Positions 1 to 47,494 of a DNA stretch of 47,494 nucleotides are shown here, piece after piece; within the stretch, counting starts at the first letter, position 1; each line of letters starts with the position of its first letter. A program made the position numbers and the translations under genes. The stretch spans positions 1 to 47,494 of the forward strand of contig JAEUOY010000115.1 in assembly GCA_016790515.1 (NCBI GenBank), written 5' to 3'. The notes beneath the pieces are model-generated. The model was not told the DNA's origin, searched no databases, and saw nothing but the letters and a program-made list of their open reading frames with translations. This DNA comes from Burkholderiaceae bacterium. Lineage in GTDB: Bacteria > Pseudomonadota > Gammaproteobacteria > Burkholderiales > Burkholderiaceae_C.

Positions 1-290
1 TGGGCAGCCCGCCGCTGGCCGCGTTCTTCCGCGTCTACGTGCCGCAGACCTATGCCGGCATCGGCGCCGGCGCGCTGCTGGTCTTCATCCTCAGCATCGG
101 CTACTACGTGACGCCGGCGCTGCTCGGCGGCGCCGACGACCAGATGCTGAGCTACTACATTGCCCAGTACACCAACGTCAACGTCAACTGGGGCATGGCC
201 AGCGCGCTGGGCGCGCTGCTGCTGGCGGCCACGCTGCTGCTGTACGGCGTCTACCGCCGCGTGACCAACAGCGAACTGAGCCTGGGCTGA
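1..290 (+). CDS. Polyamine-type ABC transporter permease, C-terminal part (PotB-like)
   Basis: The gene enters from the left edge; the reading frame begins at base 3 and about 95 residues remain. Three hydrophobic stretches are partly visible, including one that reads [25 protein letters not shown] and another near the C-terminus ([17 protein letters not shown]). The motif YVTPALLGG followed by a short loop and a last helix is the usual end of PotB/PotH-type inner-membrane permeases of binding-protein-dependent spermidine/putrescine importers. The next gene is the partner permease of PotC type, five bases downstream, so the two probably form the membrane dimer of one importer whose ATPase and binding protein lie outside the window. 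Substrate is inferred from family and from the following ureohydrolase; it could be another cationic amine. Confidence 0.85.
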
Positions 291-295
291 ACCGC

Positions 296-1132
296 ATGAG
301 CACCTCGACACTCACCCGCTGGCTGCCGCAGTTCCCGGCCTACGCGACGCCGCTGGACAGGCTCGGCTGGTACGCGCTGCGCGCCGGCTGCCTGGGCGTG
401 CTGGGCTTCCTGCTGCTGCCGATCCTGGTGATCATGCCGCTGTCGTTCTCCGACAGCTCGTTCCTGGTCTACCCGATCCCGGCCTGGTCGCTGAAGTGGT
501 ACCGCAACCTGTTCGAATCGGCGGAGTGGGCGAGGGCGGCGAAGAACAGCTTCATCGTCGCGCCGGCGGCGACGCTGATCGCCACCGTGCTGGGCACGAT
601 GGCCGCGGTCGGCCTGTCGCGCACCAGCTTCCGCTTCAAGGGCCTGCTGATGAGCCTGCTGATCGCGCCGATGGTGGTGCCGATCGTCGTGGTGGGCGTC
701 GGCACCTACCTGTTCTTCGCCAACATCGGGCTGGGCGACACCTACACCGCGCTGATCCTGGTCCATGCCGCGCTCGGCGCGCCCTTCGTGCTGACCACCG
801 TGCTGGCGACGCTGCAGGGCTTCAACCACAACCTGGTGCGCGCCAGCCTGAGCCTGGGCGCCAGCCCGCTCGAGAGCTTCTTCCGCATCACGCTGCCGGT
901 GATCGCGCCGGGGGTGATCTCGGGCGCGCTGTTCGCGTTCGCGACCTCGTTCGACGAGGTGGTCGTCGCGCTGTTCCTCGCCGGCCCCGAGCAGATGACG
1001 CTGCCGCGCCAGATGTTCAACGGCATCCGCGAGAACATCACGCCGACGATCGCCGCGGTCGCGACGCTGCTGATCCTGTTCACGACCAGCCTGCTGCTGG
1101 TGCTGGAATGGCTGCGCGGCCGACGCCGCTGA
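296..1132 (+). CDS. Polyamine-type ABC transporter permease (PotC-like)
   Basis: A 278-residue inner-membrane permease, the usual PotC length plus a short cytoplasmic N-terminal extension. The first helix lies near residues 30-50, and about five more follow. The EAA-type coupling loop is visible near residues 185-205 (LSLGASPLESFFRITLPVI), where the permease contacts the ATPase. The motif FDEVVVALFLAGP near residues 220-232 is typical of PotC. It starts at an ATG five bases after the preceding permease stop and is followed seven bases later by the guanidinobutyrase-family gene, so all three are probably one transcript. Together with its partner it should move a polyamine or guanidino compound into the cytoplasm. 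The exact substrate cannot be read from the sequence. Confidence 0.9.
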   Translation: MSTSTLTRWLPQFPAYATPLDRLGWYALRAGCLGVLGFLLLPILVIMPLSFSDSSFLVYPIPAWSLKWYRNLFESAEWARAAKNSFIVAPAATLIATVLGTMAAVGLSRTSFRFKGLLMSLLIAPMVVPIVVVGVGTYLFFANIGLGDTYTALILVHAALGAPFVLTTVLATLQGFNHNLVRASLSLGASPLESFFRITLPVIAPGVISGALFAFATSFDEVVVALFLAGPEQMTLPRQMFNGIRENITPTIAAVATLLILFTTSLLLVLEWLRGRRR

Positions 1133-1139
1133 CGCTGCA

Positions 1140-2087
1140 ATGAGCACGAAGAACCAGCCGCTGGGCGGCAACCAGATGCCGCGCTTCGGCGGCCCCGGCA
1201 CGATGATGCGGCTGCCGGCGGCCGAATCGCCGGTCGGGCTGGACGCCGCCTTCATCGGCGTGCCGCTGGACATCGGCACTTCCAACCGTGCCGGCGCGCG
1301 CTTCGGCCCGCGCCAGATCCGCGCCGAATCGGCGCTGCTGCGGCCCTACAACATGGCCACCGGCGCCGCGCCCTTCGACGCACTGCAGGTCGCCGACCTG
1401 GGCGACGTGGCGATCAACACCTACTCGATCGCCAAGTCGATGGCGATCATCAGCGCGTTCTACGACGAGGTGCTGGCCGCCGGCTGCAGGCCGCTGACGC
1501 TGGGCGGCGACCACACGATCGCGCTGCCGATCCTGCGCTCGCTGGCCTGGGCGCACGGCCCGGTCGCGCTGGTCCATGTCGACGCCCATGCCGACGTCAA
1601 CGACGAGATGTTCGGCGAGCCGGTTGCCCATGGCACGCCGTTTCGCCGCGCGGTCGAGGAGGGCCTGCTGGCCTGCGACAAGGTGTTCCAGATCGGCCTG
1701 CGCGGCACCGGCTACGCCGCCGACGACTTCGACTGGCCGCGCCGGCAGGGCTTCACGATCGTGCCGGCGCACGAGGTCTGGTACCAGTCGCTGGCGCCGC
1801 TGATGGCCCGGGTGCGCGAACGCATCGGCAGCGCGCCGGTCTACATCAGCTTCGACATCGACGGGCTCGACCCGGCCTTCGCCGGCGGCACCGGCACGCC
1901 CGAGGTCGGCGGCCTGAGCGTGCCGCAGGGCCTCGAGATCGTCCGCGGCTGCCGCGGGCTGAACGTCGTCGGCGGCGACCTGGTCGAGGTCGCGCCGCCC
2001 TACGACCCCTCGGGCAACACCGCGCTGCTGGCGGCCAACCTGCTGTACGAGATGCTCTGCGTGCTGCCCGGCGTGACGCAGCGCTGA
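1140..2087 (+). CDS. gbuA: Ureohydrolase, guanidinobutyrase/agmatinase family (GbuA-like)
   Basis: A 315-residue arginase-family enzyme that hydrolyses a guanidino compound to urea and an amine or amino acid. The metal-binding motifs are complete: GGDHT with H125, DAHAD at 148-152 and the FDIDGLDP motif with D239 and D241, which together bind two Mn ions. The N-terminus (QPLGGNQMPRFGG) and the block GARFGPRQIRAES...RPYNMATGAAPF resemble, from memory, Pseudomonas guanidinobutyrase GbuA more than SpeB agmatinase, so 4-guanidinobutyrate is the favoured substrate. Agmatinase or a related guanidinoacid hydrolase remains possible. It follows two polyamine-type permease genes with a seven-base gap, consistent with uptake and breakdown of arginine-derived guanidino compounds as nitrogen source. 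An inverted repeat follows the stop codon. Confidence 0.8.
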   Translation: MSTKNQPLGGNQMPRFGGPGTMMRLPAAESPVGLDAAFIGVPLDIGTSNRAGARFGPRQIRAESALLRPYNMATGAAPFDALQVADLGDVAINTYSIAKSMAIISAFYDEVLAAGCRPLTLGGDHTIALPILRSLAWAHGPVALVHVDAHADVNDEMFGEPVAHGTPFRRAVEEGLLACDKVFQIGLRGTGYAADDFDWPRRQGFTIVPAHEVWYQSLAPLMARVRERIGSAPVYISFDIDGLDPAFAGGTGTPEVGGLSVPQGLEIVRGCRGLNVVGGDLVEVAPPYDPSGNTALLAANLLYEMLCVLPGVTQR

Positions 2088-2098
2088 CCGCGCTGGCA

Positions 2099-2120
2099 GC
2101 CGCCCACGCTGCCGGGCGGC
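2099..2120 (+). terminator. Possible hairpin terminator after the ureohydrolase gene
   Basis: The arms GCCGCCC and GGGCGGC pair perfectly over seven bases around an eight-base loop, directly between the ureohydrolase stop and the next start. There is no T-run behind it, so it may be only a transcript-stabilising hairpin or a GC-rich coincidence. Confidence 0.3.
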
Positions 2121-2132
2121 GACAATTCGCCG

Positions 2133-3767
2133 ATGCGATGTCGAGCACTGTCCCGCCGCGCCCACGCCGGCGGCGAGGGCTTGCGGCGGCGCGGGCTGCT
2201 GCAGTGGGGCTTGCGGGCTGCCGGCCTGGGCCTGTGGCCGGGGCTGGCAGCCGCTGCGCCCAGCCGCTGGCTCGACCGCGACGGCCGCCCCGGCGCGCTG
2301 GCGCTTCAGGCGATCGAGCTGCTGGCCGACGCCGCCAGCCATGGCCTGGTGGCCGACGACTACGGCGTCGCCGGCTTGCAGGCGGCACTGCGCCGTGCCG
2401 CCGCGGCGCCGGAGGCGGCGGATTGCCCGGCCCAGGCGCTGGCCCCGGCGCTCGACGCGGCGATGAAACGCTTTCTGGCCGACCTGCATGCCGGCCGCGT
2501 CGATCCGGCGCAGCTGCAGCTTCGCTTCACCCCGGCGCGCCGCGAGCCTTTCGATGCGGCCGGGCTGCTGCAGGCCGCGCTGGCCAGCGGCCGGCTGGCC
2601 GACGCGGTGAACGCCGCCGCGCCGGCGCTGCCGCAATACCAGGCGCTGCGTGACGCGCTGGCGGTCTACCGCAAGCTGGCCGACCATCCGGCCTGGCAGC
2701 AGGCGCTGCCGCCGCTGCCGGGCGACCCCGGCAGCAGCCGACGGCCGGCCAGGCTGTCACCCGGGCAGGACTACGCCGGCGCGTCCCTGCTGGCCTGGCG
2801 GCTGGCGCTGCTGGGCGACCTGCCGTCGGCGGCGTGGCCGCGCGGCGACAGCCTGCGCTACGCCGGCGTGCTGGTCGACGCGCTGCGCGCCTTCCAGCAG
2901 CGCCACGGCCTGGACAGCGATGGCGTGATCGGCACGGCGACGCTGGCCGCACTGCAGGTGCCGCCGGCGGCGCGGGCGCGGCAGATCGAGCTGGCGCTCG
3001 AACGCCTGCGCTGGACGCCGCTGCTGCAGGCGCCGCGCATGATCGTGATCAACATCCCCGAGTTCGTGCTGCGCGCCTACGAGGTGGTCGACGGCCGCAT
3101 CGAGCTGCGCCAGCAGATGAAGGTGATCGTCGGCAAGGCACTGGACACGCGCACGCCGCTGTTCGACGAGGACCTGCGCTTCATCGAGTTCAGCCCCTAC
3201 TGGAACGTGCCGCCGTCGATCGCGCGCAGCGAGACGGTGCCCAGGCTGCGCCGCGACCCGGGCTATTTCGACCGCGAGGGCTTCGAGTTCGTCGCCGCCG
3301 ACGGCAGCGTGCTGACCGGGCTGTCGGACGCGCGGCTCGACGCGGTGATCGCCGGCCGGCTGCGCATCCGCCAGCGGCCCGGGCCGCGCAACGCGCTGGG
3401 CGACATCAAGTTCGTGTTCCCGAACCGCGAGCACATCTTCCTGCACCACACGCCGGCGACCGCCCTGTTCGAGCGCCAGCGGCGCGATTTCAGCCACGGC
3501 TGCATCCGCGTCGAGCAGCCGGTGGCGTTGGCCGGCTTCGTGCTGCGCGATCAGCCCGGGTGGGGCGAACCGCGCATCCGCGAGGCGATGGGCCAGGGCC
3601 GGTCGACGACGCTGCGGCTGGACGCGCCGCTGCCGGTGCTGATCGCCTACGGAACCACGCTGGTCAAGGGCGGTCGCATCCATTTCCTCGACGACATCTA
3701 TGGCCAGGACCGCGTGCTCGACGCGGCGCTGCGCCAGCCCCGGCCGGCCTTGCCGGCGGCCGACTGA
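2133..3767 (+). CDS. L,D-transpeptidase, YcbB/LdtD-like, Tat-type leader
   Basis: A 544-residue periplasmic peptidoglycan-crosslinking enzyme. The N-terminus has a twin-arginine-like leader (LRRRGLLQWGLRAAGLGL, ending near AAAAP at residue 45). A scaffold domain follows. A peptidoglycan-binding domain lies near residues 240-275 (LRAFQQRHGLDSDGVIGTAT). The YkuD catalytic domain spans roughly 300-500 with the signature FSHGCIRVE: H455, G456 and nucleophile C457. The length and this domain order match the YcbB family. It would form 3-3 crosslinks between diaminopimelate residues, possibly under stress or with beta-lactam exposure. The neighbour nine bases downstream is YcbK-like, the same pairing as ycbB-ycbK in Escherichia coli. 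Choice of the first ATG is moderately secure, since it gives a complete leader. Confidence 0.9.
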   Translation: MRCRALSRRAHAGGEGLRRRGLLQWGLRAAGLGLWPGLAAAAPSRWLDRDGRPGALALQAIELLADAASHGLVADDYGVAGLQAALRRAAAAPEAADCPAQALAPALDAAMKRFLADLHAGRVDPAQLQLRFTPARREPFDAAGLLQAALASGRLADAVNAAAPALPQYQALRDALAVYRKLADHPAWQQALPPLPGDPGSSRRPARLSPGQDYAGASLLAWRLALLGDLPSAAWPRGDSLRYAGVLVDALRAFQQRHGLDSDGVIGTATLAALQVPPAARARQIELALERLRWTPLLQAPRMIVINIPEFVLRAYEVVDGRIELRQQMKVIVGKALDTRTPLFDEDLRFIEFSPYWNVPPSIARSETVPRLRRDPGYFDREGFEFVAADGSVLTGLSDARLDAVIAGRLRIRQRPGPRNALGDIKFVFPNREHIFLHHTPATALFERQRRDFSHGCIRVEQPVALAGFVLRDQPGWGEPRIREAMGQGRSTTLRLDAPLPVLIAYGTTLVKGGRIHFLDDIYGQDRVLDAALRQPRPALPAAD

Positions 3768-3775
3768 AGAGCCCC

Positions 3776-4348
3776 ATGAGCCCCATGAGCGCCTGCACGC
3801 CCCCGTCCGACCGCCGCCGCTTCTTCCGCCAGGGTGCCCGCTGGGCCGCCGCCGCCGGCTCGCTGCCGGCGCTGGCCACTGCGCCGGCCCGCGCCGCGCC
3901 GGCTGAGCGCATGCTGGCGCTGTCGCACACCCACACCGGCGAGCGGCTGCAGCTGGTCTACGCCCAGGCCGACCGCTACCTGCCCGAGGCGCTGGGCTCG
4001 CTGAACCATTTCCTGCGCGACCACTACAGCGGCGAGGTCGGCCTGATCGACCCGCGGCTGTTCGACCTGTTGCACCGGCTGCGCTCGGTGCTGGGCAGCA
4101 GCGACAGCTTCGAGGTCATTTCCGGCTACCGCTGCCCGACGACCAACCAGCGGCTGCGCCAGACCCGCGGCGGCGGCGTGGCCAGCCACAGCCTGCACAT
4201 GGACGGCCGCGCGATCGACCTGCGCCTGCGCGGCGTGCCGCTGGCCGAGTTGCGCGATGCCGCGCTGTCGCTGCGCGCCGGCGGGGTCGGCTTCTACCCG
4301 CGCGAGCAGTTCGTGCACATCGACACCGGGCGCGTGCGCAGCTGGTGA
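3776..4348 (+). CDS. YcbK-like M15/DUF882 family protein, Tat substrate
   Basis: A 190-residue exported protein of the DUF882/peptidase M15 family. The leader carries a good twin-arginine motif, DRRRFFRQGARW, at about residues 13-24, followed by an alanine-rich core ending near PARAAPAE. The mature domain has the zinc-site pattern of D-Ala-D-Ala carboxypeptidase-like folds: SHSLHMDGRAIDL and FVHID near the C-terminus. Members act on, or bind, peptidoglycan peptides in the periplasm. The activity of this subgroup is not firmly known to me. The stop of the preceding L,D-transpeptidase is eight bases upstream, so co-transcription and a shared wall-remodelling role are likely. Two in-frame ATGs nine bases apart (3776 and 3785) are both possible starts. 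Confidence 0.87.
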   Translation: MSPMSACTPPSDRRRFFRQGARWAAAAGSLPALATAPARAAPAERMLALSHTHTGERLQLVYAQADRYLPEALGSLNHFLRDHYSGEVGLIDPRLFDLLHRLRSVLGSSDSFEVISGYRCPTTNQRLRQTRGGGVASHSLHMDGRAIDLRLRGVPLAELRDAALSLRAGGVGFYPREQFVHIDTGRVRSW

Positions 4349-4375
4349 GGCCGCGGCTTCAGCGCGTGTGGGGCT

Positions 4376-5254
4376 TCAGGGCACCTCCTGCCCGGTCGAT
4401 GCGGTCCAGATCCGCCACCACTGCTGAGCGTCCAGCCGCAGCGCAGCGGCCGCCAGCGCGGCCTGCGCCACCTCGATGCGGCGCGAGCCGAGGATGGGCA
4501 GCGGCCGGCTCGGGTGCCTGAGCACCCAGGCGGTCACCAGCGTGGTGACCGACACCGCCAGCTCGGCGGCCATCGCCTCCAGCGTCTGGCGCAGGCGGCG
4601 CTCGCGTTCGCCGTCGGCGGTGAAGATCCGGCCGCCGGCCAGCGGCGACCAGATCATCGGCCTGAAGCCCAGATCCTGGCACTGGTCGAGCACGCCGTCG
4701 TGCAGCGGATCCAGGTGCAACGGCGACAGCTCGATCTGGTGGGTCGCCAGCGCGATGCGCCGGTGCAGCGGCGCCAGCTGGTGCGGCGCGAAGTTGCTGA
4801 CGCCGAAGAAGCGCACCTTGCCCTCGCGGCGCAACGCCTCGAAGGTGTCGGCCAGCTCGTCGAAATCCATCAGCGCGTCGGGGCGGTGGATCAGCAGCAG
4901 GTCGAGGTGGTCGGTGCGCAGCGATCGCAGCGAGTGCTCGACCGACGCGCGGACATGCGCGACCGAGGTGTCGTAGTGCTTGACCTGGTGGTCGGGCCGC
5001 GCCGGCGCGACCAGACGGATGCCGCACTTGCTGACCAGCTGCATGCGCGCGCGCAGCGCCGGCCGCAGCGCCAGCGCCTCGCCGAACAGCGCCTCGACGC
5101 TGTAGCCGCCGTAGATGTCGGCATGGTCGAAGCTGGTCACGCCGAGGTCGAGGTTGCCCTCGATCCAGGCCAGGCGCTGCTGCGGCGTCCAGCCCCATTC
5201 GGCCAGCCGCCAGGCGCCGGCGACGACCGGGGAGAGACCTGCGGGGTTGTGCAT
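4376..5254 (-). CDS. Aldo/keto reductase (YdhF-like)
   Basis: A 292-residue NADPH-dependent oxidoreductase of the aldo/keto reductase superfamily. The catalytic tetrad is visible: D43 and Y48 in FDHADIYGGY, K76 in LVSKCG and a histidine in LLLIHRPD near residue 121. The strand-end motif GVSNF and the cofactor-binding SPLAGG and ILGSRR segments are in the expected order. It resembles the E. coli YdhF group, whose physiological substrate is unknown. The start ATG overlaps the stop of the upstream peroxidase-related gene by one base (TGATG), so the two are translationally coupled. Calling this a carbonyl-detoxifying partner of the AhpD-like protein is only inference. Confidence 0.88.
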   Translation of the reverse strand: MHNPAGLSPVVAGAWRLAEWGWTPQQRLAWIEGNLDLGVTSFDHADIYGGYSVEALFGEALALRPALRARMQLVSKCGIRLVAPARPDHQVKHYDTSVAHVRASVEHSLRSLRTDHLDLLLIHRPDALMDFDELADTFEALRREGKVRFFGVSNFAPHQLAPLHRRIALATHQIELSPLHLDPLHDGVLDQCQDLGFRPMIWSPLAGGRIFTADGERERRLRQTLEAMAAELAVSVTTLVTAWVLRHPSRPLPILGSRRIEVAQAALAAAALRLDAQQWWRIWTASTGQEVP

Positions 5255-5862
5255 CACTGCGCCGTGGCTCTGGGCGGCTTCGGCACCCGCCCCATCAGGT
5301 AGAACTCGTCGTTCGGCCGCATCCCGGTCAGGTTGGCCATGCGGTTGCTCAGGCCGAAGAATGCGGTGATCGCGCCGATGTCCCAGATGTCCTCGTCGTC
5401 GAAGCCGTGCTCGCGCAGCGCGGCGAAGTCGGCCTCGTCGATCTCGGCCGAGCGCTGGCAGACCTTCATCGCGAAATCGAGCATCGCGCGCTGGCGCGGC
5501 GTGATGTCGGCCTTGCGGTAGTTGGTCGCCAGCTGGTCGGCGATCAGCGGCTTCTTCTCGTAGACGCGCAGGATCGCGCCGTGCGCGACGACGCAGTACA
5601 GGCACTGGTTGGCGGCCGAGGTCGCGACGATGATCATCTCGCGCTCGCCCTTGCCCAGGTTGCCGCTGTCCTTCACCAGCAGCGCATCGTGGTAGGCCAT
5701 GAAGGCGCGCCATTCGGCCGGCCGATGCGCCAGCGCGAGGAAGACGTTGGGCACGAAGCCGGCCTTCTCCTGCACCTCGAGGATGCGCGTTCGCAGGTCG
5801 TCGGGCAGGTCCTTCAGCTCGGGCACGGGGTAGCGGCTGGGCGGGGGGCGGGTGGCGGTCAT
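5254..5862 (-). CDS. Peroxidase-related protein, AhpD/carboxymuconolactone decarboxylase-like fold
   Basis: A 202-residue cytoplasmic protein. The motif CLYCVVAHG, with C87, C90 and H94, is the redox-active CxxC-x3-H site of AhpD-like proteins, and the total length fits the uncharacterised peroxidase-related family rather than short carboxymuconolactone decarboxylases. Members are presumed to use the cysteine pair to reduce peroxides or act in thiol redox. The start was placed at the ATG at 5862 because a GGAGAG ribosome site lies about six bases before it; a further upstream in-frame ATG at 5892 lacks one. It is coupled to the downstream aldo/keto reductase. No promoter was recognised. Confidence 0.88.
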   Translation of the reverse strand: MTATRPPPSRYPVPELKDLPDDLRTRILEVQEKAGFVPNVFLALAHRPAEWRAFMAYHDALLVKDSGNLGKGEREMIIVATSAANQCLYCVVAHGAILRVYEKKPLIADQLATNYRKADITPRQRAMLDFAMKVCQRSAEIDEADFAALREHGFDDEDIWDIGAITAFFGLSNRMANLTGMRPNDEFYLMGRVPKPPRATAQ

Positions 5863-5923
5863 GGGCTCTCCAGGCAGGCCGGCTGGCAGCATACCCTGCC
5901 GCCACGGGGCAGGGCTGCGGCCG

Positions 5924-7501
5924 TCACAGCAGCCGTTCGTCGACGACCAGCGACTGCAGCCACAGCTTCAGCCGCAGCCAGGAATCGCCCTCGGGTTCGG
6001 TGGTGCTCGCGCTGTGCCGGCCCGTGGCGTCGGTGCCGATCCACTCGATCGTGCGGCCGTCGGCCTGCAGGCCCAGCCGGTACATGCTGGAGAAACCATC
6101 GCCGCGCATCAGCCGCATCAGCCCGTCGGCGAGCGCCGGGCTGTCGATCAGCACGCTCATCTCGGTGTTGCCGATCGCCGAGCGGGCGTCGAGGTTGACC
6201 GATCCGACCAGCACGCGCCGGCGGTCGACGATCGCGACCTTGGCGTGCAGCCGCGGCGTCGAGGCCCCGAAGACGCCGAAGCCGCGCGAGCGGCGGGTCT
6301 GCGAAGGGTTGAACTCGTAGATCTCGACGCCGAGCTGCAGCATCTCGACCCGGTAGGCGCTGTAGCGGTCGTGCACCAGCGGCTCGTCGGTCGAGCCCAG
6401 CGAGTTGGTGAACAGCACCGTGCGCACGCCGGCCTCGGCCGCCCGGCGCATCATCGGCATGCCGACGTTGCCGGGCACGAAATAGGGCGAGACGATGACG
6501 ACCTCGTGGCGCGCGTCGGCCAGCACCGACAGCATGCCGGCCATCGCCTGGGTCGGCTTGACGGCGGGCACCGGATCGGTGGCCTTGCTCGGCGGGTCGG
6601 CGAACACCGCGGCGCCGGCCCAGCTCAGCGCCAGCCGGCCGGCGCGCAACTGCTCCTCGACCGAGGTCTGGCCCAGCGGATCGTGCCGGTAGGCGGCGAT
6701 CACCGGTGCGGCGTCGCGAACGCCGGCGTCGAAGCGACGGCGCGCCGCGTCGGCATCGCCGGGCCGGCCCAGCACGTCGTGCACCGGCCAGGCCGCCTCG
6801 CTGTTCCAGTACTGGTCGAACACCGCCGACAGCTCGCCGACCACTTCGCCGCCGGACAGCACGTCCATGTCGATGAAGTTGGCCTCGCGATGGTTCATGA
6901 AGTATTCGTCGGCGACGTTGCGGCCGCCGAAGATTGCCAGCACCCCGTCGGCGATGAACAGCTTGTTGTGCATGCGGTGGTTGTGGCGCTCGAAATCACC
7001 CGGCGACAGCGCCAGCCGCAGCAGCGGCGGGCCGCTGGTCAGCGGCAGCGGGTTGAACAGGCGGACCTGGACATGGTCGTACATCGCCAGGTCGGCCAGC
7101 AGGTCGTGGATCTCGCCGGCGTGGTAGTCGTCGACCAGCAGCCGCACCCGCACGCCGCGCTGGGCGGCGTCGCGCAGTTCGCGCAGGAAGGCGCGGCCGG
7201 CCTCGTCGCGGTGCAGGTGGTAGGTCTGCACGTCGAGCGCGCGTTCGGCCCGCAGCGCCAGGCCGATGCGCGCGCCGAAGGCGAATTCGCCGGTCGGCAG
7301 CAGCCGGAACCCCGAGGGCGCCGTCTCGCCGGCTGGGCGGCTGGCGCGGGCGATGGCAGCCAGCGCCGTCGCCTGGGTGTCGGTGACGGCGGTCGAGGCC
7401 TCGGGCTGGCCGCGCGGCGGCAGACCGGCACAGGCAGCCAGCAGCAGGAGCAGGGCGCCGATCAGCCAGCGCGGCCGCGGCGGGGTGCAGGGTCGGCGCA
7501 T
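5924..7501 (-). CDS. Phospholipase D-family lipoprotein, cardiolipin synthase C-like
   Basis: A 525-residue protein with two HKD motifs: HNKLFIADG starting at H178 and HAKVAIVD starting at H419, each followed by the GGRN or GSVNLD segment. That is the bilobed phospholipase D active site. The N-terminus has a lipoprotein signal with lipobox LLAAC, so C24 should be lipidated and the enzyme membrane-anchored on the periplasmic side. The length and architecture fit ClsC/YmdC-type cardiolipin synthases, which make cardiolipin from phosphatidylglycerol and phosphatidylethanolamine. Other phospholipase D activities cannot be excluded. It is separated by 33 bases from msbA on the same strand, so both may be part of an envelope-lipid transcript. 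Confidence 0.88.
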   Translation of the reverse strand: MRRPCTPPRPRWLIGALLLLLAACAGLPPRGQPEASTAVTDTQATALAAIARASRPAGETAPSGFRLLPTGEFAFGARIGLALRAERALDVQTYHLHRDEAGRAFLRELRDAAQRGVRVRLLVDDYHAGEIHDLLADLAMYDHVQVRLFNPLPLTSGPPLLRLALSPGDFERHNHRMHNKLFIADGVLAIFGGRNVADEYFMNHREANFIDMDVLSGGEVVGELSAVFDQYWNSEAAWPVHDVLGRPGDADAARRRFDAGVRDAAPVIAAYRHDPLGQTSVEEQLRAGRLALSWAGAAVFADPPSKATDPVPAVKPTQAMAGMLSVLADARHEVVIVSPYFVPGNVGMPMMRRAAEAGVRTVLFTNSLGSTDEPLVHDRYSAYRVEMLQLGVEIYEFNPSQTRRSRGFGVFGASTPRLHAKVAIVDRRRVLVGSVNLDARSAIGNTEMSVLIDSPALADGLMRLMRGDGFSSMYRLGLQADGRTIEWIGTDATGRHSASTTEPEGDSWLRLKLWLQSLVVDERLL

Positions 7502-7534
7502 CCCGCGAGCGTAGCGCCTGCGGGGCCGGGCGTG

Positions 7535-9259
7535 TCAGCTGCGGAACTGCATCGCATGCAGCCGCGCGTACAGCCCGCCCTGCGCCAGCAGCTCGGCATG
7601 CGCGCCGACCTCGACCACCCGGCCGGCGTCCATCACGACGATGCGGTCGGCATGCTCGATGGTCGACAGCCGGTGGGCGATGATCAGCGTGGTGCGGCCG
7701 CGCATCAGCGTCTCGAGCGCGGCCTGCACCGCGCGCTCGCTCTCGTTGTCGAGCGCCGAGGTGGCTTCGTCGAGGATCAGGATCGGCGCGTCCTTGTACA
7801 GCGCACGGGCGATGGCCAGGCGCTGGCGCTGGCCACCCGAGAGCTGGCTGCCGTTGTGGCCCACCGGCGAGTCCAGCCCCTGCGGCAGGCCGGCGACGAA
7901 ATCGGCCAGGTTGGCCCCGGCCAGCGCCGCGTGGACCCGAGCGGCATCGAAGTCGTCGCCCAGCGCCACGTTGGCGGCGATGCTGTCGTTGAACATCACG
8001 ACGTCCTGGCTGACCAGCGCGAACTGGCGGCGCAGCGCGTCGGTCTGCCACTCGGCCAGCGGCACGCCGTCGAGCAGCACCTGGCCGCTGCCGGGCACGA
8101 CGAAGCGCGGCAGCAGGTTGATCAGCGACGACTTGCCGGCGCCCGACGGCCCGACCAGCGCCACCGTCTCGCCGGCGGCAATGCTCAGCGTCAGGCCGTT
8201 CAGCGCCGGCGCCTGGTCGTCGCGGTAGCGCAGCACCACGTCGCGCAGTTCGAGCCGGCCGGCGGCGCGGTCCACGCTGTGCGTGCCGCCGACCTCGGCC
8301 GGGCTCTCGTCGAGCAGCGCCAGGCCGCGCTCGATCGCCGCCAGGCCACGGGTGATCGGCGCCATCACGTCCGACAGGTGCTTGACCGGCGCCACCAGCA
8401 TCAGCATCGCGGTGATGAAGGCGACGAAGCCGCCCACGGTCGAGCCGGTGGCGCCGCTCTGCCACAGCGCGACGACGATCACCCCCGACAGCGCGAGCGC
8501 GGTGAACAGCTGGGTCAGCGGCGTCATCACGCCGCTGGAGGCGACGATCTTCAGCAGCACCCGGCGCAGCGTCAGCGCATGGCGATCGAAGCGCTGCGCC
8601 TGCACCCGGGCGGCGCCGTGCAGGCGCACGATGCGCCAGGCCAGCACGTTCTCCTCGACCACGTAGGCCAGCGCGTCGGTGGCGTCCTGGCCCTCGCGGG
8701 CCAGCCGGTGCAGCCGCTTGCCGACGCTGCGCATCAGCAGCGCCACCGCCGGGAACAGCACGCCGACGAACAGCGTGAGCTTCCAGTTCAGCCACAGCAG
8801 GTAGGTCAGCAGCGCGACCAGCGTCAGCGAGTCCTTCAGCAGCGTGAGGATCGAGTTGACCAGCTGGCTGGCGCCGTTCTGCACCTCGTAGACCAGGGTG
8901 TTGGTCAGGCTGCTGGCCGAGTGGCGGGTGAACAGCGCCGGCTGCGCCGTCAGCAGGCGCTGGAACAGCGCCTCGCGCAGGTTCTGCACGCCGCGGTGGG
9001 CGGCCCAGGACAGCGCGTACTGGGCGACGAAGCCGGCCAGCCCGCGCACCGCGAACAGGCCGACGATGGCCACCGGCACCATCCACAGCGGCAGCTTGCC
9101 GCCGGTGAAGCCCTGGTCGAGCAGCGGCTTCATCAGCTCGGGGATCAGCGGCTCGGTCAGCGCCCCGACCAGCGACGCGGCGAAGGCCACCACCACCGCG
9201 AGCCGGCTCTGGCGAAAGTAGGGGGTGATGCGGGCGAAGCGCTGCAGCAGGGTGGGCAT
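7535..9259 (-). CDS. msbA: Lipid A/phospholipid flippase, MsbA-type ABC exporter
   Basis: A 574-residue half-transporter with an N-terminal six-helix membrane domain (about residues 15-310) fused to an ATPase domain. The ATPase has Walker A GPSGAGKSS near residue 370, the signature LSGGQRQRLAIARA near 475 and Walker B with ILILDEATSALD near 495. Length and order match MsbA, which flips core lipid A across the inner membrane. The ATG at 9259 gives the canonical N-terminus (MPTLLQRF...). A longer open frame continues upstream to 9475, but that extension would run through the imuA LexA-box promoter and has no family support. It is divergent from imuA. Confidence 0.9.
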   Translation of the reverse strand: MPTLLQRFARITPYFRQSRLAVVVAFAASLVGALTEPLIPELMKPLLDQGFTGGKLPLWMVPVAIVGLFAVRGLAGFVAQYALSWAAHRGVQNLREALFQRLLTAQPALFTRHSASSLTNTLVYEVQNGASQLVNSILTLLKDSLTLVALLTYLLWLNWKLTLFVGVLFPAVALLMRSVGKRLHRLAREGQDATDALAYVVEENVLAWRIVRLHGAARVQAQRFDRHALTLRRVLLKIVASSGVMTPLTQLFTALALSGVIVVALWQSGATGSTVGGFVAFITAMLMLVAPVKHLSDVMAPITRGLAAIERGLALLDESPAEVGGTHSVDRAAGRLELRDVVLRYRDDQAPALNGLTLSIAAGETVALVGPSGAGKSSLINLLPRFVVPGSGQVLLDGVPLAEWQTDALRRQFALVSQDVVMFNDSIAANVALGDDFDAARVHAALAGANLADFVAGLPQGLDSPVGHNGSQLSGGQRQRLAIARALYKDAPILILDEATSALDNESERAVQAALETLMRGRTTLIIAHRLSTIEHADRIVVMDAGRVVEVGAHAELLAQGGLYARLHAMQFRS

Positions 9260-9394
9260 GGCAGGAGCGCGACGGCAGGCCGAGGGGCAGGGCGCCGGCG
9301 CCGGCGGATTATCCGGCCGGGGGTTGTGGCGGGCGGTGGGGGTGTGGCGGCGGGCCGACAGGGGCCGGCGCATCGGCTGCGGGCCTCGGCCGAC

Positions 9395-9423
9395 TTGCCG
9401 ATTGGGCTGTATAAACGTACAGT
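9395..9423 (+). promoter_or_regulatory. imuAB promoter with LexA (SOS) box
   Basis: The 16-bp element CTGTATAAACGTACAG at 9407-9422 fits the CTGT-N8-ACAG LexA consensus exactly. A possible -35 TTGCCG (9395-9400) and -10 TACAGT (9418-9423), 17 bases apart, flank and overlap it, so bound LexA would block RNA polymerase. With this promoter, transcription would begin at about 9430, the base where the GTG start of imuA lies, giving a leaderless or nearly leaderless message. The LexA box is clear. The -35/-10 assignment is inference. Confidence 0.85.
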
Positions 9424-9429
9424 TATCGG

Positions 9430-10386
9430 GTGAACCTGCCCCTGCCGCTCTTCGATGCGACCGATCACGCGCCACCGCCTGGCGGCATGGCTGCGCCGGC
9501 GGTTGCTGCGGATGCGGCCGGATCGGGTGCTGCCGAGGCGCCGGCCGGCACCGCCTGGCCGCCGCCGCTCGATCTGGCGCAGCACCCCGCGGTCTGGCGG
9601 GCCAGCCAGATCGGCGGCGCGGCGCGGCGCGTCACCACCAGCGGCTTCGACGCGCTCGACGCCGAACTGCCCGGCGGCGGCTGGCCGCATGGCGTGCTGA
9701 CCGAACTGCTGCTGCCCGAGCCCGGCATCGGCGAGCTGCGCCTGCTGACGCCGGCGCTGGCTGGCTTGGCCGGCGACCGGCCGGCTGCACCGGCTGCACC
9801 GGTCGATGGCCGCTGCGTGATGCTGTTCGATCCGCCGGCGCTGCTCAGCGCCTGGGCGCTGGCGCAACGCGGCCTGGCCAGCCGGCACTGGCTGGTGGTG
9901 CAGGGGCGGGCGGGGCCGCCGCGCGCCGGGTCAGCCGGCGCGATCGCCCCGGGGGCGCCGCGCGGCGCCAACCGCCTGGCCCCGCTGCTGCCCAGCGCCG
10001 ACCTGCTGTGGGCGCTGGAGCAGTCGCTCAGGAGCGGTCATCTCGGCGCGGTGCTGGCCTGGCTGCCGCTGAACCTGCGCGCCGATGCGCTGCGCCGCCT
10101 GCAGCTGGCGGCGCAGTCGCACGACGGGCCGGTGTTCGTCTTCCGCGACGCGCTGGCGCGCAGCCAGCCCAGCGCCGCGCCGCTGCGCCTGCTGCTGCAG
10201 CCGGCCGGGGTCGACCGGCTCTCGCTGCGCCTGCTCAAGCGCCGCGGCCCGGCGCTGGCCCAGCCGCTGCGGCTGGTGCTGCCGCCGGTGCTGGCGCCGC
10301 AGCTGCAGGCGCAGGCCGAGGCACGGCAGCTGGCGCGTGAATCGGCTGGCCAGCGTGAGCGGCCCGCCCGTTCGGCCCGCATCTGA
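9430..10386 (+). CDS. imuA: Translesion synthesis accessory protein ImuA
   Basis: A 318-residue ImuA/SulA-like protein, a RecA-fold accessory of the ImuA-ImuB-DnaE2 mutasome. Recognisable pieces are the N-terminal block AVWRASQIGGAARRVTTSGFDALDAELPGGGWPHGVLTEL (shown here only as family context around residues 55-95) and the segment LLWALEQSLRSGHLGAVLAWLP, which are typical of proteobacterial ImuA. The GTG start at 9430 lies eight bases after a LexA box and has no Shine-Dalgarno sequence. An in-frame ATG at 9487 is an alternative start. imuB follows 22 bases downstream. The gene should be induced by DNA damage and support error-prone bypass of lesions. Confidence 0.87.
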   Translation: MNLPLPLFDATDHAPPPGGMAAPAVAADAAGSGAAEAPAGTAWPPPLDLAQHPAVWRASQIGGAARRVTTSGFDALDAELPGGGWPHGVLTELLLPEPGIGELRLLTPALAGLAGDRPAAPAAPVDGRCVMLFDPPALLSAWALAQRGLASRHWLVVQGRAGPPRAGSAGAIAPGAPRGANRLAPLLPSADLLWALEQSLRSGHLGAVLAWLPLNLRADALRRLQLAAQSHDGPVFVFRDALARSQPSAAPLRLLLQPAGVDRLSLRLLKRRGPALAQPLRLVLPPVLAPQLQAQAEARQLARESAGQRERPARSARI

Positions 10387-10408
10387 CCGCCGCTGCCGCC
10401 GGATCGCC

Positions 10409-11968
10409 ATGCTGTGGCTGGCCCTGCACCTGCCGGCGCTGTCGCTCGAGTCCTGGGCGGCCGTGCGCGAGCCCGCTGCCGCCGGCCGCCCGCTGGCACT
10501 GCTGCACGAGCACCAGGTGCTGCATGCCGACGCGCAGGCGCTGGCCCGCGGCGTGCGCCCGGGCATGAAGCGCGCCACCGCGCTGGCGCTGGCGCCCGAC
10601 CTGCTGCTGGGCGCGGCCGATGCCCGGCGCGATGCCCGGGCGCTGCGCGCGGTGGCCGATGTCGCGCTGGGCTTCAGCCCGGCGGTGGCCTGGCAGCCGC
10701 CGCAGGATCCTCCCGCGCTGGTCGGCGTGCGGCTCGAGGTGCAGTCCTGCCTGCGCTGCTTCGGCGGCCTGCCGGCGCTGCTGGCGCGGCTGCGCGCGGC
10801 GCTGGCGCCGCTGGGCCACCGGGTGCAGATCGCCAGCGCGCCCACCGCGCTGGGCGCCGCGCTGCTGGCCGGCTGGCGCGACGACCTGGCGCTGGGCCCG
10901 CACGGCAGCCGCCGCGAGGCGCTGCAGAAGCTGCTCGACGCCGCACCGCTGGCGCTGCTGGTGGCCGACGCCGCCCAGGCCGCCGCGCTGCAGGGCATGG
11001 GCCTGCAGCGCCTGGCCGACCTGCACCGCCTGCCGCGCGACGGCCTGGCGCGGCGCTTCGGCCCCGGGCTGCTGGCCGACATCGACCGCGCCCGCGGCCA
11101 TGCCGCCGAAGCCCATGCCTGGCTGACGCTGGCGCCGCGCTTTGCCAGCCGGCTCGAGCTGATGTGCCGCGCCGACACCAGCGCCCAGCTGCTGGCCGGC
11201 GCCCGCGTGCTGCTGGCGCGGCTGCTGGCCTGGGCCGGCGCGCGGCAGGCCCGCATCGCCCGCTTCACGCTGGTGATGCACCACGAGCCGCGCCGCCACC
11301 GCGCCGGCGCCGAAGCGCCGCCCGAGCGCACCGCCCTGGTGATCGCCCCGGCCGAGCCGGCGGCCGATGCCGGGCACCTGCACAGCCTGCTCGCCGAGCG
11401 GCTGGGCCGCCTGCCGCTGCCCGCGCCGGCGCTCGAGCTGAGCCTGTCGTGCGACCAGCTGGTGGCCGGCCCGCCGCCGAACGGCGAGCTGTTCGCCAGC
11501 CCGGCCAGCCAGCGCGAGGGCCTGGCCCGGCTGGTCGAGCGCCTGCAGGCCCGGCTGGGCGCCGAGCGGGTGCAGCGCTGCCTGCCGATGGCCGACCACC
11601 GGCCCGAATGCAGCACCCGCTGGCAGGTGGTCGACCCGGCCCGGCTGGGCCTGCCGGCCGCCACGGCCGATCCCGCCGCGGGCCTGCCCGACGCGGCCGC
11701 TGCGCTGGCCGCGCAGCCCTTGTGGCTGCTGTCGCCGCCGCAACCGCTGGCCGAACAGGTGCAGGGCCCGCTGCTCGATGGCCGGCCGCTGCAGCTGCTG
11801 GCCGGCCCCGAGCGGCTGGAGACCGGCTGGTGGGACGACGGCGGCCCTGCGGTGCGCGACTACTTCATCGCCCAGGCCGCCAGCGGCGCGCTGGTCTGGG
11901 TGTTCCGCCAGCGGCTGCCGGTCGAGGGCGCCGGCTCCGGCTGGTTCCTGCAGGGGCGGTTTGCCTGA
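10409..11968 (+). CDS. imuB: ImuB, catalytically inactive Y-family DNA polymerase homologue
   Basis: A 519-residue Y-family polymerase homologue starting MLWLALHLPAL. In active members a conserved SxDE block carries the metal-binding acids. Here the matching stretch reads GVRLEVQSCLRCFGG (about residues 107-121), without those acids, as expected for ImuB. ImuB is a non-catalytic scaffold that contacts the beta clamp, ImuA and DnaE2. A little-finger domain and a C-terminal tail ending GSGWFLQGRFA follow. A possible clamp-binding element is the NGELF region near residue 360; this is a weak guess. It sits 22 bases after imuA in one SOS-controlled operon. The DnaE2 polymerase gene that often follows imuB is absent; the next genes are a transporter. 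Confidence 0.9.
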   Translation: MLWLALHLPALSLESWAAVREPAAAGRPLALLHEHQVLHADAQALARGVRPGMKRATALALAPDLLLGAADARRDARALRAVADVALGFSPAVAWQPPQDPPALVGVRLEVQSCLRCFGGLPALLARLRAALAPLGHRVQIASAPTALGAALLAGWRDDLALGPHGSRREALQKLLDAAPLALLVADAAQAAALQGMGLQRLADLHRLPRDGLARRFGPGLLADIDRARGHAAEAHAWLTLAPRFASRLELMCRADTSAQLLAGARVLLARLLAWAGARQARIARFTLVMHHEPRRHRAGAEAPPERTALVIAPAEPAADAGHLHSLLAERLGRLPLPAPALELSLSCDQLVAGPPPNGELFASPASQREGLARLVERLQARLGAERVQRCLPMADHRPECSTRWQVVDPARLGLPAATADPAAGLPDAAAALAAQPLWLLSPPQPLAEQVQGPLLDGRPLQLLAGPERLETGWWDDGGPAVRDYFIAQAASGALVWVFRQRLPVEGAGSGWFLQGRFA

Positions 11969-12299
11969 TCGGCCCGTCGCGCAGCATCGGCCGATGACCC
12001 GCCGCCGCATCAATGCCGCCATCGGCGTGCTGCGGCTCGGCACGCCCCATGCCTTCTGGCCCTTCGTCGCGGCCGGCCGCGAGATGGACCGCCGCTGCGC
12101 CGGGCTGCCGGCCGGCGCCACGCTCGACCGGGTGCCGGCCTGAACCGCCCCGGGGCTTTCCCTGGGGAGCGGCGCCCCGCCGGGCTGGCAGCATCTAGGC
12201 ACAAGACACCGGTGCCGCCTGCCCGCTAGGCTGCGCACCGGCTTTCGCCCACCCCCACGACCGACCCCGGCGGCCCGCCGGCCGCCGCAGGAGACCCGC
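11969..12299. other. Intergenic gap of 331 bases between imuB and livH
   Basis: No convincing gene was found. A 49-codon open frame at 11994-12143 (+), starting ATG and reading MTRRRINAAIGVLRLG, has no clear ribosome site and no resemblance I recognise, including to DnaE2. A hairpin follows it at 12148-12167. The 3' end carries a good AGGAG ribosome site for livH at about 12288-12292. Confidence 0.5.
12148..12167 (+). terminator. Possible hairpin terminator after the imuAB operon
   Basis: The arms CCCCGGGG and CCCTGGGG pair over eight positions with one G-T wobble around a CTTT loop. There is no T-run behind it, so intrinsic termination is uncertain, although the position between the SOS operon and the transporter operon is suitable. 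Confidence 0.35.
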
Positions 12300-13175
12300 T
12301 TGGCCTTTGTGCAACTGCTGATCTCGGGCATCTCGCTCGGCTGCATCTATGCGCTGATCGCGCTGGGCTTCGTGCTGATCTACAAGGCCACCGAGACCGT
12401 CAACTTCGCGCAGGGCGAGCTGATGATGCTCGGCGCCTTCGGCGGCCTGGTGCTGATGACGGTGCTGGGCTGGTCGTTCTGGCTCGCCGCGCCGGTGGCG
12501 GTGGCCTGCATGTTCGCCTTCGGCGTCGGGCTCGAGCGGTCGGTGATCCGCCCGATCCTCGGCCAGCCGCAGTTCACCGTGGTGATGCTGACGATCGGCG
12601 TCGGCTACACCGCGCGCGGGCTGATCTCGATGATCCCCGAGATCGGCACCGAGACCCATACGCTGGCCGTGCCGTACAAGGGCGAGGTGGTGAACCTCGC
12701 CGGCGCGGTGGTCAGCCTCGAGCAGCTGGCGGTGATCGCCGCGACCGCGGTGCTGTGCGGCGGGCTGTACCTGATGTTCCGCTACAGCAAGCTCGGCATC
12801 GCAATGCAGGCGGCGTCGCAGAACCAGCTGGCGGCCTACTACATGGGCATCCCGGTGCGGCGCATCAACGGCCTGGTCTGGGGCCTGTCGGCGGCGGTGG
12901 CGGCGATCGCCGGTCTGCTGCTGGCGCCGATCACCTTCGTGCACGCCAACATGGGCTTCATCGGCCTGAAGGCCTTCCCGGCGGCGGTGGTCGGCGGCTT
13001 CGGCAGCCTGCCCGGCGCGATCGTCGGCGGGCTGGTGATCGGCCTGGTCGAGGCCTTCGCCGGCTTCTACCTGCCCGAGGGTTTCAAGGACATCGCCGCC
13101 TACGTGGTGGTGCTGGTGATGCTGGTCGTCAAGCCCAACGGGCTGTTCGGTGGCGCCACCCGCAAAAAGGTCTAG
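12300..13175 (+). CDS. livH: Branched-chain amino acid-type ABC transporter permease LivH
   Basis: A 291-residue inner-membrane permease of the LivH family with about eight hydrophobic segments. The N-terminal block ISGISLGCIYALIALGFVLIYK and the following TVNFAQGELMMLGAF are characteristic of LivH, as is the GGFGSLPGAIVGGLVIG segment near residues 233-250. The start is TTG at 12300, supported by an AGGAG ribosome site about seven bases upstream. It opens the cluster livH-livM-livG-livF, followed by an acyl-CoA ligase. LivH and LivM form the membrane pore. Such systems import leucine/isoleucine/valine but many betaproteobacterial copies carry other organic acids or amides, so substrate is open. 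Confidence 0.92.
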   Translation: MAFVQLLISGISLGCIYALIALGFVLIYKATETVNFAQGELMMLGAFGGLVLMTVLGWSFWLAAPVAVACMFAFGVGLERSVIRPILGQPQFTVVMLTIGVGYTARGLISMIPEIGTETHTLAVPYKGEVVNLAGAVVSLEQLAVIAATAVLCGGLYLMFRYSKLGIAMQAASQNQLAAYYMGIPVRRINGLVWGLSAAVAAIAGLLLAPITFVHANMGFIGLKAFPAAVVGGFGSLPGAIVGGLVIGLVEAFAGFYLPEGFKDIAAYVVVLVMLVVKPNGLFGGATRKKV

Positions 13176-13194
13176 CAAGAAGGTCTGAGCCCCC

Positions 13195-14271
13195 ATGCGT
13201 TTCATCTTCAAGACCGACTACGCGCAGGACATCCAGCTCGTCAAGCACGGCGGCCAGGCGTTCTGGTACGGCCTGCTGATGCTGGCGCTGCTGGTGGCCC
13301 CGTTGTGGGCCGGCGACTACTGGCTGTCGCAGCTGAGTTTCGTGCTGATCTACTCGGTGGCCGGGCTCGGGCTGATGGTGTTGTCGGGCTTCACCGGGCT
13401 GGCCTCGATCGGCCATGCGGCCTTCCTCGGCGTCGGCGCCTACGTGCAGGCGGTGCTGTCGGGCATGGGCTGGCCGTTCCCGCTGACGATGCTGGTGGCC
13501 GCCGGCCTGTCGGCCGCGGTGGGCGTGGTGGTGGGCCTGCCGGCACTGCGGGTCAAGGGCATCTACCTGGCGATCGCCACGCTGTCCTTCGGCTTCATCG
13601 TCGAGGAGGTGCTCGCGCGCTGGGAAAGCGTGACCAAGGGCAACGCCGGCATGTCGGTGGTCTCGCCGCAGTTCTTCGGCGCCGACCTGGGCTCGTCCGA
13701 GGCCTTCTACTACATCGCGCTGGGCGTCACCGTGCTGGTCACGCTGGGCGTGCTGAACCTGCTGCGCTCGGCCACCGGCCGGGCCTTCATCGCGATCCGC
13801 GATTCCGAGATCTCGGCGCAGAGCATGGGCATCCACCTGGCCGGCTACAAGACGCTGGCGTTCTCGCTGTCGGCGGCCATCGTCGGGCTGGCCGGTGCGC
13901 TGTACGCCCACAAGCTGCGCTTCATCTCGCCCGACCAGTTCGGCATCGTGCAATCGATCGACCTGCTGCTGCTGGTGGTGGTCGGCGGCATCGGCTCGGT
14001 GCACGGCGCCTTCCTCGGCGCGATCTTCCTGATCACGATGCCGCAGCTGATCGCGCTGGGCAAGGACTGGCTGCCGCCGGCGATCGGCCAGGCGGTGGGC
14101 CTGCAGGCGGTGGTCTACGGCGTGGTGCTGATGGCCTTCGTGCTGTTCGAGCCGATGGGCATCTACGGCCGCTGGCTGAAGATGCGGACCTGGCTGCAGC
14201 TGTTCCCGTTCTACCGCAAGGGCATGTTCAGGCGGCAGAAGTCCTACGCCAAGTCCGAGCGGCTGAAATGA
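13195..14271 (+). CDS. livM: Branched-chain amino acid-type ABC transporter permease LivM
   Basis: A 358-residue inner-membrane protein and the second permease of the Liv system. Family features are GLASIGHAAFLGVGAYVQAVL near residues 65-85, the helix-rich core, the block ALRVKGIYLAIATLSFGFIVEE near 118-140 and FISPDQFGIVQSIDLLLLVVVGGIGSVHGAFLGA near 240-275 (family context). A charged cytoplasmic tail (RRQKSYAKSERLK) ends the protein. The stop overlaps the livG ATG by four bases (ATGA), so translation is coupled. It lies 19 bases after livH. No periplasmic binding protein gene is next to it, which is unusual for this family. Confidence 0.92.
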   Translation: MRFIFKTDYAQDIQLVKHGGQAFWYGLLMLALLVAPLWAGDYWLSQLSFVLIYSVAGLGLMVLSGFTGLASIGHAAFLGVGAYVQAVLSGMGWPFPLTMLVAAGLSAAVGVVVGLPALRVKGIYLAIATLSFGFIVEEVLARWESVTKGNAGMSVVSPQFFGADLGSSEAFYYIALGVTVLVTLGVLNLLRSATGRAFIAIRDSEISAQSMGIHLAGYKTLAFSLSAAIVGLAGALYAHKLRFISPDQFGIVQSIDLLLLVVVGGIGSVHGAFLGAIFLITMPQLIALGKDWLPPAIGQAVGLQAVVYGVVLMAFVLFEPMGIYGRWLKMRTWLQLFPFYRKGMFRRQKSYAKSERLK

Positions 14272-15080
14272 ACCCGAGCAATTCCACCTACCTGCTGTCG
14301 GCGCGCGACCTGAGCGTGCGCTTCGGCGGCGTGCTGGCCGTCAACCAGGTCAGCTTCGACGTGCAGCGCGGCGAGGTCTTCACGCTGATCGGCCCCAACG
14401 GCGCCGGCAAGACCACCGTCTTCAACCTGATCAGCCGCATCTACACGCCGACCACCGGCACGCTGCACTTCGAGGGCCAGCTGCTGTCCGACAAGCCGCC
14501 GCATGCGATCGCCCAGCTGGGCATCGCGCGCACGTTCCAGAACATCGAGCTGTTCGAGAACGCCACCGTGCTGCAGAACCTGCTGATCGGCCACCACATC
14601 CACCGCGGCGCCGGCTTCTGGAGCAACCTGTTCTTCACCGAGGCCTCGCGCCAGGCCGAGCTGGCGGCGCGGCTGCGCGCCGAGCAGGTGATCGAGCTGC
14701 TCGACCTGCAGCACTACCGCGACAGCTTCGTCGCCGGCCTGCCCTACGGCAAGCGCAAGGTGGTCGAGCTGGCGCGCGCCCTGTGCACCGGCCCCAAGCT
14801 GCTGCTGCTGGACGAGCCCTCGTCGGGCCTGAACGTCGAGGAGACCGAGGACATGGCCTGGTGGATCACCGACATCAAGAACGAGCTGGGCATCACCGTG
14901 CTGATGGTCGAGCACGACATGAGCCTGGTCTCGCGGGTGTCCGACCGGGTGCTGGCGATGAACCAGGGCGAGGTGCTGGCGCTGGGCACGCCGGCGCAGG
15001 TGCAGAGCCACCCCGGCGTGATCGAGGCCTACCTCGGATCGGTCGACGACGTGTCGTCGCTGCGGAGGGCCGTGACATGA
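14268..15080 (+). CDS. livG: Branched-chain amino acid-type ABC transporter ATPase LivG
   Basis: A 270-residue cytoplasmic ATPase. Walker A GPNGAGKTT lies at about residues 42-50. The LivG-specific block GIARTFQNIELFENATVLQNL follows near 85-105. The signature region is degenerate (LPYGKRKVVELARAL instead of LSGGQ), which is normal for LivG. Walker B reads LLLLDEPSSGLN. LivG and LivF form the heterodimeric motor of the importer. It overlaps livM at its start and livF at its end by four bases each, so stoichiometric production is likely. The ATG at 14268 is therefore secure. Confidence 0.92.
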   Translation: MNPSNSTYLLSARDLSVRFGGVLAVNQVSFDVQRGEVFTLIGPNGAGKTTVFNLISRIYTPTTGTLHFEGQLLSDKPPHAIAQLGIARTFQNIELFENATVLQNLLIGHHIHRGAGFWSNLFFTEASRQAELAARLRAEQVIELLDLQHYRDSFVAGLPYGKRKVVELARALCTGPKLLLLDEPSSGLNVEETEDMAWWITDIKNELGITVLMVEHDMSLVSRVSDRVLAMNQGEVLALGTPAQVQSHPGVIEAYLGSVDDVSSLRRAVT

Positions 15081-15862
15081 GGGAACTGCAACCCGAGATC
15101 CTGCTCTCGCTGGCCAACGTCGAGAGCGCCTACGGCCCGATCAAGGCGATCCGCGGCGTCAGCCTGAAGGTGCACAAGGGCGAGATCGCCACCGTGCTGG
15201 GCAGCAACGGCGCCGGCAAGAGCACGATCCTGAAGACGATCTCCGGCGTGCTCGACCCGACCCGCGGCACGGTGATGTTCAAGGGCGCCGACATCACCGC
15301 GAAGGACCCGGCCGAGATCGTGCGCGCCGGCCTGGCCCATGTGCCCGAGGGCCGCGAGGTGTTCCCGCTGCTGTCGGTCAAGGACAACCTGCTGATGGGC
15401 GCCTACACCCGCCACGACAAGGACGGCGTCGCACGCGACATCGAGCAGGTCTACGCCTACTTCCCGATCCTGCGCGAGCGCCAGGCGCAGGACGCCGGGC
15501 TGCTGTCGGGCGGCCAGCAGCAGATGCTGTCGATCAGCCGTGCGCTGATGGCGCAGCCCGACCTGATCCTGCTCGACGAGCCCAGCCTGGGCCTGAGCCC
15601 GAAGCTGACCAAGGAGATCTTCGAGATCGTCGTTCGAATCAACCGCGAGCGCGGCACGACGATCCTGCTGGTCGAGCAGAACGCCAACATGGCGCTGAAC
15701 GCGGCCGACTACGGCTACGTGCTCGAGAACGGCCGCATCGTGATGGAGGACCGCTGCGAGGTGCTGCGCGAGAAGGAAGACATCCGCGAGTTCTACCTCG
15801 GCATGAAGGACACCGGCGTGCGCGGCGAGCGGCGGTGGAAGAAGAAGAAGACCTGGCGCTGA
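15077..15862 (+). CDS. livF: Branched-chain amino acid-type ABC transporter ATPase LivF
   Basis: A 261-residue cytoplasmic ATPase, partner of LivG. Walker A GSNGAGKST lies at about residues 41-49. HVPEGREVFPLLSV, a typical LivF segment, is near 92-105. The signature LSGGQQQMLSISRAL and Walker B LILLDEPSLGLSP follow, and the H-loop position is replaced by EQNANMAL, also typical of LivF. The tail is longer and very basic (RRWKKKKTWR), beyond the usual end of the family. The start codon overlaps the livG stop (ATGA). The acyl-CoA ligase gene begins 151 bases downstream. Confidence 0.92.
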   Translation: MRELQPEILLSLANVESAYGPIKAIRGVSLKVHKGEIATVLGSNGAGKSTILKTISGVLDPTRGTVMFKGADITAKDPAEIVRAGLAHVPEGREVFPLLSVKDNLLMGAYTRHDKDGVARDIEQVYAYFPILRERQAQDAGLLSGGQQQMLSISRALMAQPDLILLDEPSLGLSPKLTKEIFEIVVRINRERGTTILLVEQNANMALNAADYGYVLENGRIVMEDRCEVLREKEDIREFYLGMKDTGVRGERRWKKKKTWR

Positions 15863-15995
15863 CGCCATGAATGAACCCGCTGCGCGTCCCGATCTTGCGC
15901 CTGCGCCGCTCGCCGTGCGGGTGTACGGCTGCGCTGCTCGACGCAAGCTCGGGCCGCTCGCGACGGTTCCTTCACGACCTCAGTCCACTTGAGCC

Positions 15996-16010
15996 GGAAT
16001 TCAGGATTCC
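15996..16010. repeat. Short inverted repeat upstream of the acyl-CoA ligase gene
   Basis: GGAAT-N5-ATTCC, a five-base-arm palindrome, ends three bases before the ATG at 16014. It is AT-richer than its surroundings. It could be an operator or chance; it also overlaps the only ribosome-site-like AGGA, so a bound protein or hairpin would affect translation initiation. Confidence 0.3.
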
Positions 16011-16013
16011 CCG

Positions 16014-17897
16014 ATGACTTCACCCGCCTCTCCGATCATCACCTGTCGCCGCCCCGGCTGGGTGGTCGAGCCCTTGCCGTTCGACACGATCCCGAAGATG
16101 TTCTGGCTGCGGGTGAAGGAGCTCGGGTCGGCGGTGATGATGCGCCAGAAGGATCTGGGCATCTGGCAAGCCTACAGCTGGGCCGAGGTCGGCCGGATCG
16201 TCGGCGAGATCGGCGCCGGGCTGGTCAGCCTGGGCTTCCAGCCCGGCCAGGTGGCCTCGGTGCTGGCCAACACCCGGCGCGAATGGGTCTGGGCCGACCT
16301 GGGCGTGCAGACCATGGGCGGCGTCTGCAACGGCATCTACCCGACCGACGCGGCCTCGCAGGTCGAGTACCTGTGCACCGATTCGGGCAGCGTGTTCCTG
16401 TTCGTCGAGGACGACGAGCAGCTCGACAAGTACCTCGAGGTGCGCGAGCGCCTGCCCGCGGTGAGGCGGGTGATCGTCTTCGACATGGAAGGCCTGTCCA
16501 GGCTCGACGACCCGCAGGTGATGAGCCTGGAGACGCTGCGCGAGCTGGGCCGCGTCTACCTTCGCGAGCACCCGGCGCTGGTCGACGAGCGCCTGGCCAC
16601 GCGTGGCCCCAAGGACCTGGCGGTGCTGGTCTACACCTCGGGCACCACCGGGCGGCCCAAGGGCGCGATGATCACCCACGCCAACCTCTGCGCCACGCTG
16701 GCCGGCGGCGGCAGCTCGCTGTTCGAGGGCCTGCCGATGGGCGGCGAGCGGGTCGCCTTCCTGCCGCTGTGCCACATCGCCGAGCGGGTGGTCGGCGAAT
16801 ACGTGCCGATCTTCCGCAAGTCCACCGTCAACTTCGTCGAGAACCCCGAGACGGTGTTCGAGAACCTGCGCGAGGTGCAGCCGGTGGTCTTCTTCGCGGT
16901 GCCGCGGGTCTGGGAGAAGGTGTTCTCCACCGTCGCGATCACGATCAAGGAGGCCGGCAGGTTCCAGCAGATGGCCTATGCCTGGGCGCTGGGCGAGGGC
17001 GCCGCGATGGCCAGGCTGAAGGAGGCCGGCCGGCAGCCCGGCGCGCTGCAGAAGCTGCGCTGCTGGCTGGCACGCAAGCTGGTGATCGACAACGTGCGGC
17101 GCATGATCGGGCTGAACAAGGTGCAGCTCGCGTTGACCGGCGCCGCGCCGATCTCGCCCGAGCTGATCCGCTGGTACCAGGCCATCGGCGTGCCGCTGCG
17201 CGAGGCCTGGGGCATGACCGAGACCAGCGGCGGCGGCACCATCACGCCGGCCGAGGGCGGCAAGCCCGGCAGCATCGGCATGCCCGGGCCGGGCGTCGAG
17301 CTGCGCATCTCCGAGCAGGGCGAGATCCTGATGCGCGGCCCCAGCGTGTTCGCCGGCTACCTGAACCAGCCCGAGAAGACGGCCGAGACGATCGACAAGG
17401 ACGGCTGGCTGCACACCGGCGACGTCGGCCGCGTCGACGAGGACGGCTACTTTTACATCACCGACCGGATGAAGGACATCATCATCACCGCCGGCGGCAA
17501 GAACGTGACGCCCAGCGAGTGGGAGAACCAGCTGAAGTTCAGCCCCTACGTGACCGACGCGGTGGTCATCGGCGACAAGCGGCCGTACCTGAGCTGCCTG
17601 GTGATGATCGACGAGGACAACGTCGCGCAGTGGGCGCAGGACCGCGACGTGCAGTTCAGCGACTTCAAGAGCCTGTGCCGCGCGCCCGAGGTCGTGAGCC
17701 TGATCGGCGACGAGATCGAGAAGGTCAACAAGCAGTTCGCCCGCGTCGAGCAGATCAAGCAGTTCCGGCTGATCGAGCAGCGCCTGACCGCCGAGGACGA
17801 GGAGCTGACGCCGACGATGAAGCTCAAGCGCTCGCTGATCAGCCGCAAGTACGCGGTGCTGATCGAATCGATGTACGCCGGCAAGGCCGCGGCCTGA
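16014..17897 (+). CDS. Long-chain acyl-CoA ligase, AMP-forming
   Basis: A 627-residue adenylate-forming enzyme. The AMP-binding P-loop YTSGTTGRPKGAM begins at Y207. A second motif GMTETSGG lies near residues 402-409. The C-terminal hinge and domain show GDVGRVDEDGYFYITDRMKDIIITAGGKNVTP (family A8 region, near 465-500). Length and the FACS-like long insertion match long-chain fatty acid or aromatic acyl-CoA synthetases of the FAA1/FadD15 type. It activates a carboxylic acid to the CoA thioester using ATP. In betaproteobacteria such ligases commonly lie beside Liv-type transporters, and I infer that the transporter and ligase handle the same carboxylate. The specific acid is not evident. Confidence 0.88.
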   Translation: MTSPASPIITCRRPGWVVEPLPFDTIPKMFWLRVKELGSAVMMRQKDLGIWQAYSWAEVGRIVGEIGAGLVSLGFQPGQVASVLANTRREWVWADLGVQTMGGVCNGIYPTDAASQVEYLCTDSGSVFLFVEDDEQLDKYLEVRERLPAVRRVIVFDMEGLSRLDDPQVMSLETLRELGRVYLREHPALVDERLATRGPKDLAVLVYTSGTTGRPKGAMITHANLCATLAGGGSSLFEGLPMGGERVAFLPLCHIAERVVGEYVPIFRKSTVNFVENPETVFENLREVQPVVFFAVPRVWEKVFSTVAITIKEAGRFQQMAYAWALGEGAAMARLKEAGRQPGALQKLRCWLARKLVIDNVRRMIGLNKVQLALTGAAPISPELIRWYQAIGVPLREAWGMTETSGGGTITPAEGGKPGSIGMPGPGVELRISEQGEILMRGPSVFAGYLNQPEKTAETIDKDGWLHTGDVGRVDEDGYFYITDRMKDIIITAGGKNVTPSEWENQLKFSPYVTDAVVIGDKRPYLSCLVMIDEDNVAQWAQDRDVQFSDFKSLCRAPEVVSLIGDEIEKVNKQFARVEQIKQFRLIEQRLTAEDEELTPTMKLKRSLISRKYAVLIESMYAGKAAA

Positions 17898-17908
17898 GCA
17901 CGCCCGCA

Positions 17909-17928
17909 GGCGGGGGCAAACGCCCGCC
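17909..17928 (+). terminator. Possible hairpin after the acyl-CoA ligase gene
   Basis: Arms GGCGGG and CCCGCC flank an eight-base loop a few bases after the ligase stop. There is no T-run. It lies just before the promoter region of the cbpA operon, where termination would be sensible. Confidence 0.3.
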
Positions 17929-17943
17929 ACCCGCCGCGCCAAG

Positions 17944-17985
17944 CTTGCGCAAAGTCAAGCGCCGGCGGCGCGGCGCTGGCACCAT
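17944..17985 (+). promoter_or_regulatory. FNR/Anr-like box and -10 upstream of cbpA
   Basis: The 16-bp element C-TTGCG-CAAA-GTCAA-G at 17944-17959 has the TTG-N8-CAA frame of the FNR-family consensus TTGAT-N4-ATCAA, matching seven of ten defined bases. A weak -10 candidate CACCAT (17980-17985) lies 21 bases after the CAA, near the class II activation distance. Two other stress promoters in this window show the same arrangement (at 22137 and 29269). Confidence 0.5.
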
Positions 17986-18018
17986 CGCGCTGCACTTCAT
18001 CGTGCAGGGACGGCGACC

Positions 18019-18990
18019 ATGGAGTTCAAGGACTACTACAGGCTGCTCGGCGTCGAGCGCGGCGCGCCGCACGCCGAGATCAAGAGGGCCTACCGCAAGC
18101 TCGTTCGCCAGTACCACCCCGATGTCAGCCAGGCCGCCGATGCACAGGTGCGCATGCAGGAGATCAACGAGGCCTGGGAGGTGCTGCAGGACCCGGAGAG
18201 GCGCGCCGCCTACGACCGGCTGGGCCAGCGCTGGCAGGGCGGCGGCGAGTTCCGGCCGCCGCCCGACTGGACTGCCGGATTCGAGTTCAGCGGCGCCCCC
18301 GAGGGCTGGGGCGACGGCGGCGCCGGCCACAGCGACTTCTTCGAGGCCCTGTTCGGCGCCGCCCGCCACCGTGCCGGCGGTCGCGCCCATCCGGCAGCCG
18401 AGGGCGGCTTCGCGGCGCGCGGCAGCGACCACCACGCCAGGATCGTCGTGCCGCTGGAGGATGCCTTCACCGGCGCGACCCGCACGCTGACGCTGCAGGC
18501 CGTCGAGGCCGATGCGCAGGGCCGGCCGCAGCTGCGCGAGCGGCAGCTGTCGGTCGCGATTCCGAAGGGCCTGAAGGCCGGCCAGCAGATCCGCCTGGCC
18601 GGCCAGGGCAGCCCCGGCTTCGGCGGCGGCGCGCCGGGCGACCTGTTCCTCGAACTGCAATTCGAGCCGCATCCGCGCTACCGGGTCGACGGCCGCGATC
18701 TCTACGTCGGGCTGCCGGTCGCGCCCTGGGAGGCTGCACTGGGCGCGACGCTGCCGGTGGCCACCCCCGGCGGCCCGATCGAGATCAACGTGCCGGCCGA
18801 ATCGCAGCCCGGCCGCAAGCTGCGGCTCAGGGGCCGCGGCATCCCGGCGGCTGCACCTTCGGGCACGCCCGGGGACCTGTACCTGGTGCTCGAGCTGGTG
18901 CTGCCGCCGGCGAACACCGAGGCGGCACGCGCCGCGTACCGCCGCATGGCTCTGGACCTGGCGTTCGACCCGCGCCAGGGCCAGGGCTGA
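18019..18990 (+). CDS. cbpA: DnaJ-like co-chaperone CbpA
   Basis: A 323-residue J-domain protein. The J-domain occupies residues 1-70 with the HPD tripeptide at 33-35 (QYHPDVS), which stimulates DnaK ATPase. A glycine/phenylalanine-rich linker with no zinc-finger follows, then two beta-barrel substrate-binding domains (about 130-300) with segments such as VAIPKGLKAGQQIRLAGQG and PGDLFLELQFEPHPRYR. Absence of the CxxCxGxG zinc repeats separates it from DnaJ and identifies CbpA. The CbpA modulator CbpM is encoded 17 bases downstream, and an FtsH paralogue follows, making a protein-quality-control operon. An FNR-like box lies 60 bases before the start. Confidence 0.92.
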   Translation: MEFKDYYRLLGVERGAPHAEIKRAYRKLVRQYHPDVSQAADAQVRMQEINEAWEVLQDPERRAAYDRLGQRWQGGGEFRPPPDWTAGFEFSGAPEGWGDGGAGHSDFFEALFGAARHRAGGRAHPAAEGGFAARGSDHHARIVVPLEDAFTGATRTLTLQAVEADAQGRPQLRERQLSVAIPKGLKAGQQIRLAGQGSPGFGGGAPGDLFLELQFEPHPRYRVDGRDLYVGLPVAPWEAALGATLPVATPGGPIEINVPAESQPGRKLRLRGRGIPAAAPSGTPGDLYLVLELVLPPANTEAARAAYRRMALDLAFDPRQGQG

Positions 18991-19007
18991 CGCAGGAGCC
19001 TTCGCCC

Positions 19008-19331
19008 ATGTCATCGCCAACCACCACCGTCGTCATCACCCAGGCCAGCTGCCTCGGCGAGGGCGACTGGCTCGACGCCGCCGAGCTGGCCCGGGCCTGC
19101 CAGGTCGAATCGGCCTACATCGCGCAGCTGGTCGACGAGGGCCTGCTGGCGCCGGCGCAGACCGAGCCCGCCTGGCGCTTCGGCAGCGACGAGCTGGCGC
19201 GGCTGCGCCGCATCCAGCGCCTGCGCGCCGATTTCGACGCCAGCCTGCCGGCAGTGGCGCTGATGCTCGACCTGCTCGACGAGGTCGAGCGCCTGCGCGG
19301 CCTGCTGCCGCCGGCGGGCCGCCATGGCTGA
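19008..19331 (+). CDS. cbpM: Chaperone modulator CbpM
   Basis: A 107-residue MerR-like helical protein. The core [27 protein letters not shown] (around residues 21-47) resembles a winged-helix DNA-binding fold, but in CbpM it binds the J-domain of CbpA and inhibits it. The C-terminal helix [17 protein letters not shown] is typical. It lies directly after cbpA, as in E. coli. The last eight bases overlap the start of the FtsH gene (ATG at 19324), so the modulator and protease are translationally coupled. A GAG-rich ribosome site (AGGAG at about 18993-18997) precedes the ATG. Confidence 0.9.
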
Positions 19332-21210
19332 ACCGGCCGGCCGCCGCGCCGGCCCGTCGATGCTCGACCGCAAGCAGGGCTGGAACATCGGCTACTGGCT
19401 GATCGCGCTGCTGATGCTGATGCTGCTGCAGGACCTGTGGCGCGGCGCGTCGCAGGTCGAGGCGGTGCCTTACAGCGAGTTCGAGAAGGCGCTGGCCGAC
19501 GGCCGCATCACCGAGGTGGTGATCAGCGACCGCAGCATCCGCGGCACGCTGAAGTCGAGCGACGGCGGCAAGACGCTGCTGGTGGCCAACCGGGTCGAGC
19601 CCGACCTGGCCGCGCGGCTCGACCACTTCAAGGTGCCCTACACCCGCGTCGTCGAGAGCACGCTGCTGCGCGACGTGATGTCGTGGATCGTGCCCACCGC
19701 GCTGTTCTTCGGGCTGTGGTATTTCGTGATCCGCCGCATGGCCGAGAAATCGGGCGGGATCGGGGGCGTGGGCGGGCTGGGCGGCTTCATGGCGGTCGGC
19801 AAGAGCCATGTCAAGGTCTATGTCGAGACCGCCACCGGCGTGACGTTTGCCGACGTGGCCGGGGTCGACGAGGCCAGGCACGAACTGGAGGAGGTGGTCG
19901 ACTTCCTCAAGCACCCGCAGGCCTTCGGCCGGCTCGGCGCGCACATCCCCAGGGGCGTGCTGCTGGTTGGCCCGCCGGGCACCGGCAAGACGCTGCTGGC
20001 CCGCGCGGTGGCCGGCGAGGCCGGGGTGCCGTTCTTCTCGATCTCGGGCAGCGAGTTCGTCGAGATGTTCGTCGGCGTCGGCGCTGCCCGCGTGCGCGAC
20101 CTGTTCGAGCAGGCCCGCCAGCGCGCGCCGGCGATCATCTTCATCGACGAGCTCGACGCGCTGGGCCGCGCGCGTGGCGCCTTCCCCGGCATCGGCGGCC
20201 ACGACGAGAAGGAGCAGACGCTGAACCAGCTGCTGGTCGAGATGGACGGTTTCGACACCTCGTCCGGGCTGATCATCCTGGCGGCGACCAACCGGCCCGA
20301 GATCCTCGACCCGGCGCTGCTGCGCGCCGGCCGCTTCGACCGCCAGGTGCTGGTCGACAAGCCCGACCGCATCGGCCGCGTGCAGATCCTGCAGGTACAC
20401 GGGCGCAAGGTGACGCTGGCGCCCGGCCTGTCGCTCGACGACGTGGCCGCGCTGACCCCCGGCTTCACCGGCGCCGACCTCGCCAACCTGGTCAACGAGG
20501 CGGCGCTGGCGGCCACCCGGCGCAAGGCCGACGCGGTGACGTTGGCCGACTTCACCGCCGCGGTCGAGCGCATCGTCGCCGGGCTGGAGAAGCGCAACCG
20601 GCTGTTGAACCCGCAGGAGCGCAAGGCGGTCGCCTACCACGAGATGGGCCATGCGCTGGTCGCGCTGGCGCAGCCGGGCATCGACGTGGTGCACAAGGTG
20701 TCGATCATCCCGCGCGGCATCGGCTCGCTGGGCTACACGATCCAGCGCCCGACCGAAGACCGCTACCTGATGACCCGCCACGAGCTGCTGCAGAAGATCA
20801 GCGTGCTGCTGGCCGGCCGCGCCGCCGAACGGCTGGTGCTCGGCGAGATCTCCACCGGCGCCGCCGACGACCTGGCGCGCGCCAGCGACATCGCCCGCGA
20901 CATGGTCACCCGCTACGGCATGGACGAGGGCCTGGGCTGCGTGGCCTATGCGCCGCCGCATCCGGTGACGCCGGGGCTGCCGCCCGACTGGGGCAACGCC
21001 GGCCCGTCGCTGTCACCCGAGACGCAGTCGCGCATCGATGCCGCGGTGCATGGCCTGGTGAGCGCCGGGCTGGCCCAGGCCACTGCCCTGCTGACACAGC
21101 ACCGCGTGCTGCTCGAACGCGGCGCCCAGGCGCTGCTCGAAAAGGAGACGCTGGACGAGGCCGCGCTGCGCGAGCTGACCGCCGGGCTGCGGCCGGCCGA
21201 GGCTCAGTGA
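19324..21210 (+). CDS. ftsH: ATP-dependent zinc metalloprotease, FtsH paralogue
   Basis: A 628-residue membrane-bound AAA protease. Two N-terminal membrane segments lie near residues 22-38 and 115-133, enclosing a periplasmic domain. The AAA module has Walker A GPPGTGKT at 216-223, Walker B IIFIDELD at 271-278 and the second-region-of-homology segment [21 protein letters not shown]. The zinc site HEMGH is at 439-443. All catalytic residues are intact. The glycine-rich stretch after the second helix ([11 protein letters not shown]) is unusual. Its place behind cbpA-cbpM, not beside the housekeeping partner rrmJ, marks it as an accessory copy. Such extra FtsH proteins have been linked to heat and oxidative-stress tolerance in other bacteria. 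The 3' end overlaps the convergent universal stress gene by seven bases. Confidence 0.92.
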
Positions 21211-22043
21211 CTCATCAGTACCGGCAGGGTCATCGACGACATCACGGTGCGGGTGACGCCGCCGGTCACCCATTCGCGGATCCGGGCATGGCCGTAGCAG
21301 CCCATCACCAGCAGGCCGGCGTCCAGGTCGGCGGCCAGCGACAGCAGGTGGTCGCCGAGCTCGCGCGTGGCCGGCCCATTCTGGTGCAGCTGCGCGCCGA
21401 CGCCGTGGCGCTGCAGGTAGGCCTGCAGCGGGCCGGCGTCGGTGGGCGTGCCCGGCGTCTGGCTGTCGTTCCACATCGCCACGTGGACCTCGTCGGCCTG
21501 CTGCAGCAGCGGCAGTGACGCGCTCAGCGCCCGCGCGGCCTCGCGGCAGGGCTTCCACGCCACCAGCGCGACGCGCATGGTCGCCACGCGCTGCGCGGTG
21601 TAGGGCACCACCAGCACCGGCCTGCCGCTGTCGTTGAGCGTCCATTCGACGAAGTCGGCCGGCACGTCCTGCGCCGCGCCGAGCTTGGGATCGTGCTGCC
21701 CCAGGACGACCAGGTCGGCCACCATCGCGGCGCGGGTGAAGCCGATCAGGCCCTGCTCGCGCGTCAGCTCGGCCCATTGCAGCCGGGTCATGCCGGCCTT
21801 CACCGCGGCGTCGAAGTGCGTGCGCGCCAGGTCGCGCCGCTTCGATTCCAGCGCGCTGGCCATCGTCGTGAGCTCCAGCCCCGGGCTGACGCCGAACGGG
21901 AACTGCAGGTCCACCGGCGTCGGGGCGAACATCGCCGTCACCGCGCTGTCGTGCGCCTCTGCCAGCTGATGGGCGAGGGCCAAGCGCACCGGGCAATGCG
22001 GTGACGAATCGACGTGCGCCAGGATGGCGGCGAGCGAACTCAT
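21204..22043 (-). CDS. Universal stress protein, tandem-type length
   Basis: A 279-residue protein in the UspA superfamily, long enough for two domains. The second domain keeps the nucleotide-binding signature G-2x-G-9x-G near the C-terminus ([22 protein letters not shown], around residues 250-271). The first domain begins [14 protein letters not shown] and lacks a clear version of it, so one ATP site is expected. The ATG at 22043 is preceded by GGAG; an upstream ATG at 22088 is not. It runs towards and overlaps the end of ftsH. Tandem USPs of this kind often accompany anoxia or stationary-phase survival genes. The molecular action is unknown. Confidence 0.85.
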
Positions 22044-22136
22044 CGTGAGACTCCGGTGAAAGGCCAGGCCCGAGCATAGACCGCGCACCGCCCGCCGCGT
22101 TGCGGGAAATCACCGGCCGGGCCCGGCACCGGCGGG

Positions 22137-22179
22137 CTTGCGCCCGCTCAAGGCGTGGCCGTCGTGTCCGGCGCAGGAT
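22137..22179 (+). promoter_or_regulatory. FNR/Anr-like box and -10 upstream of groEL
   Basis: The 16-bp element C-TTGCG-CCCG-CTCAA-G at 22137-22152 keeps the TTG-N8-CAA frame of the FNR-family consensus, with the same outer C and G as the two other boxes in this island. A -10 candidate CAGGAT (22174-22179) lies 22 bases after the CAA. The sequence fits class II activation; no CIRCE element or sigma-32 promoter was seen here. Confidence 0.5.
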
Positions 22180-22223
22180 CGCGACATCGGCGTGGCCGCG
22201 ACACGCCGACGAAGGAGCCGACG

Positions 22224-23858
<1,635 letters not shown>

Positions 23859-23875
23859 CCGGGCAGGGGACCACG

Positions 23876-24541
23876 ATGAAGACACCGTTCGCCAACCGTG
23901 CCGAGGCCGGCCGCTTGCTCGCCGAGCGCCTCGTCGGGCTGAACCTGCCGCCGCCGCGCGTCGTGCTGGCGCTGCCGCGCGGCGGCGTGCCGATCGCCGC
24001 GCCGGTCGCCCGTGCGCTGCACGCGCCGCTGGACCTGCTGCTGGTGCGCAAGATCGGCCTGCCCTGGCAGCCCGAGCTGGCGCTGGCCGCCGTCGTCGAC
24101 GGCGACCCGCCCGAGATCGTCGTCGACGAGGCGGTGCAGGCGGTCAGCGACGTCGAGCCCGGCTACATCGAGCGGCAGGCCCAGGTCGAGCTGCAAGAGA
24201 TCGCCCGCCGCCGCGCGCTCTACCTGAAGGGGCGCTCGCCGGTGCCGGTGGCCGGCTGCACCGCGATCGTCGTCGACGACGGCATCGCCACCGGCACGAC
24301 GGTGCGCGCCGCGCTGAAGGCGCTGCGCCGCCGCCAGCCGGCGAATCTGGTGCTGGCGGTGCCGGTGGCGCCGAGCGACACGCTGGCCGAGCTGCGCGCC
24401 GAGGTCGACCAGATCGTCTGTCTGGCCGAGCCGTATCCGTTCGAGGCGATCGGCCTGCACTACCGCGACTTCCATCAGGTGCCCGACGCCGAGGTGCTGG
24501 CCGCGCTGGCGGCCGCCGCGGCGCCGGACAAGCCGGCGTGA
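23876..24541 (+). CDS. Phosphoribosyltransferase-family protein
   Basis: A 221-residue type I phosphoribosyltransferase fold protein. The PRPP-binding loop reads IVVDDGIATGTTVRAAL around residues 130-147. The N-terminal block VLALPRGGVPIAAPVARAL followed by DLLLVRKIGLPWQPELALAAV is characteristic of the uncharacterised stress-island phosphoribosyltransferases, not of ComF, Apt or Hpt. The acceptor base or other substrate is unknown. It lies 17 bases after groEL, and its stop overlaps the GTG start of the HhH protein (GTGA). A PRPP synthetase two genes downstream would supply its co-substrate. Confidence 0.85.
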   Translation: MKTPFANRAEAGRLLAERLVGLNLPPPRVVLALPRGGVPIAAPVARALHAPLDLLLVRKIGLPWQPELALAAVVDGDPPEIVVDEAVQAVSDVEPGYIERQAQVELQEIARRRALYLKGRSPVPVAGCTAIVVDDGIATGTTVRAALKALRRRQPANLVLAVPVAPSDTLAELRAEVDQIVCLAEPYPFEAIGLHYRDFHQVPDAEVLAALAAAAAPDKPA

Positions 24542-25449
24542 GCGCTGCCGACGACGGCCGCGAGGTCGTCGAGCGCCTGCGCGAGATGGCCTTGCTGCTC
24601 GAAGCGCAGGGCGCCAACGCGTTCAGGATCGCCGCCTACCGGCGCGCCGCCGATCTGCTGGAAGAGCAGCGGCCCGACCTGCGCGCGGTGTTCGAGCGCG
24701 ACGGCCTGGCCGGGCTCGACGCCTTGCCGGGCATCGGCACCGGCATCGCCGGCGCGGTCGCCGAAATGCTGGCCACCGGCCACTGGCGCCAGCTCGACCG
24801 CCTGCGCGGCGGCGCCGACGGCGAGGCGCTGTTCCGCACGATCCCCGGCGTCGGCCCGGCGCTGGCGCGGCACCTGCACGAGGCGCTGGGCATCGACACG
24901 CTCGAGGCGCTCGAACTGGCAGCGCACGACGGCCGGCTGGAACGCCTGCCGCATCTCGGCGCGCGCCGGGCCGCGGCGATCCGCGCCGCGCTGGGCGAGA
25001 TGCTCGACCGCCGGCGCGCACTGCAGCGCCGCGCGGCGGCGCGGCCGGCCGGGCTGGAGCCGCCGGTGGCGCTGCTGCTCGACGTCGACCGCGAGTACCG
25101 CCAGGGCGCCGAGGCCGGCCGCCTGCCGCTGATCGCGCCGCGGCGCTTCAACCCGGGCAACGCGGCCTGGCTGCCGGTGCTGCACACGGCGCGCGACGAC
25201 TGGCAGTTCACCGCGCTGTTCTCGAACACCGCCCGGGCGCATGAGCTGGGCCGGGTGCACGACTGGGTGGTGCTGTACTGCGAGGACAAGGACCACGGCG
25301 CGCGCCAGTACACCGTGGTCACGCCGGCCGGCGGACCGCTGGCCGGCCGCCGCGTCGTGCGCGGCCGCGAGGCCGAATGCCAGGCCTGGTACGCGTCCTG
25401 GCCGGCCCTGCGCGCTGCCGACCCGACCCCCGCGCACCGGAGCCGCTGA
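24538..25449 (+). CDS. HhH protein, PolX-like N-terminal fold without polymerase domain
   Basis: A 303-residue protein starting at a GTG that overlaps the preceding stop. Residues 8-45 (VVERLREMALLLEAQGANAF) resemble the 8-kDa lyase domain of family X DNA polymerases. Three helix-hairpin-helix elements follow: LPGIGTGIAGAV near 62-73, IPGVGPALARHL near 104-115 and LPHLGARRAAAI near 140-151. The polymerase palm is absent. The C-terminal half, with RRFNPGNAAWLPVLHT and FTALFSNTARAHELGR, belongs to a family I do not recognise by function. DNA binding, perhaps at gaps or abasic sites, is inferred from the HhH pattern. It is embedded between a phosphoribosyltransferase and PRPP synthetase, with one- and four-base overlaps. 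Confidence 0.8.
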   Translation: MSAADDGREVVERLREMALLLEAQGANAFRIAAYRRAADLLEEQRPDLRAVFERDGLAGLDALPGIGTGIAGAVAEMLATGHWRQLDRLRGGADGEALFRTIPGVGPALARHLHEALGIDTLEALELAAHDGRLERLPHLGARRAAAIRAALGEMLDRRRALQRRAAARPAGLEPPVALLLDVDREYRQGAEAGRLPLIAPRRFNPGNAAWLPVLHTARDDWQFTALFSNTARAHELGRVHDWVVLYCEDKDHGARQYTVVTPAGGPLAGRRVVRGREAECQAWYASWPALRAADPTPAHRSR

Positions 25450-26411
25450 TGCTGATCTTCGCCCTCGACCGCCACGACCAGCCGCTGGCGCAGGCCGTCG
25501 CCGAAGAACTGGACGTCGACCTGGCGCCGCACGAGGACCGCGGCTTCGAGGACGGCGAGTCGAAAGGCCGGCCGCTGGTCGACCCGCGCGGCGCCGATGC
25601 CTACGTGCTGCTGGGCCTGCACGGCGGCCCCGAGACGACGCCGCACGACAAGCTGAGCCGGCTGCTGTTCTTCATCGCGACGCTGCGCGACCACGGCGCG
25701 GCCCGCGTCACCGCGGTGCTGCCGTACATGGCCTTCGCCCGCAAGGATCGGCGCACCCAGCCCTTCGACCCGGTCAGCCAGCGCTACCTGGCGCAGCTGA
25801 TCGAGGCGGTCGGCACGCAGCAGGTGATCACGCTGGAGGCGCACAACGTCGCGGCGATGCAGAACGCCTTCCGCTGCCCCACGCAGCACCTGCCGGTGCA
25901 TGCGGTCTTCGGCGCTCTGGCCGCCGAGCTGCAGACCGCCGGCCGCATCGTCGTGGCCTCGCCCGACCCGGGCGGCGTCAAGCGCGCGCAGCTGTGGCAG
26001 CAAGACCTGGCGCAGCAGCTGAAGCGGCCGGTCGGCTTCGCGATGCTCGACAAGCGGCGCAGCGAAGGCCGCAGCGAGGGCGCCACCGCGCTGGCCGGCG
26101 ACGTGCGCGACGCGGTGGTGCTGCTGGTCGACGACCTGATCGCCACCGGCACCACGCTGCAGCGCGCCGCGCTGGCCCTGCGCGCTGCCGGGGCGCGGCG
26201 GGTGCTGGCCTGCGCCGCACACGGGTTGTTCATCGCGCCGGCGGCCGACACGCTGGCCGACCCGGCGATCGACCAGGTGCTGGTCAGCGACAGCGTGCCG
26301 GCCTTCCGCGTGCCGGCCGAAGGCGCGTTGCGCGACAAGCTGCGGGTGCTGTCCTGCGTGCCGCTGCTGGCCTCGGCGATGCGCGAGAGCCACAGGGCCT
26401 GGCTGCGCTGA
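25449..26411 (+). CDS. Ribose-phosphate pyrophosphokinase (PRPP synthetase), accessory type
   Basis: A 320-residue enzyme that makes PRPP from ribose 5-phosphate and ATP. Family segments are FEDGESKGRPLV near residues 33-44, AVLPYMAFARKDRRTQPFDPVS near 95-116 (metal/ATP flexible loop) and the PRPP-binding loop LLVDDLIATGTT near 224-236. It is divergent from housekeeping Prs: FEDGE replaces FSDGE and the region around H130 reads ITLEAHNVAAMQNAF, not the usual DLHA. It starts by a one-base overlap (TGATG) with the HhH gene. It ends the operon groEL-PRTase-HhH-PRPP synthetase; a hairpin follows 40 bases later. A role in nucleotide salvage under stress is inference. Confidence 0.87.
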   Translation: MLIFALDRHDQPLAQAVAEELDVDLAPHEDRGFEDGESKGRPLVDPRGADAYVLLGLHGGPETTPHDKLSRLLFFIATLRDHGAARVTAVLPYMAFARKDRRTQPFDPVSQRYLAQLIEAVGTQQVITLEAHNVAAMQNAFRCPTQHLPVHAVFGALAAELQTAGRIVVASPDPGGVKRAQLWQQDLAQQLKRPVGFAMLDKRRSEGRSEGATALAGDVRDAVVLLVDDLIATGTTLQRAALALRAAGARRVLACAAHGLFIAPAADTLADPAIDQVLVSDSVPAFRVPAEGALRDKLRVLSCVPLLASAMRESHRAWLR

Positions 26412-26451
26412 CTTCGGCGAAACCAGCCGACAGGATCGGCACGCCGCTGCT

Positions 26452-26471
26452 GCCACACCCGTCGGTGTGGC
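26452..26471 (+). terminator. Hairpin after the groEL-PRPP synthetase operon
   Basis: A perfect eight-base stem, GCCACACC with GGTGTGGC, closes a four-base CGTC loop 40 bases after the PRPP synthetase stop. No T-run follows. Because the stem is perfect and placed at an operon end, termination or 3'-end protection is plausible. It could also be an operator-type palindrome. Confidence 0.45.
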
Positions 26472-26678
26472 GGTATTGCGCCTGTCCAGGTTCTGCGGGC
26501 ACCTCAGCTTGCGATCCGCGAGCAGGGTCACGCTCCGCGGCGGCGCAGGTCGACCCGTCGATCTTGCGGTTCGTGGCAGCACTGGTTGCCATCCACCGGC
26601 GCAGGCTGCCTGGGCGGCTGGCATGCAGGCTGGCGTCGGGCCAGCCGTGTCGCTGCGGTGGCCACTAACATCGGGCCG

Positions 26679-27677
26679 ATGACACGCCGCCCGATTGCCG
26701 CCACGCCACGCCACGACGCCCGCCGGGCCGAAGCACGGTCCGCGGTGGGCAGGTCGACCCCGCGTCGGTTCGTCCACCGTCCGGCGCTGGCGGCATCGGC
26801 CCTGATGCTGCTGGGCACGGCCGCGCCCGCACAGGAGCTCGAACCCCGGGCCTATTCGAATGCGCCGGTCGGGTTCAACTTCCTGGTCGTGGGCTATGGC
26901 CGGTCGCAGGGCGGCCTGTCGTTCGATCCCGCACTGCCGATCGAGGATGCGAAGCTGAAGATCGACTCCGCGGTGTTCGCCTATGCGCGCACGCTGGACC
27001 TGTGGGGCAAGTCCGGCCGCTTCGATGTCGTGCTGCCGTACTCGCACCTGTCGGGCAGCGCGATGGTCGCCGGCCAGCCGGCCGAACGGCAGATCACCGG
27101 CTTCAGCGAGCCGCGGTTCCGCCTCTCGGTCAACCTGTACGGCGCGCCGGCGCTGTCGCTGCAGGAGTTCTCGCGCTACCAGCGGGACCTGGTCGTCGGC
27201 ACCAGCCTGCAGGTGTCGCTGCCCAGCGGCCAGTACGACCCCAGCCGGGCCATCAACCTGGGCAGCCATCGCTGGACGGTCAAGCCGGACATCGGCTTTT
27301 CCAAGGCCTTCGGCGCGGCGACGCTGGACGTCACCGCAAGCGCCACCTTCTACGGCGACAACAGCGACTACTACGGCGGCCAGACCCTCGAGCAGGCGCC
27401 GCTCTACGCCACCCAGGCCCATCTCAGCTGGGACTTCGGCGGCGGCATCTGGGCCGCGCTGGGCGGCACCTACTACCGCGGCAGCCGGGTCACGATCAAC
27501 GGCAACACCAGCCTGATCGAACTGGGCAACAGCCACGCCGGCGCGATGCTGGCGCTGCCCGTCGATCGCCATCAGTCGGTCAAGTTCAGCCTGAGCAGCA
27601 GCATCAAGACCCGCACCGGGTCCGATCTCACCGCCTTCGCGATGGCCTGGCAGGTCCGCTGGGGCGCCGGGTACTGA
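26679..27677 (+). CDS. Outer-membrane transporter-like beta-barrel protein (phenol MetA-like family)
   Basis: About 332 residues. A long basic n-region is followed by a hydrophobic core and cleavage region (LAASALMLLGTAAPAQE), so the protein is exported. The mature part consists of alternating beta strands (for example VNLYGAPALSLQEF, VVGTSLQVSLPSGQYD, VTASATFYGDN) and ends with an aromatic terminal strand, TAFAMAWQVRWGAGY, as in outer-membrane barrels. The family resembles the MetA-pathway-of-phenol-degradation transporter-like proteins, whose role is not established. The start is uncertain: ATG at 26679 and GTG at 26745 are both in frame, neither with a clear ribosome site; the latter gives a more normal leader length. 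It sits alone between two stress operons. Confidence 0.75.
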   Translation: MTRRPIAATPRHDARRAEARSAVGRSTPRRFVHRPALAASALMLLGTAAPAQELEPRAYSNAPVGFNFLVVGYGRSQGGLSFDPALPIEDAKLKIDSAVFAYARTLDLWGKSGRFDVVLPYSHLSGSAMVAGQPAERQITGFSEPRFRLSVNLYGAPALSLQEFSRYQRDLVVGTSLQVSLPSGQYDPSRAINLGSHRWTVKPDIGFSKAFGAATLDVTASATFYGDNSDYYGGQTLEQAPLYATQAHLSWDFGGGIWAALGGTYYRGSRVTINGNTSLIELGNSHAGAMLALPVDRHQSVKFSLSSSIKTRTGSDLTAFAMAWQVRWGAGY

Positions 27678-27693
27678 TGCGCCTGCCCGCCGC

Positions 27694-28755
27694 TCAGCCG
27701 GGCTGGGGCGGGCTCGACGCCAGCGCCAGGTAGCGCCGGCCCAGCGCCAGCCAGTGATCGTGCCGGCTCGGCCGGGCGTCGAGCAGGTGCGCCACCGCCA
27801 GCCGCGCCCGCAGCAGCGCCCGGTCGAGGCGGTAGAACTGCAGCAGCGCGGGTGGCGGCAGGTCGTCCAGCCGTTCGCTGCAGCGCCCGATCAGCAGGGG
27901 GCCGACCCAGGCGGCACCCAGGCGTTCGCATTCCAGGCCCAGTGCGCTCAGTTCCTCGAAGGGGTCGACCTGGCGCAGCGCATCGTTGAAGGCCAGGCAG
28001 TCGATGACCACCGGCGGCTCGACCAGGCAGACATGCTCGGCGCGCAGGTCGCCGTGGCCGTCGACGACGTGGCGCTGGCGCACCCGCTGGCGCAGCGCCT
28101 CGTCGAGCTGGCCGAGCAGGCGCTCGGCCCGGTCCAGCAGCGGCGCGGCCTCAACCAGCGCGAAGTTCGCATCGCCCAGCACCTGGCGGTGCCGGGCCTG
28201 TTCGGCGTGAAAGCGCGCGAGATGGGCATCGGCATCCACCGGCGCCGGCAGCGCATGCTGGTAGAAGCGCGCCAGCGTCGAGGCCAGCAACTCGACCTGG
28301 GCCGGCTGCAGATGGCCGGTGGCGATCATCCGGTCGAGCATGCACTCGGCCGGCAGGCGCTGCATCTGCACCAGCCAGTCGACCGTCTCGCCTCCGGCTG
28401 GCAGCGCCGCCTCGGGCTGCAGCGACAAGCGGCCATCGGGCTCTTGCTGCACGGCCAGCAGCCCCTGATAGACCTCGGGCGCCAGGCGCCGGTTCAGTCG
28501 CAGCTCGGCGCGCGCATCACGCTCGCGGTCGGCCACCGTGCGGTAATCGAGCAGCGGCGGGTAGCAGACCGGCTTCTTCAGCTTCAGCACCTGCCGGGCG
28601 TCGAGCACGATCCAGGACATGTGCGTCTCGATCGCCTCGACCGGCGCGCTGCCCGCCGCATGGGCCTGCGGCGACAGCAGGAAGTGCAGCGTCTCCAGCG
28701 ACCGGTCGAACAGCGTCCGATCGACCGGCACCCGCTGTTGCGCCGCCTCGCTCAC
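27694..28755 (-). CDS. Aminoglycoside phosphotransferase-like kinase-fold protein
   Basis: A 353-residue cytoplasmic protein starting at GTG (28755), which overlaps the Hsp20 stop by four bases (GTGA). The kinase-like catalytic loop VVDGHGDLRAEHVCL and the metal-binding segment VVIDCLAFNDALRQVDP are those of the aminoglycoside phosphotransferase-like family (COG2187 type). In many family members a C-terminal P-loop kinase domain follows, giving about 500 residues. Here the protein ends after the phosphotransferase-like domain. It is unlikely to be an antibiotic-resistance gene: context is Hsp20 and universal stress proteins, where such proteins recur. The true substrate is unknown. Confidence 0.82.
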   Translation of the reverse strand: MSEAAQQRVPVDRTLFDRSLETLHFLLSPQAHAAGSAPVEAIETHMSWIVLDARQVLKLKKPVCYPPLLDYRTVADRERDARAELRLNRRLAPEVYQGLLAVQQEPDGRLSLQPEAALPAGGETVDWLVQMQRLPAECMLDRMIATGHLQPAQVELLASTLARFYQHALPAPVDADAHLARFHAEQARHRQVLGDANFALVEAAPLLDRAERLLGQLDEALRQRVRQRHVVDGHGDLRAEHVCLVEPPVVIDCLAFNDALRQVDPFEELSALGLECERLGAAWVGPLLIGRCSERLDDLPPPALLQFYRLDRALLRARLAVAHLLDARPSRHDHWLALGRRYLALASSPPQPG

Positions 28756-29177
28756 TCGATCGCCAGCCGCTTCGAACTCGGTTCGGCCTTCTTCGGCATC
28801 GTCAGTTCGAGCACGCCGTTGGTGTACCTGGCCTGGGCCTTGGCATCGTCGACCGGCTTGTCCAGCCACAGCGTGCGGCTGGCATAGCCATAGCGCCGCT
28901 CGGAGCGCAGCACGCGGCCGTCCTTCTTCTCTTCCGATTCCTGCTTGACTTCGGCGCTGACGCTGACCTGATTGCCGTCGATGCGCACGTCGATGTCTTC
29001 CTTGCGCACGCCGGGGATCTCGGCCTTCAGCGTGTAGGCAGCGTCGGTTTCGCTCAGGTCCACCTTGATCTGCGGCGTGCCTTCGCCCGCCTCGCCGCGC
29101 CACGGGCCCAGCATGCGGCGGAACGCGTCCTCGAACGGGTCGAGCGCCAGCAGTTCGTTTCTACGTGGGTTGCTCAT
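28752..29177 (-). CDS. Small heat-shock protein, Hsp20/alpha-crystallin family
   Basis: A 141-residue holdase chaperone. The alpha-crystallin domain runs from about residue 38 to 130 (KVDLSETDAAYTLKAEIPGV ... GVLELTMPKK), and GVLELTMPK is the conserved strand before the C-terminal tail. Small heat-shock proteins bind unfolding proteins without ATP and pass them to DnaK or ClpB. An ATG two codons upstream (29183) is only one base from the AGGAG ribosome site, so the ATG at 29177, with seven-base spacing, was chosen. It is divergent from a universal stress gene across a region with an FNR-like palindrome. It is coupled to the downstream phosphotransferase-like gene. Confidence 0.92.
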   Translation of the reverse strand: MSNPRRNELLALDPFEDAFRRMLGPWRGEAGEGTPQIKVDLSETDAAYTLKAEIPGVRKEDIDVRIDGNQVSVSAEVKQESEEKKDGRVLRSERRYGYASRTLWLDKPVDDAKAQARYTNGVLELTMPKKAEPSSKRLAIE

Positions 29178-29242
29178 GGTCATGCTCCTCGGAGTGGCCT
29201 GAACCCGGTGGAGGCGGCAGGCCACGGACCACCTCGGTCCAG

Positions 29243-29311
29243 ATTCTGCGCGTCGCGCCGACCGCGGTCTTGAGTTGGCTCAAGCCTTGCCCGAGGTCGG
29301 CGGCCGATCAT
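29243..29311. promoter_or_regulatory. Bidirectional FNR/Anr-like promoter between hsp20 and usp
   Basis: A perfect palindrome CTTGAG-TTGG-CTCAAG at 29269-29284 matches eight of ten bases of the FNR consensus TTGAT-N4-ATCAA. On the plus side a -10 candidate GATCAT (29306-29311) lies 22 bases from the CAA. On the minus side CAGAAT (complement of 29243-29248) lies 21 bases from the TTG. The symmetric spacing would allow one dimer to activate hsp20 and usp together, as in class II FNR promoters. Confidence 0.6.
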
Positions 29312-29334
29312 CGTCGGGTTTCGAGGAGAGCGCG

Positions 29335-29763
29335 ATGATGAAGCTCCTGGTGGCGGTGGATGGTTCCGAACCGGCACGCCACGCGATCGACGCAACGGCC
29401 CGCCTGGCCCGTGAACTGGGCAGCGCCGAGGTGCTGCTGCTGAACGTGCGCGACAACCCGATCTACTACGGCGAGCTGCCGGCCTTCGACGCCGAATCGG
29501 TCGAGCGCGCGATGGCTGCCGCGCAGCAGGACCTGCTGGCCGCCGCGGTGGCGCAGGCGCACGAGGCGGGGCTGCAGCAGGTCAGCGCGCTGGCGGCCGA
29601 AGGGCTGGCGGCGCAGCAGATCGCGCGAACGGCCACCGAGAAGAAGGTCGACCAGATCGTGATGGGCACCCATGGCCGCAATCCGCTGGGAGGCCTGCTG
29701 CTAGGATCGGTCGCCCAGCGCGTGGTGCATCTGGCGACGCTGCCGGTGTTGCTGGTGAAGTGA
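29335..29763 (+). CDS. Universal stress protein, single domain
   Basis: A 142-residue UspA-family protein. The N-terminal strand KLLVAVDGSEPARHAIDAT begins with the nucleotide-binding DGS, and the C-terminus carries the ATP-binding pattern GTHGRNPLGGLLLGSVAQRVV (G-2x-G-9x-GS). It is therefore expected to bind ATP. Starts at 29335 and 29338 are both possible behind the GAGGAGA ribosome site; the first is reported. It is divergent from hsp20 and followed 45 bases later by an ABC exporter operon, with which it may be co-transcribed. Such single-domain USPs support survival under growth arrest or oxygen limitation; the mechanism is not visible here. Confidence 0.9.
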   Translation: MMKLLVAVDGSEPARHAIDATARLARELGSAEVLLLNVRDNPIYYGELPAFDAESVERAMAAAQQDLLAAAVAQAHEAGLQQVSALAAEGLAAQQIARTATEKKVDQIVMGTHGRNPLGGLLLGSVAQRVVHLATLPVLLVK

Positions 29764-29808
29764 TCCCGCCGGGCCGGGCGAGCCACGCGCGAGCGCCATC
29801 GCCCACCG

Positions 29809-30543
<735 letters not shown>

Positions 30544-30553
30544 AGGCCGCGCG

Positions 30554-32938
30554 ATGAAAGCCCTGGACCGCAAGCTGCTGCGCGACCTGCGAACGCTGTG
30601 GAGCCAGGCGCTGACGATCGCGCTGGTGGTGGCCAGCGGCGTGGCCGGCTTCATCACCACGCTGTCGGCGGTCGATTCGCTCGAGGCGGCGCGCGACCGC
30701 TTCTATGCCGAGGCCCATTTCGCCGACGTCTTCGCGGCGCTGAAGCGCGCGCCGCTGGCGCTGGCCGACGAGTTGCGCGGGCTGCCCGGCGTCGCCGACG
30801 TGCAGACCACGCTGGAGATGGCGGTGCGCGTCGAGCGCGACGGCAGCAGCGAGCCGATCATCGGCCAGATGATCGGCGTCGACCCGCGCCGGCCGGCGCG
30901 GCTGAACCAGGTCTCGCTGCGCGGCGCGCGGCCGGTCGACCCGGCGTTCTTCACCCCCGGCAAGCCGCTGCCCGACGGCGCGCTGCCGGTCTGGGTGTCG
31001 GAGGTCTTCGCCACCGCCAACGGCCTGAAGCCCGGCGCGCGGCTGTCGGCGCTGATCAACGGCAAGCGCCGCACGCTGCAGCTGGTGGCGGTGGCGCTGT
31101 CGCCCGAGTACGTGTTCGCCGGTCTCTGGGGCATGCCCGACCAGCGCGGCTTCGGCGTGTTCTGGGTCGACCACGAGGCGCTGGCCGCCGCCTACGACAT
31201 GACCGGCGCGTTCAACCAGCTGGCCGTGAAACTGGCACCGGGCGGAGACGAACGCGCGGTGATCGACGCGCTGGGACTGCGCCTGGCCGCCTACGGCGGC
31301 CGCCAGGCGCATGGCCGCGCCGACCAGGTCTCGCACGCGATGCTGAACAACGAAGTCAAGGAGCAGCAGGTGATCGCCACGCTGCTGCCGGCGATCTTCC
31401 TCGCGGTGGCCGCCTTCCTGCTGAACGTGGTGATCTCGCGGCTGGTCGCCACCCAGCGCGAGCAGATCGCCGCGCTGAAGGCGCTGGGCTACGCCAACCG
31501 GCGCATCGCCGGCCATTACCTGACGATGGTGCTGGCGATCGTCGCGCTCGGCCTCGCGATCGGCGTGGCGCTGGGCGAGGTGCTGGGCGGCCTGTTCGTC
31601 GGGCTGTACGCCGAGTTCTTCCGCTTCCCGGTGTTCGAGCACCGCATGGCACCGTGGCTGGTGCTCGTCAGCGGCGCGCTGACCCTGGCCACCGCGGTGC
31701 TGGGCACGCTGAGCGCGATCGCCGGCATCGTGCGGCTGGCGCCGGCCGAGGCAATGCGCCCGCCGGCACCCGGCCGCTACCGCCGCACGCTGCTGGAGCG
31801 GCTGGGCCTGCAGCGCATCGGCACCACCACGCGGATGATCCTGCGCCAGATGGAGCGCCGGCCCTGGCGCACCGCGCTGTCGATCGGCGGCGTCGCGGCC
31901 TCGGTGGCGATCGTCGTGCTGGGCAACTTCTTCCGCGACGCGATCGAGTTCATCGTCGACGCCCAGTTCAACCTGACGATGCGCAACCAGGTCGCGGTCT
32001 GGGCGATCGACCCGCTGGACGCCGGCGCCGCCCGCGAACTGGCGCGGCTGCCCGGCGTCGACGCGGTGGAGCCGACCCGCTTCGTCTCGGTGACGCTGGT
32101 CAACGGCCACCGGCGCGAGCGCAGCCAGATCCGCGGCTACGCGCCGGTGCCCGAGCTGTACCGCATCATCGACGTCGACCTGCGCGCGGCCGCGCTGCCG
32201 CCCGACGGACTGGTGCTGACCGACCGGCTGGCCGCCAAGCTGGGCGTGCGGGTGGGCGACCGGCTGCGTGTCGAGGTGCTCGAAGGCCGCGAGCGCACGC
32301 TGGACCTGCGCGTGGACGCCACGGTGCGCGAGATGATGGGGCTGAACGCCTACATGGCGCGCCCGGCGCTGAACCGCCTGCTCGGCGACGGCGACCTGGC
32401 CGGCGGCTTCATGCTGGCCATCGCCCCGGGGCACGAGGCCGCGGTGCTGAAGGCCACCCAGGCCATGCCGCGGGTGGCCGGCGCCTTCAGCAAGGCGACG
32501 ATGCTGCGCAACATGGAAGAGATCAGCGCGCGCAACATCCGCATCATGAGCACGGTGCTGACGATCTTCGCCAGCGTGATCGCGGTCGGCGTGGTCTACA
32601 ACAACGCCCGCATCGCGCTGGCCGAGCGCGGCTGGGAGCTGGCCAGCCTGCGCGTGCTGGGCTTCACCCGCGCCGAGGTGTCGGCGCTGCTGCTGGGCGA
32701 GATGGCGATCGTCGTCGCGCTGGCGCTGCCGCTGGGCATGCTGGCCGGCTGGGGCCTGGTGCATGCGCTGGCCGGCGCGCTTCAGAGCGACCAGTTCCTG
32801 TTTCCGGTCATCATCCGGCCGCGCACCTTCGCCTGGGCGGCGGTCTGCGTGGTGCTGGCGGCGGTGGCCAGCGCGCTGGTGGTGCGCCGGCACATCGACC
32901 GGCTGGACATGGTGGCGGCCTTGAAGACGCGGGAGTGA
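30554..32938 (+). CDS. ABC transporter permease with two FtsX domains
   Basis: A 794-residue membrane protein, about twice the length of MacB- or DevC-type permeases. An N-terminal helix near residues 17-36 is followed by a large periplasmic domain (to about 265). A first FtsX domain with three helices follows near 275-400 (including ATLLPAIFLAVAAFLLNVVIS). After a re-entry helix near 445-460 and a second periplasmic domain comes a second FtsX domain near 665-775 (IMSTVLTIFASVIAVGVVYN). The architecture is that of duplicated FtsX permeases that act with a single ATPase type, so one chain may form the whole membrane unit. It ends two bases before the adaptor gene. Function in export or lipoprotein/lipid handling is inferred. 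Confidence 0.88.
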   Translation: MKALDRKLLRDLRTLWSQALTIALVVASGVAGFITTLSAVDSLEAARDRFYAEAHFADVFAALKRAPLALADELRGLPGVADVQTTLEMAVRVERDGSSEPIIGQMIGVDPRRPARLNQVSLRGARPVDPAFFTPGKPLPDGALPVWVSEVFATANGLKPGARLSALINGKRRTLQLVAVALSPEYVFAGLWGMPDQRGFGVFWVDHEALAAAYDMTGAFNQLAVKLAPGGDERAVIDALGLRLAAYGGRQAHGRADQVSHAMLNNEVKEQQVIATLLPAIFLAVAAFLLNVVISRLVATQREQIAALKALGYANRRIAGHYLTMVLAIVALGLAIGVALGEVLGGLFVGLYAEFFRFPVFEHRMAPWLVLVSGALTLATAVLGTLSAIAGIVRLAPAEAMRPPAPGRYRRTLLERLGLQRIGTTTRMILRQMERRPWRTALSIGGVAASVAIVVLGNFFRDAIEFIVDAQFNLTMRNQVAVWAIDPLDAGAARELARLPGVDAVEPTRFVSVTLVNGHRRERSQIRGYAPVPELYRIIDVDLRAAALPPDGLVLTDRLAAKLGVRVGDRLRVEVLEGRERTLDLRVDATVREMMGLNAYMARPALNRLLGDGDLAGGFMLAIAPGHEAAVLKATQAMPRVAGAFSKATMLRNMEEISARNIRIMSTVLTIFASVIAVGVVYNNARIALAERGWELASLRVLGFTRAEVSALLLGEMAIVVALALPLGMLAGWGLVHALAGALQSDQFLFPVIIRPRTFAWAAVCVVLAAVASALVVRRHIDRLDMVAALKTRE

Positions 32939-32940
32939 GG

Positions 32941-34191
32941 ATGCAGACCCGGAGCAGGATCGGCCTGATCGGCGGCGCAATGGTGCTGGTGGCGCTGCTG
33001 GCCTGGGCCTTTGCGCCGCGGCCGCTGGACGTGGAGGTGGCGCAGGCCGTGCAGGGCCCGTTCGAGAGCGCCGTCAGCGAGGACGGCAAGACCCGGCTGC
33101 GCGAGCGCTACACCGTCTCGGCGCCGCTGGCCGGGCGGCTGGCGCGCATCCGGCTCGACGAAGGCGACCGGGTCGAGGCCGGCGCGGTGCTGGCAACGCT
33201 GACGCCGGTGCTCTCGCCGCTGCTCGACGAGCGCAGCCAGCGCGAGCTGAAGGCGCGCATCGACGCCGCGCAGGCCAACCTGGCGCGCAGCGCGGCGCGG
33301 CTCGAACGCGCCAGGCTGGGCGTCGCCCAGGCCCGCAACGACCAGCAGCGCAGCGAGCAGCTGGCCCAGCAGGGCTTCGTCGCGGCCACCCGGCTGGAGA
33401 CCGAGCGCCTGGCGGTGCAGGCCGCCCAGCGCGAGGTGGAGGCTGCCGAGCAGGAGCGCCATGTCGCCCGCCACGACCTCGAGCAGGCCCGGGCGGCGCT
33501 GGCCGCCACCCAGGGCACGCCCGGCGGCAGGCCCTTCGAGCTGAAGTCGCCGGTGGCCGGCCAGGTGCTGCGCGTGCTGCAGGTCAGCGAGACCACCGTG
33601 GCGCTGGGCATGCCGCTGCTCGAACTGGGCGACCTGGGCCAGCTGGAGGTGGTGGCCGAGCTGCTGACCGCCGACGCGCTGGCCACGCCGCCGGGCAGCG
33701 CGGTGCGCATCGAGCGCTGGGGCGGGCCTATCACGCTGCAGGGCGTGGTGCGCCGGGTCGAGCCGGCGGCGTTCACCAAGGTCTCGGCGCTGGGCGTCGA
33801 GGAACAGCGCGTGCGGGTGCTGATCGACATCACCAGCCCGCCCGAACAGTGGAAGACGCTGGGCGACGGCTACCGCGTCGGCGTGCGCATCGTCACGCTG
33901 GCGCTGCCGCAGGCGGTGACGGTGCCGGTGAGCGCGGTGTTTCCCCTGCCCGGTGGTGGCAGCGCGGCGGGCGAGGGCGCCGGCGAACCCGCCAACCCTG
34001 GCGTGGGCAGCGAACGCCAGGCGGTGTTCGTCGTCGACGGCGGACGCGCCAGGCTCAAGCCGGTGCAGGTGGGCGCCCGCAACGGCATCCAGGCCTGGGT
34101 GCGCGAAGGCCTGGCCGCCGGCGCGCAGGTGATCGTCTACCCCGGCGCCGCGGTGGTCGACGGCGCGCGGGTCAAGCCGCGCAAGGTGTAG
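32941..34191 (+). CDS. HlyD/RND-type periplasmic adaptor subunit
   Basis: A 416-residue membrane-fusion protein. A signal-anchor helix (GLIGGAMVLVALLAWAF, residues 8-24) is followed by the first lipoyl half (VSAPLAGRLARIRLDEGDRVEAG near residues 60-82), a long alpha-helical hairpin rich in Ala, Gln, Glu and Arg (about 95-195), the second lipoyl half (KSPVAGQVLRVLQ) and a beta-barrel region. The C-terminal half has a glycine-rich linker (GGGSAAGEGAGE). It bridges the inner-membrane permease to an outer-membrane channel, which is not encoded in the window. It follows the permease gene by two bases and precedes the broken alcohol dehydrogenase by nine. Confidence 0.9.
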   Translation: MQTRSRIGLIGGAMVLVALLAWAFAPRPLDVEVAQAVQGPFESAVSEDGKTRLRERYTVSAPLAGRLARIRLDEGDRVEAGAVLATLTPVLSPLLDERSQRELKARIDAAQANLARSAARLERARLGVAQARNDQQRSEQLAQQGFVAATRLETERLAVQAAQREVEAAEQERHVARHDLEQARAALAATQGTPGGRPFELKSPVAGQVLRVLQVSETTVALGMPLLELGDLGQLEVVAELLTADALATPPGSAVRIERWGGPITLQGVVRRVEPAAFTKVSALGVEEQRVRVLIDITSPPEQWKTLGDGYRVGVRIVTLALPQAVTVPVSAVFPLPGGGSAAGEGAGEPANPGVGSERQAVFVVDGGRARLKPVQVGARNGIQAWVREGLAAGAQVIVYPGAAVVDGARVKPRKV

Positions 34192-34200
34192 GAGGCCCCG

Positions 34201-35200
34201 ATGTCCGCGATCGCGATGGCCCTGGTTCAGCCGGCCGCTCGCCGGCTCGAAGCGATTCCCTGCCCGATGCCGGCCCTGCAGCCCGGCCAGGTCCGGCTGC
34301 GGGTGCGCGCCTGCGGCGTCTGCCGCACCGACCTGCATGTGGTCGACGGCGACCTGGCAACGCCAGGGCTGCCGCGCATCCCCGGCCACGAGATCGTCGG
34401 CGAGGTGGTCGAGACCAGCGCCGGCTGCGAACCCTGGCGCATCGGCGACCGCGCCGGCGTGGCCTGGCTGCACGACACCTGCGGCCACTGCCGCTGGTGC
34501 GCCAGCGCGCGAGAACCTGTGCGGCAGCGCGCGCTTCACCGGCTGGAGCGTCGACGGCGGCTATGCCGAGTACGCCGTGGCGCCGGCCGAGGCCTGCATC
34601 GCGATCCCGCCGGGCTACGGCGACGTCGACGCTGCGCCGCTGCTGTGCGCCGGGCTGATTGGCTACCGCGCCTGGCGCATGGCGGGGGAGGGTGCCGACC
34701 CGGCGGTGGTCGGCCTCTACGGCTTCGGCGCCGCCGCGCACCTGATGGCCCAGGTGGCGCTGGCCGAAGGCCGCACCGTCTACGCCTTCACCCGGGCCGG
34801 CGACACCGCGGCGCAGCAGCTGGCGCTGTCGCTGGGCGTGCACTGGGCCGGCGATCCGGCCCAGGCGCCGCCGCAACCGATGGACGCCGCGATCCTGTTC
34901 GCGCCGGCCGGCGAACTGGTGCCGCAATCGCTGGCCCAGCTGCAGCCCGGCGGCACGGTGGTCTGCGCCGGCATCCACATGAGCGACATCCCGTCGTTCC
35001 CGTACCGGCTGCTGTGGATGGAGCGCCGCATCCGCTCGGTCGCCAACCTGACGCGGCGCGACGGCCATGAATTCATGGCCTGGGCGGGCCGGCACCGGCT
35101 GCGGCTGGCGACGCGGGCCTACCCGCTGGTGCAGGCGAACGAGGCGCTGGATGATCTGCGGGCGGGGCGGATTGCGGGGGCGGCGGTGTTGACGGCCTGA
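34201..35200 (+). pseudogene. Zinc-dependent alcohol dehydrogenase, frameshifted
   Basis: The gene reads as a complete medium-chain zinc alcohol dehydrogenase only if the frame changes near base 34507. The first part encodes the catalytic-zinc segments ACGVCRTDLHVVDGDL and IPGHEIVGEV and the structural-zinc loop up to CGHCRWCAS. From 34508 a second frame continues with RENLCGSARFTGWSVDGGYAEY, the NAD-binding core (VVGLYGFGAAAH) and the C-terminus ending AGAAVLTA. Family comparison (expected SGRENLC) suggests two bases are missing, or one added, within the structural zinc loop. In the intact state it would interconvert alcohols and aldehydes, typically under low oxygen. It lies nine bases after the adaptor gene. 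Either a true pseudogene or a sequencing error; no other damage is visible. Confidence 0.85.
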
Positions 35201-35308
35201 TGCGGTCGCGCCCCGGTCGAGCGCGGCGTGGACATTCGGCCGACACCCGCCGCTGCGGCGGTATGCTGAACCCGTCCTGTCCCCACCGTACATCGAAAGC
35301 GATCGGCG

Positions 35309-35782
35309 ATGACCCATCCGACACCCGAAGAGACCGCCGCCTGGCAGAAGCGTCTGGCCGCGCAGGCGAACAACCGCGCCTGGGCGCTGGCCGAGGCGCT
35401 CACCCGGACGCCGGAGGAAGACGAAGAGATGCTTCAGGCCGCCCACGCGGCGATGCACTTCTGGAAGATCGTCGGCGATGCCGGCAATCGGGCGCATGCG
35501 GCGCAGCTCGTCGCGCATGTGTATGCGTTGCTCGGCTTGCCGAACCCGGCCAGGCACTACCTGAAGCAGTCGCAGCCGCACTTCCTCGACCGGGAATGCG
35601 CGCCGTGGGAACTGGCTTTCGCCCACGCGGTGGCGGCGAACGTTGCCGCCGCCGCCGGCGACCACGCGTCGCATGCCAGGCACTACCGCCAGGCCGAGCA
35701 ATGCGTGGCCGCGCTGGCGGACGCCGAAGACCGCGAGATCCTGGGCGCCACAATGCGGGTCATTCCTGTTCCCAAGGGCTGA
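35309..35782 (+). CDS. Hypothetical alpha-helical (TPR-like) protein
   Basis: A 157-residue soluble protein with no signal peptide or membrane segment. It is made of amphipathic helices rich in alanine (for example WQKRLAAQANNRAWALAEAL, FAHAVAANVAAAAGDHASHA and ARHYRQAEQCVAALADAED), and the arrangement resembles two or three tetratricopeptide-like helix pairs. I do not recognise the family; a scaffold or small regulatory role is only a guess. The start is a clear ATG. It stands 108 bases after the dehydrogenase remnant and about 100 bases before a small membrane protein gene. Codon use matches the neighbours. Confidence 0.7.
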   Translation: MTHPTPEETAAWQKRLAAQANNRAWALAEALTRTPEEDEEMLQAAHAAMHFWKIVGDAGNRAHAAQLVAHVYALLGLPNPARHYLKQSQPHFLDRECAPWELAFAHAVAANVAAAAGDHASHARHYRQAEQCVAALADAEDREILGATMRVIPVPKG

Positions 35783-35885
35783 ATCGAGGCCCGCCCGGCG
35801 ATCGCACTTGCAGCCGTCGGCTTCGCCGGCCTGCTTCGGCCGGCCGTCGGCGACGTCGGGCCCGCGACCCAGCACCCGTTCCAAC

Positions 35886-36302
35886 ATGGCAGACCAGCGT
35901 CCGAGCATCGAAGCCGCCGAGTGGGAGCTCTACCGGGCACTTCGTGAGCAATGGACCCACGAGGACAACCTGGTCAACCACCGGCTGATGTGGCTGATCC
36001 TGTCCGAAGGCCTGTTGTTCACGGCCTACGGCACGCTGTCGACGGCGCAACTGCACTGGCTGGTGCTCGGCTTCCCGTTCTTCGGCATGGCGGTTTCGGC
36101 CGTCATCGGTATCAGCATCTATGCGGCCCTGGCGGCCACCGAAGAGGTCAGGCGACAGTTCGATGCGGCCGGTCTCGAGAAGATCTGCAGCCTCACGCCG
36201 GGCCGGCGCATCGGCAGCAGGGGGCGCTGGGCGGCGCTGTCGTTGCCCTTCGTCTTCGGTGCGCTGTGGCTGCTCGCCATGGTCGGTGCCTTTCGCGTTT
36301 GA
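35886..36302 (+). CDS. Small hypothetical membrane protein
   Basis: A 138-residue protein with three predicted membrane helices: near residues 34-52 (LMWLILSEGLLFTAYGTL), 57-83 and 115-136 (WAALSLPFVFGALWLLAMVG). The N-terminal segment REQWTHEDNLVNHRLMW looks like a conserved motif and is rich in charged residues just before the first helix. A cytoplasmic loop between helices two and three contains the charged stretch ATEEVRRQFDAAGLEK. I cannot name the family or function. No operon partner overlaps it; the next gene is 236 bases downstream. Confidence 0.7.
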   Translation: MADQRPSIEAAEWELYRALREQWTHEDNLVNHRLMWLILSEGLLFTAYGTLSTAQLHWLVLGFPFFGMAVSAVIGISIYAALAATEEVRRQFDAAGLEKICSLTPGRRIGSRGRWAALSLPFVFGALWLLAMVGAFRV

Positions 36303-36538
36303 TGGCGGGGCCGGTATCGGTCCGCGACGCCCTGGTCGCCCGCGCGACGGCGCCCATGGCACTCGCGATGGGCCAGCCGCCGTGCCGACGGACCTGTTTC
36401 AGCCACCGAGTCCCCGCCCGGCCCGTCCGCGTGCACCGGCGCCTGAGCAGCTTGCCCGCAAGGCCCGGGCACGGGCCGCGGGACGATGCCGGGCCGCGCC
36501 AGCGCCGATACTGGGCACCTGCGACCGCCCGGCCCACC

Positions 36539-36946
36539 ATGTTCACGAACCTCCCGACCTTCCTCGTCCATTGGGCCATCACCGCGCTGTCGCTGTGGCT
36601 GGCCAGCCGGGTCTTCAGCGGCATCCGCTTTGCCGATACCTCGTCGCTGGTGCTCTCGGCGCTGATGCTGGGCTTCGTCAACGCGGTGCTGCGGCCGATC
36701 CTGATCGTGCTGACGCTGCCACTGACCTTGCTGACGCTGGGGCTGTTCCTGCTGGTTATCAACGCCCTGCTGCTGATGCTGGTGTCGCGCCTGATCAGGG
36801 GTTTTCGGATCTCCGGGTTCTGGACCGCGTTCTTCGCCAGCATCTTCATCACGCTGGTGGCCCTGCTGTTCGACGCCCTGCTGCTGGGCGGCCAGGTGTC
36901 GTGGGACACGCCGATGCCGATGCAGCAGCAGCCGCGCTGGATCTGA
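36539..36946 (+). CDS. Phage-holin-family 4 (DUF360-like) four-helix membrane protein
   Basis: A 135-residue inner-membrane protein with four hydrophobic helices, about residues 8-25, 38-58, 60-82 and 95-118. The motifs GFVNAVLRPILIVLTLPLTLLTLGLFLLVINALLLMLVSRLI (family core) and a final FFASIFITLVALL are diagnostic of the mycobacterial phage-holin-like family that is widespread in bacterial chromosomes. Despite the name there is no phage context here and no lysis genes, so a general membrane role is likelier. The 236 bases upstream hold no gene that I can support. The start ATG was chosen because it directly begins the first helix. Confidence 0.8.
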   Translation: MFTNLPTFLVHWAITALSLWLASRVFSGIRFADTSSLVLSALMLGFVNAVLRPILIVLTLPLTLLTLGLFLLVINALLLMLVSRLIRGFRISGFWTAFFASIFITLVALLFDALLLGGQVSWDTPMPMQQQPRWI

Positions 36947-37040
36947 GTTGCCGGCGAGAAACCCTGATATGCGCAGGGTGAGCAGCCCGTGCCAGTATCC
37001 CGGTCTGGCCACGTCGTGGCTGCCCACCGGAGATCTGCCG

Positions 37041-37244
37041 ATGATCAAAGCCGTTCTTCCCCTCGCGCTGGCCTTCGTTGCCAGTACCGCCATGGCCTGC
37101 CCCGCCGCCGACAAGTCGATGGACGCCAAGGCCGGCAGCACACCGACGGTGGCCAGCGCACTGTCGACGGTGACGCAGCAGAGCAGGGCCGAAGCCGACA
37201 AGAGGCCGATCAAGACGGTCGAGGCGAAGAAGCCCGCGTCCTGA
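37041..37244 (+). CDS. Small exported protein
   Basis: A 67-residue protein with a standard Sec signal peptide (MIKAVLPLALAFVASTAMACPA; cleavage probably after AMA). The mature peptide, about 47 residues, is hydrophilic and rich in Lys, Ala, Ser and Thr (DKSMDAKAGSTPTV, TQQSRAEADKRPIK). A GGAGA ribosome site at about 37029-37033 supports the ATG. The cysteine right after the alanine-rich region could also suggest a lipoprotein, but the -3/-1 residues fit a lipobox poorly. Function is unknown. An intrinsic terminator follows 22 bases after the stop, so the gene is a self-contained transcript. Confidence 0.7.
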   Translation: MIKAVLPLALAFVASTAMACPAADKSMDAKAGSTPTVASALSTVTQQSRAEADKRPIKTVEAKKPAS

Positions 37245-37266
37245 CCGCCGCCGCCTTCGGCGCCCG

Positions 37267-37291
37267 CGCCCGGCCGAGTGCCGGGCGTTTT
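37267..37291 (+). terminator. Rho-independent terminator
   Basis: A perfect eight-base stem, CGCCCGGC with GCCGGGCG, encloses a CGAGT loop and is followed at once by TTTT. This is the only hairpin in the window with both a strong stem and a T-run. It ends the transcript of the small exported protein. It lies between this gene and the convergent marR. Confidence 0.8.
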
Positions 37292-37346
37292 CATTGGGCG
37301 GCGGCCCGGCACGCACGCTCGCCTGCCGCGGCCGGCCGCAGGGTCT

Positions 37347-37793
37347 TCAGGGCTGGGCCGTTTCGTGCAGCCTGGCCTGCACCCGGTCGATCATCTGGTG
37401 CAGCGCGGCGACCTCGGCGCTGCCGAGCAGGTCGTTCAGGCCCTGCTGCGCGCGTTTCCAGTGGACGCGGGCCTCGGCATGCTTGGCAATGCCCTCGGCG
37501 GTGATGGCGATCAGCCGGCCGCGGGCGTCGGCACCGGGGCCCTGCAGAACCCAGCCCTGGGCCGCCAGCGGGCGCAGGTTGCGGGTCAGCGTCGAGGCAT
37601 CCATGCCCATGCGCTCGGCCAGCGCCGACGGCGCGATCGGCCCCAGCGTCAGCACATGCGACAGCAGCGAGAACTGCGGCCCGGTCAGCCCGGCCTGGCC
37701 CAGCTGCTCGTCGTAACGCCGCGACACGCTGCGCAGCAGCTGCCTGAGCTTGAAGTTGGTGCAGCCCTGCGGCTGCGCGTCGGTGGATTTCAT
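37347..37793 (-). CDS. MarR-family transcriptional regulator
   Basis: A 148-residue winged-helix repressor. The recognition region ALAERMGMDASTLTRNLRPLAAQGWV (about residues 63-88) is the MarR helix-turn-helix, followed by the wing GPGADARGRLIAIT. Helices at both ends form the dimer. The N-terminal CTNFKLRQLLRSVSRRYDEQL is typical of one MarR subgroup. ATG at 37793 fits; a longer frame to 37913 has no support. It is divergent from a MATE transporter, with palindromes at 37801-37820 in the 59-base gap, a usual layout where the regulator represses itself and the pump until an inducer binds. Confidence 0.9.
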   Translation of the reverse strand: MKSTDAQPQGCTNFKLRQLLRSVSRRYDEQLGQAGLTGPQFSLLSHVLTLGPIAPSALAERMGMDASTLTRNLRPLAAQGWVLQGPGADARGRLIAITAEGIAKHAEARVHWKRAQQGLNDLLGSAEVAALHQMIDRVQARLHETAQP

Positions 37794-37800
37794 GTCACAC

Positions 37801-37820
37801 TTGCATATGCAATGTTTGCA
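37801..37820. promoter_or_regulatory. Likely MarR operator between marR and the MATE gene
   Basis: TTGCATATGCAA at 37801-37812 is a perfect 12-bp palindrome. Overlapping it, TGCAA-TGT-TTGCA (37808-37820) is a second inverted repeat of the same half-site, followed by GTTGCAGG. The AT-rich patch stands out against a GC-rich background and lies between divergent genes, exactly where a MarR dimer binds. Confidence 0.7.
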
Positions 37821-37852
37821 GTTGCAGGTAATTCCGGCTGAAGGATAGCACC

Positions 37853-39262
37853 TTGACCACCGCCACACTGACTCCCGAGCCGCCCAAGCCCGCTGCGCCC
37901 GCGGCGGCATCACCGGCGCGCGCCGCGGCCGATGCGATGCTGTCGGCGCCGCTGCTGCCCACGCTGCTGCGCTTCGCGCTGCCGAACATGGTCGCGATGG
38001 TCGCCACCGCGCTGGCAGCGATCGCCGAGACCGCCTACGTCGGCAGCTTCGGCGTGGTCTCGCTCGCCGGCATGGCGCTGGTGTTCCCGATGGTGATGTT
38101 CCAGATGATGCTGTCGGCCGGTGCGATGGGCGGCGGCGTGTCGTCGGCCGTCAGCCGCGCGTTCGGCGCCGGCGACCCGGCGCGCGCCAACGCGCTGGCG
38201 GTGCATGCGCTGTGGATCGGCGTGGCCGCCGGCACGCTGTACATGGCGCTGATGCTGGCCTTCGGGCCGGCGCTGTTCGCCGCGCTGGGCGGCCACGGCG
38301 AGGCGCTGGCCCAGGCGGTGGCCTATGCCAACGTGGCCTTCCTCGGCTCGATCTTCATCTGGGGGGTCAACACGCTGTCGTCGGTGATCCGCGGCTCGGG
38401 CAACATGACCATGCCCTCGGCCACGCTGCTGGGCGTGGCGGTGCTGCAGGTGGCCGTGGGCGGCGCGCTCGGGCTGGGCTGGGGGCCGCTGCCGCGGCTG
38501 GGCATGGCCGGCGTCGCCGCGGGGCAGGTGGTGGCCTACGCCGCGGGCGCCGCGGTGCTGATGGTCTACCTGCACAGCGCACGTTCGCGCATCCGCCTGC
38601 GCCTGCGCGGCACGCCGATCGAGCGCGCGCTGCTGGCCGACATCCTGAAGGTCGGCGCGCTGGCCTGCATCTCGCCGCTGCAGACGGTGCTGACGATCCT
38701 GGTCCTGACCGCGCTGGTCGCCAAGTTCGGCACCACCGCGCTGGCCGGCTACGGCATCGGCACCCGGCTCGAGTTCCTGCTGGTGCCGATCGCCTTCGCG
38801 GTGGGCGTCGCGTCGGTGCCGCTGGTCGGCATGGCGATTGGCGCCGGCCGCATCGCGCGCGCCCGCCAGTCGGCCTGGACCGCCGCGGCCATCGCCTTCG
38901 CGCTGCTGGGCGTGCTGGGGCTGGTGCTGGCGATCGCACCCGATCTCTGGACCACCCGCTTCACGCAGGATCCGGCGGTGGTCGCCGCGGCGGCGCTGTA
39001 TTTCCACTGGGCCGGGCCGTGCTACGGCATGTTCGGCCTCGGGCTGAGCCTGTACTTCTCGTCGCTGGGCGCCGGCAAGGCCGGCGGCCCGGTGCTCGCC
39101 GGTACGCTGCGGTTGGTGCTGGTAGCCGTCGGTGGCTGGGTGCTGGCGCTGCTGCAGACGCCGCCGTGGACGATCTTCGCGCTGGTCGCGCTGGGCATGG
39201 CGGCCTACGGCCTGGCGATGATCGCCGCGGTGCGCTACACGCCCTGGGGTGCGACGGCGTAG
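37853..39262 (+). CDS. MATE-family multidrug efflux transporter
   Basis: A 469-residue inner-membrane protein with about 12 helices in two MATE repeats. The N-terminal repeat starts LLPTLLRFALPNMVAMVATALAAIAETAYVG, and the second begins near residue 255 (ADILKVGALACISPLQTVLTI). It exports cationic compounds in exchange for H+ or Na+. The TTG at 37853 is preceded by AAGGA at seven bases and was taken as start. The extra N-terminal segment (TPEPPKPAAPAAASPARAAA) is proline/alanine-rich and cytoplasmic. Its divergent partner is a MarR regulator, so expression should be derepressed by a small-molecule ligand, possibly the transported compound. Confidence 0.9.
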   Translation: MTTATLTPEPPKPAAPAAASPARAAADAMLSAPLLPTLLRFALPNMVAMVATALAAIAETAYVGSFGVVSLAGMALVFPMVMFQMMLSAGAMGGGVSSAVSRAFGAGDPARANALAVHALWIGVAAGTLYMALMLAFGPALFAALGGHGEALAQAVAYANVAFLGSIFIWGVNTLSSVIRGSGNMTMPSATLLGVAVLQVAVGGALGLGWGPLPRLGMAGVAAGQVVAYAAGAAVLMVYLHSARSRIRLRLRGTPIERALLADILKVGALACISPLQTVLTILVLTALVAKFGTTALAGYGIGTRLEFLLVPIAFAVGVASVPLVGMAIGAGRIARARQSAWTAAAIAFALLGVLGLVLAIAPDLWTTRFTQDPAVVAAAALYFHWAGPCYGMFGLGLSLYFSSLGAGKAGGPVLAGTLRLVLVAVGGWVLALLQTPPWTIFALVALGMAAYGLAMIAAVRYTPWGATA

Positions 39263-39276
39263 CGGTTCACAGACAC

Positions 39277-40203
39277 TCAGCGGCGCGCCGGCCAGGTGGC
39301 CAGCAGCAGCCCGGCCAGCGCCAGCACCAGCGCCGCGACATGGCCGCTGCCGAAGGGCTCGCCCAGCAGGCCCACGCCGACCGCCGCCGCGCTGATCGGC
39401 AGCATCACCGTGAACACGCCGGCCTGCGGCGCCGGCACCTGGGCCAGGCCCTTCATCCACAGCCAGACCGTGGCCACGCTGGCGGCCAGCGAATAGAACA
39501 CCAGCAGCGCCCAGGTGTCGGCGCGCACGCCGGCGAAGTCGAATGACAGTGCCTGCCACAGCCCCAACGGCGTGACCAGCGCCAGGCCCCACAGGTTGAT
39601 CAGCGCGCTGATGCGCCGCGGCGAGACCTTGCCGGTCAGCCGCTTGCCGATCACCACGTACGAGGCCTCGCAGAACACGGCGGCGAGCAGCAGTGCGTGG
39701 CCGGCCAGTGCCTGCAGCGGTGCCTGGCCCGGTTCTGCCGGCGCCGCGCCGTTGGCGCCGGCGGGCGAGCGAGCGAATGCGAGCAGCGCGATGCCCAGCG
39801 CGGCGCAGCCGATCGCGGCCATCGTGCGACGGCTGATGCGCTCGCCCAGCCAGATCCGGGACAACAGCGCGACCGCGGCCGGAATCGCCGCCATCACGAC
39901 GCCGGCCGACAGCGCCGAGGTCAGCGCCACGCCGAACAGCATGCAGATCGAGAACAGGAAGTTGCCTAGGAAGCTTTCCCAGAACATCAGCTGGCGGTCG
40001 TGGCCGGACAAGGCGGCCTCGCCGGGCACGCGCCTGACCCAGTGCAGCATCGCCAGCGCCGCGATGGCGAAGCGCAGCCAGGCCAGCAGGAACACCGGCA
40101 GCGAGGCGACCAGCAGCCGCGACAGGCCGACGTAGCTGCCCACCAGCGCCATGCTGGCGGCCAGGCAGGCGTAGGCGACGAGCGGTGCGCGGGCCGCGCT
40201 CAA
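39277..40203 (-). CDS. EamA/DMT-family transporter
   Basis: A 308-residue inner-membrane protein with ten hydrophobic helices in two five-helix EamA repeats. Family-type segments are VGLSRLLVASLPVFLLAWLRFAIAALAM in the first half and LWMKGLAQVPAPQAGVFTVMLPISAAAVG with LLGEPFG in the second. The DMT superfamily exports or imports metabolites such as amino acids. The start is TTG at 40203, with GGAG about eight bases before. It lies 21 bases downstream of the glutamine-synthetase-family gene on the same strand, so it could be the last gene of that polyamine-related operon. Substrate is unknown. Its 3' end converges on the MATE gene with a 14-base gap. Confidence 0.88.
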   Translation of the reverse strand: MSAARAPLVAYACLAASMALVGSYVGLSRLLVASLPVFLLAWLRFAIAALAMLHWVRRVPGEAALSGHDRQLMFWESFLGNFLFSICMLFGVALTSALSAGVVMAAIPAAVALLSRIWLGERISRRTMAAIGCAALGIALLAFARSPAGANGAAPAEPGQAPLQALAGHALLLAAVFCEASYVVIGKRLTGKVSPRRISALINLWGLALVTPLGLWQALSFDFAGVRADTWALLVFYSLAASVATVWLWMKGLAQVPAPQAGVFTVMLPISAAAVGVGLLGEPFGSGHVAALVLALAGLLLATWPARR

Positions 40204-40224
40204 GCGGCGCGCTCCGGCGCCGCG

Positions 40225-41589
40225 TCAGAACATCGCCGCATAGCGGGTGAGTTCCCAGTCGCTGACATGGCGGGCGTGGGCGCCGTGCTCGGCGCGCTTG
40301 AGCGCGAGGAACTGCGCCAGCAGCGTCTCGCCCAGCGCGGAGCAGATCACCGCGTCGTCGGCCAGCGCGTCCAGCGCCACGTCCAGGAACTGCGGCAGCA
40401 GCGCGATGCCACGCGCGTGCAGCTGCGCGGCGTCCAGTACGGCCAGGTCGTCGTCGGCCGCCGCAGGCAGCTCGAGCTGGCGCTCGATGCCGTCGAGCCC
40501 GGCGGCGACCATCGCGGCGCTGACCAGGTAGGGGTTCGCGCTCGAGTCGGGCAGCCGCCACTCGAAGCGGCCGTGCAGCGTGCGCAGCAGCGCGGTGCGG
40601 TTGTTCGGCCCATGGGTGATGCAGGCCGGTGCCCAGTGGCTGCCGGAAATCGACCCGCTCGCCTTCAGCCGCTTGTAGCCGTTGACGGTGGGCGCCGCCA
40701 GCGCGCACAGCGCCGGCGAATGGGAGAGCACGCCGGCCGCGAACTGGCGGCCCAGCGGCGACAGCTGCACGGCGTGGTCGACCGAACCGTCGGCGCGGTG
40801 CGGCACGAACAGGTTGCGGCTGTTGCCGCGGCTGTCGTGCACCGCGCCCGACCACAGCGACACGTGCATGTGCATGCCGCTGCCGGGCTGGTCGGCGAAG
40901 GGCTTGGGCATCATCGAGAAGACCATGCCCTGGGCCTCGGCCAGCGCGTGGCCGGCCTGCTTGAACAGCATCAGGTGGTCGGCGCTGGCCAGCACGTCGT
41001 CGAAGCCGAAGTTGACCTCGTACTGGCCATGCGCGTCCTCGTGGTCGATCTGCAGCACGTCCAGCCCGCAGGCCTCCAGCGCCTGCTGCAGGCCTTGCAG
41101 GTAGGCGCGCTGGCGCGGCAGGCTCTTCAGGTCGTAGCTGGGCTTGCCCAGGCGGTCGAGGTCGTCGGCCGGCAGCCAGCGGCCGTCCACCCGCTTGAGC
41201 AGGAAGAACTCCGGCTCGATGCCGGTGCGCAGGTGCCAGCCCTTGGCCGCCAGCCGCGCCACCTGCCGGCGCAGGACCTGGCGCGGACAGGCGTCGAAGG
41301 GCTCGCCGGCGACGAAGCCGTCGCAGACCACCCGGGCGTAGCCGGGCAGCCAGGGCAGGGCGGTGGCGGTGCTGGCCGCGCCGCGGGCCCAGTACTCGGA
41401 CCGCGGGCCGCAGCGCGGCAGGCCGGTGCCGTCGATCGACGGCCCGGAGAAGCCCGCGCCCTCGGTCAGCAGGTCGTCCAGGTGGGCCAGCGGCAGGTAC
41501 TTGCCACGGGCCACGCCGTGGATGTCGGTGAACTGCGCGATCAGCGTGTGCACGCCTTTCGCTGCCAGACGTTCTCGCAGATCCTTCAC
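40225..41589 (-). CDS. Glutamine synthetase-family ligase, type III (GlnT-like)
   Basis: A 454-residue ATP-dependent ligase. The N-terminal beta-grasp domain has FTDIHGVARGKYLP. The catalytic domain has the metal-site segment GIEPEFFLL near residue 120, DHEDAHGQYEVNFGF near 180-194, MPKPFADQPGSGMHMHVSLW near 225-244 and NRTALLR with FEWRLPDSSANPYL near 325-350. This pattern, from memory, matches GlnT, a group that also holds gamma-glutamylmethylamide synthetases, better than SpuB/PuuA or GlnA. The acceptor may be ammonia, methylamine or a polyamine. The GTG start at 41589 follows GGGAG. Upstream on the same strand are a porin and PotFGHI, so gamma-glutamylation of an imported amine is the favoured role. 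Confidence 0.85.
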   Translation of the reverse strand: MKDLRERLAAKGVHTLIAQFTDIHGVARGKYLPLAHLDDLLTEGAGFSGPSIDGTGLPRCGPRSEYWARGAASTATALPWLPGYARVVCDGFVAGEPFDACPRQVLRRQVARLAAKGWHLRTGIEPEFFLLKRVDGRWLPADDLDRLGKPSYDLKSLPRQRAYLQGLQQALEACGLDVLQIDHEDAHGQYEVNFGFDDVLASADHLMLFKQAGHALAEAQGMVFSMMPKPFADQPGSGMHMHVSLWSGAVHDSRGNSRNLFVPHRADGSVDHAVQLSPLGRQFAAGVLSHSPALCALAAPTVNGYKRLKASGSISGSHWAPACITHGPNNRTALLRTLHGRFEWRLPDSSANPYLVSAAMVAAGLDGIERQLELPAAADDDLAVLDAAQLHARGIALLPQFLDVALDALADDAVICSALGETLLAQFLALKRAEHGAHARHVSDWELTRYAAMF

Positions 41590-41692
41590 GGCCGCTCCCT
41601 GTGGCTGTCGAAGGCCTATTCTGATCCAGCCGCGGCCGCCCGCGGCGCGGCGGCCCTGCGCGGGCGCCGACGCCGCCGGCCGGAACCCCGGC

Positions 41693-43135
41693 TCAGAACG
41701 CGACGACCACCGACGCGCCGAGCACGGTGTTGCTCTTGCGGTATTCGCCGGTCTTGATGTCGAGGAACACCGGCAGGTTGGCCTGGTCGAACCGGGCCTC
41801 GGCCTTGAACGTGGTGTTGAGGTTGTAGAGGTAGTTCATGCCCAGCGACAGCGCGGTGCGGTTGGCGCCCTTGCTGCAGCCGTCGGCGTTGGCGGCCAGC
41901 GTCGGATCGCAGCCCAGCGTGGCGTCCGGACCGATGCCGTTGCGGTCGTCGGCCACCGTGTAGCCGAGCAGGCCGCCGCCGTTCTTGCCGTTGTTGATGT
42001 AGTCGGCGCGGCCGACGATCTCGAACACCGGCGTGACCTTGTACGCCGCCAGCGCCGAGGCCCCGTACCAGCGCGCATCGCGCAGGTCGCCGGTGCTCAG
42101 GTCGGCGGTGATCGCCGCGGCCTTCTGCTGGCCGTAGCTGAGCTGGCCCTGCACCGTCCAGTCGCCGCGGATGAAGTAGGCGTCGACCTCGAACAGGTCG
42201 GCGCGGGTGTCCTTGGTGCTGTAGGCCATGCCGCTGACCGGGTTGATGCCGGCATTGCCGTCGGCGTCGAGGGCGCGGTAGTTGGCCGCGTTGCCGAACA
42301 CGCCGGCGAAGCCGAAGCCCTGGAATTCGCCGCGCGAATAGTCGACGCGGTAGACGAAGGCCGGCGCGGTCTCGCCCGAACTGCGCTTGCTGGTGTTCAT
42401 GTTGGCCAGCATGAAGCGGCTCCACCACTTGCCGCGCACGTACTCCATGCCGGCGCCGGTGTAGGCGGTGGGCAGCGTGAAGTCGAACAGCAGGTTGTGG
42501 GTGATCAGCTTGTTCAGCGTCGGCTGCAGGTATTCGTAGCCCGACCAGTCGGGCAGCTGGCCGGCGATGAAGCGCGTCTGCAGGTCGGTCAGCGGGATCG
42601 ACACCGACGCCTCGTGGACCAGCGAACCCTCGCCGATCACGCTGCCGGTGGCGCGGTTGGGCATCAGCGTCAGCCGCCACTTGGTGCCGCCTTCCATCTC
42701 CTTCTGGAAGTCGATCGACACGCTGCCGAAGTAGGAGTTGTCGTAGTTGTAGCCGTCCAGCGCCACCGGGTTCAGGAACTGGAAGCCGGCACGGTCCTGG
42801 CGCTGGTTGTACAGGTAGGTCGGGTCCATGAAGCCGCTGATCTTCAGCATCTTCAGGCCCTGCGACTCGATCGCGTCCTCGGTCGCCTCGGCCTTCATCG
42901 TCGCGCGGTTCAGCTCGCGCGCCTGCTCGGGGGTCATGCCCCATTGCGGCGCGGCCTGCGGCGTGGCCGCCGCCGCCGGCGCCTTGGACTTCTGCGCCTC
43001 GAGCTTGCCCTCCAGCTCGGCGACCTTGGCCTTCAGCGCCTGCAGCTCCTTCAGGATCTCGGCGTTGCTCTGCGCCTGGGCCGGCCAGGCCGCCGCCAGG
43101 GCCAGGGTCAGGGCGGTGCAGTGAAAAAGCTTCAT
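41693..43135 (-). CDS. Porin-like outer-membrane protein (DUF3138-like)
   Basis: A 480-residue exported protein. The signal peptide MKLFHCTALTLALAAAWPAQAQ is followed by a coiled-coil segment (EILKELQALKAKVAELEGKLEAQ, residues 25-48), a common periplasmic anchor or trimerisation helix. The rest alternates aromatic beta strands and loops and ends with the strand SNTVLGASVVVAF, which has the terminal phenylalanine of outer-membrane barrels. It resembles the DUF3138 family of betaproteobacterial porin-like proteins. A GAGGAG ribosome site precedes the ATG at 43135. It lies between the polyamine ABC transporter genes and the glutamine-synthetase-family gene, so it may be the outer-membrane entry path for the same substrate; this is inference. 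Confidence 0.82.
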   Translation of the reverse strand: MKLFHCTALTLALAAAWPAQAQSNAEILKELQALKAKVAELEGKLEAQKSKAPAAAATPQAAPQWGMTPEQARELNRATMKAEATEDAIESQGLKMLKISGFMDPTYLYNQRQDRAGFQFLNPVALDGYNYDNSYFGSVSIDFQKEMEGGTKWRLTLMPNRATGSVIGEGSLVHEASVSIPLTDLQTRFIAGQLPDWSGYEYLQPTLNKLITHNLLFDFTLPTAYTGAGMEYVRGKWWSRFMLANMNTSKRSSGETAPAFVYRVDYSRGEFQGFGFAGVFGNAANYRALDADGNAGINPVSGMAYSTKDTRADLFEVDAYFIRGDWTVQGQLSYGQQKAAAITADLSTGDLRDARWYGASALAAYKVTPVFEIVGRADYINNGKNGGGLLGYTVADDRNGIGPDATLGCDPTLAANADGCSKGANRTALSLGMNYLYNLNTTFKAEARFDQANLPVFLDIKTGEYRKSNTVLGASVVVAF

Positions 43136-43188
43136 GGGGGTTTGCTCCTCTGGCGGGTGTTCGGTCGTAGGTTGGGGCAGGCGGCGGC

Positions 43189-44046
43189 TCAGGCGCGGCC
43201 GGCGGCGGCGAGTTCCTGCGCGCGTCGGCGCTCGTTGCGGGCGATCACGTAGCTGGCGGCGACGACGCCGATCGCGACGATCGCCACGATGATCGTCGCC
43301 ACCGCATTGACGCTGGGGTTCAGCCCCAGCCGGGCGCGCGAGAAGATCACCAGCGGCATCGTCGTCGCACCGGGGCCCGACAGGAAGGCCGACAGCACGA
43401 CGTCGTCGAGCGAGATCGTGAAGGTCAGCAGCCAGGCCGACAGCATCGACTGGGTGATCATCGGCAGCGTGACCAGCGTGAACACCTGCCAGGGGCGGGC
43501 GCCGAGGTCCATCGCCGCCTCCTCGAGCTGCGGGTTCAGGTCCTGCAGCCGGGCCTGGATCACCACCGTGGCATAGGCCAGGCCCACCAGCAGGTGGCCG
43601 AGCCAGATCGTCAGCATGCCGCGCTCGGGGAAGCCCCAGCCGAAGGCCTCCTGGGTCGCGCGCTGGATCGACACCAGCATCAGCAGCAGCGACAGCCCGA
43701 CCACCACCTCGGGCATCACCAGCGGCGCATTGACCATGCCCGAGAACAGCGTGCGACCGGTGAAGCGCCGGTACTTGACCAGCGAGAACGCAGCCAGCGT
43801 GCCCAGCACCACCGAGCCGCAGGCGGTGAAGAAGGCGACGCGCAGGCTCAGCCACAGCCCCTGCAGCATCTCGCGGTCCTCGGGCAGCGCGGCATACCAC
43901 TTCAGCGTGAAGCCGCGCCAGACATTGGGCAGCGGCGAATCGTTGAACGAGAAGACCACCAGCGCGATGATCGGCAGGTACAGGAAGGCATAGCCTGCGG
44001 ACAGCCAGCCGCGGGCGAACCACCTGTTCAGCGCGGCGGGCTTCAC
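43189..44046 (-). CDS. potI: Putrescine-type ABC transporter permease PotI
   Basis: A 285-residue inner-membrane permease with six helices, the normal PotI length. The EAA-type coupling loop reads EEAAMDLGARPWQVFTLVTLPMI (about residues 175-197) and is followed by FTISLDDVVLSAFLSGPG, typical of PotI. It starts at GTG (44046), overlapping the PotH stop by four bases (GTGA). With PotH it forms the membrane channel. The C-terminal tail is basic and cytoplasmic (RNERRRAQELAAAGRA). Putrescine or a close relative is the expected substrate. Confidence 0.92.
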   Translation of the reverse strand: MKPAALNRWFARGWLSAGYAFLYLPIIALVVFSFNDSPLPNVWRGFTLKWYAALPEDREMLQGLWLSLRVAFFTACGSVVLGTLAAFSLVKYRRFTGRTLFSGMVNAPLVMPEVVVGLSLLLMLVSIQRATQEAFGWGFPERGMLTIWLGHLLVGLAYATVVIQARLQDLNPQLEEAAMDLGARPWQVFTLVTLPMITQSMLSAWLLTFTISLDDVVLSAFLSGPGATTMPLVIFSRARLGLNPSVNAVATIIVAIVAIGVVAASYVIARNERRRAQELAAAGRA

Positions 44047-44978
44047 CGGGCCGCCTCCCGCGCCTCGGCCTGGTACTTGTTGAACAGCGCCAGCGGCACG
44101 ATGATCAGCAGGATCATCACCACCGCCACCGCGCTGGCCATCGGCCAGTCGTTGTTGCTGAAGAACTCGTCCCAGACGACGCGGCCGATCATCAGCGTCT
44201 CGGGGCCGCCCAGCAGCTCGGGGATCACGAACTCGCCGACGCAGGGGATGAACACCAGCATGCTGCCGGCGATGATGCCGGCCTTGGACAGCGGCACGGT
44301 GATCTTCCAGAACGCGACCCAGGGCGTGGCGCCCAGGTCGGCCGCCGCCTCGAGCAGGCGCAGGTCCATCTTCGCCAGGTTGCCGTACAGCGGCAGGATC
44401 ATGAACGGCAGGTAGGTGTAGGTCATGCCCAGCACCAGCGAGAACGGCGTGTTCATCAGCTTGCCCGGCGCGCTGATCGCGCCCAGCGCCAGCAGCAGCT
44501 GGTCGAGGCCGAGGCCGACCAGCGCATCGGCCACCCAGCCGTGCTCGCTGAGCAGGCCCTTCCAGGCATAGACGCGCAGCAGGAACGAGGTCCAGAACGG
44601 CAGCATCACCAGCAGCAGCAGGGTGGGCTGCACGGTGGCCCTGGCGCGGGCCATGAAATAGGCGAACGGGTAGCCGATCGCCAGGCACAGCAGGGTGGTC
44701 GCCGCCGCGTACTGCAGGCTCGCGATGTAGGTCTTGAAGTACAGCGCGTCCTCGGTGATGAAGACGTAGTTGCTGAGCTTGAGCTGCAGCTGCAGCAGGC
44801 CGTCGCGGTAGCTGATCAGGTCCTTGAAGACCACGTTCTCCATCTCGGAGACGCTGATCTTCGCGAGGATCAGGAACGGCAGCAGGAAGAACAGCAGCAG
44901 CCAGGCATAGGGGATGCCGATCACCGCCACACGGCCGGTGGCCAGGCGCTGGAGCAGGGACGGTTCGGCGGCAGCCAT
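44043..44978 (-). CDS. potH: Putrescine-type ABC transporter permease PotH
   Basis: A 311-residue inner-membrane permease with six helices. Typical PotH segments are YAWLLLFFLLPFLILAKISVSE near residues 24-45, MLPFWTSFLLRVYAWKGLL near 125-143 and the coupling loop EAAADLGATPWVAFWKITVPL near 215-235. CVGEFVIPELLGG near 250 also matches. The ATG at 44978 is 12 bases downstream of the PotG stop. Its own stop overlaps the potI start. Partner of PotI in a binding-protein-dependent importer. Confidence 0.92.
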   Translation of the reverse strand: MAAAEPSLLQRLATGRVAVIGIPYAWLLLFFLLPFLILAKISVSEMENVVFKDLISYRDGLLQLQLKLSNYVFITEDALYFKTYIASLQYAAATTLLCLAIGYPFAYFMARARATVQPTLLLLVMLPFWTSFLLRVYAWKGLLSEHGWVADALVGLGLDQLLLALGAISAPGKLMNTPFSLVLGMTYTYLPFMILPLYGNLAKMDLRLLEAAADLGATPWVAFWKITVPLSKAGIIAGSMLVFIPCVGEFVIPELLGGPETLMIGRVVWDEFFSNNDWPMASAVAVVMILLIIVPLALFNKYQAEAREAAR

Positions 44979-44990
44979 CGGCGGGCGGTC

Positions 44991-46109
44991 CTACTGTGTC
45001 AGCACCACGTGGGCCGAGCGCGACCAGTGGGCCCAGACCGCGTCGCCCCAGGTCAGCTCGTCGTCCTTGTGGCGCACCGTGTTGGCCTGGCTGACCTTCA
45101 GGCGCAGGCCGCTGGCCAGCTCGACGTGGTAGACGGTGAAGCTGCCGAAGTACGACAGCTCGCGGATCGTGCCGTGCGCGGTGTTGAAGTCGTCGGCCGG
45201 CTTGTTGCGCGAGACATGGATCTTCTCGGGCCGCAGCGCCACCGTCACCGGCATGCCCAGCGTGCCGGTGATGCCGTGGCCCACGTAGTGCCGGCAGTCG
45301 GCACAGGCGATGATCACGTGGTCGGCCTCGTCGGTCTCGACCGTGCCGGGCAGCAGGTTGACGTTGCCGATGAAGTCGGCGACGAACTTCGTCGCCGGGG
45401 TCTCGTAGATGTCGGCCGGGGCGCCGACCTGCAGGAAGCGGCCCTCGCTCATGATCGCGATGCGCGAGGCCATCGTCATCGCCTCCTCCTGGTCGTGCGT
45501 GACCATCACGCAGGTCACGCCGACCTGCTCGATGATGTTGACCAGCTCGATCTGGGTCTCCTCGCGCAGCTTCTTGTCGAGCGCGCCCAGCGGCTCGTCG
45601 AGCAGCAGCATCTGCGGCTGCTTGGCCAGGCTGCGCGCCAGCGCCACCCGCTGCTGCTGGCCGCCCGACAGCTGGTGCGGCTTGCGCTGCGCGAACTTGC
45701 CCAGCTGCACCAGCTTCAGCATCGTGTCGACCCGCTGCGCGATCTGGTCCTTGGGCAGGCGCTCGCGCTGCAGGCCGAAGGCGATGTTCTGCCACACCGT
45801 CAGGTGCGGGAAGAGCGCGTAGCTCTGGAACATCATGTTGATCGGCCGCTCGTAGGGCGGCATGTCGGCCAGGTCGGTGCCGTTGAGCACGATGCGGCCC
45901 GAGGTCGGCGCGTCGAAGCCGGCCAGCAGCCGCAGCAGCGTGGTCTTGCCGCAGCCCGACGAGCCCAGCAGCGCGAAGATCTCGCCCTTGGCGATGTCCA
46001 CGCTGACGTGGTTGACGGCCTTGTAGCCGTCGAACTCCTTGACCACGTCCTGGATGCGCAGGTACGCGGCGTCGCCGTTGGCGGGCTTGCCGGGAATGCC
46101 GCTGCTCAT
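44991..46109 (-). CDS. potG: Putrescine-type ABC transporter ATPase PotG
   Basis: A 372-residue cytoplasmic ATPase. Walker A GSSGCGKTT lies near residues 50-58, the signature LSGGQQQRVALARSL near 148-162 and Walker B MLLLDEPLGALDKKLRE near 167-183. A C-terminal OB-fold/TOBE domain spans about 255-372 (VTVALRPEKIHVSR near 295), as in PotG/PotA ATPases, and can mediate regulation. A short stretch at about 260-275 contains two cysteines and histidines (ACADCRHYVGH), which could bind a metal and is worth a look. The gene lies between potF and potH with 13- and 12-base gaps. Confidence 0.92.
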   Translation of the reverse strand: MSSGIPGKPANGDAAYLRIQDVVKEFDGYKAVNHVSVDIAKGEIFALLGSSGCGKTTLLRLLAGFDAPTSGRIVLNGTDLADMPPYERPINMMFQSYALFPHLTVWQNIAFGLQRERLPKDQIAQRVDTMLKLVQLGKFAQRKPHQLSGGQQQRVALARSLAKQPQMLLLDEPLGALDKKLREETQIELVNIIEQVGVTCVMVTHDQEEAMTMASRIAIMSEGRFLQVGAPADIYETPATKFVADFIGNVNLLPGTVETDEADHVIIACADCRHYVGHGITGTLGMPVTVALRPEKIHVSRNKPADDFNTAHGTIRELSYFGSFTVYHVELASGLRLKVSQANTVRHKDDELTWGDAVWAHWSRSAHVVLTQ

Positions 46110-46122
46110 GGCCGGGCCAGGG

Positions 46123-47244
46123 TCACAGGCCGGTCTTGAAGGCGGTGTAGGTGCGCGTCATCAGCCGGCGCAGGTCGTTGTTCAGCGCGTCCGGCGCCTT
46201 CATCTTCGCCAGGTTCTCCGCCGACAGGAACACCGACGGGTTGTTGGCCACCTCGGGCTTGATGAACTTCTTCGATTCGAGGTTGGGGTTGGCGTAGAAG
46301 ACCTTGTTGGTCAGTCCGGCATGCACCTCGCCGCGCAGCATGTAGTTGATGAACTTGTGCGCGTTGTTCGGATGGGCGGCGTCGTTCGGGATCACCATCA
46401 CGTCGAAGAACAGCAGGCCGCCGGTGGCCGGCAGCGTGGCCTGGATGTTGTTGCCGGTCTTGCCGTCGATCGCCCGCTGGCGCGCGATGTTGATGTCGCC
46501 CGACCAGCCCAGCGCGACGCAGATGCTGCCGTTGGCCATGTCGTTGATGTAGCCCGACGAGCTGAACAGCGTGACATGCGGCCGCACGCTCTTGAGCAGC
46601 TGGGCGGCCGCGGTGTAGTCGGCCGGCACCTTGGAGAACGGCGGCTTGCCCAGGTAGTGCAGCGCGGCAGGCACGACCTCGGAGGCCGAATCGAGGAACG
46701 ACACGCCGCAGCTCTTGAGCTTGCTGATGTACTCGGGCTTGAACACCAGGTCCCAGCTGTTCTCGGGCATCGGCAGGCCGCCCAGCGCCGCCTTGACCTT
46801 GTCGACGTTGATGCCCACCGTGGTGAAGCCCCACAGCCAGTTCACCATGTAGTCGTTGCCCGGGTCCATGCTGGCGAGCTGCGCCTGCACCGCCGGGTCG
46901 AGGTTCTTGTAGTTGGGGATCTTGCTCTTGTCGATCTTCGCCAGCAGCCCGCCGTCGATCTGCAGCTTGGCCCAGTTCGACGACGGCACGACGAGGTCGT
47001 AGCCGCTCTTGCCGGCCACCAGCTTGGCGTGGACGATCTCGTTGTTGTCGAAATTGTCGTAGCGGACCTTGATGCCGGTTTCCTTCTCGAAGTTCTTCAG
47101 CGTGTCCTCGGCGATGTAGTCGGACCAGTTGTAGATGTTCAGGACCTTGTCCTCTTCCTGGGCCTGCGCCGGCTGCGCAACGCCCAGGGCGGCGAGAACG
47201 GCCAGGCTCAGCAGGGCGAACGATCGACGGAACATCCGAGTCAT
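46123..47244 (-). CDS. potF: Putrescine-type periplasmic binding protein PotF
   Basis: A 373-residue periplasmic solute-binding protein. The signal peptide (RRSFALLSLAVLAALGVAQPAQAQ) is cleaved near residue 28. The mature N-terminus LNIYNWSDYIAEDTLKNFEK is the hallmark of PotF/SpuD proteins; W and Y/S residues there line the amine site. YDLVVPSSNW and LGWSGDINIARQRA are further family blocks. A GGAGG ribosome site seven bases before the ATG at 47244 fixes the start. It delivers putrescine or related di- and polyamines to PotHI. It begins the run potF-potG-potH-potI-porin-glnT on this strand, after a SpuC-like aminotransferase gene. Confidence 0.93.
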   Translation of the reverse strand: MTRMFRRSFALLSLAVLAALGVAQPAQAQEEDKVLNIYNWSDYIAEDTLKNFEKETGIKVRYDNFDNNEIVHAKLVAGKSGYDLVVPSSNWAKLQIDGGLLAKIDKSKIPNYKNLDPAVQAQLASMDPGNDYMVNWLWGFTTVGINVDKVKAALGGLPMPENSWDLVFKPEYISKLKSCGVSFLDSASEVVPAALHYLGKPPFSKVPADYTAAAQLLKSVRPHVTLFSSSGYINDMANGSICVALGWSGDINIARQRAIDGKTGNNIQATLPATGGLLFFDVMVIPNDAAHPNNAHKFINYMLRGEVHAGLTNKVFYANPNLESKKFIKPEVANNPSVFLSAENLAKMKAPDALNNDLRRLMTRTYTAFKTGL

Positions 47245-47375
47245 GGATCAGCCTCCGGGAGGAAAAGGGGGAATCGGGCGGAATCTGGGGTTGCGTGAGT
47301 CTAAGCAGGGCGCAGGCGCCGGCTCATCAGGGGATGCCTGGGCTGTTGCCGCCACGCATCCCGGGGCTTGCAAGT

Positions 47376-47494
47376 TCAGAGCCAGCCTTCGCGGCGGGCG
47401 TCGGCCAGCGTCAGGTCGAGGCAGCGGCGGATCAGCGCCACCATCTCGTCGATCTGCGCGCGGGTGATGACCAGCGGCGGCGCGATGATCATGC
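47376..47494 (-). CDS. Class III aminotransferase, C-terminal fragment (SpuC-like)
   Basis: The last 39 codons of a gene that continues beyond the right edge. The visible C-terminus, MIIAPPLVITRAQIDEMVAL followed by IRRCLDLTLADARREGWL, is the usual end of class III pyridoxal-phosphate aminotransferases of the aspartate-aminotransferase-fold, including putrescine/polyamine:pyruvate aminotransferase SpuC. The location upstream of potF supports a polyamine role. No catalytic residues lie in the visible part, so the substrate is inferred from context only. Confidence 0.8.
   Translation of the reverse strand, partial: MIIAPPLVITRAQIDEMVALIRRCLDLTLADARREGWL

What the first reader, a model, noticed from the sequence alone, without database searches (positions are those of the whole stretch)
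17944..29311. Shared FNR-like CTTG-N8-CAAG element in front of three stress transcripts
Directly seen: 16-bp elements at 17944-17959 (before cbpA-cbpM-ftsH), 22137-22152 (before groEL-PRTase-HhH-PRPP synthetase) and 29269-29284 (between hsp20 and usp). All have the form C-TTG[A/C]G-N4-[C/G]TCAA-G with identical length. Each has a -10-like hexamer 21-22 bp from the CAA, and the third also has one on the minus side. An eight-base fixed pattern is expected less than about once in 47 kb by chance; three in the right intergenic regions is notable. Known: FNR/Anr boxes are TTGAT-N4-ATCAA and act from -41.5. Inference: the island is one oxygen-responsive (or other CRP/FNR-family) regulon with a diverged half-site.
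Basis: partly seen in the sequence, partly recalled or inferred. Interest (0 to 1): 0.78.

Follow-up and report, generated by a model that had tools for sequence, protein, structure and literature searches.

The report
Low-oxygen-type switches before stress genes
Three chaperone and stress-protein gene groups in this bacterium share the same small DNA switch, of the kind used by oxygen-responsive regulators but with an altered spelling, and the same switch sits before similar stress genes in related bacteria.

Summary
The three 16-bp elements are where stated, contain the only TTG-N8-CAA sites in the window, are intergenic, and each has a -10-like hexamer 21-22 bp downstream (0 of 5,000 intergenic shuffles match this). 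Stress islands of 11 related genomes carry the same element: of intergenic boxes within 250 bp of a fitting start, 69 of 89 outside the window have a -10 signal at 21-23 bp, against 3-11 of 92 at control offsets. Among hsp20 homologues elsewhere, 16 of 28 have such a promoter 61-114 bp upstream. This is class II CRP/FNR geometry with consensus TTG[A/C]GC-N2-GC[G/T]CAA, not canonical TTGAT/C-N4-A/GTCAA. In relatives the boxes go with a clade of cysteine-less FNR/FixK-type regulators; 21 of 30 such genes have a kinase or response-regulator match nearby, several kinases being FixL-like. The gene set resembles the alphaproteobacterial FixK regulon and the Burkholderia low-oxygen locus. Unproven: oxygen response in this organism, and its regulator; no member of that clade was found in this 82%-complete assembly, whose closest relative is a canonical FNR. 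Verdict: a real, new half-site dialect of a known kind of low-oxygen regulon.

The parts
17944..17959 (+). Box 1, CTTGCG-CAAA-GTCAAG, before cbpA-cbpM-ftsH; one half TTGCG, the other a canonical GTCAA half
17980..17985 (+). -10-like CACCAT, 21 bp after box 1
18019..18990 (+). cbpA-like DnaJ-domain protein
   Evidence: Pfam DnaJ and DnaJ_C
19008..19331 (+). cbpM-like MerR_2 protein
   Evidence: Pfam MerR_2
19324..21210 (+). FtsH-type membrane AAA protease
   Evidence: Pfam Peptidase_M41, AAA, FtsH_ext
22137..22152 (+). Box 2, CTTGCG-CCCG-CTCAAG; 72 bp between its CAA and the groEL ATG
22174..22179 (+). -10-like CAGGAT, 22 bp after box 2
22224..23858 (+). GroEL-type chaperonin of the island
   Evidence: Pfam Cpn60_TCP1; homologues in L096, L099, L101 also preceded by a box
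23882..24541 (+). phosphoribosyltransferase
   Evidence: Pfam Pribosyltran
24538..25449 (+). HhH-domain protein (bait used to find homologous islands)
   Evidence: Pfam HHH_8, HHH_5
25449..26411 (+). PRPP-synthetase-like protein
   Evidence: Pfam Pribosyltran_N; gene call
28752..29183 (-). Hsp20, read leftwards from box 3
   Evidence: Pfam HSP20
29243..29248 (-). -10-like CAGAAT, 21 bp from box 3 on the minus side (toward hsp20)
29269..29284 (.). Box 3, CTTGAG-TTGG-CTCAAG, shared by the divergent hsp20 and usp transcripts
29306..29311 (+). -10-like GATCAT, 22 bp after box 3 on the plus side (toward usp)
29335..29763 (+). Universal stress protein
   Evidence: Pfam Usp
29809..34191 (+). ABC ATPase, FtsX/MacB-type permease and HlyD-type protein, likely same transcript as usp (gaps of 45, 10 and 2 bases; inference)
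   Evidence: Pfam ABC_tran, FtsX, MacB_PCD, HlyD_3; gene calls

Best explanation
The three elements are class II activator sites for a CRP/FNR-family protein, centred about 41.5 bp upstream of the start of transcription, and they make cbpA-cbpM-ftsH, groEL-PRTase-HhH-PRPP synthetase, and divergent hsp20 / usp-ABC-HlyD one regulon. The half-site is a dialect, TTG[A/C]GC, of the FNR/FixK half-site. The most likely reader of the boxes is a FixK-type regulator: an FNR-like protein without the four [4Fe-4S] cysteines, whose synthesis or activity is set by a FixL-like heme-PAS kinase when oxygen falls. Shown by computation: box identity, intergenic placement, -10 geometry, conservation in other genomes, and, in relatives, association with cysteine-less regulators and FixL-like kinases. 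Inferred: that a protein of this kind binds these boxes, that the signal is low oxygen, and that this organism has such a regulator in the part of its genome that is not assembled.
For: -10 signal (A at position 2, T at 6) at 21-23 bp: 72 of 92 distinct boxes, against 6, 3, 11 and 4 of 92 at four control offset sets; without the window 69 of 89. Box profile from 76 oriented promoters: T T G A/C G C n n G C G/T C A A, with C6 and G9 as in the published FixK/FnrN motif TTGANCNNGATCAA (PMC4999443, passages). Footprints: groEL 3 of 3 relatives' loci holding it, hsp20 16 of 28. Locus set picked by regulator homology: TTGMGN4CKCAA 11 intergenic (34.6 kb) / 1 genic (71.4 kb); canonical 4 / 0, other TTG-N8-CAA 20 / 6. 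Regulator clade A (30 tree rows, support 99/98): all four FNR cysteines in 0 of 31 rows, against 9 of 12 canonical-side FNR rows. 21 of 30 clade A loci have a kinase or response-regulator match within the fetched flanks, 11 of 30 the FixL-like PAS. The FixL heme-histidine column is His in 15 of 15 PAS matches; these include the query itself and one gene twice, so 13 further genes. Genomes with clade A have 4.0 box-plus-YANNNT matches on average (37 genomes) against 1.3 (362), backward control 0.4 in both. Gene set: the FixK regulon table of alphaproteobacteria lists FixL, Hsp20, HlyD, ABC subunits and Zn alcohol dehydrogenase (PMC2908626, passages).
Against: Neither regulator clade A nor B is found in this MAG; the best match in both searches is its canonical FNR. 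Of its 4 kinase matches 3 cover only the kinase domain; one (C66) spans the PAS part at 29% identity. G017 has a box promoter and no clade A or B match. Some relatives' islands use canonical TTGAY-N4-RTCAA boxes (G249; partly G059). Genome-wide TTGMGN4CKCAA in this MAG is no commoner than the pattern read backwards (13 v 14). 12 of 28 hsp20 homologues have no box. The clade A correlation is not corrected for phylogeny, its E-value cut (3.4e-45) is a choice with the next match at 2.4e-43, and 61 of 362 clade-A-negative genomes also have 3 or more matches, against 22 of 37 positive.
Confidence: 0.66

Rival explanations
1. The organism's own canonical [4Fe-4S] FNR (C174, P0005) reads these boxes as off-consensus FNR sites; no dedicated regulator is involved.
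For: It is the only close FNR/FixK relative found in the assembly. Box 1 has one canonical GTCAA half, and in 9 of the 16 hsp20 loci with a box elsewhere the box pairs an altered half with a canonical one. Islands of G249 and partly G059 use canonical boxes. A hybrid Fnr1/Fnr3 motif is published for a Herbaspirillum promoter group that includes usp genes (PMC5934665, passages).
Against: This MAG has a separate, enriched canonical set TTGAYN4RTCAA (24 places v 6 control), none of it in the window. The altered half-site recurs with the same bases in relatives. Clade A genomes are enriched for it.
Confidence: 0.25
2. An NnrR-like nitric-oxide regulon: TTGCG-N4-CGCAA is the published NnrR motif of alphaproteobacteria.
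For: NnrR consensus ctTTGcgnnnncgCAAag (PMC1274295, passages) matches many of the G143 boxes.
Against: Targets are chaperones, a protease, Usp and ABC genes, not nir/nor/nos. The linked regulators score as FNR/FixK-like, though NCBIfam may hold no NnrR model, and often sit with FixL-like kinases.
Confidence: 0.06
3. Heat-shock (sigma-32) promoters, with CTTG as the -35 element.
For: Several of the genes are of heat-shock type and CTTGA resembles the sigma-32 -35 (recalled).
Against: The left CTTGMG ends 30 bp or more from the -10, beyond sigma-32 spacing (recalled, 13-17 bp); the element is palindromic and the conserved -10 signal is xAxxxT at 21-23 bp. No sigma-32 scan was run.
Confidence: 0.02
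4. Chance palindromes or terminators.
For: CTTG-N8-CAAG occurs 59 times in the MAG, and TTG-N8-CAA is not in excess in the window.
Confidence: 0.01

Closest known systems
FixLJ-FixK low-oxygen cascade and FixK regulon of alphaproteobacteria (PMC2908626 and PMC4999443, passages seen)
   Same: Cysteine-less FNR-like regulator, FixL-like heme-PAS kinase and NarL/FixJ-type response regulator (in relatives); targets Hsp20, HlyD, ABC subunits, Zn alcohol dehydrogenase; box length and C6/G9.
   Different: Half-site TTG[A/C]G / C[G/T]CAA instead of TTGAN / ATCAA; kinase domain nearest VraS/DesK types; adds cbpA-ftsH and a groEL operon.
lxa low-oxygen-activated locus and FixLJ-FixK (BCAM0049) of the Burkholderia cepacia complex (PMC6127331, PMC5234846, PMC3759415, passages seen)
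   Same: An island of Usp, heat-shock and BON proteins induced at low oxygen; FixLJ drives fixK at low oxygen.
   Different: No binding motif was found in the passages seen; the founding lxa paper is not held, so box identity could not be compared.
Herbaspirillum Fnr1/Fnr3 (PMC5934665, passages seen)
   Same: FNR paralogues with distinct and hybrid motifs; the co-regulated group includes usp genes.
   Different: The described Fnr3 difference is at positions 1/14 and 6/7; here positions 4/5 and 10/11 change.
NnrR regulon (PMC1274295, passages seen)
   Same: TTGCG-N4-CGCAA half-sites.
   Different: Denitrification targets and a different regulator subfamily.

Membership tests
Class II CRP/FNR-type activator site | 14-bp inverted repeat TTG-N8-CAA in promoter regions | tested here: met
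Class II CRP/FNR-type activator site | Centre at -41.5, i.e. -10 about 22 bp from the box | tested here: met
   -10 signal at 21-23 bp; transcription starts themselves not measured
Canonical FNR box | TTGAT/C-N4-A/GTCAA | tested here: not met
   0 in window; boxes have TTG[A/C]G halves, box 1 one canonical half
FixK/FnrN box | TTGANCNNGATCAA | tested here: not met
   C6 and G9 agree; position 4 is A or C, position 10 mostly C, position 11 G or T
FixK group regulator (in relatives) | FNR-FixK clade lacking one or more of the four FNR cysteines (definition in PMC2908626) | tested here: met
   clade A: all four cysteines in 0 of 31 rows; tree; Fnr model 116 bits, below its cut-off 228
FixLJ-FixK cascade | Heme-PAS FixL-like kinase and response regulator linked to the regulator (in relatives) | tested here: met
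   kinase or regulator match 21 of 30 loci, FixL-like PAS 11 of 30; His in 13 further genes of 13; FixL hit 4e-11. Not seen at 9 of 30 loci within the fetched flanks
FixLJ-FixK cascade | The same parts in this organism | tested here: not met
   no clade A or B regulator, no convincing FixL in the 82%-complete MAG
FixLJ-FixK cascade | Induction at low oxygen | not testable with these tools
   needs expression data
NnrR regulon | Denitrification and NO-metabolism targets | tested here: not met
   Pfam of the targets
lxa locus | Its published promoter motif, if any | not tested
   founding paper not held

The most novel reading that the evidence does not exclude
These bacteria carry an insulated dialect of the low-oxygen switch: cysteine-less FNR paralogues, one clade paired with FixL-like kinases and members of a second fused behind a GGDEF domain, read TTG[A/C]GC-N2-GC[G/T]CAA and so place mobile chaperone-protease-Usp islands under oxygen (or c-di-GMP-linked) control apart from FNR, while hybrid boxes with one FNR half let FNR paralogues act together, perhaps as mixed dimers.
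Probability: 0.35. Interest if true: 0.72.

Novelty: new variant of a known kind. Interest (0 to 1): 0.55.

Why it matters
It gives an exact, searchable promoter signature (box plus -10 spacing) for low-oxygen-type stress islands in a large group of bacteria, links it to a specific regulator clade, and makes directly testable how closely related FNR paralogues keep their targets apart by changing two bases of the half-site. It also predicts that a GroEL paralogue, an FtsH protease and CbpA/CbpM are low-oxygen survival genes rather than general heat-shock genes.

Tried and rejected
Sigma-32 promoters: disfavoured by spacing and symmetry; no scan was run. Chance: rejected. Bare CTTG-N8-CAAG as a genome-wide marker: too unspecific, 59 places, fewer than the backward control at 150. 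TTGMGN4CKCAA alone as a genome-wide marker in this MAG: no excess (13 v 14), although 9 of 13 places are intergenic by my calls and 6 of those 9 (2 of them in the window) carry the -10 signal in either direction, against 0 of 4 genic; some of the 9 lie far from any called gene. Regulator in the window: an HMM built from this MAG's CRP/FNR proteins found none. Regulator in this MAG: 15 HTH_Crp_2 matches, 13 over the cut-off, none of clade A or B; other members with an ExxSR helix (L011 fragment, L013, L014, L015, L020) were read but nothing ties them to the boxes. Plasmid collection: no clade A match at E<=1e-20. Papers: the string TTGCGNNNNCGCAA and five others gave 13 papers, of which by title only PMC1274295 bears on this; six further spellings gave none. 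One hsp20 locus (L253) was dropped because it starts at a contig edge.

Limits of my own methods. Gene calls are from my codon-score script trained on window genes, not a standard caller, so intergenic fractions in lower-GC relatives may be too high. The class TTGMGN4CKCAA was defined, so counts of that class in L093-L103 are partly post hoc; searches are locus sets chosen by regulator and hsp20 homology. Loci L137-L143 were fetched because they held such boxes, without regard to -10s. The profile leaves out 11 oriented boxes of class 'other', which sharpens positions 4, 5, 10 and 11. My first cysteine check cut proteins at the wrong place in some rows; it was replaced by an alignment of all four columns. 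In the tree rows L147 and L148 were cut at a wrong motif and L150 fell out, so their place is unsure.
Full report
The observation. The three elements are present letter for letter. They are the only TTG-N8-CAA sites in the window, all intergenic by my gene calls, and each is followed by a -10-like hexamer at 21 or 22 bp; box 3 has one on both sides. In 5,000 shuffles of the intergenic stretches the mean number of boxes with such a hexamer was 0.027 and none had three.

Homologous islands. The HhH protein of the groEL operon was used as bait. It matched 18 of 399 genomes of the family at E<=1e-15; 12 of these, the own genome included, are strong and near full length (one of them in two pieces), the other 6 only part of the protein. 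A scan of named genomes gave 17 loci, mostly of other classes and phyla. Eleven strong loci of other genomes were fetched with flanks. In the window plus these loci, TTG-N8-CAA is found 52 times between genes and 7 times within, though only about 35.5 of 228 kb is intergenic; the backward control GTT-N8-AAC is 2 and 8. TTGMGN4CKCAA is 23 and 0, the canonical TTGAYN4RTCAA 7 and 0. Some alphaproteobacterial loci carry canonical boxes (for example in L083 and L086).

Promoter geometry. For boxes within 250 bp of a start, the fraction with A at position 2 and T at position 6 of a hexamer is 0.37 at offset 21 and 0.26 at offset 22, and 0.00-0.07 at every other offset from 8 to 39. Collapsed to distinct boxes, 72 of 92 have it at 21-23 bp; control sets give 6, 3, 11 and 4 of 92; without the window 69 of 89. 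By class, oriented promoters with the -10: TTGMG/CKCAA 42 of 60, one such half 29 of 49, canonical 5 of 8, other 2 of 11; control offsets give 0-3 in each class.

The dialect. The profile of 76 oriented promoters (class 'other' left out) is TTG, A 0.61 / C 0.39, G 0.71, C 0.57, n, n, G 0.55, C 0.78, G 0.47 / T 0.51, CAA. Published relatives are FixK/FnrN TTGANCNNGATCAA (PMC4999443), DNR CTTGATnnnnATCAAG and NnrR ctTTGcgnnnncgCAAag (PMC1274295). Positions 6 and 9 agree with FixK; the C, G, C and G forms of positions 4, 5, 10 and 11 agree with NnrR. In this text library I found no paper that gives the motif for betaproteobacteria, which does not show that none exists.

Conservation of particular promoters. 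groEL homologues at 66-78% identity occur in three of the eleven loci (L096, L099, L101), and all three have a box about 57-72 bp before the residue matching the groEL start, with a -10 signal at 21 or 22 bp, as in the window (72 bp) (by my own gene calls the distances are 49, 183 and 69 bp). For hsp20, 29 homologous loci in other genomes were read; one (L253) starts at a contig edge and was dropped; 16 of 28 have a box with a -10 signal 61-114 bp upstream, 12 have no box. Of the 16, 7 have a box altered in both halves (in L243 the box with the -10 is a one-half box), 9 in one half, none is fully canonical.

The regulator in relatives. A CRP/FNR-family gene of one kind lies inside two islands (L139 of G281 and L103 of G058). 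Searching with the first gave 37 genomes at E<=3.4e-45 and then, from 2.4e-43 on, canonical FNRs and others in a continuum; the cut is my choice. The fetched members form one clade with support 99/98 (29 of 30 loci plus P0003). The helix reads AHET(V/I/T)SR in 28 of 31 rows; in the other 3 my pattern hit another part of the protein. All four FNR cysteines are present in 0 of 31 clade A rows and 0 of 9 clade B rows, against 9 of 12 rows on the FNR side. Around 30 clade A genes TTGMGN4CKCAA is 11 intergenic and 1 genic, canonical boxes 4 and 0, other TTG-N8-CAA 20 and 6. The 37 genomes average 4.0 matches to box plus 21 N plus YANNNT, the other 362 average 1.3, the backward control 0.4 in both groups; Mann-Whitney P 3e-7, uncorrected for kinship. 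Some matches in that listing recur as nearly the same string in related genomes and look genic, so the absolute counts are inflated. Of the 12 genomes with a strong HhH match 4 have clade A.

A second clade (B, 9 rows, support 100/100) was found from the island of the same-genus genome G143. Of 10 genomes searched, chosen because they hold islands or many boxes but no clade A, 6 have it (G143, G199, G101, G284, G344, G314) and 4 do not (G000, G017, G184, G327). Some B members have canonical boxes beside them (L206, L213), so B as a whole is not tied to the dialect. The G143 island member is fused behind PAS and GGDEF domains; a G344 member has a GGDEF motif in the same frame. Both have TTGCG-type boxes beside them, among others.

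Oxygen. Of 30 clade A loci 21 have a histidine-kinase or NarL-type response-regulator match within the fetched flanks, 11 the FixL-like PAS part. The first PAS domain of the G058 kinase matches FixL heme domains best among solved structures (4e-11), and the residue in the FixL heme-histidine column is His in 15 of 15 matches, which include the query itself and one gene twice; that this histidine binds heme in FixL is recalled. Published regulons of similar make-up are low-oxygen regulons: the FixK regulon of alphaproteobacteria (PMC2908626, passages; the passage shows the list above the FNR heading, and another passage names two of its entries as FixK targets), and the lxa locus and FixLJ-fixK of the Burkholderia cepacia complex (PMC6127331 and PMC5234846, passages).

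This organism. The MAG has 15 HTH_Crp_2 matches, 13 over the cut-off, one of them a canonical FNR with the cysteine cluster (L009; Fnr model 245.5 bits, cut-off 228). No clade A or B member was found. Of 4 kinase matches 3 cover only the kinase domain and one (C66) spans the PAS part at 29% identity. The assembly is 82% complete and the island contig ends at both window ends, so absence is weak evidence. Outside the window, altered or half-altered boxes with a -10 signal precede, among others, a ribosome-hibernation-factor-like gene (C13:11730) and a nitroreductase-like gene (C145:2060) (names from reading the translations, not from a family search).

Conclusion. Low oxygen is the most likely signal, by analogy. 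The main rival is the organism's own FNR acting on off-consensus sites.

Noticed in passing
L106:2437-4041 (G143:C1), minus strand: One open frame encodes PAS, GGDEF and a complete CRP/FNR-type regulator; a frame in G344 (L205) has a GGDEF motif before a related regulator.
   Followed up: partly
window 34201-35200: The zinc alcohol dehydrogenase after the ABC-HlyD genes appears split between two reading frames (ORFs 34201-35070 and 34337-35200); it may be an assembly error or a decayed gene.
   Followed up: no
window 24538-25449: HhH-domain protein with patchy distribution: strong matches in 12 of 399 family genomes (own included) and 17 loci mostly from other classes and phyla, suggesting horizontal spread.
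   Followed up: partly
G000:C13:11730-11743 (locus L132): TTGAGGCAGCTCAA with TAGAGT at 21 bp, before a ribosome-hibernation-factor-like gene about 208 bp away: a possible further target outside the window.
   Followed up: partly
window 23882-26411: A phosphoribosyltransferase and a PRPP-synthetase-like protein are encoded in the same run as GroEL; why nucleotide-type enzymes travel with a chaperonin is unexplained.
   Followed up: no
window 27694-28755, minus strand: Protein of 353 aa between the outer-membrane-type protein and hsp20 without a Pfam match at E<=0.001.
   Followed up: no
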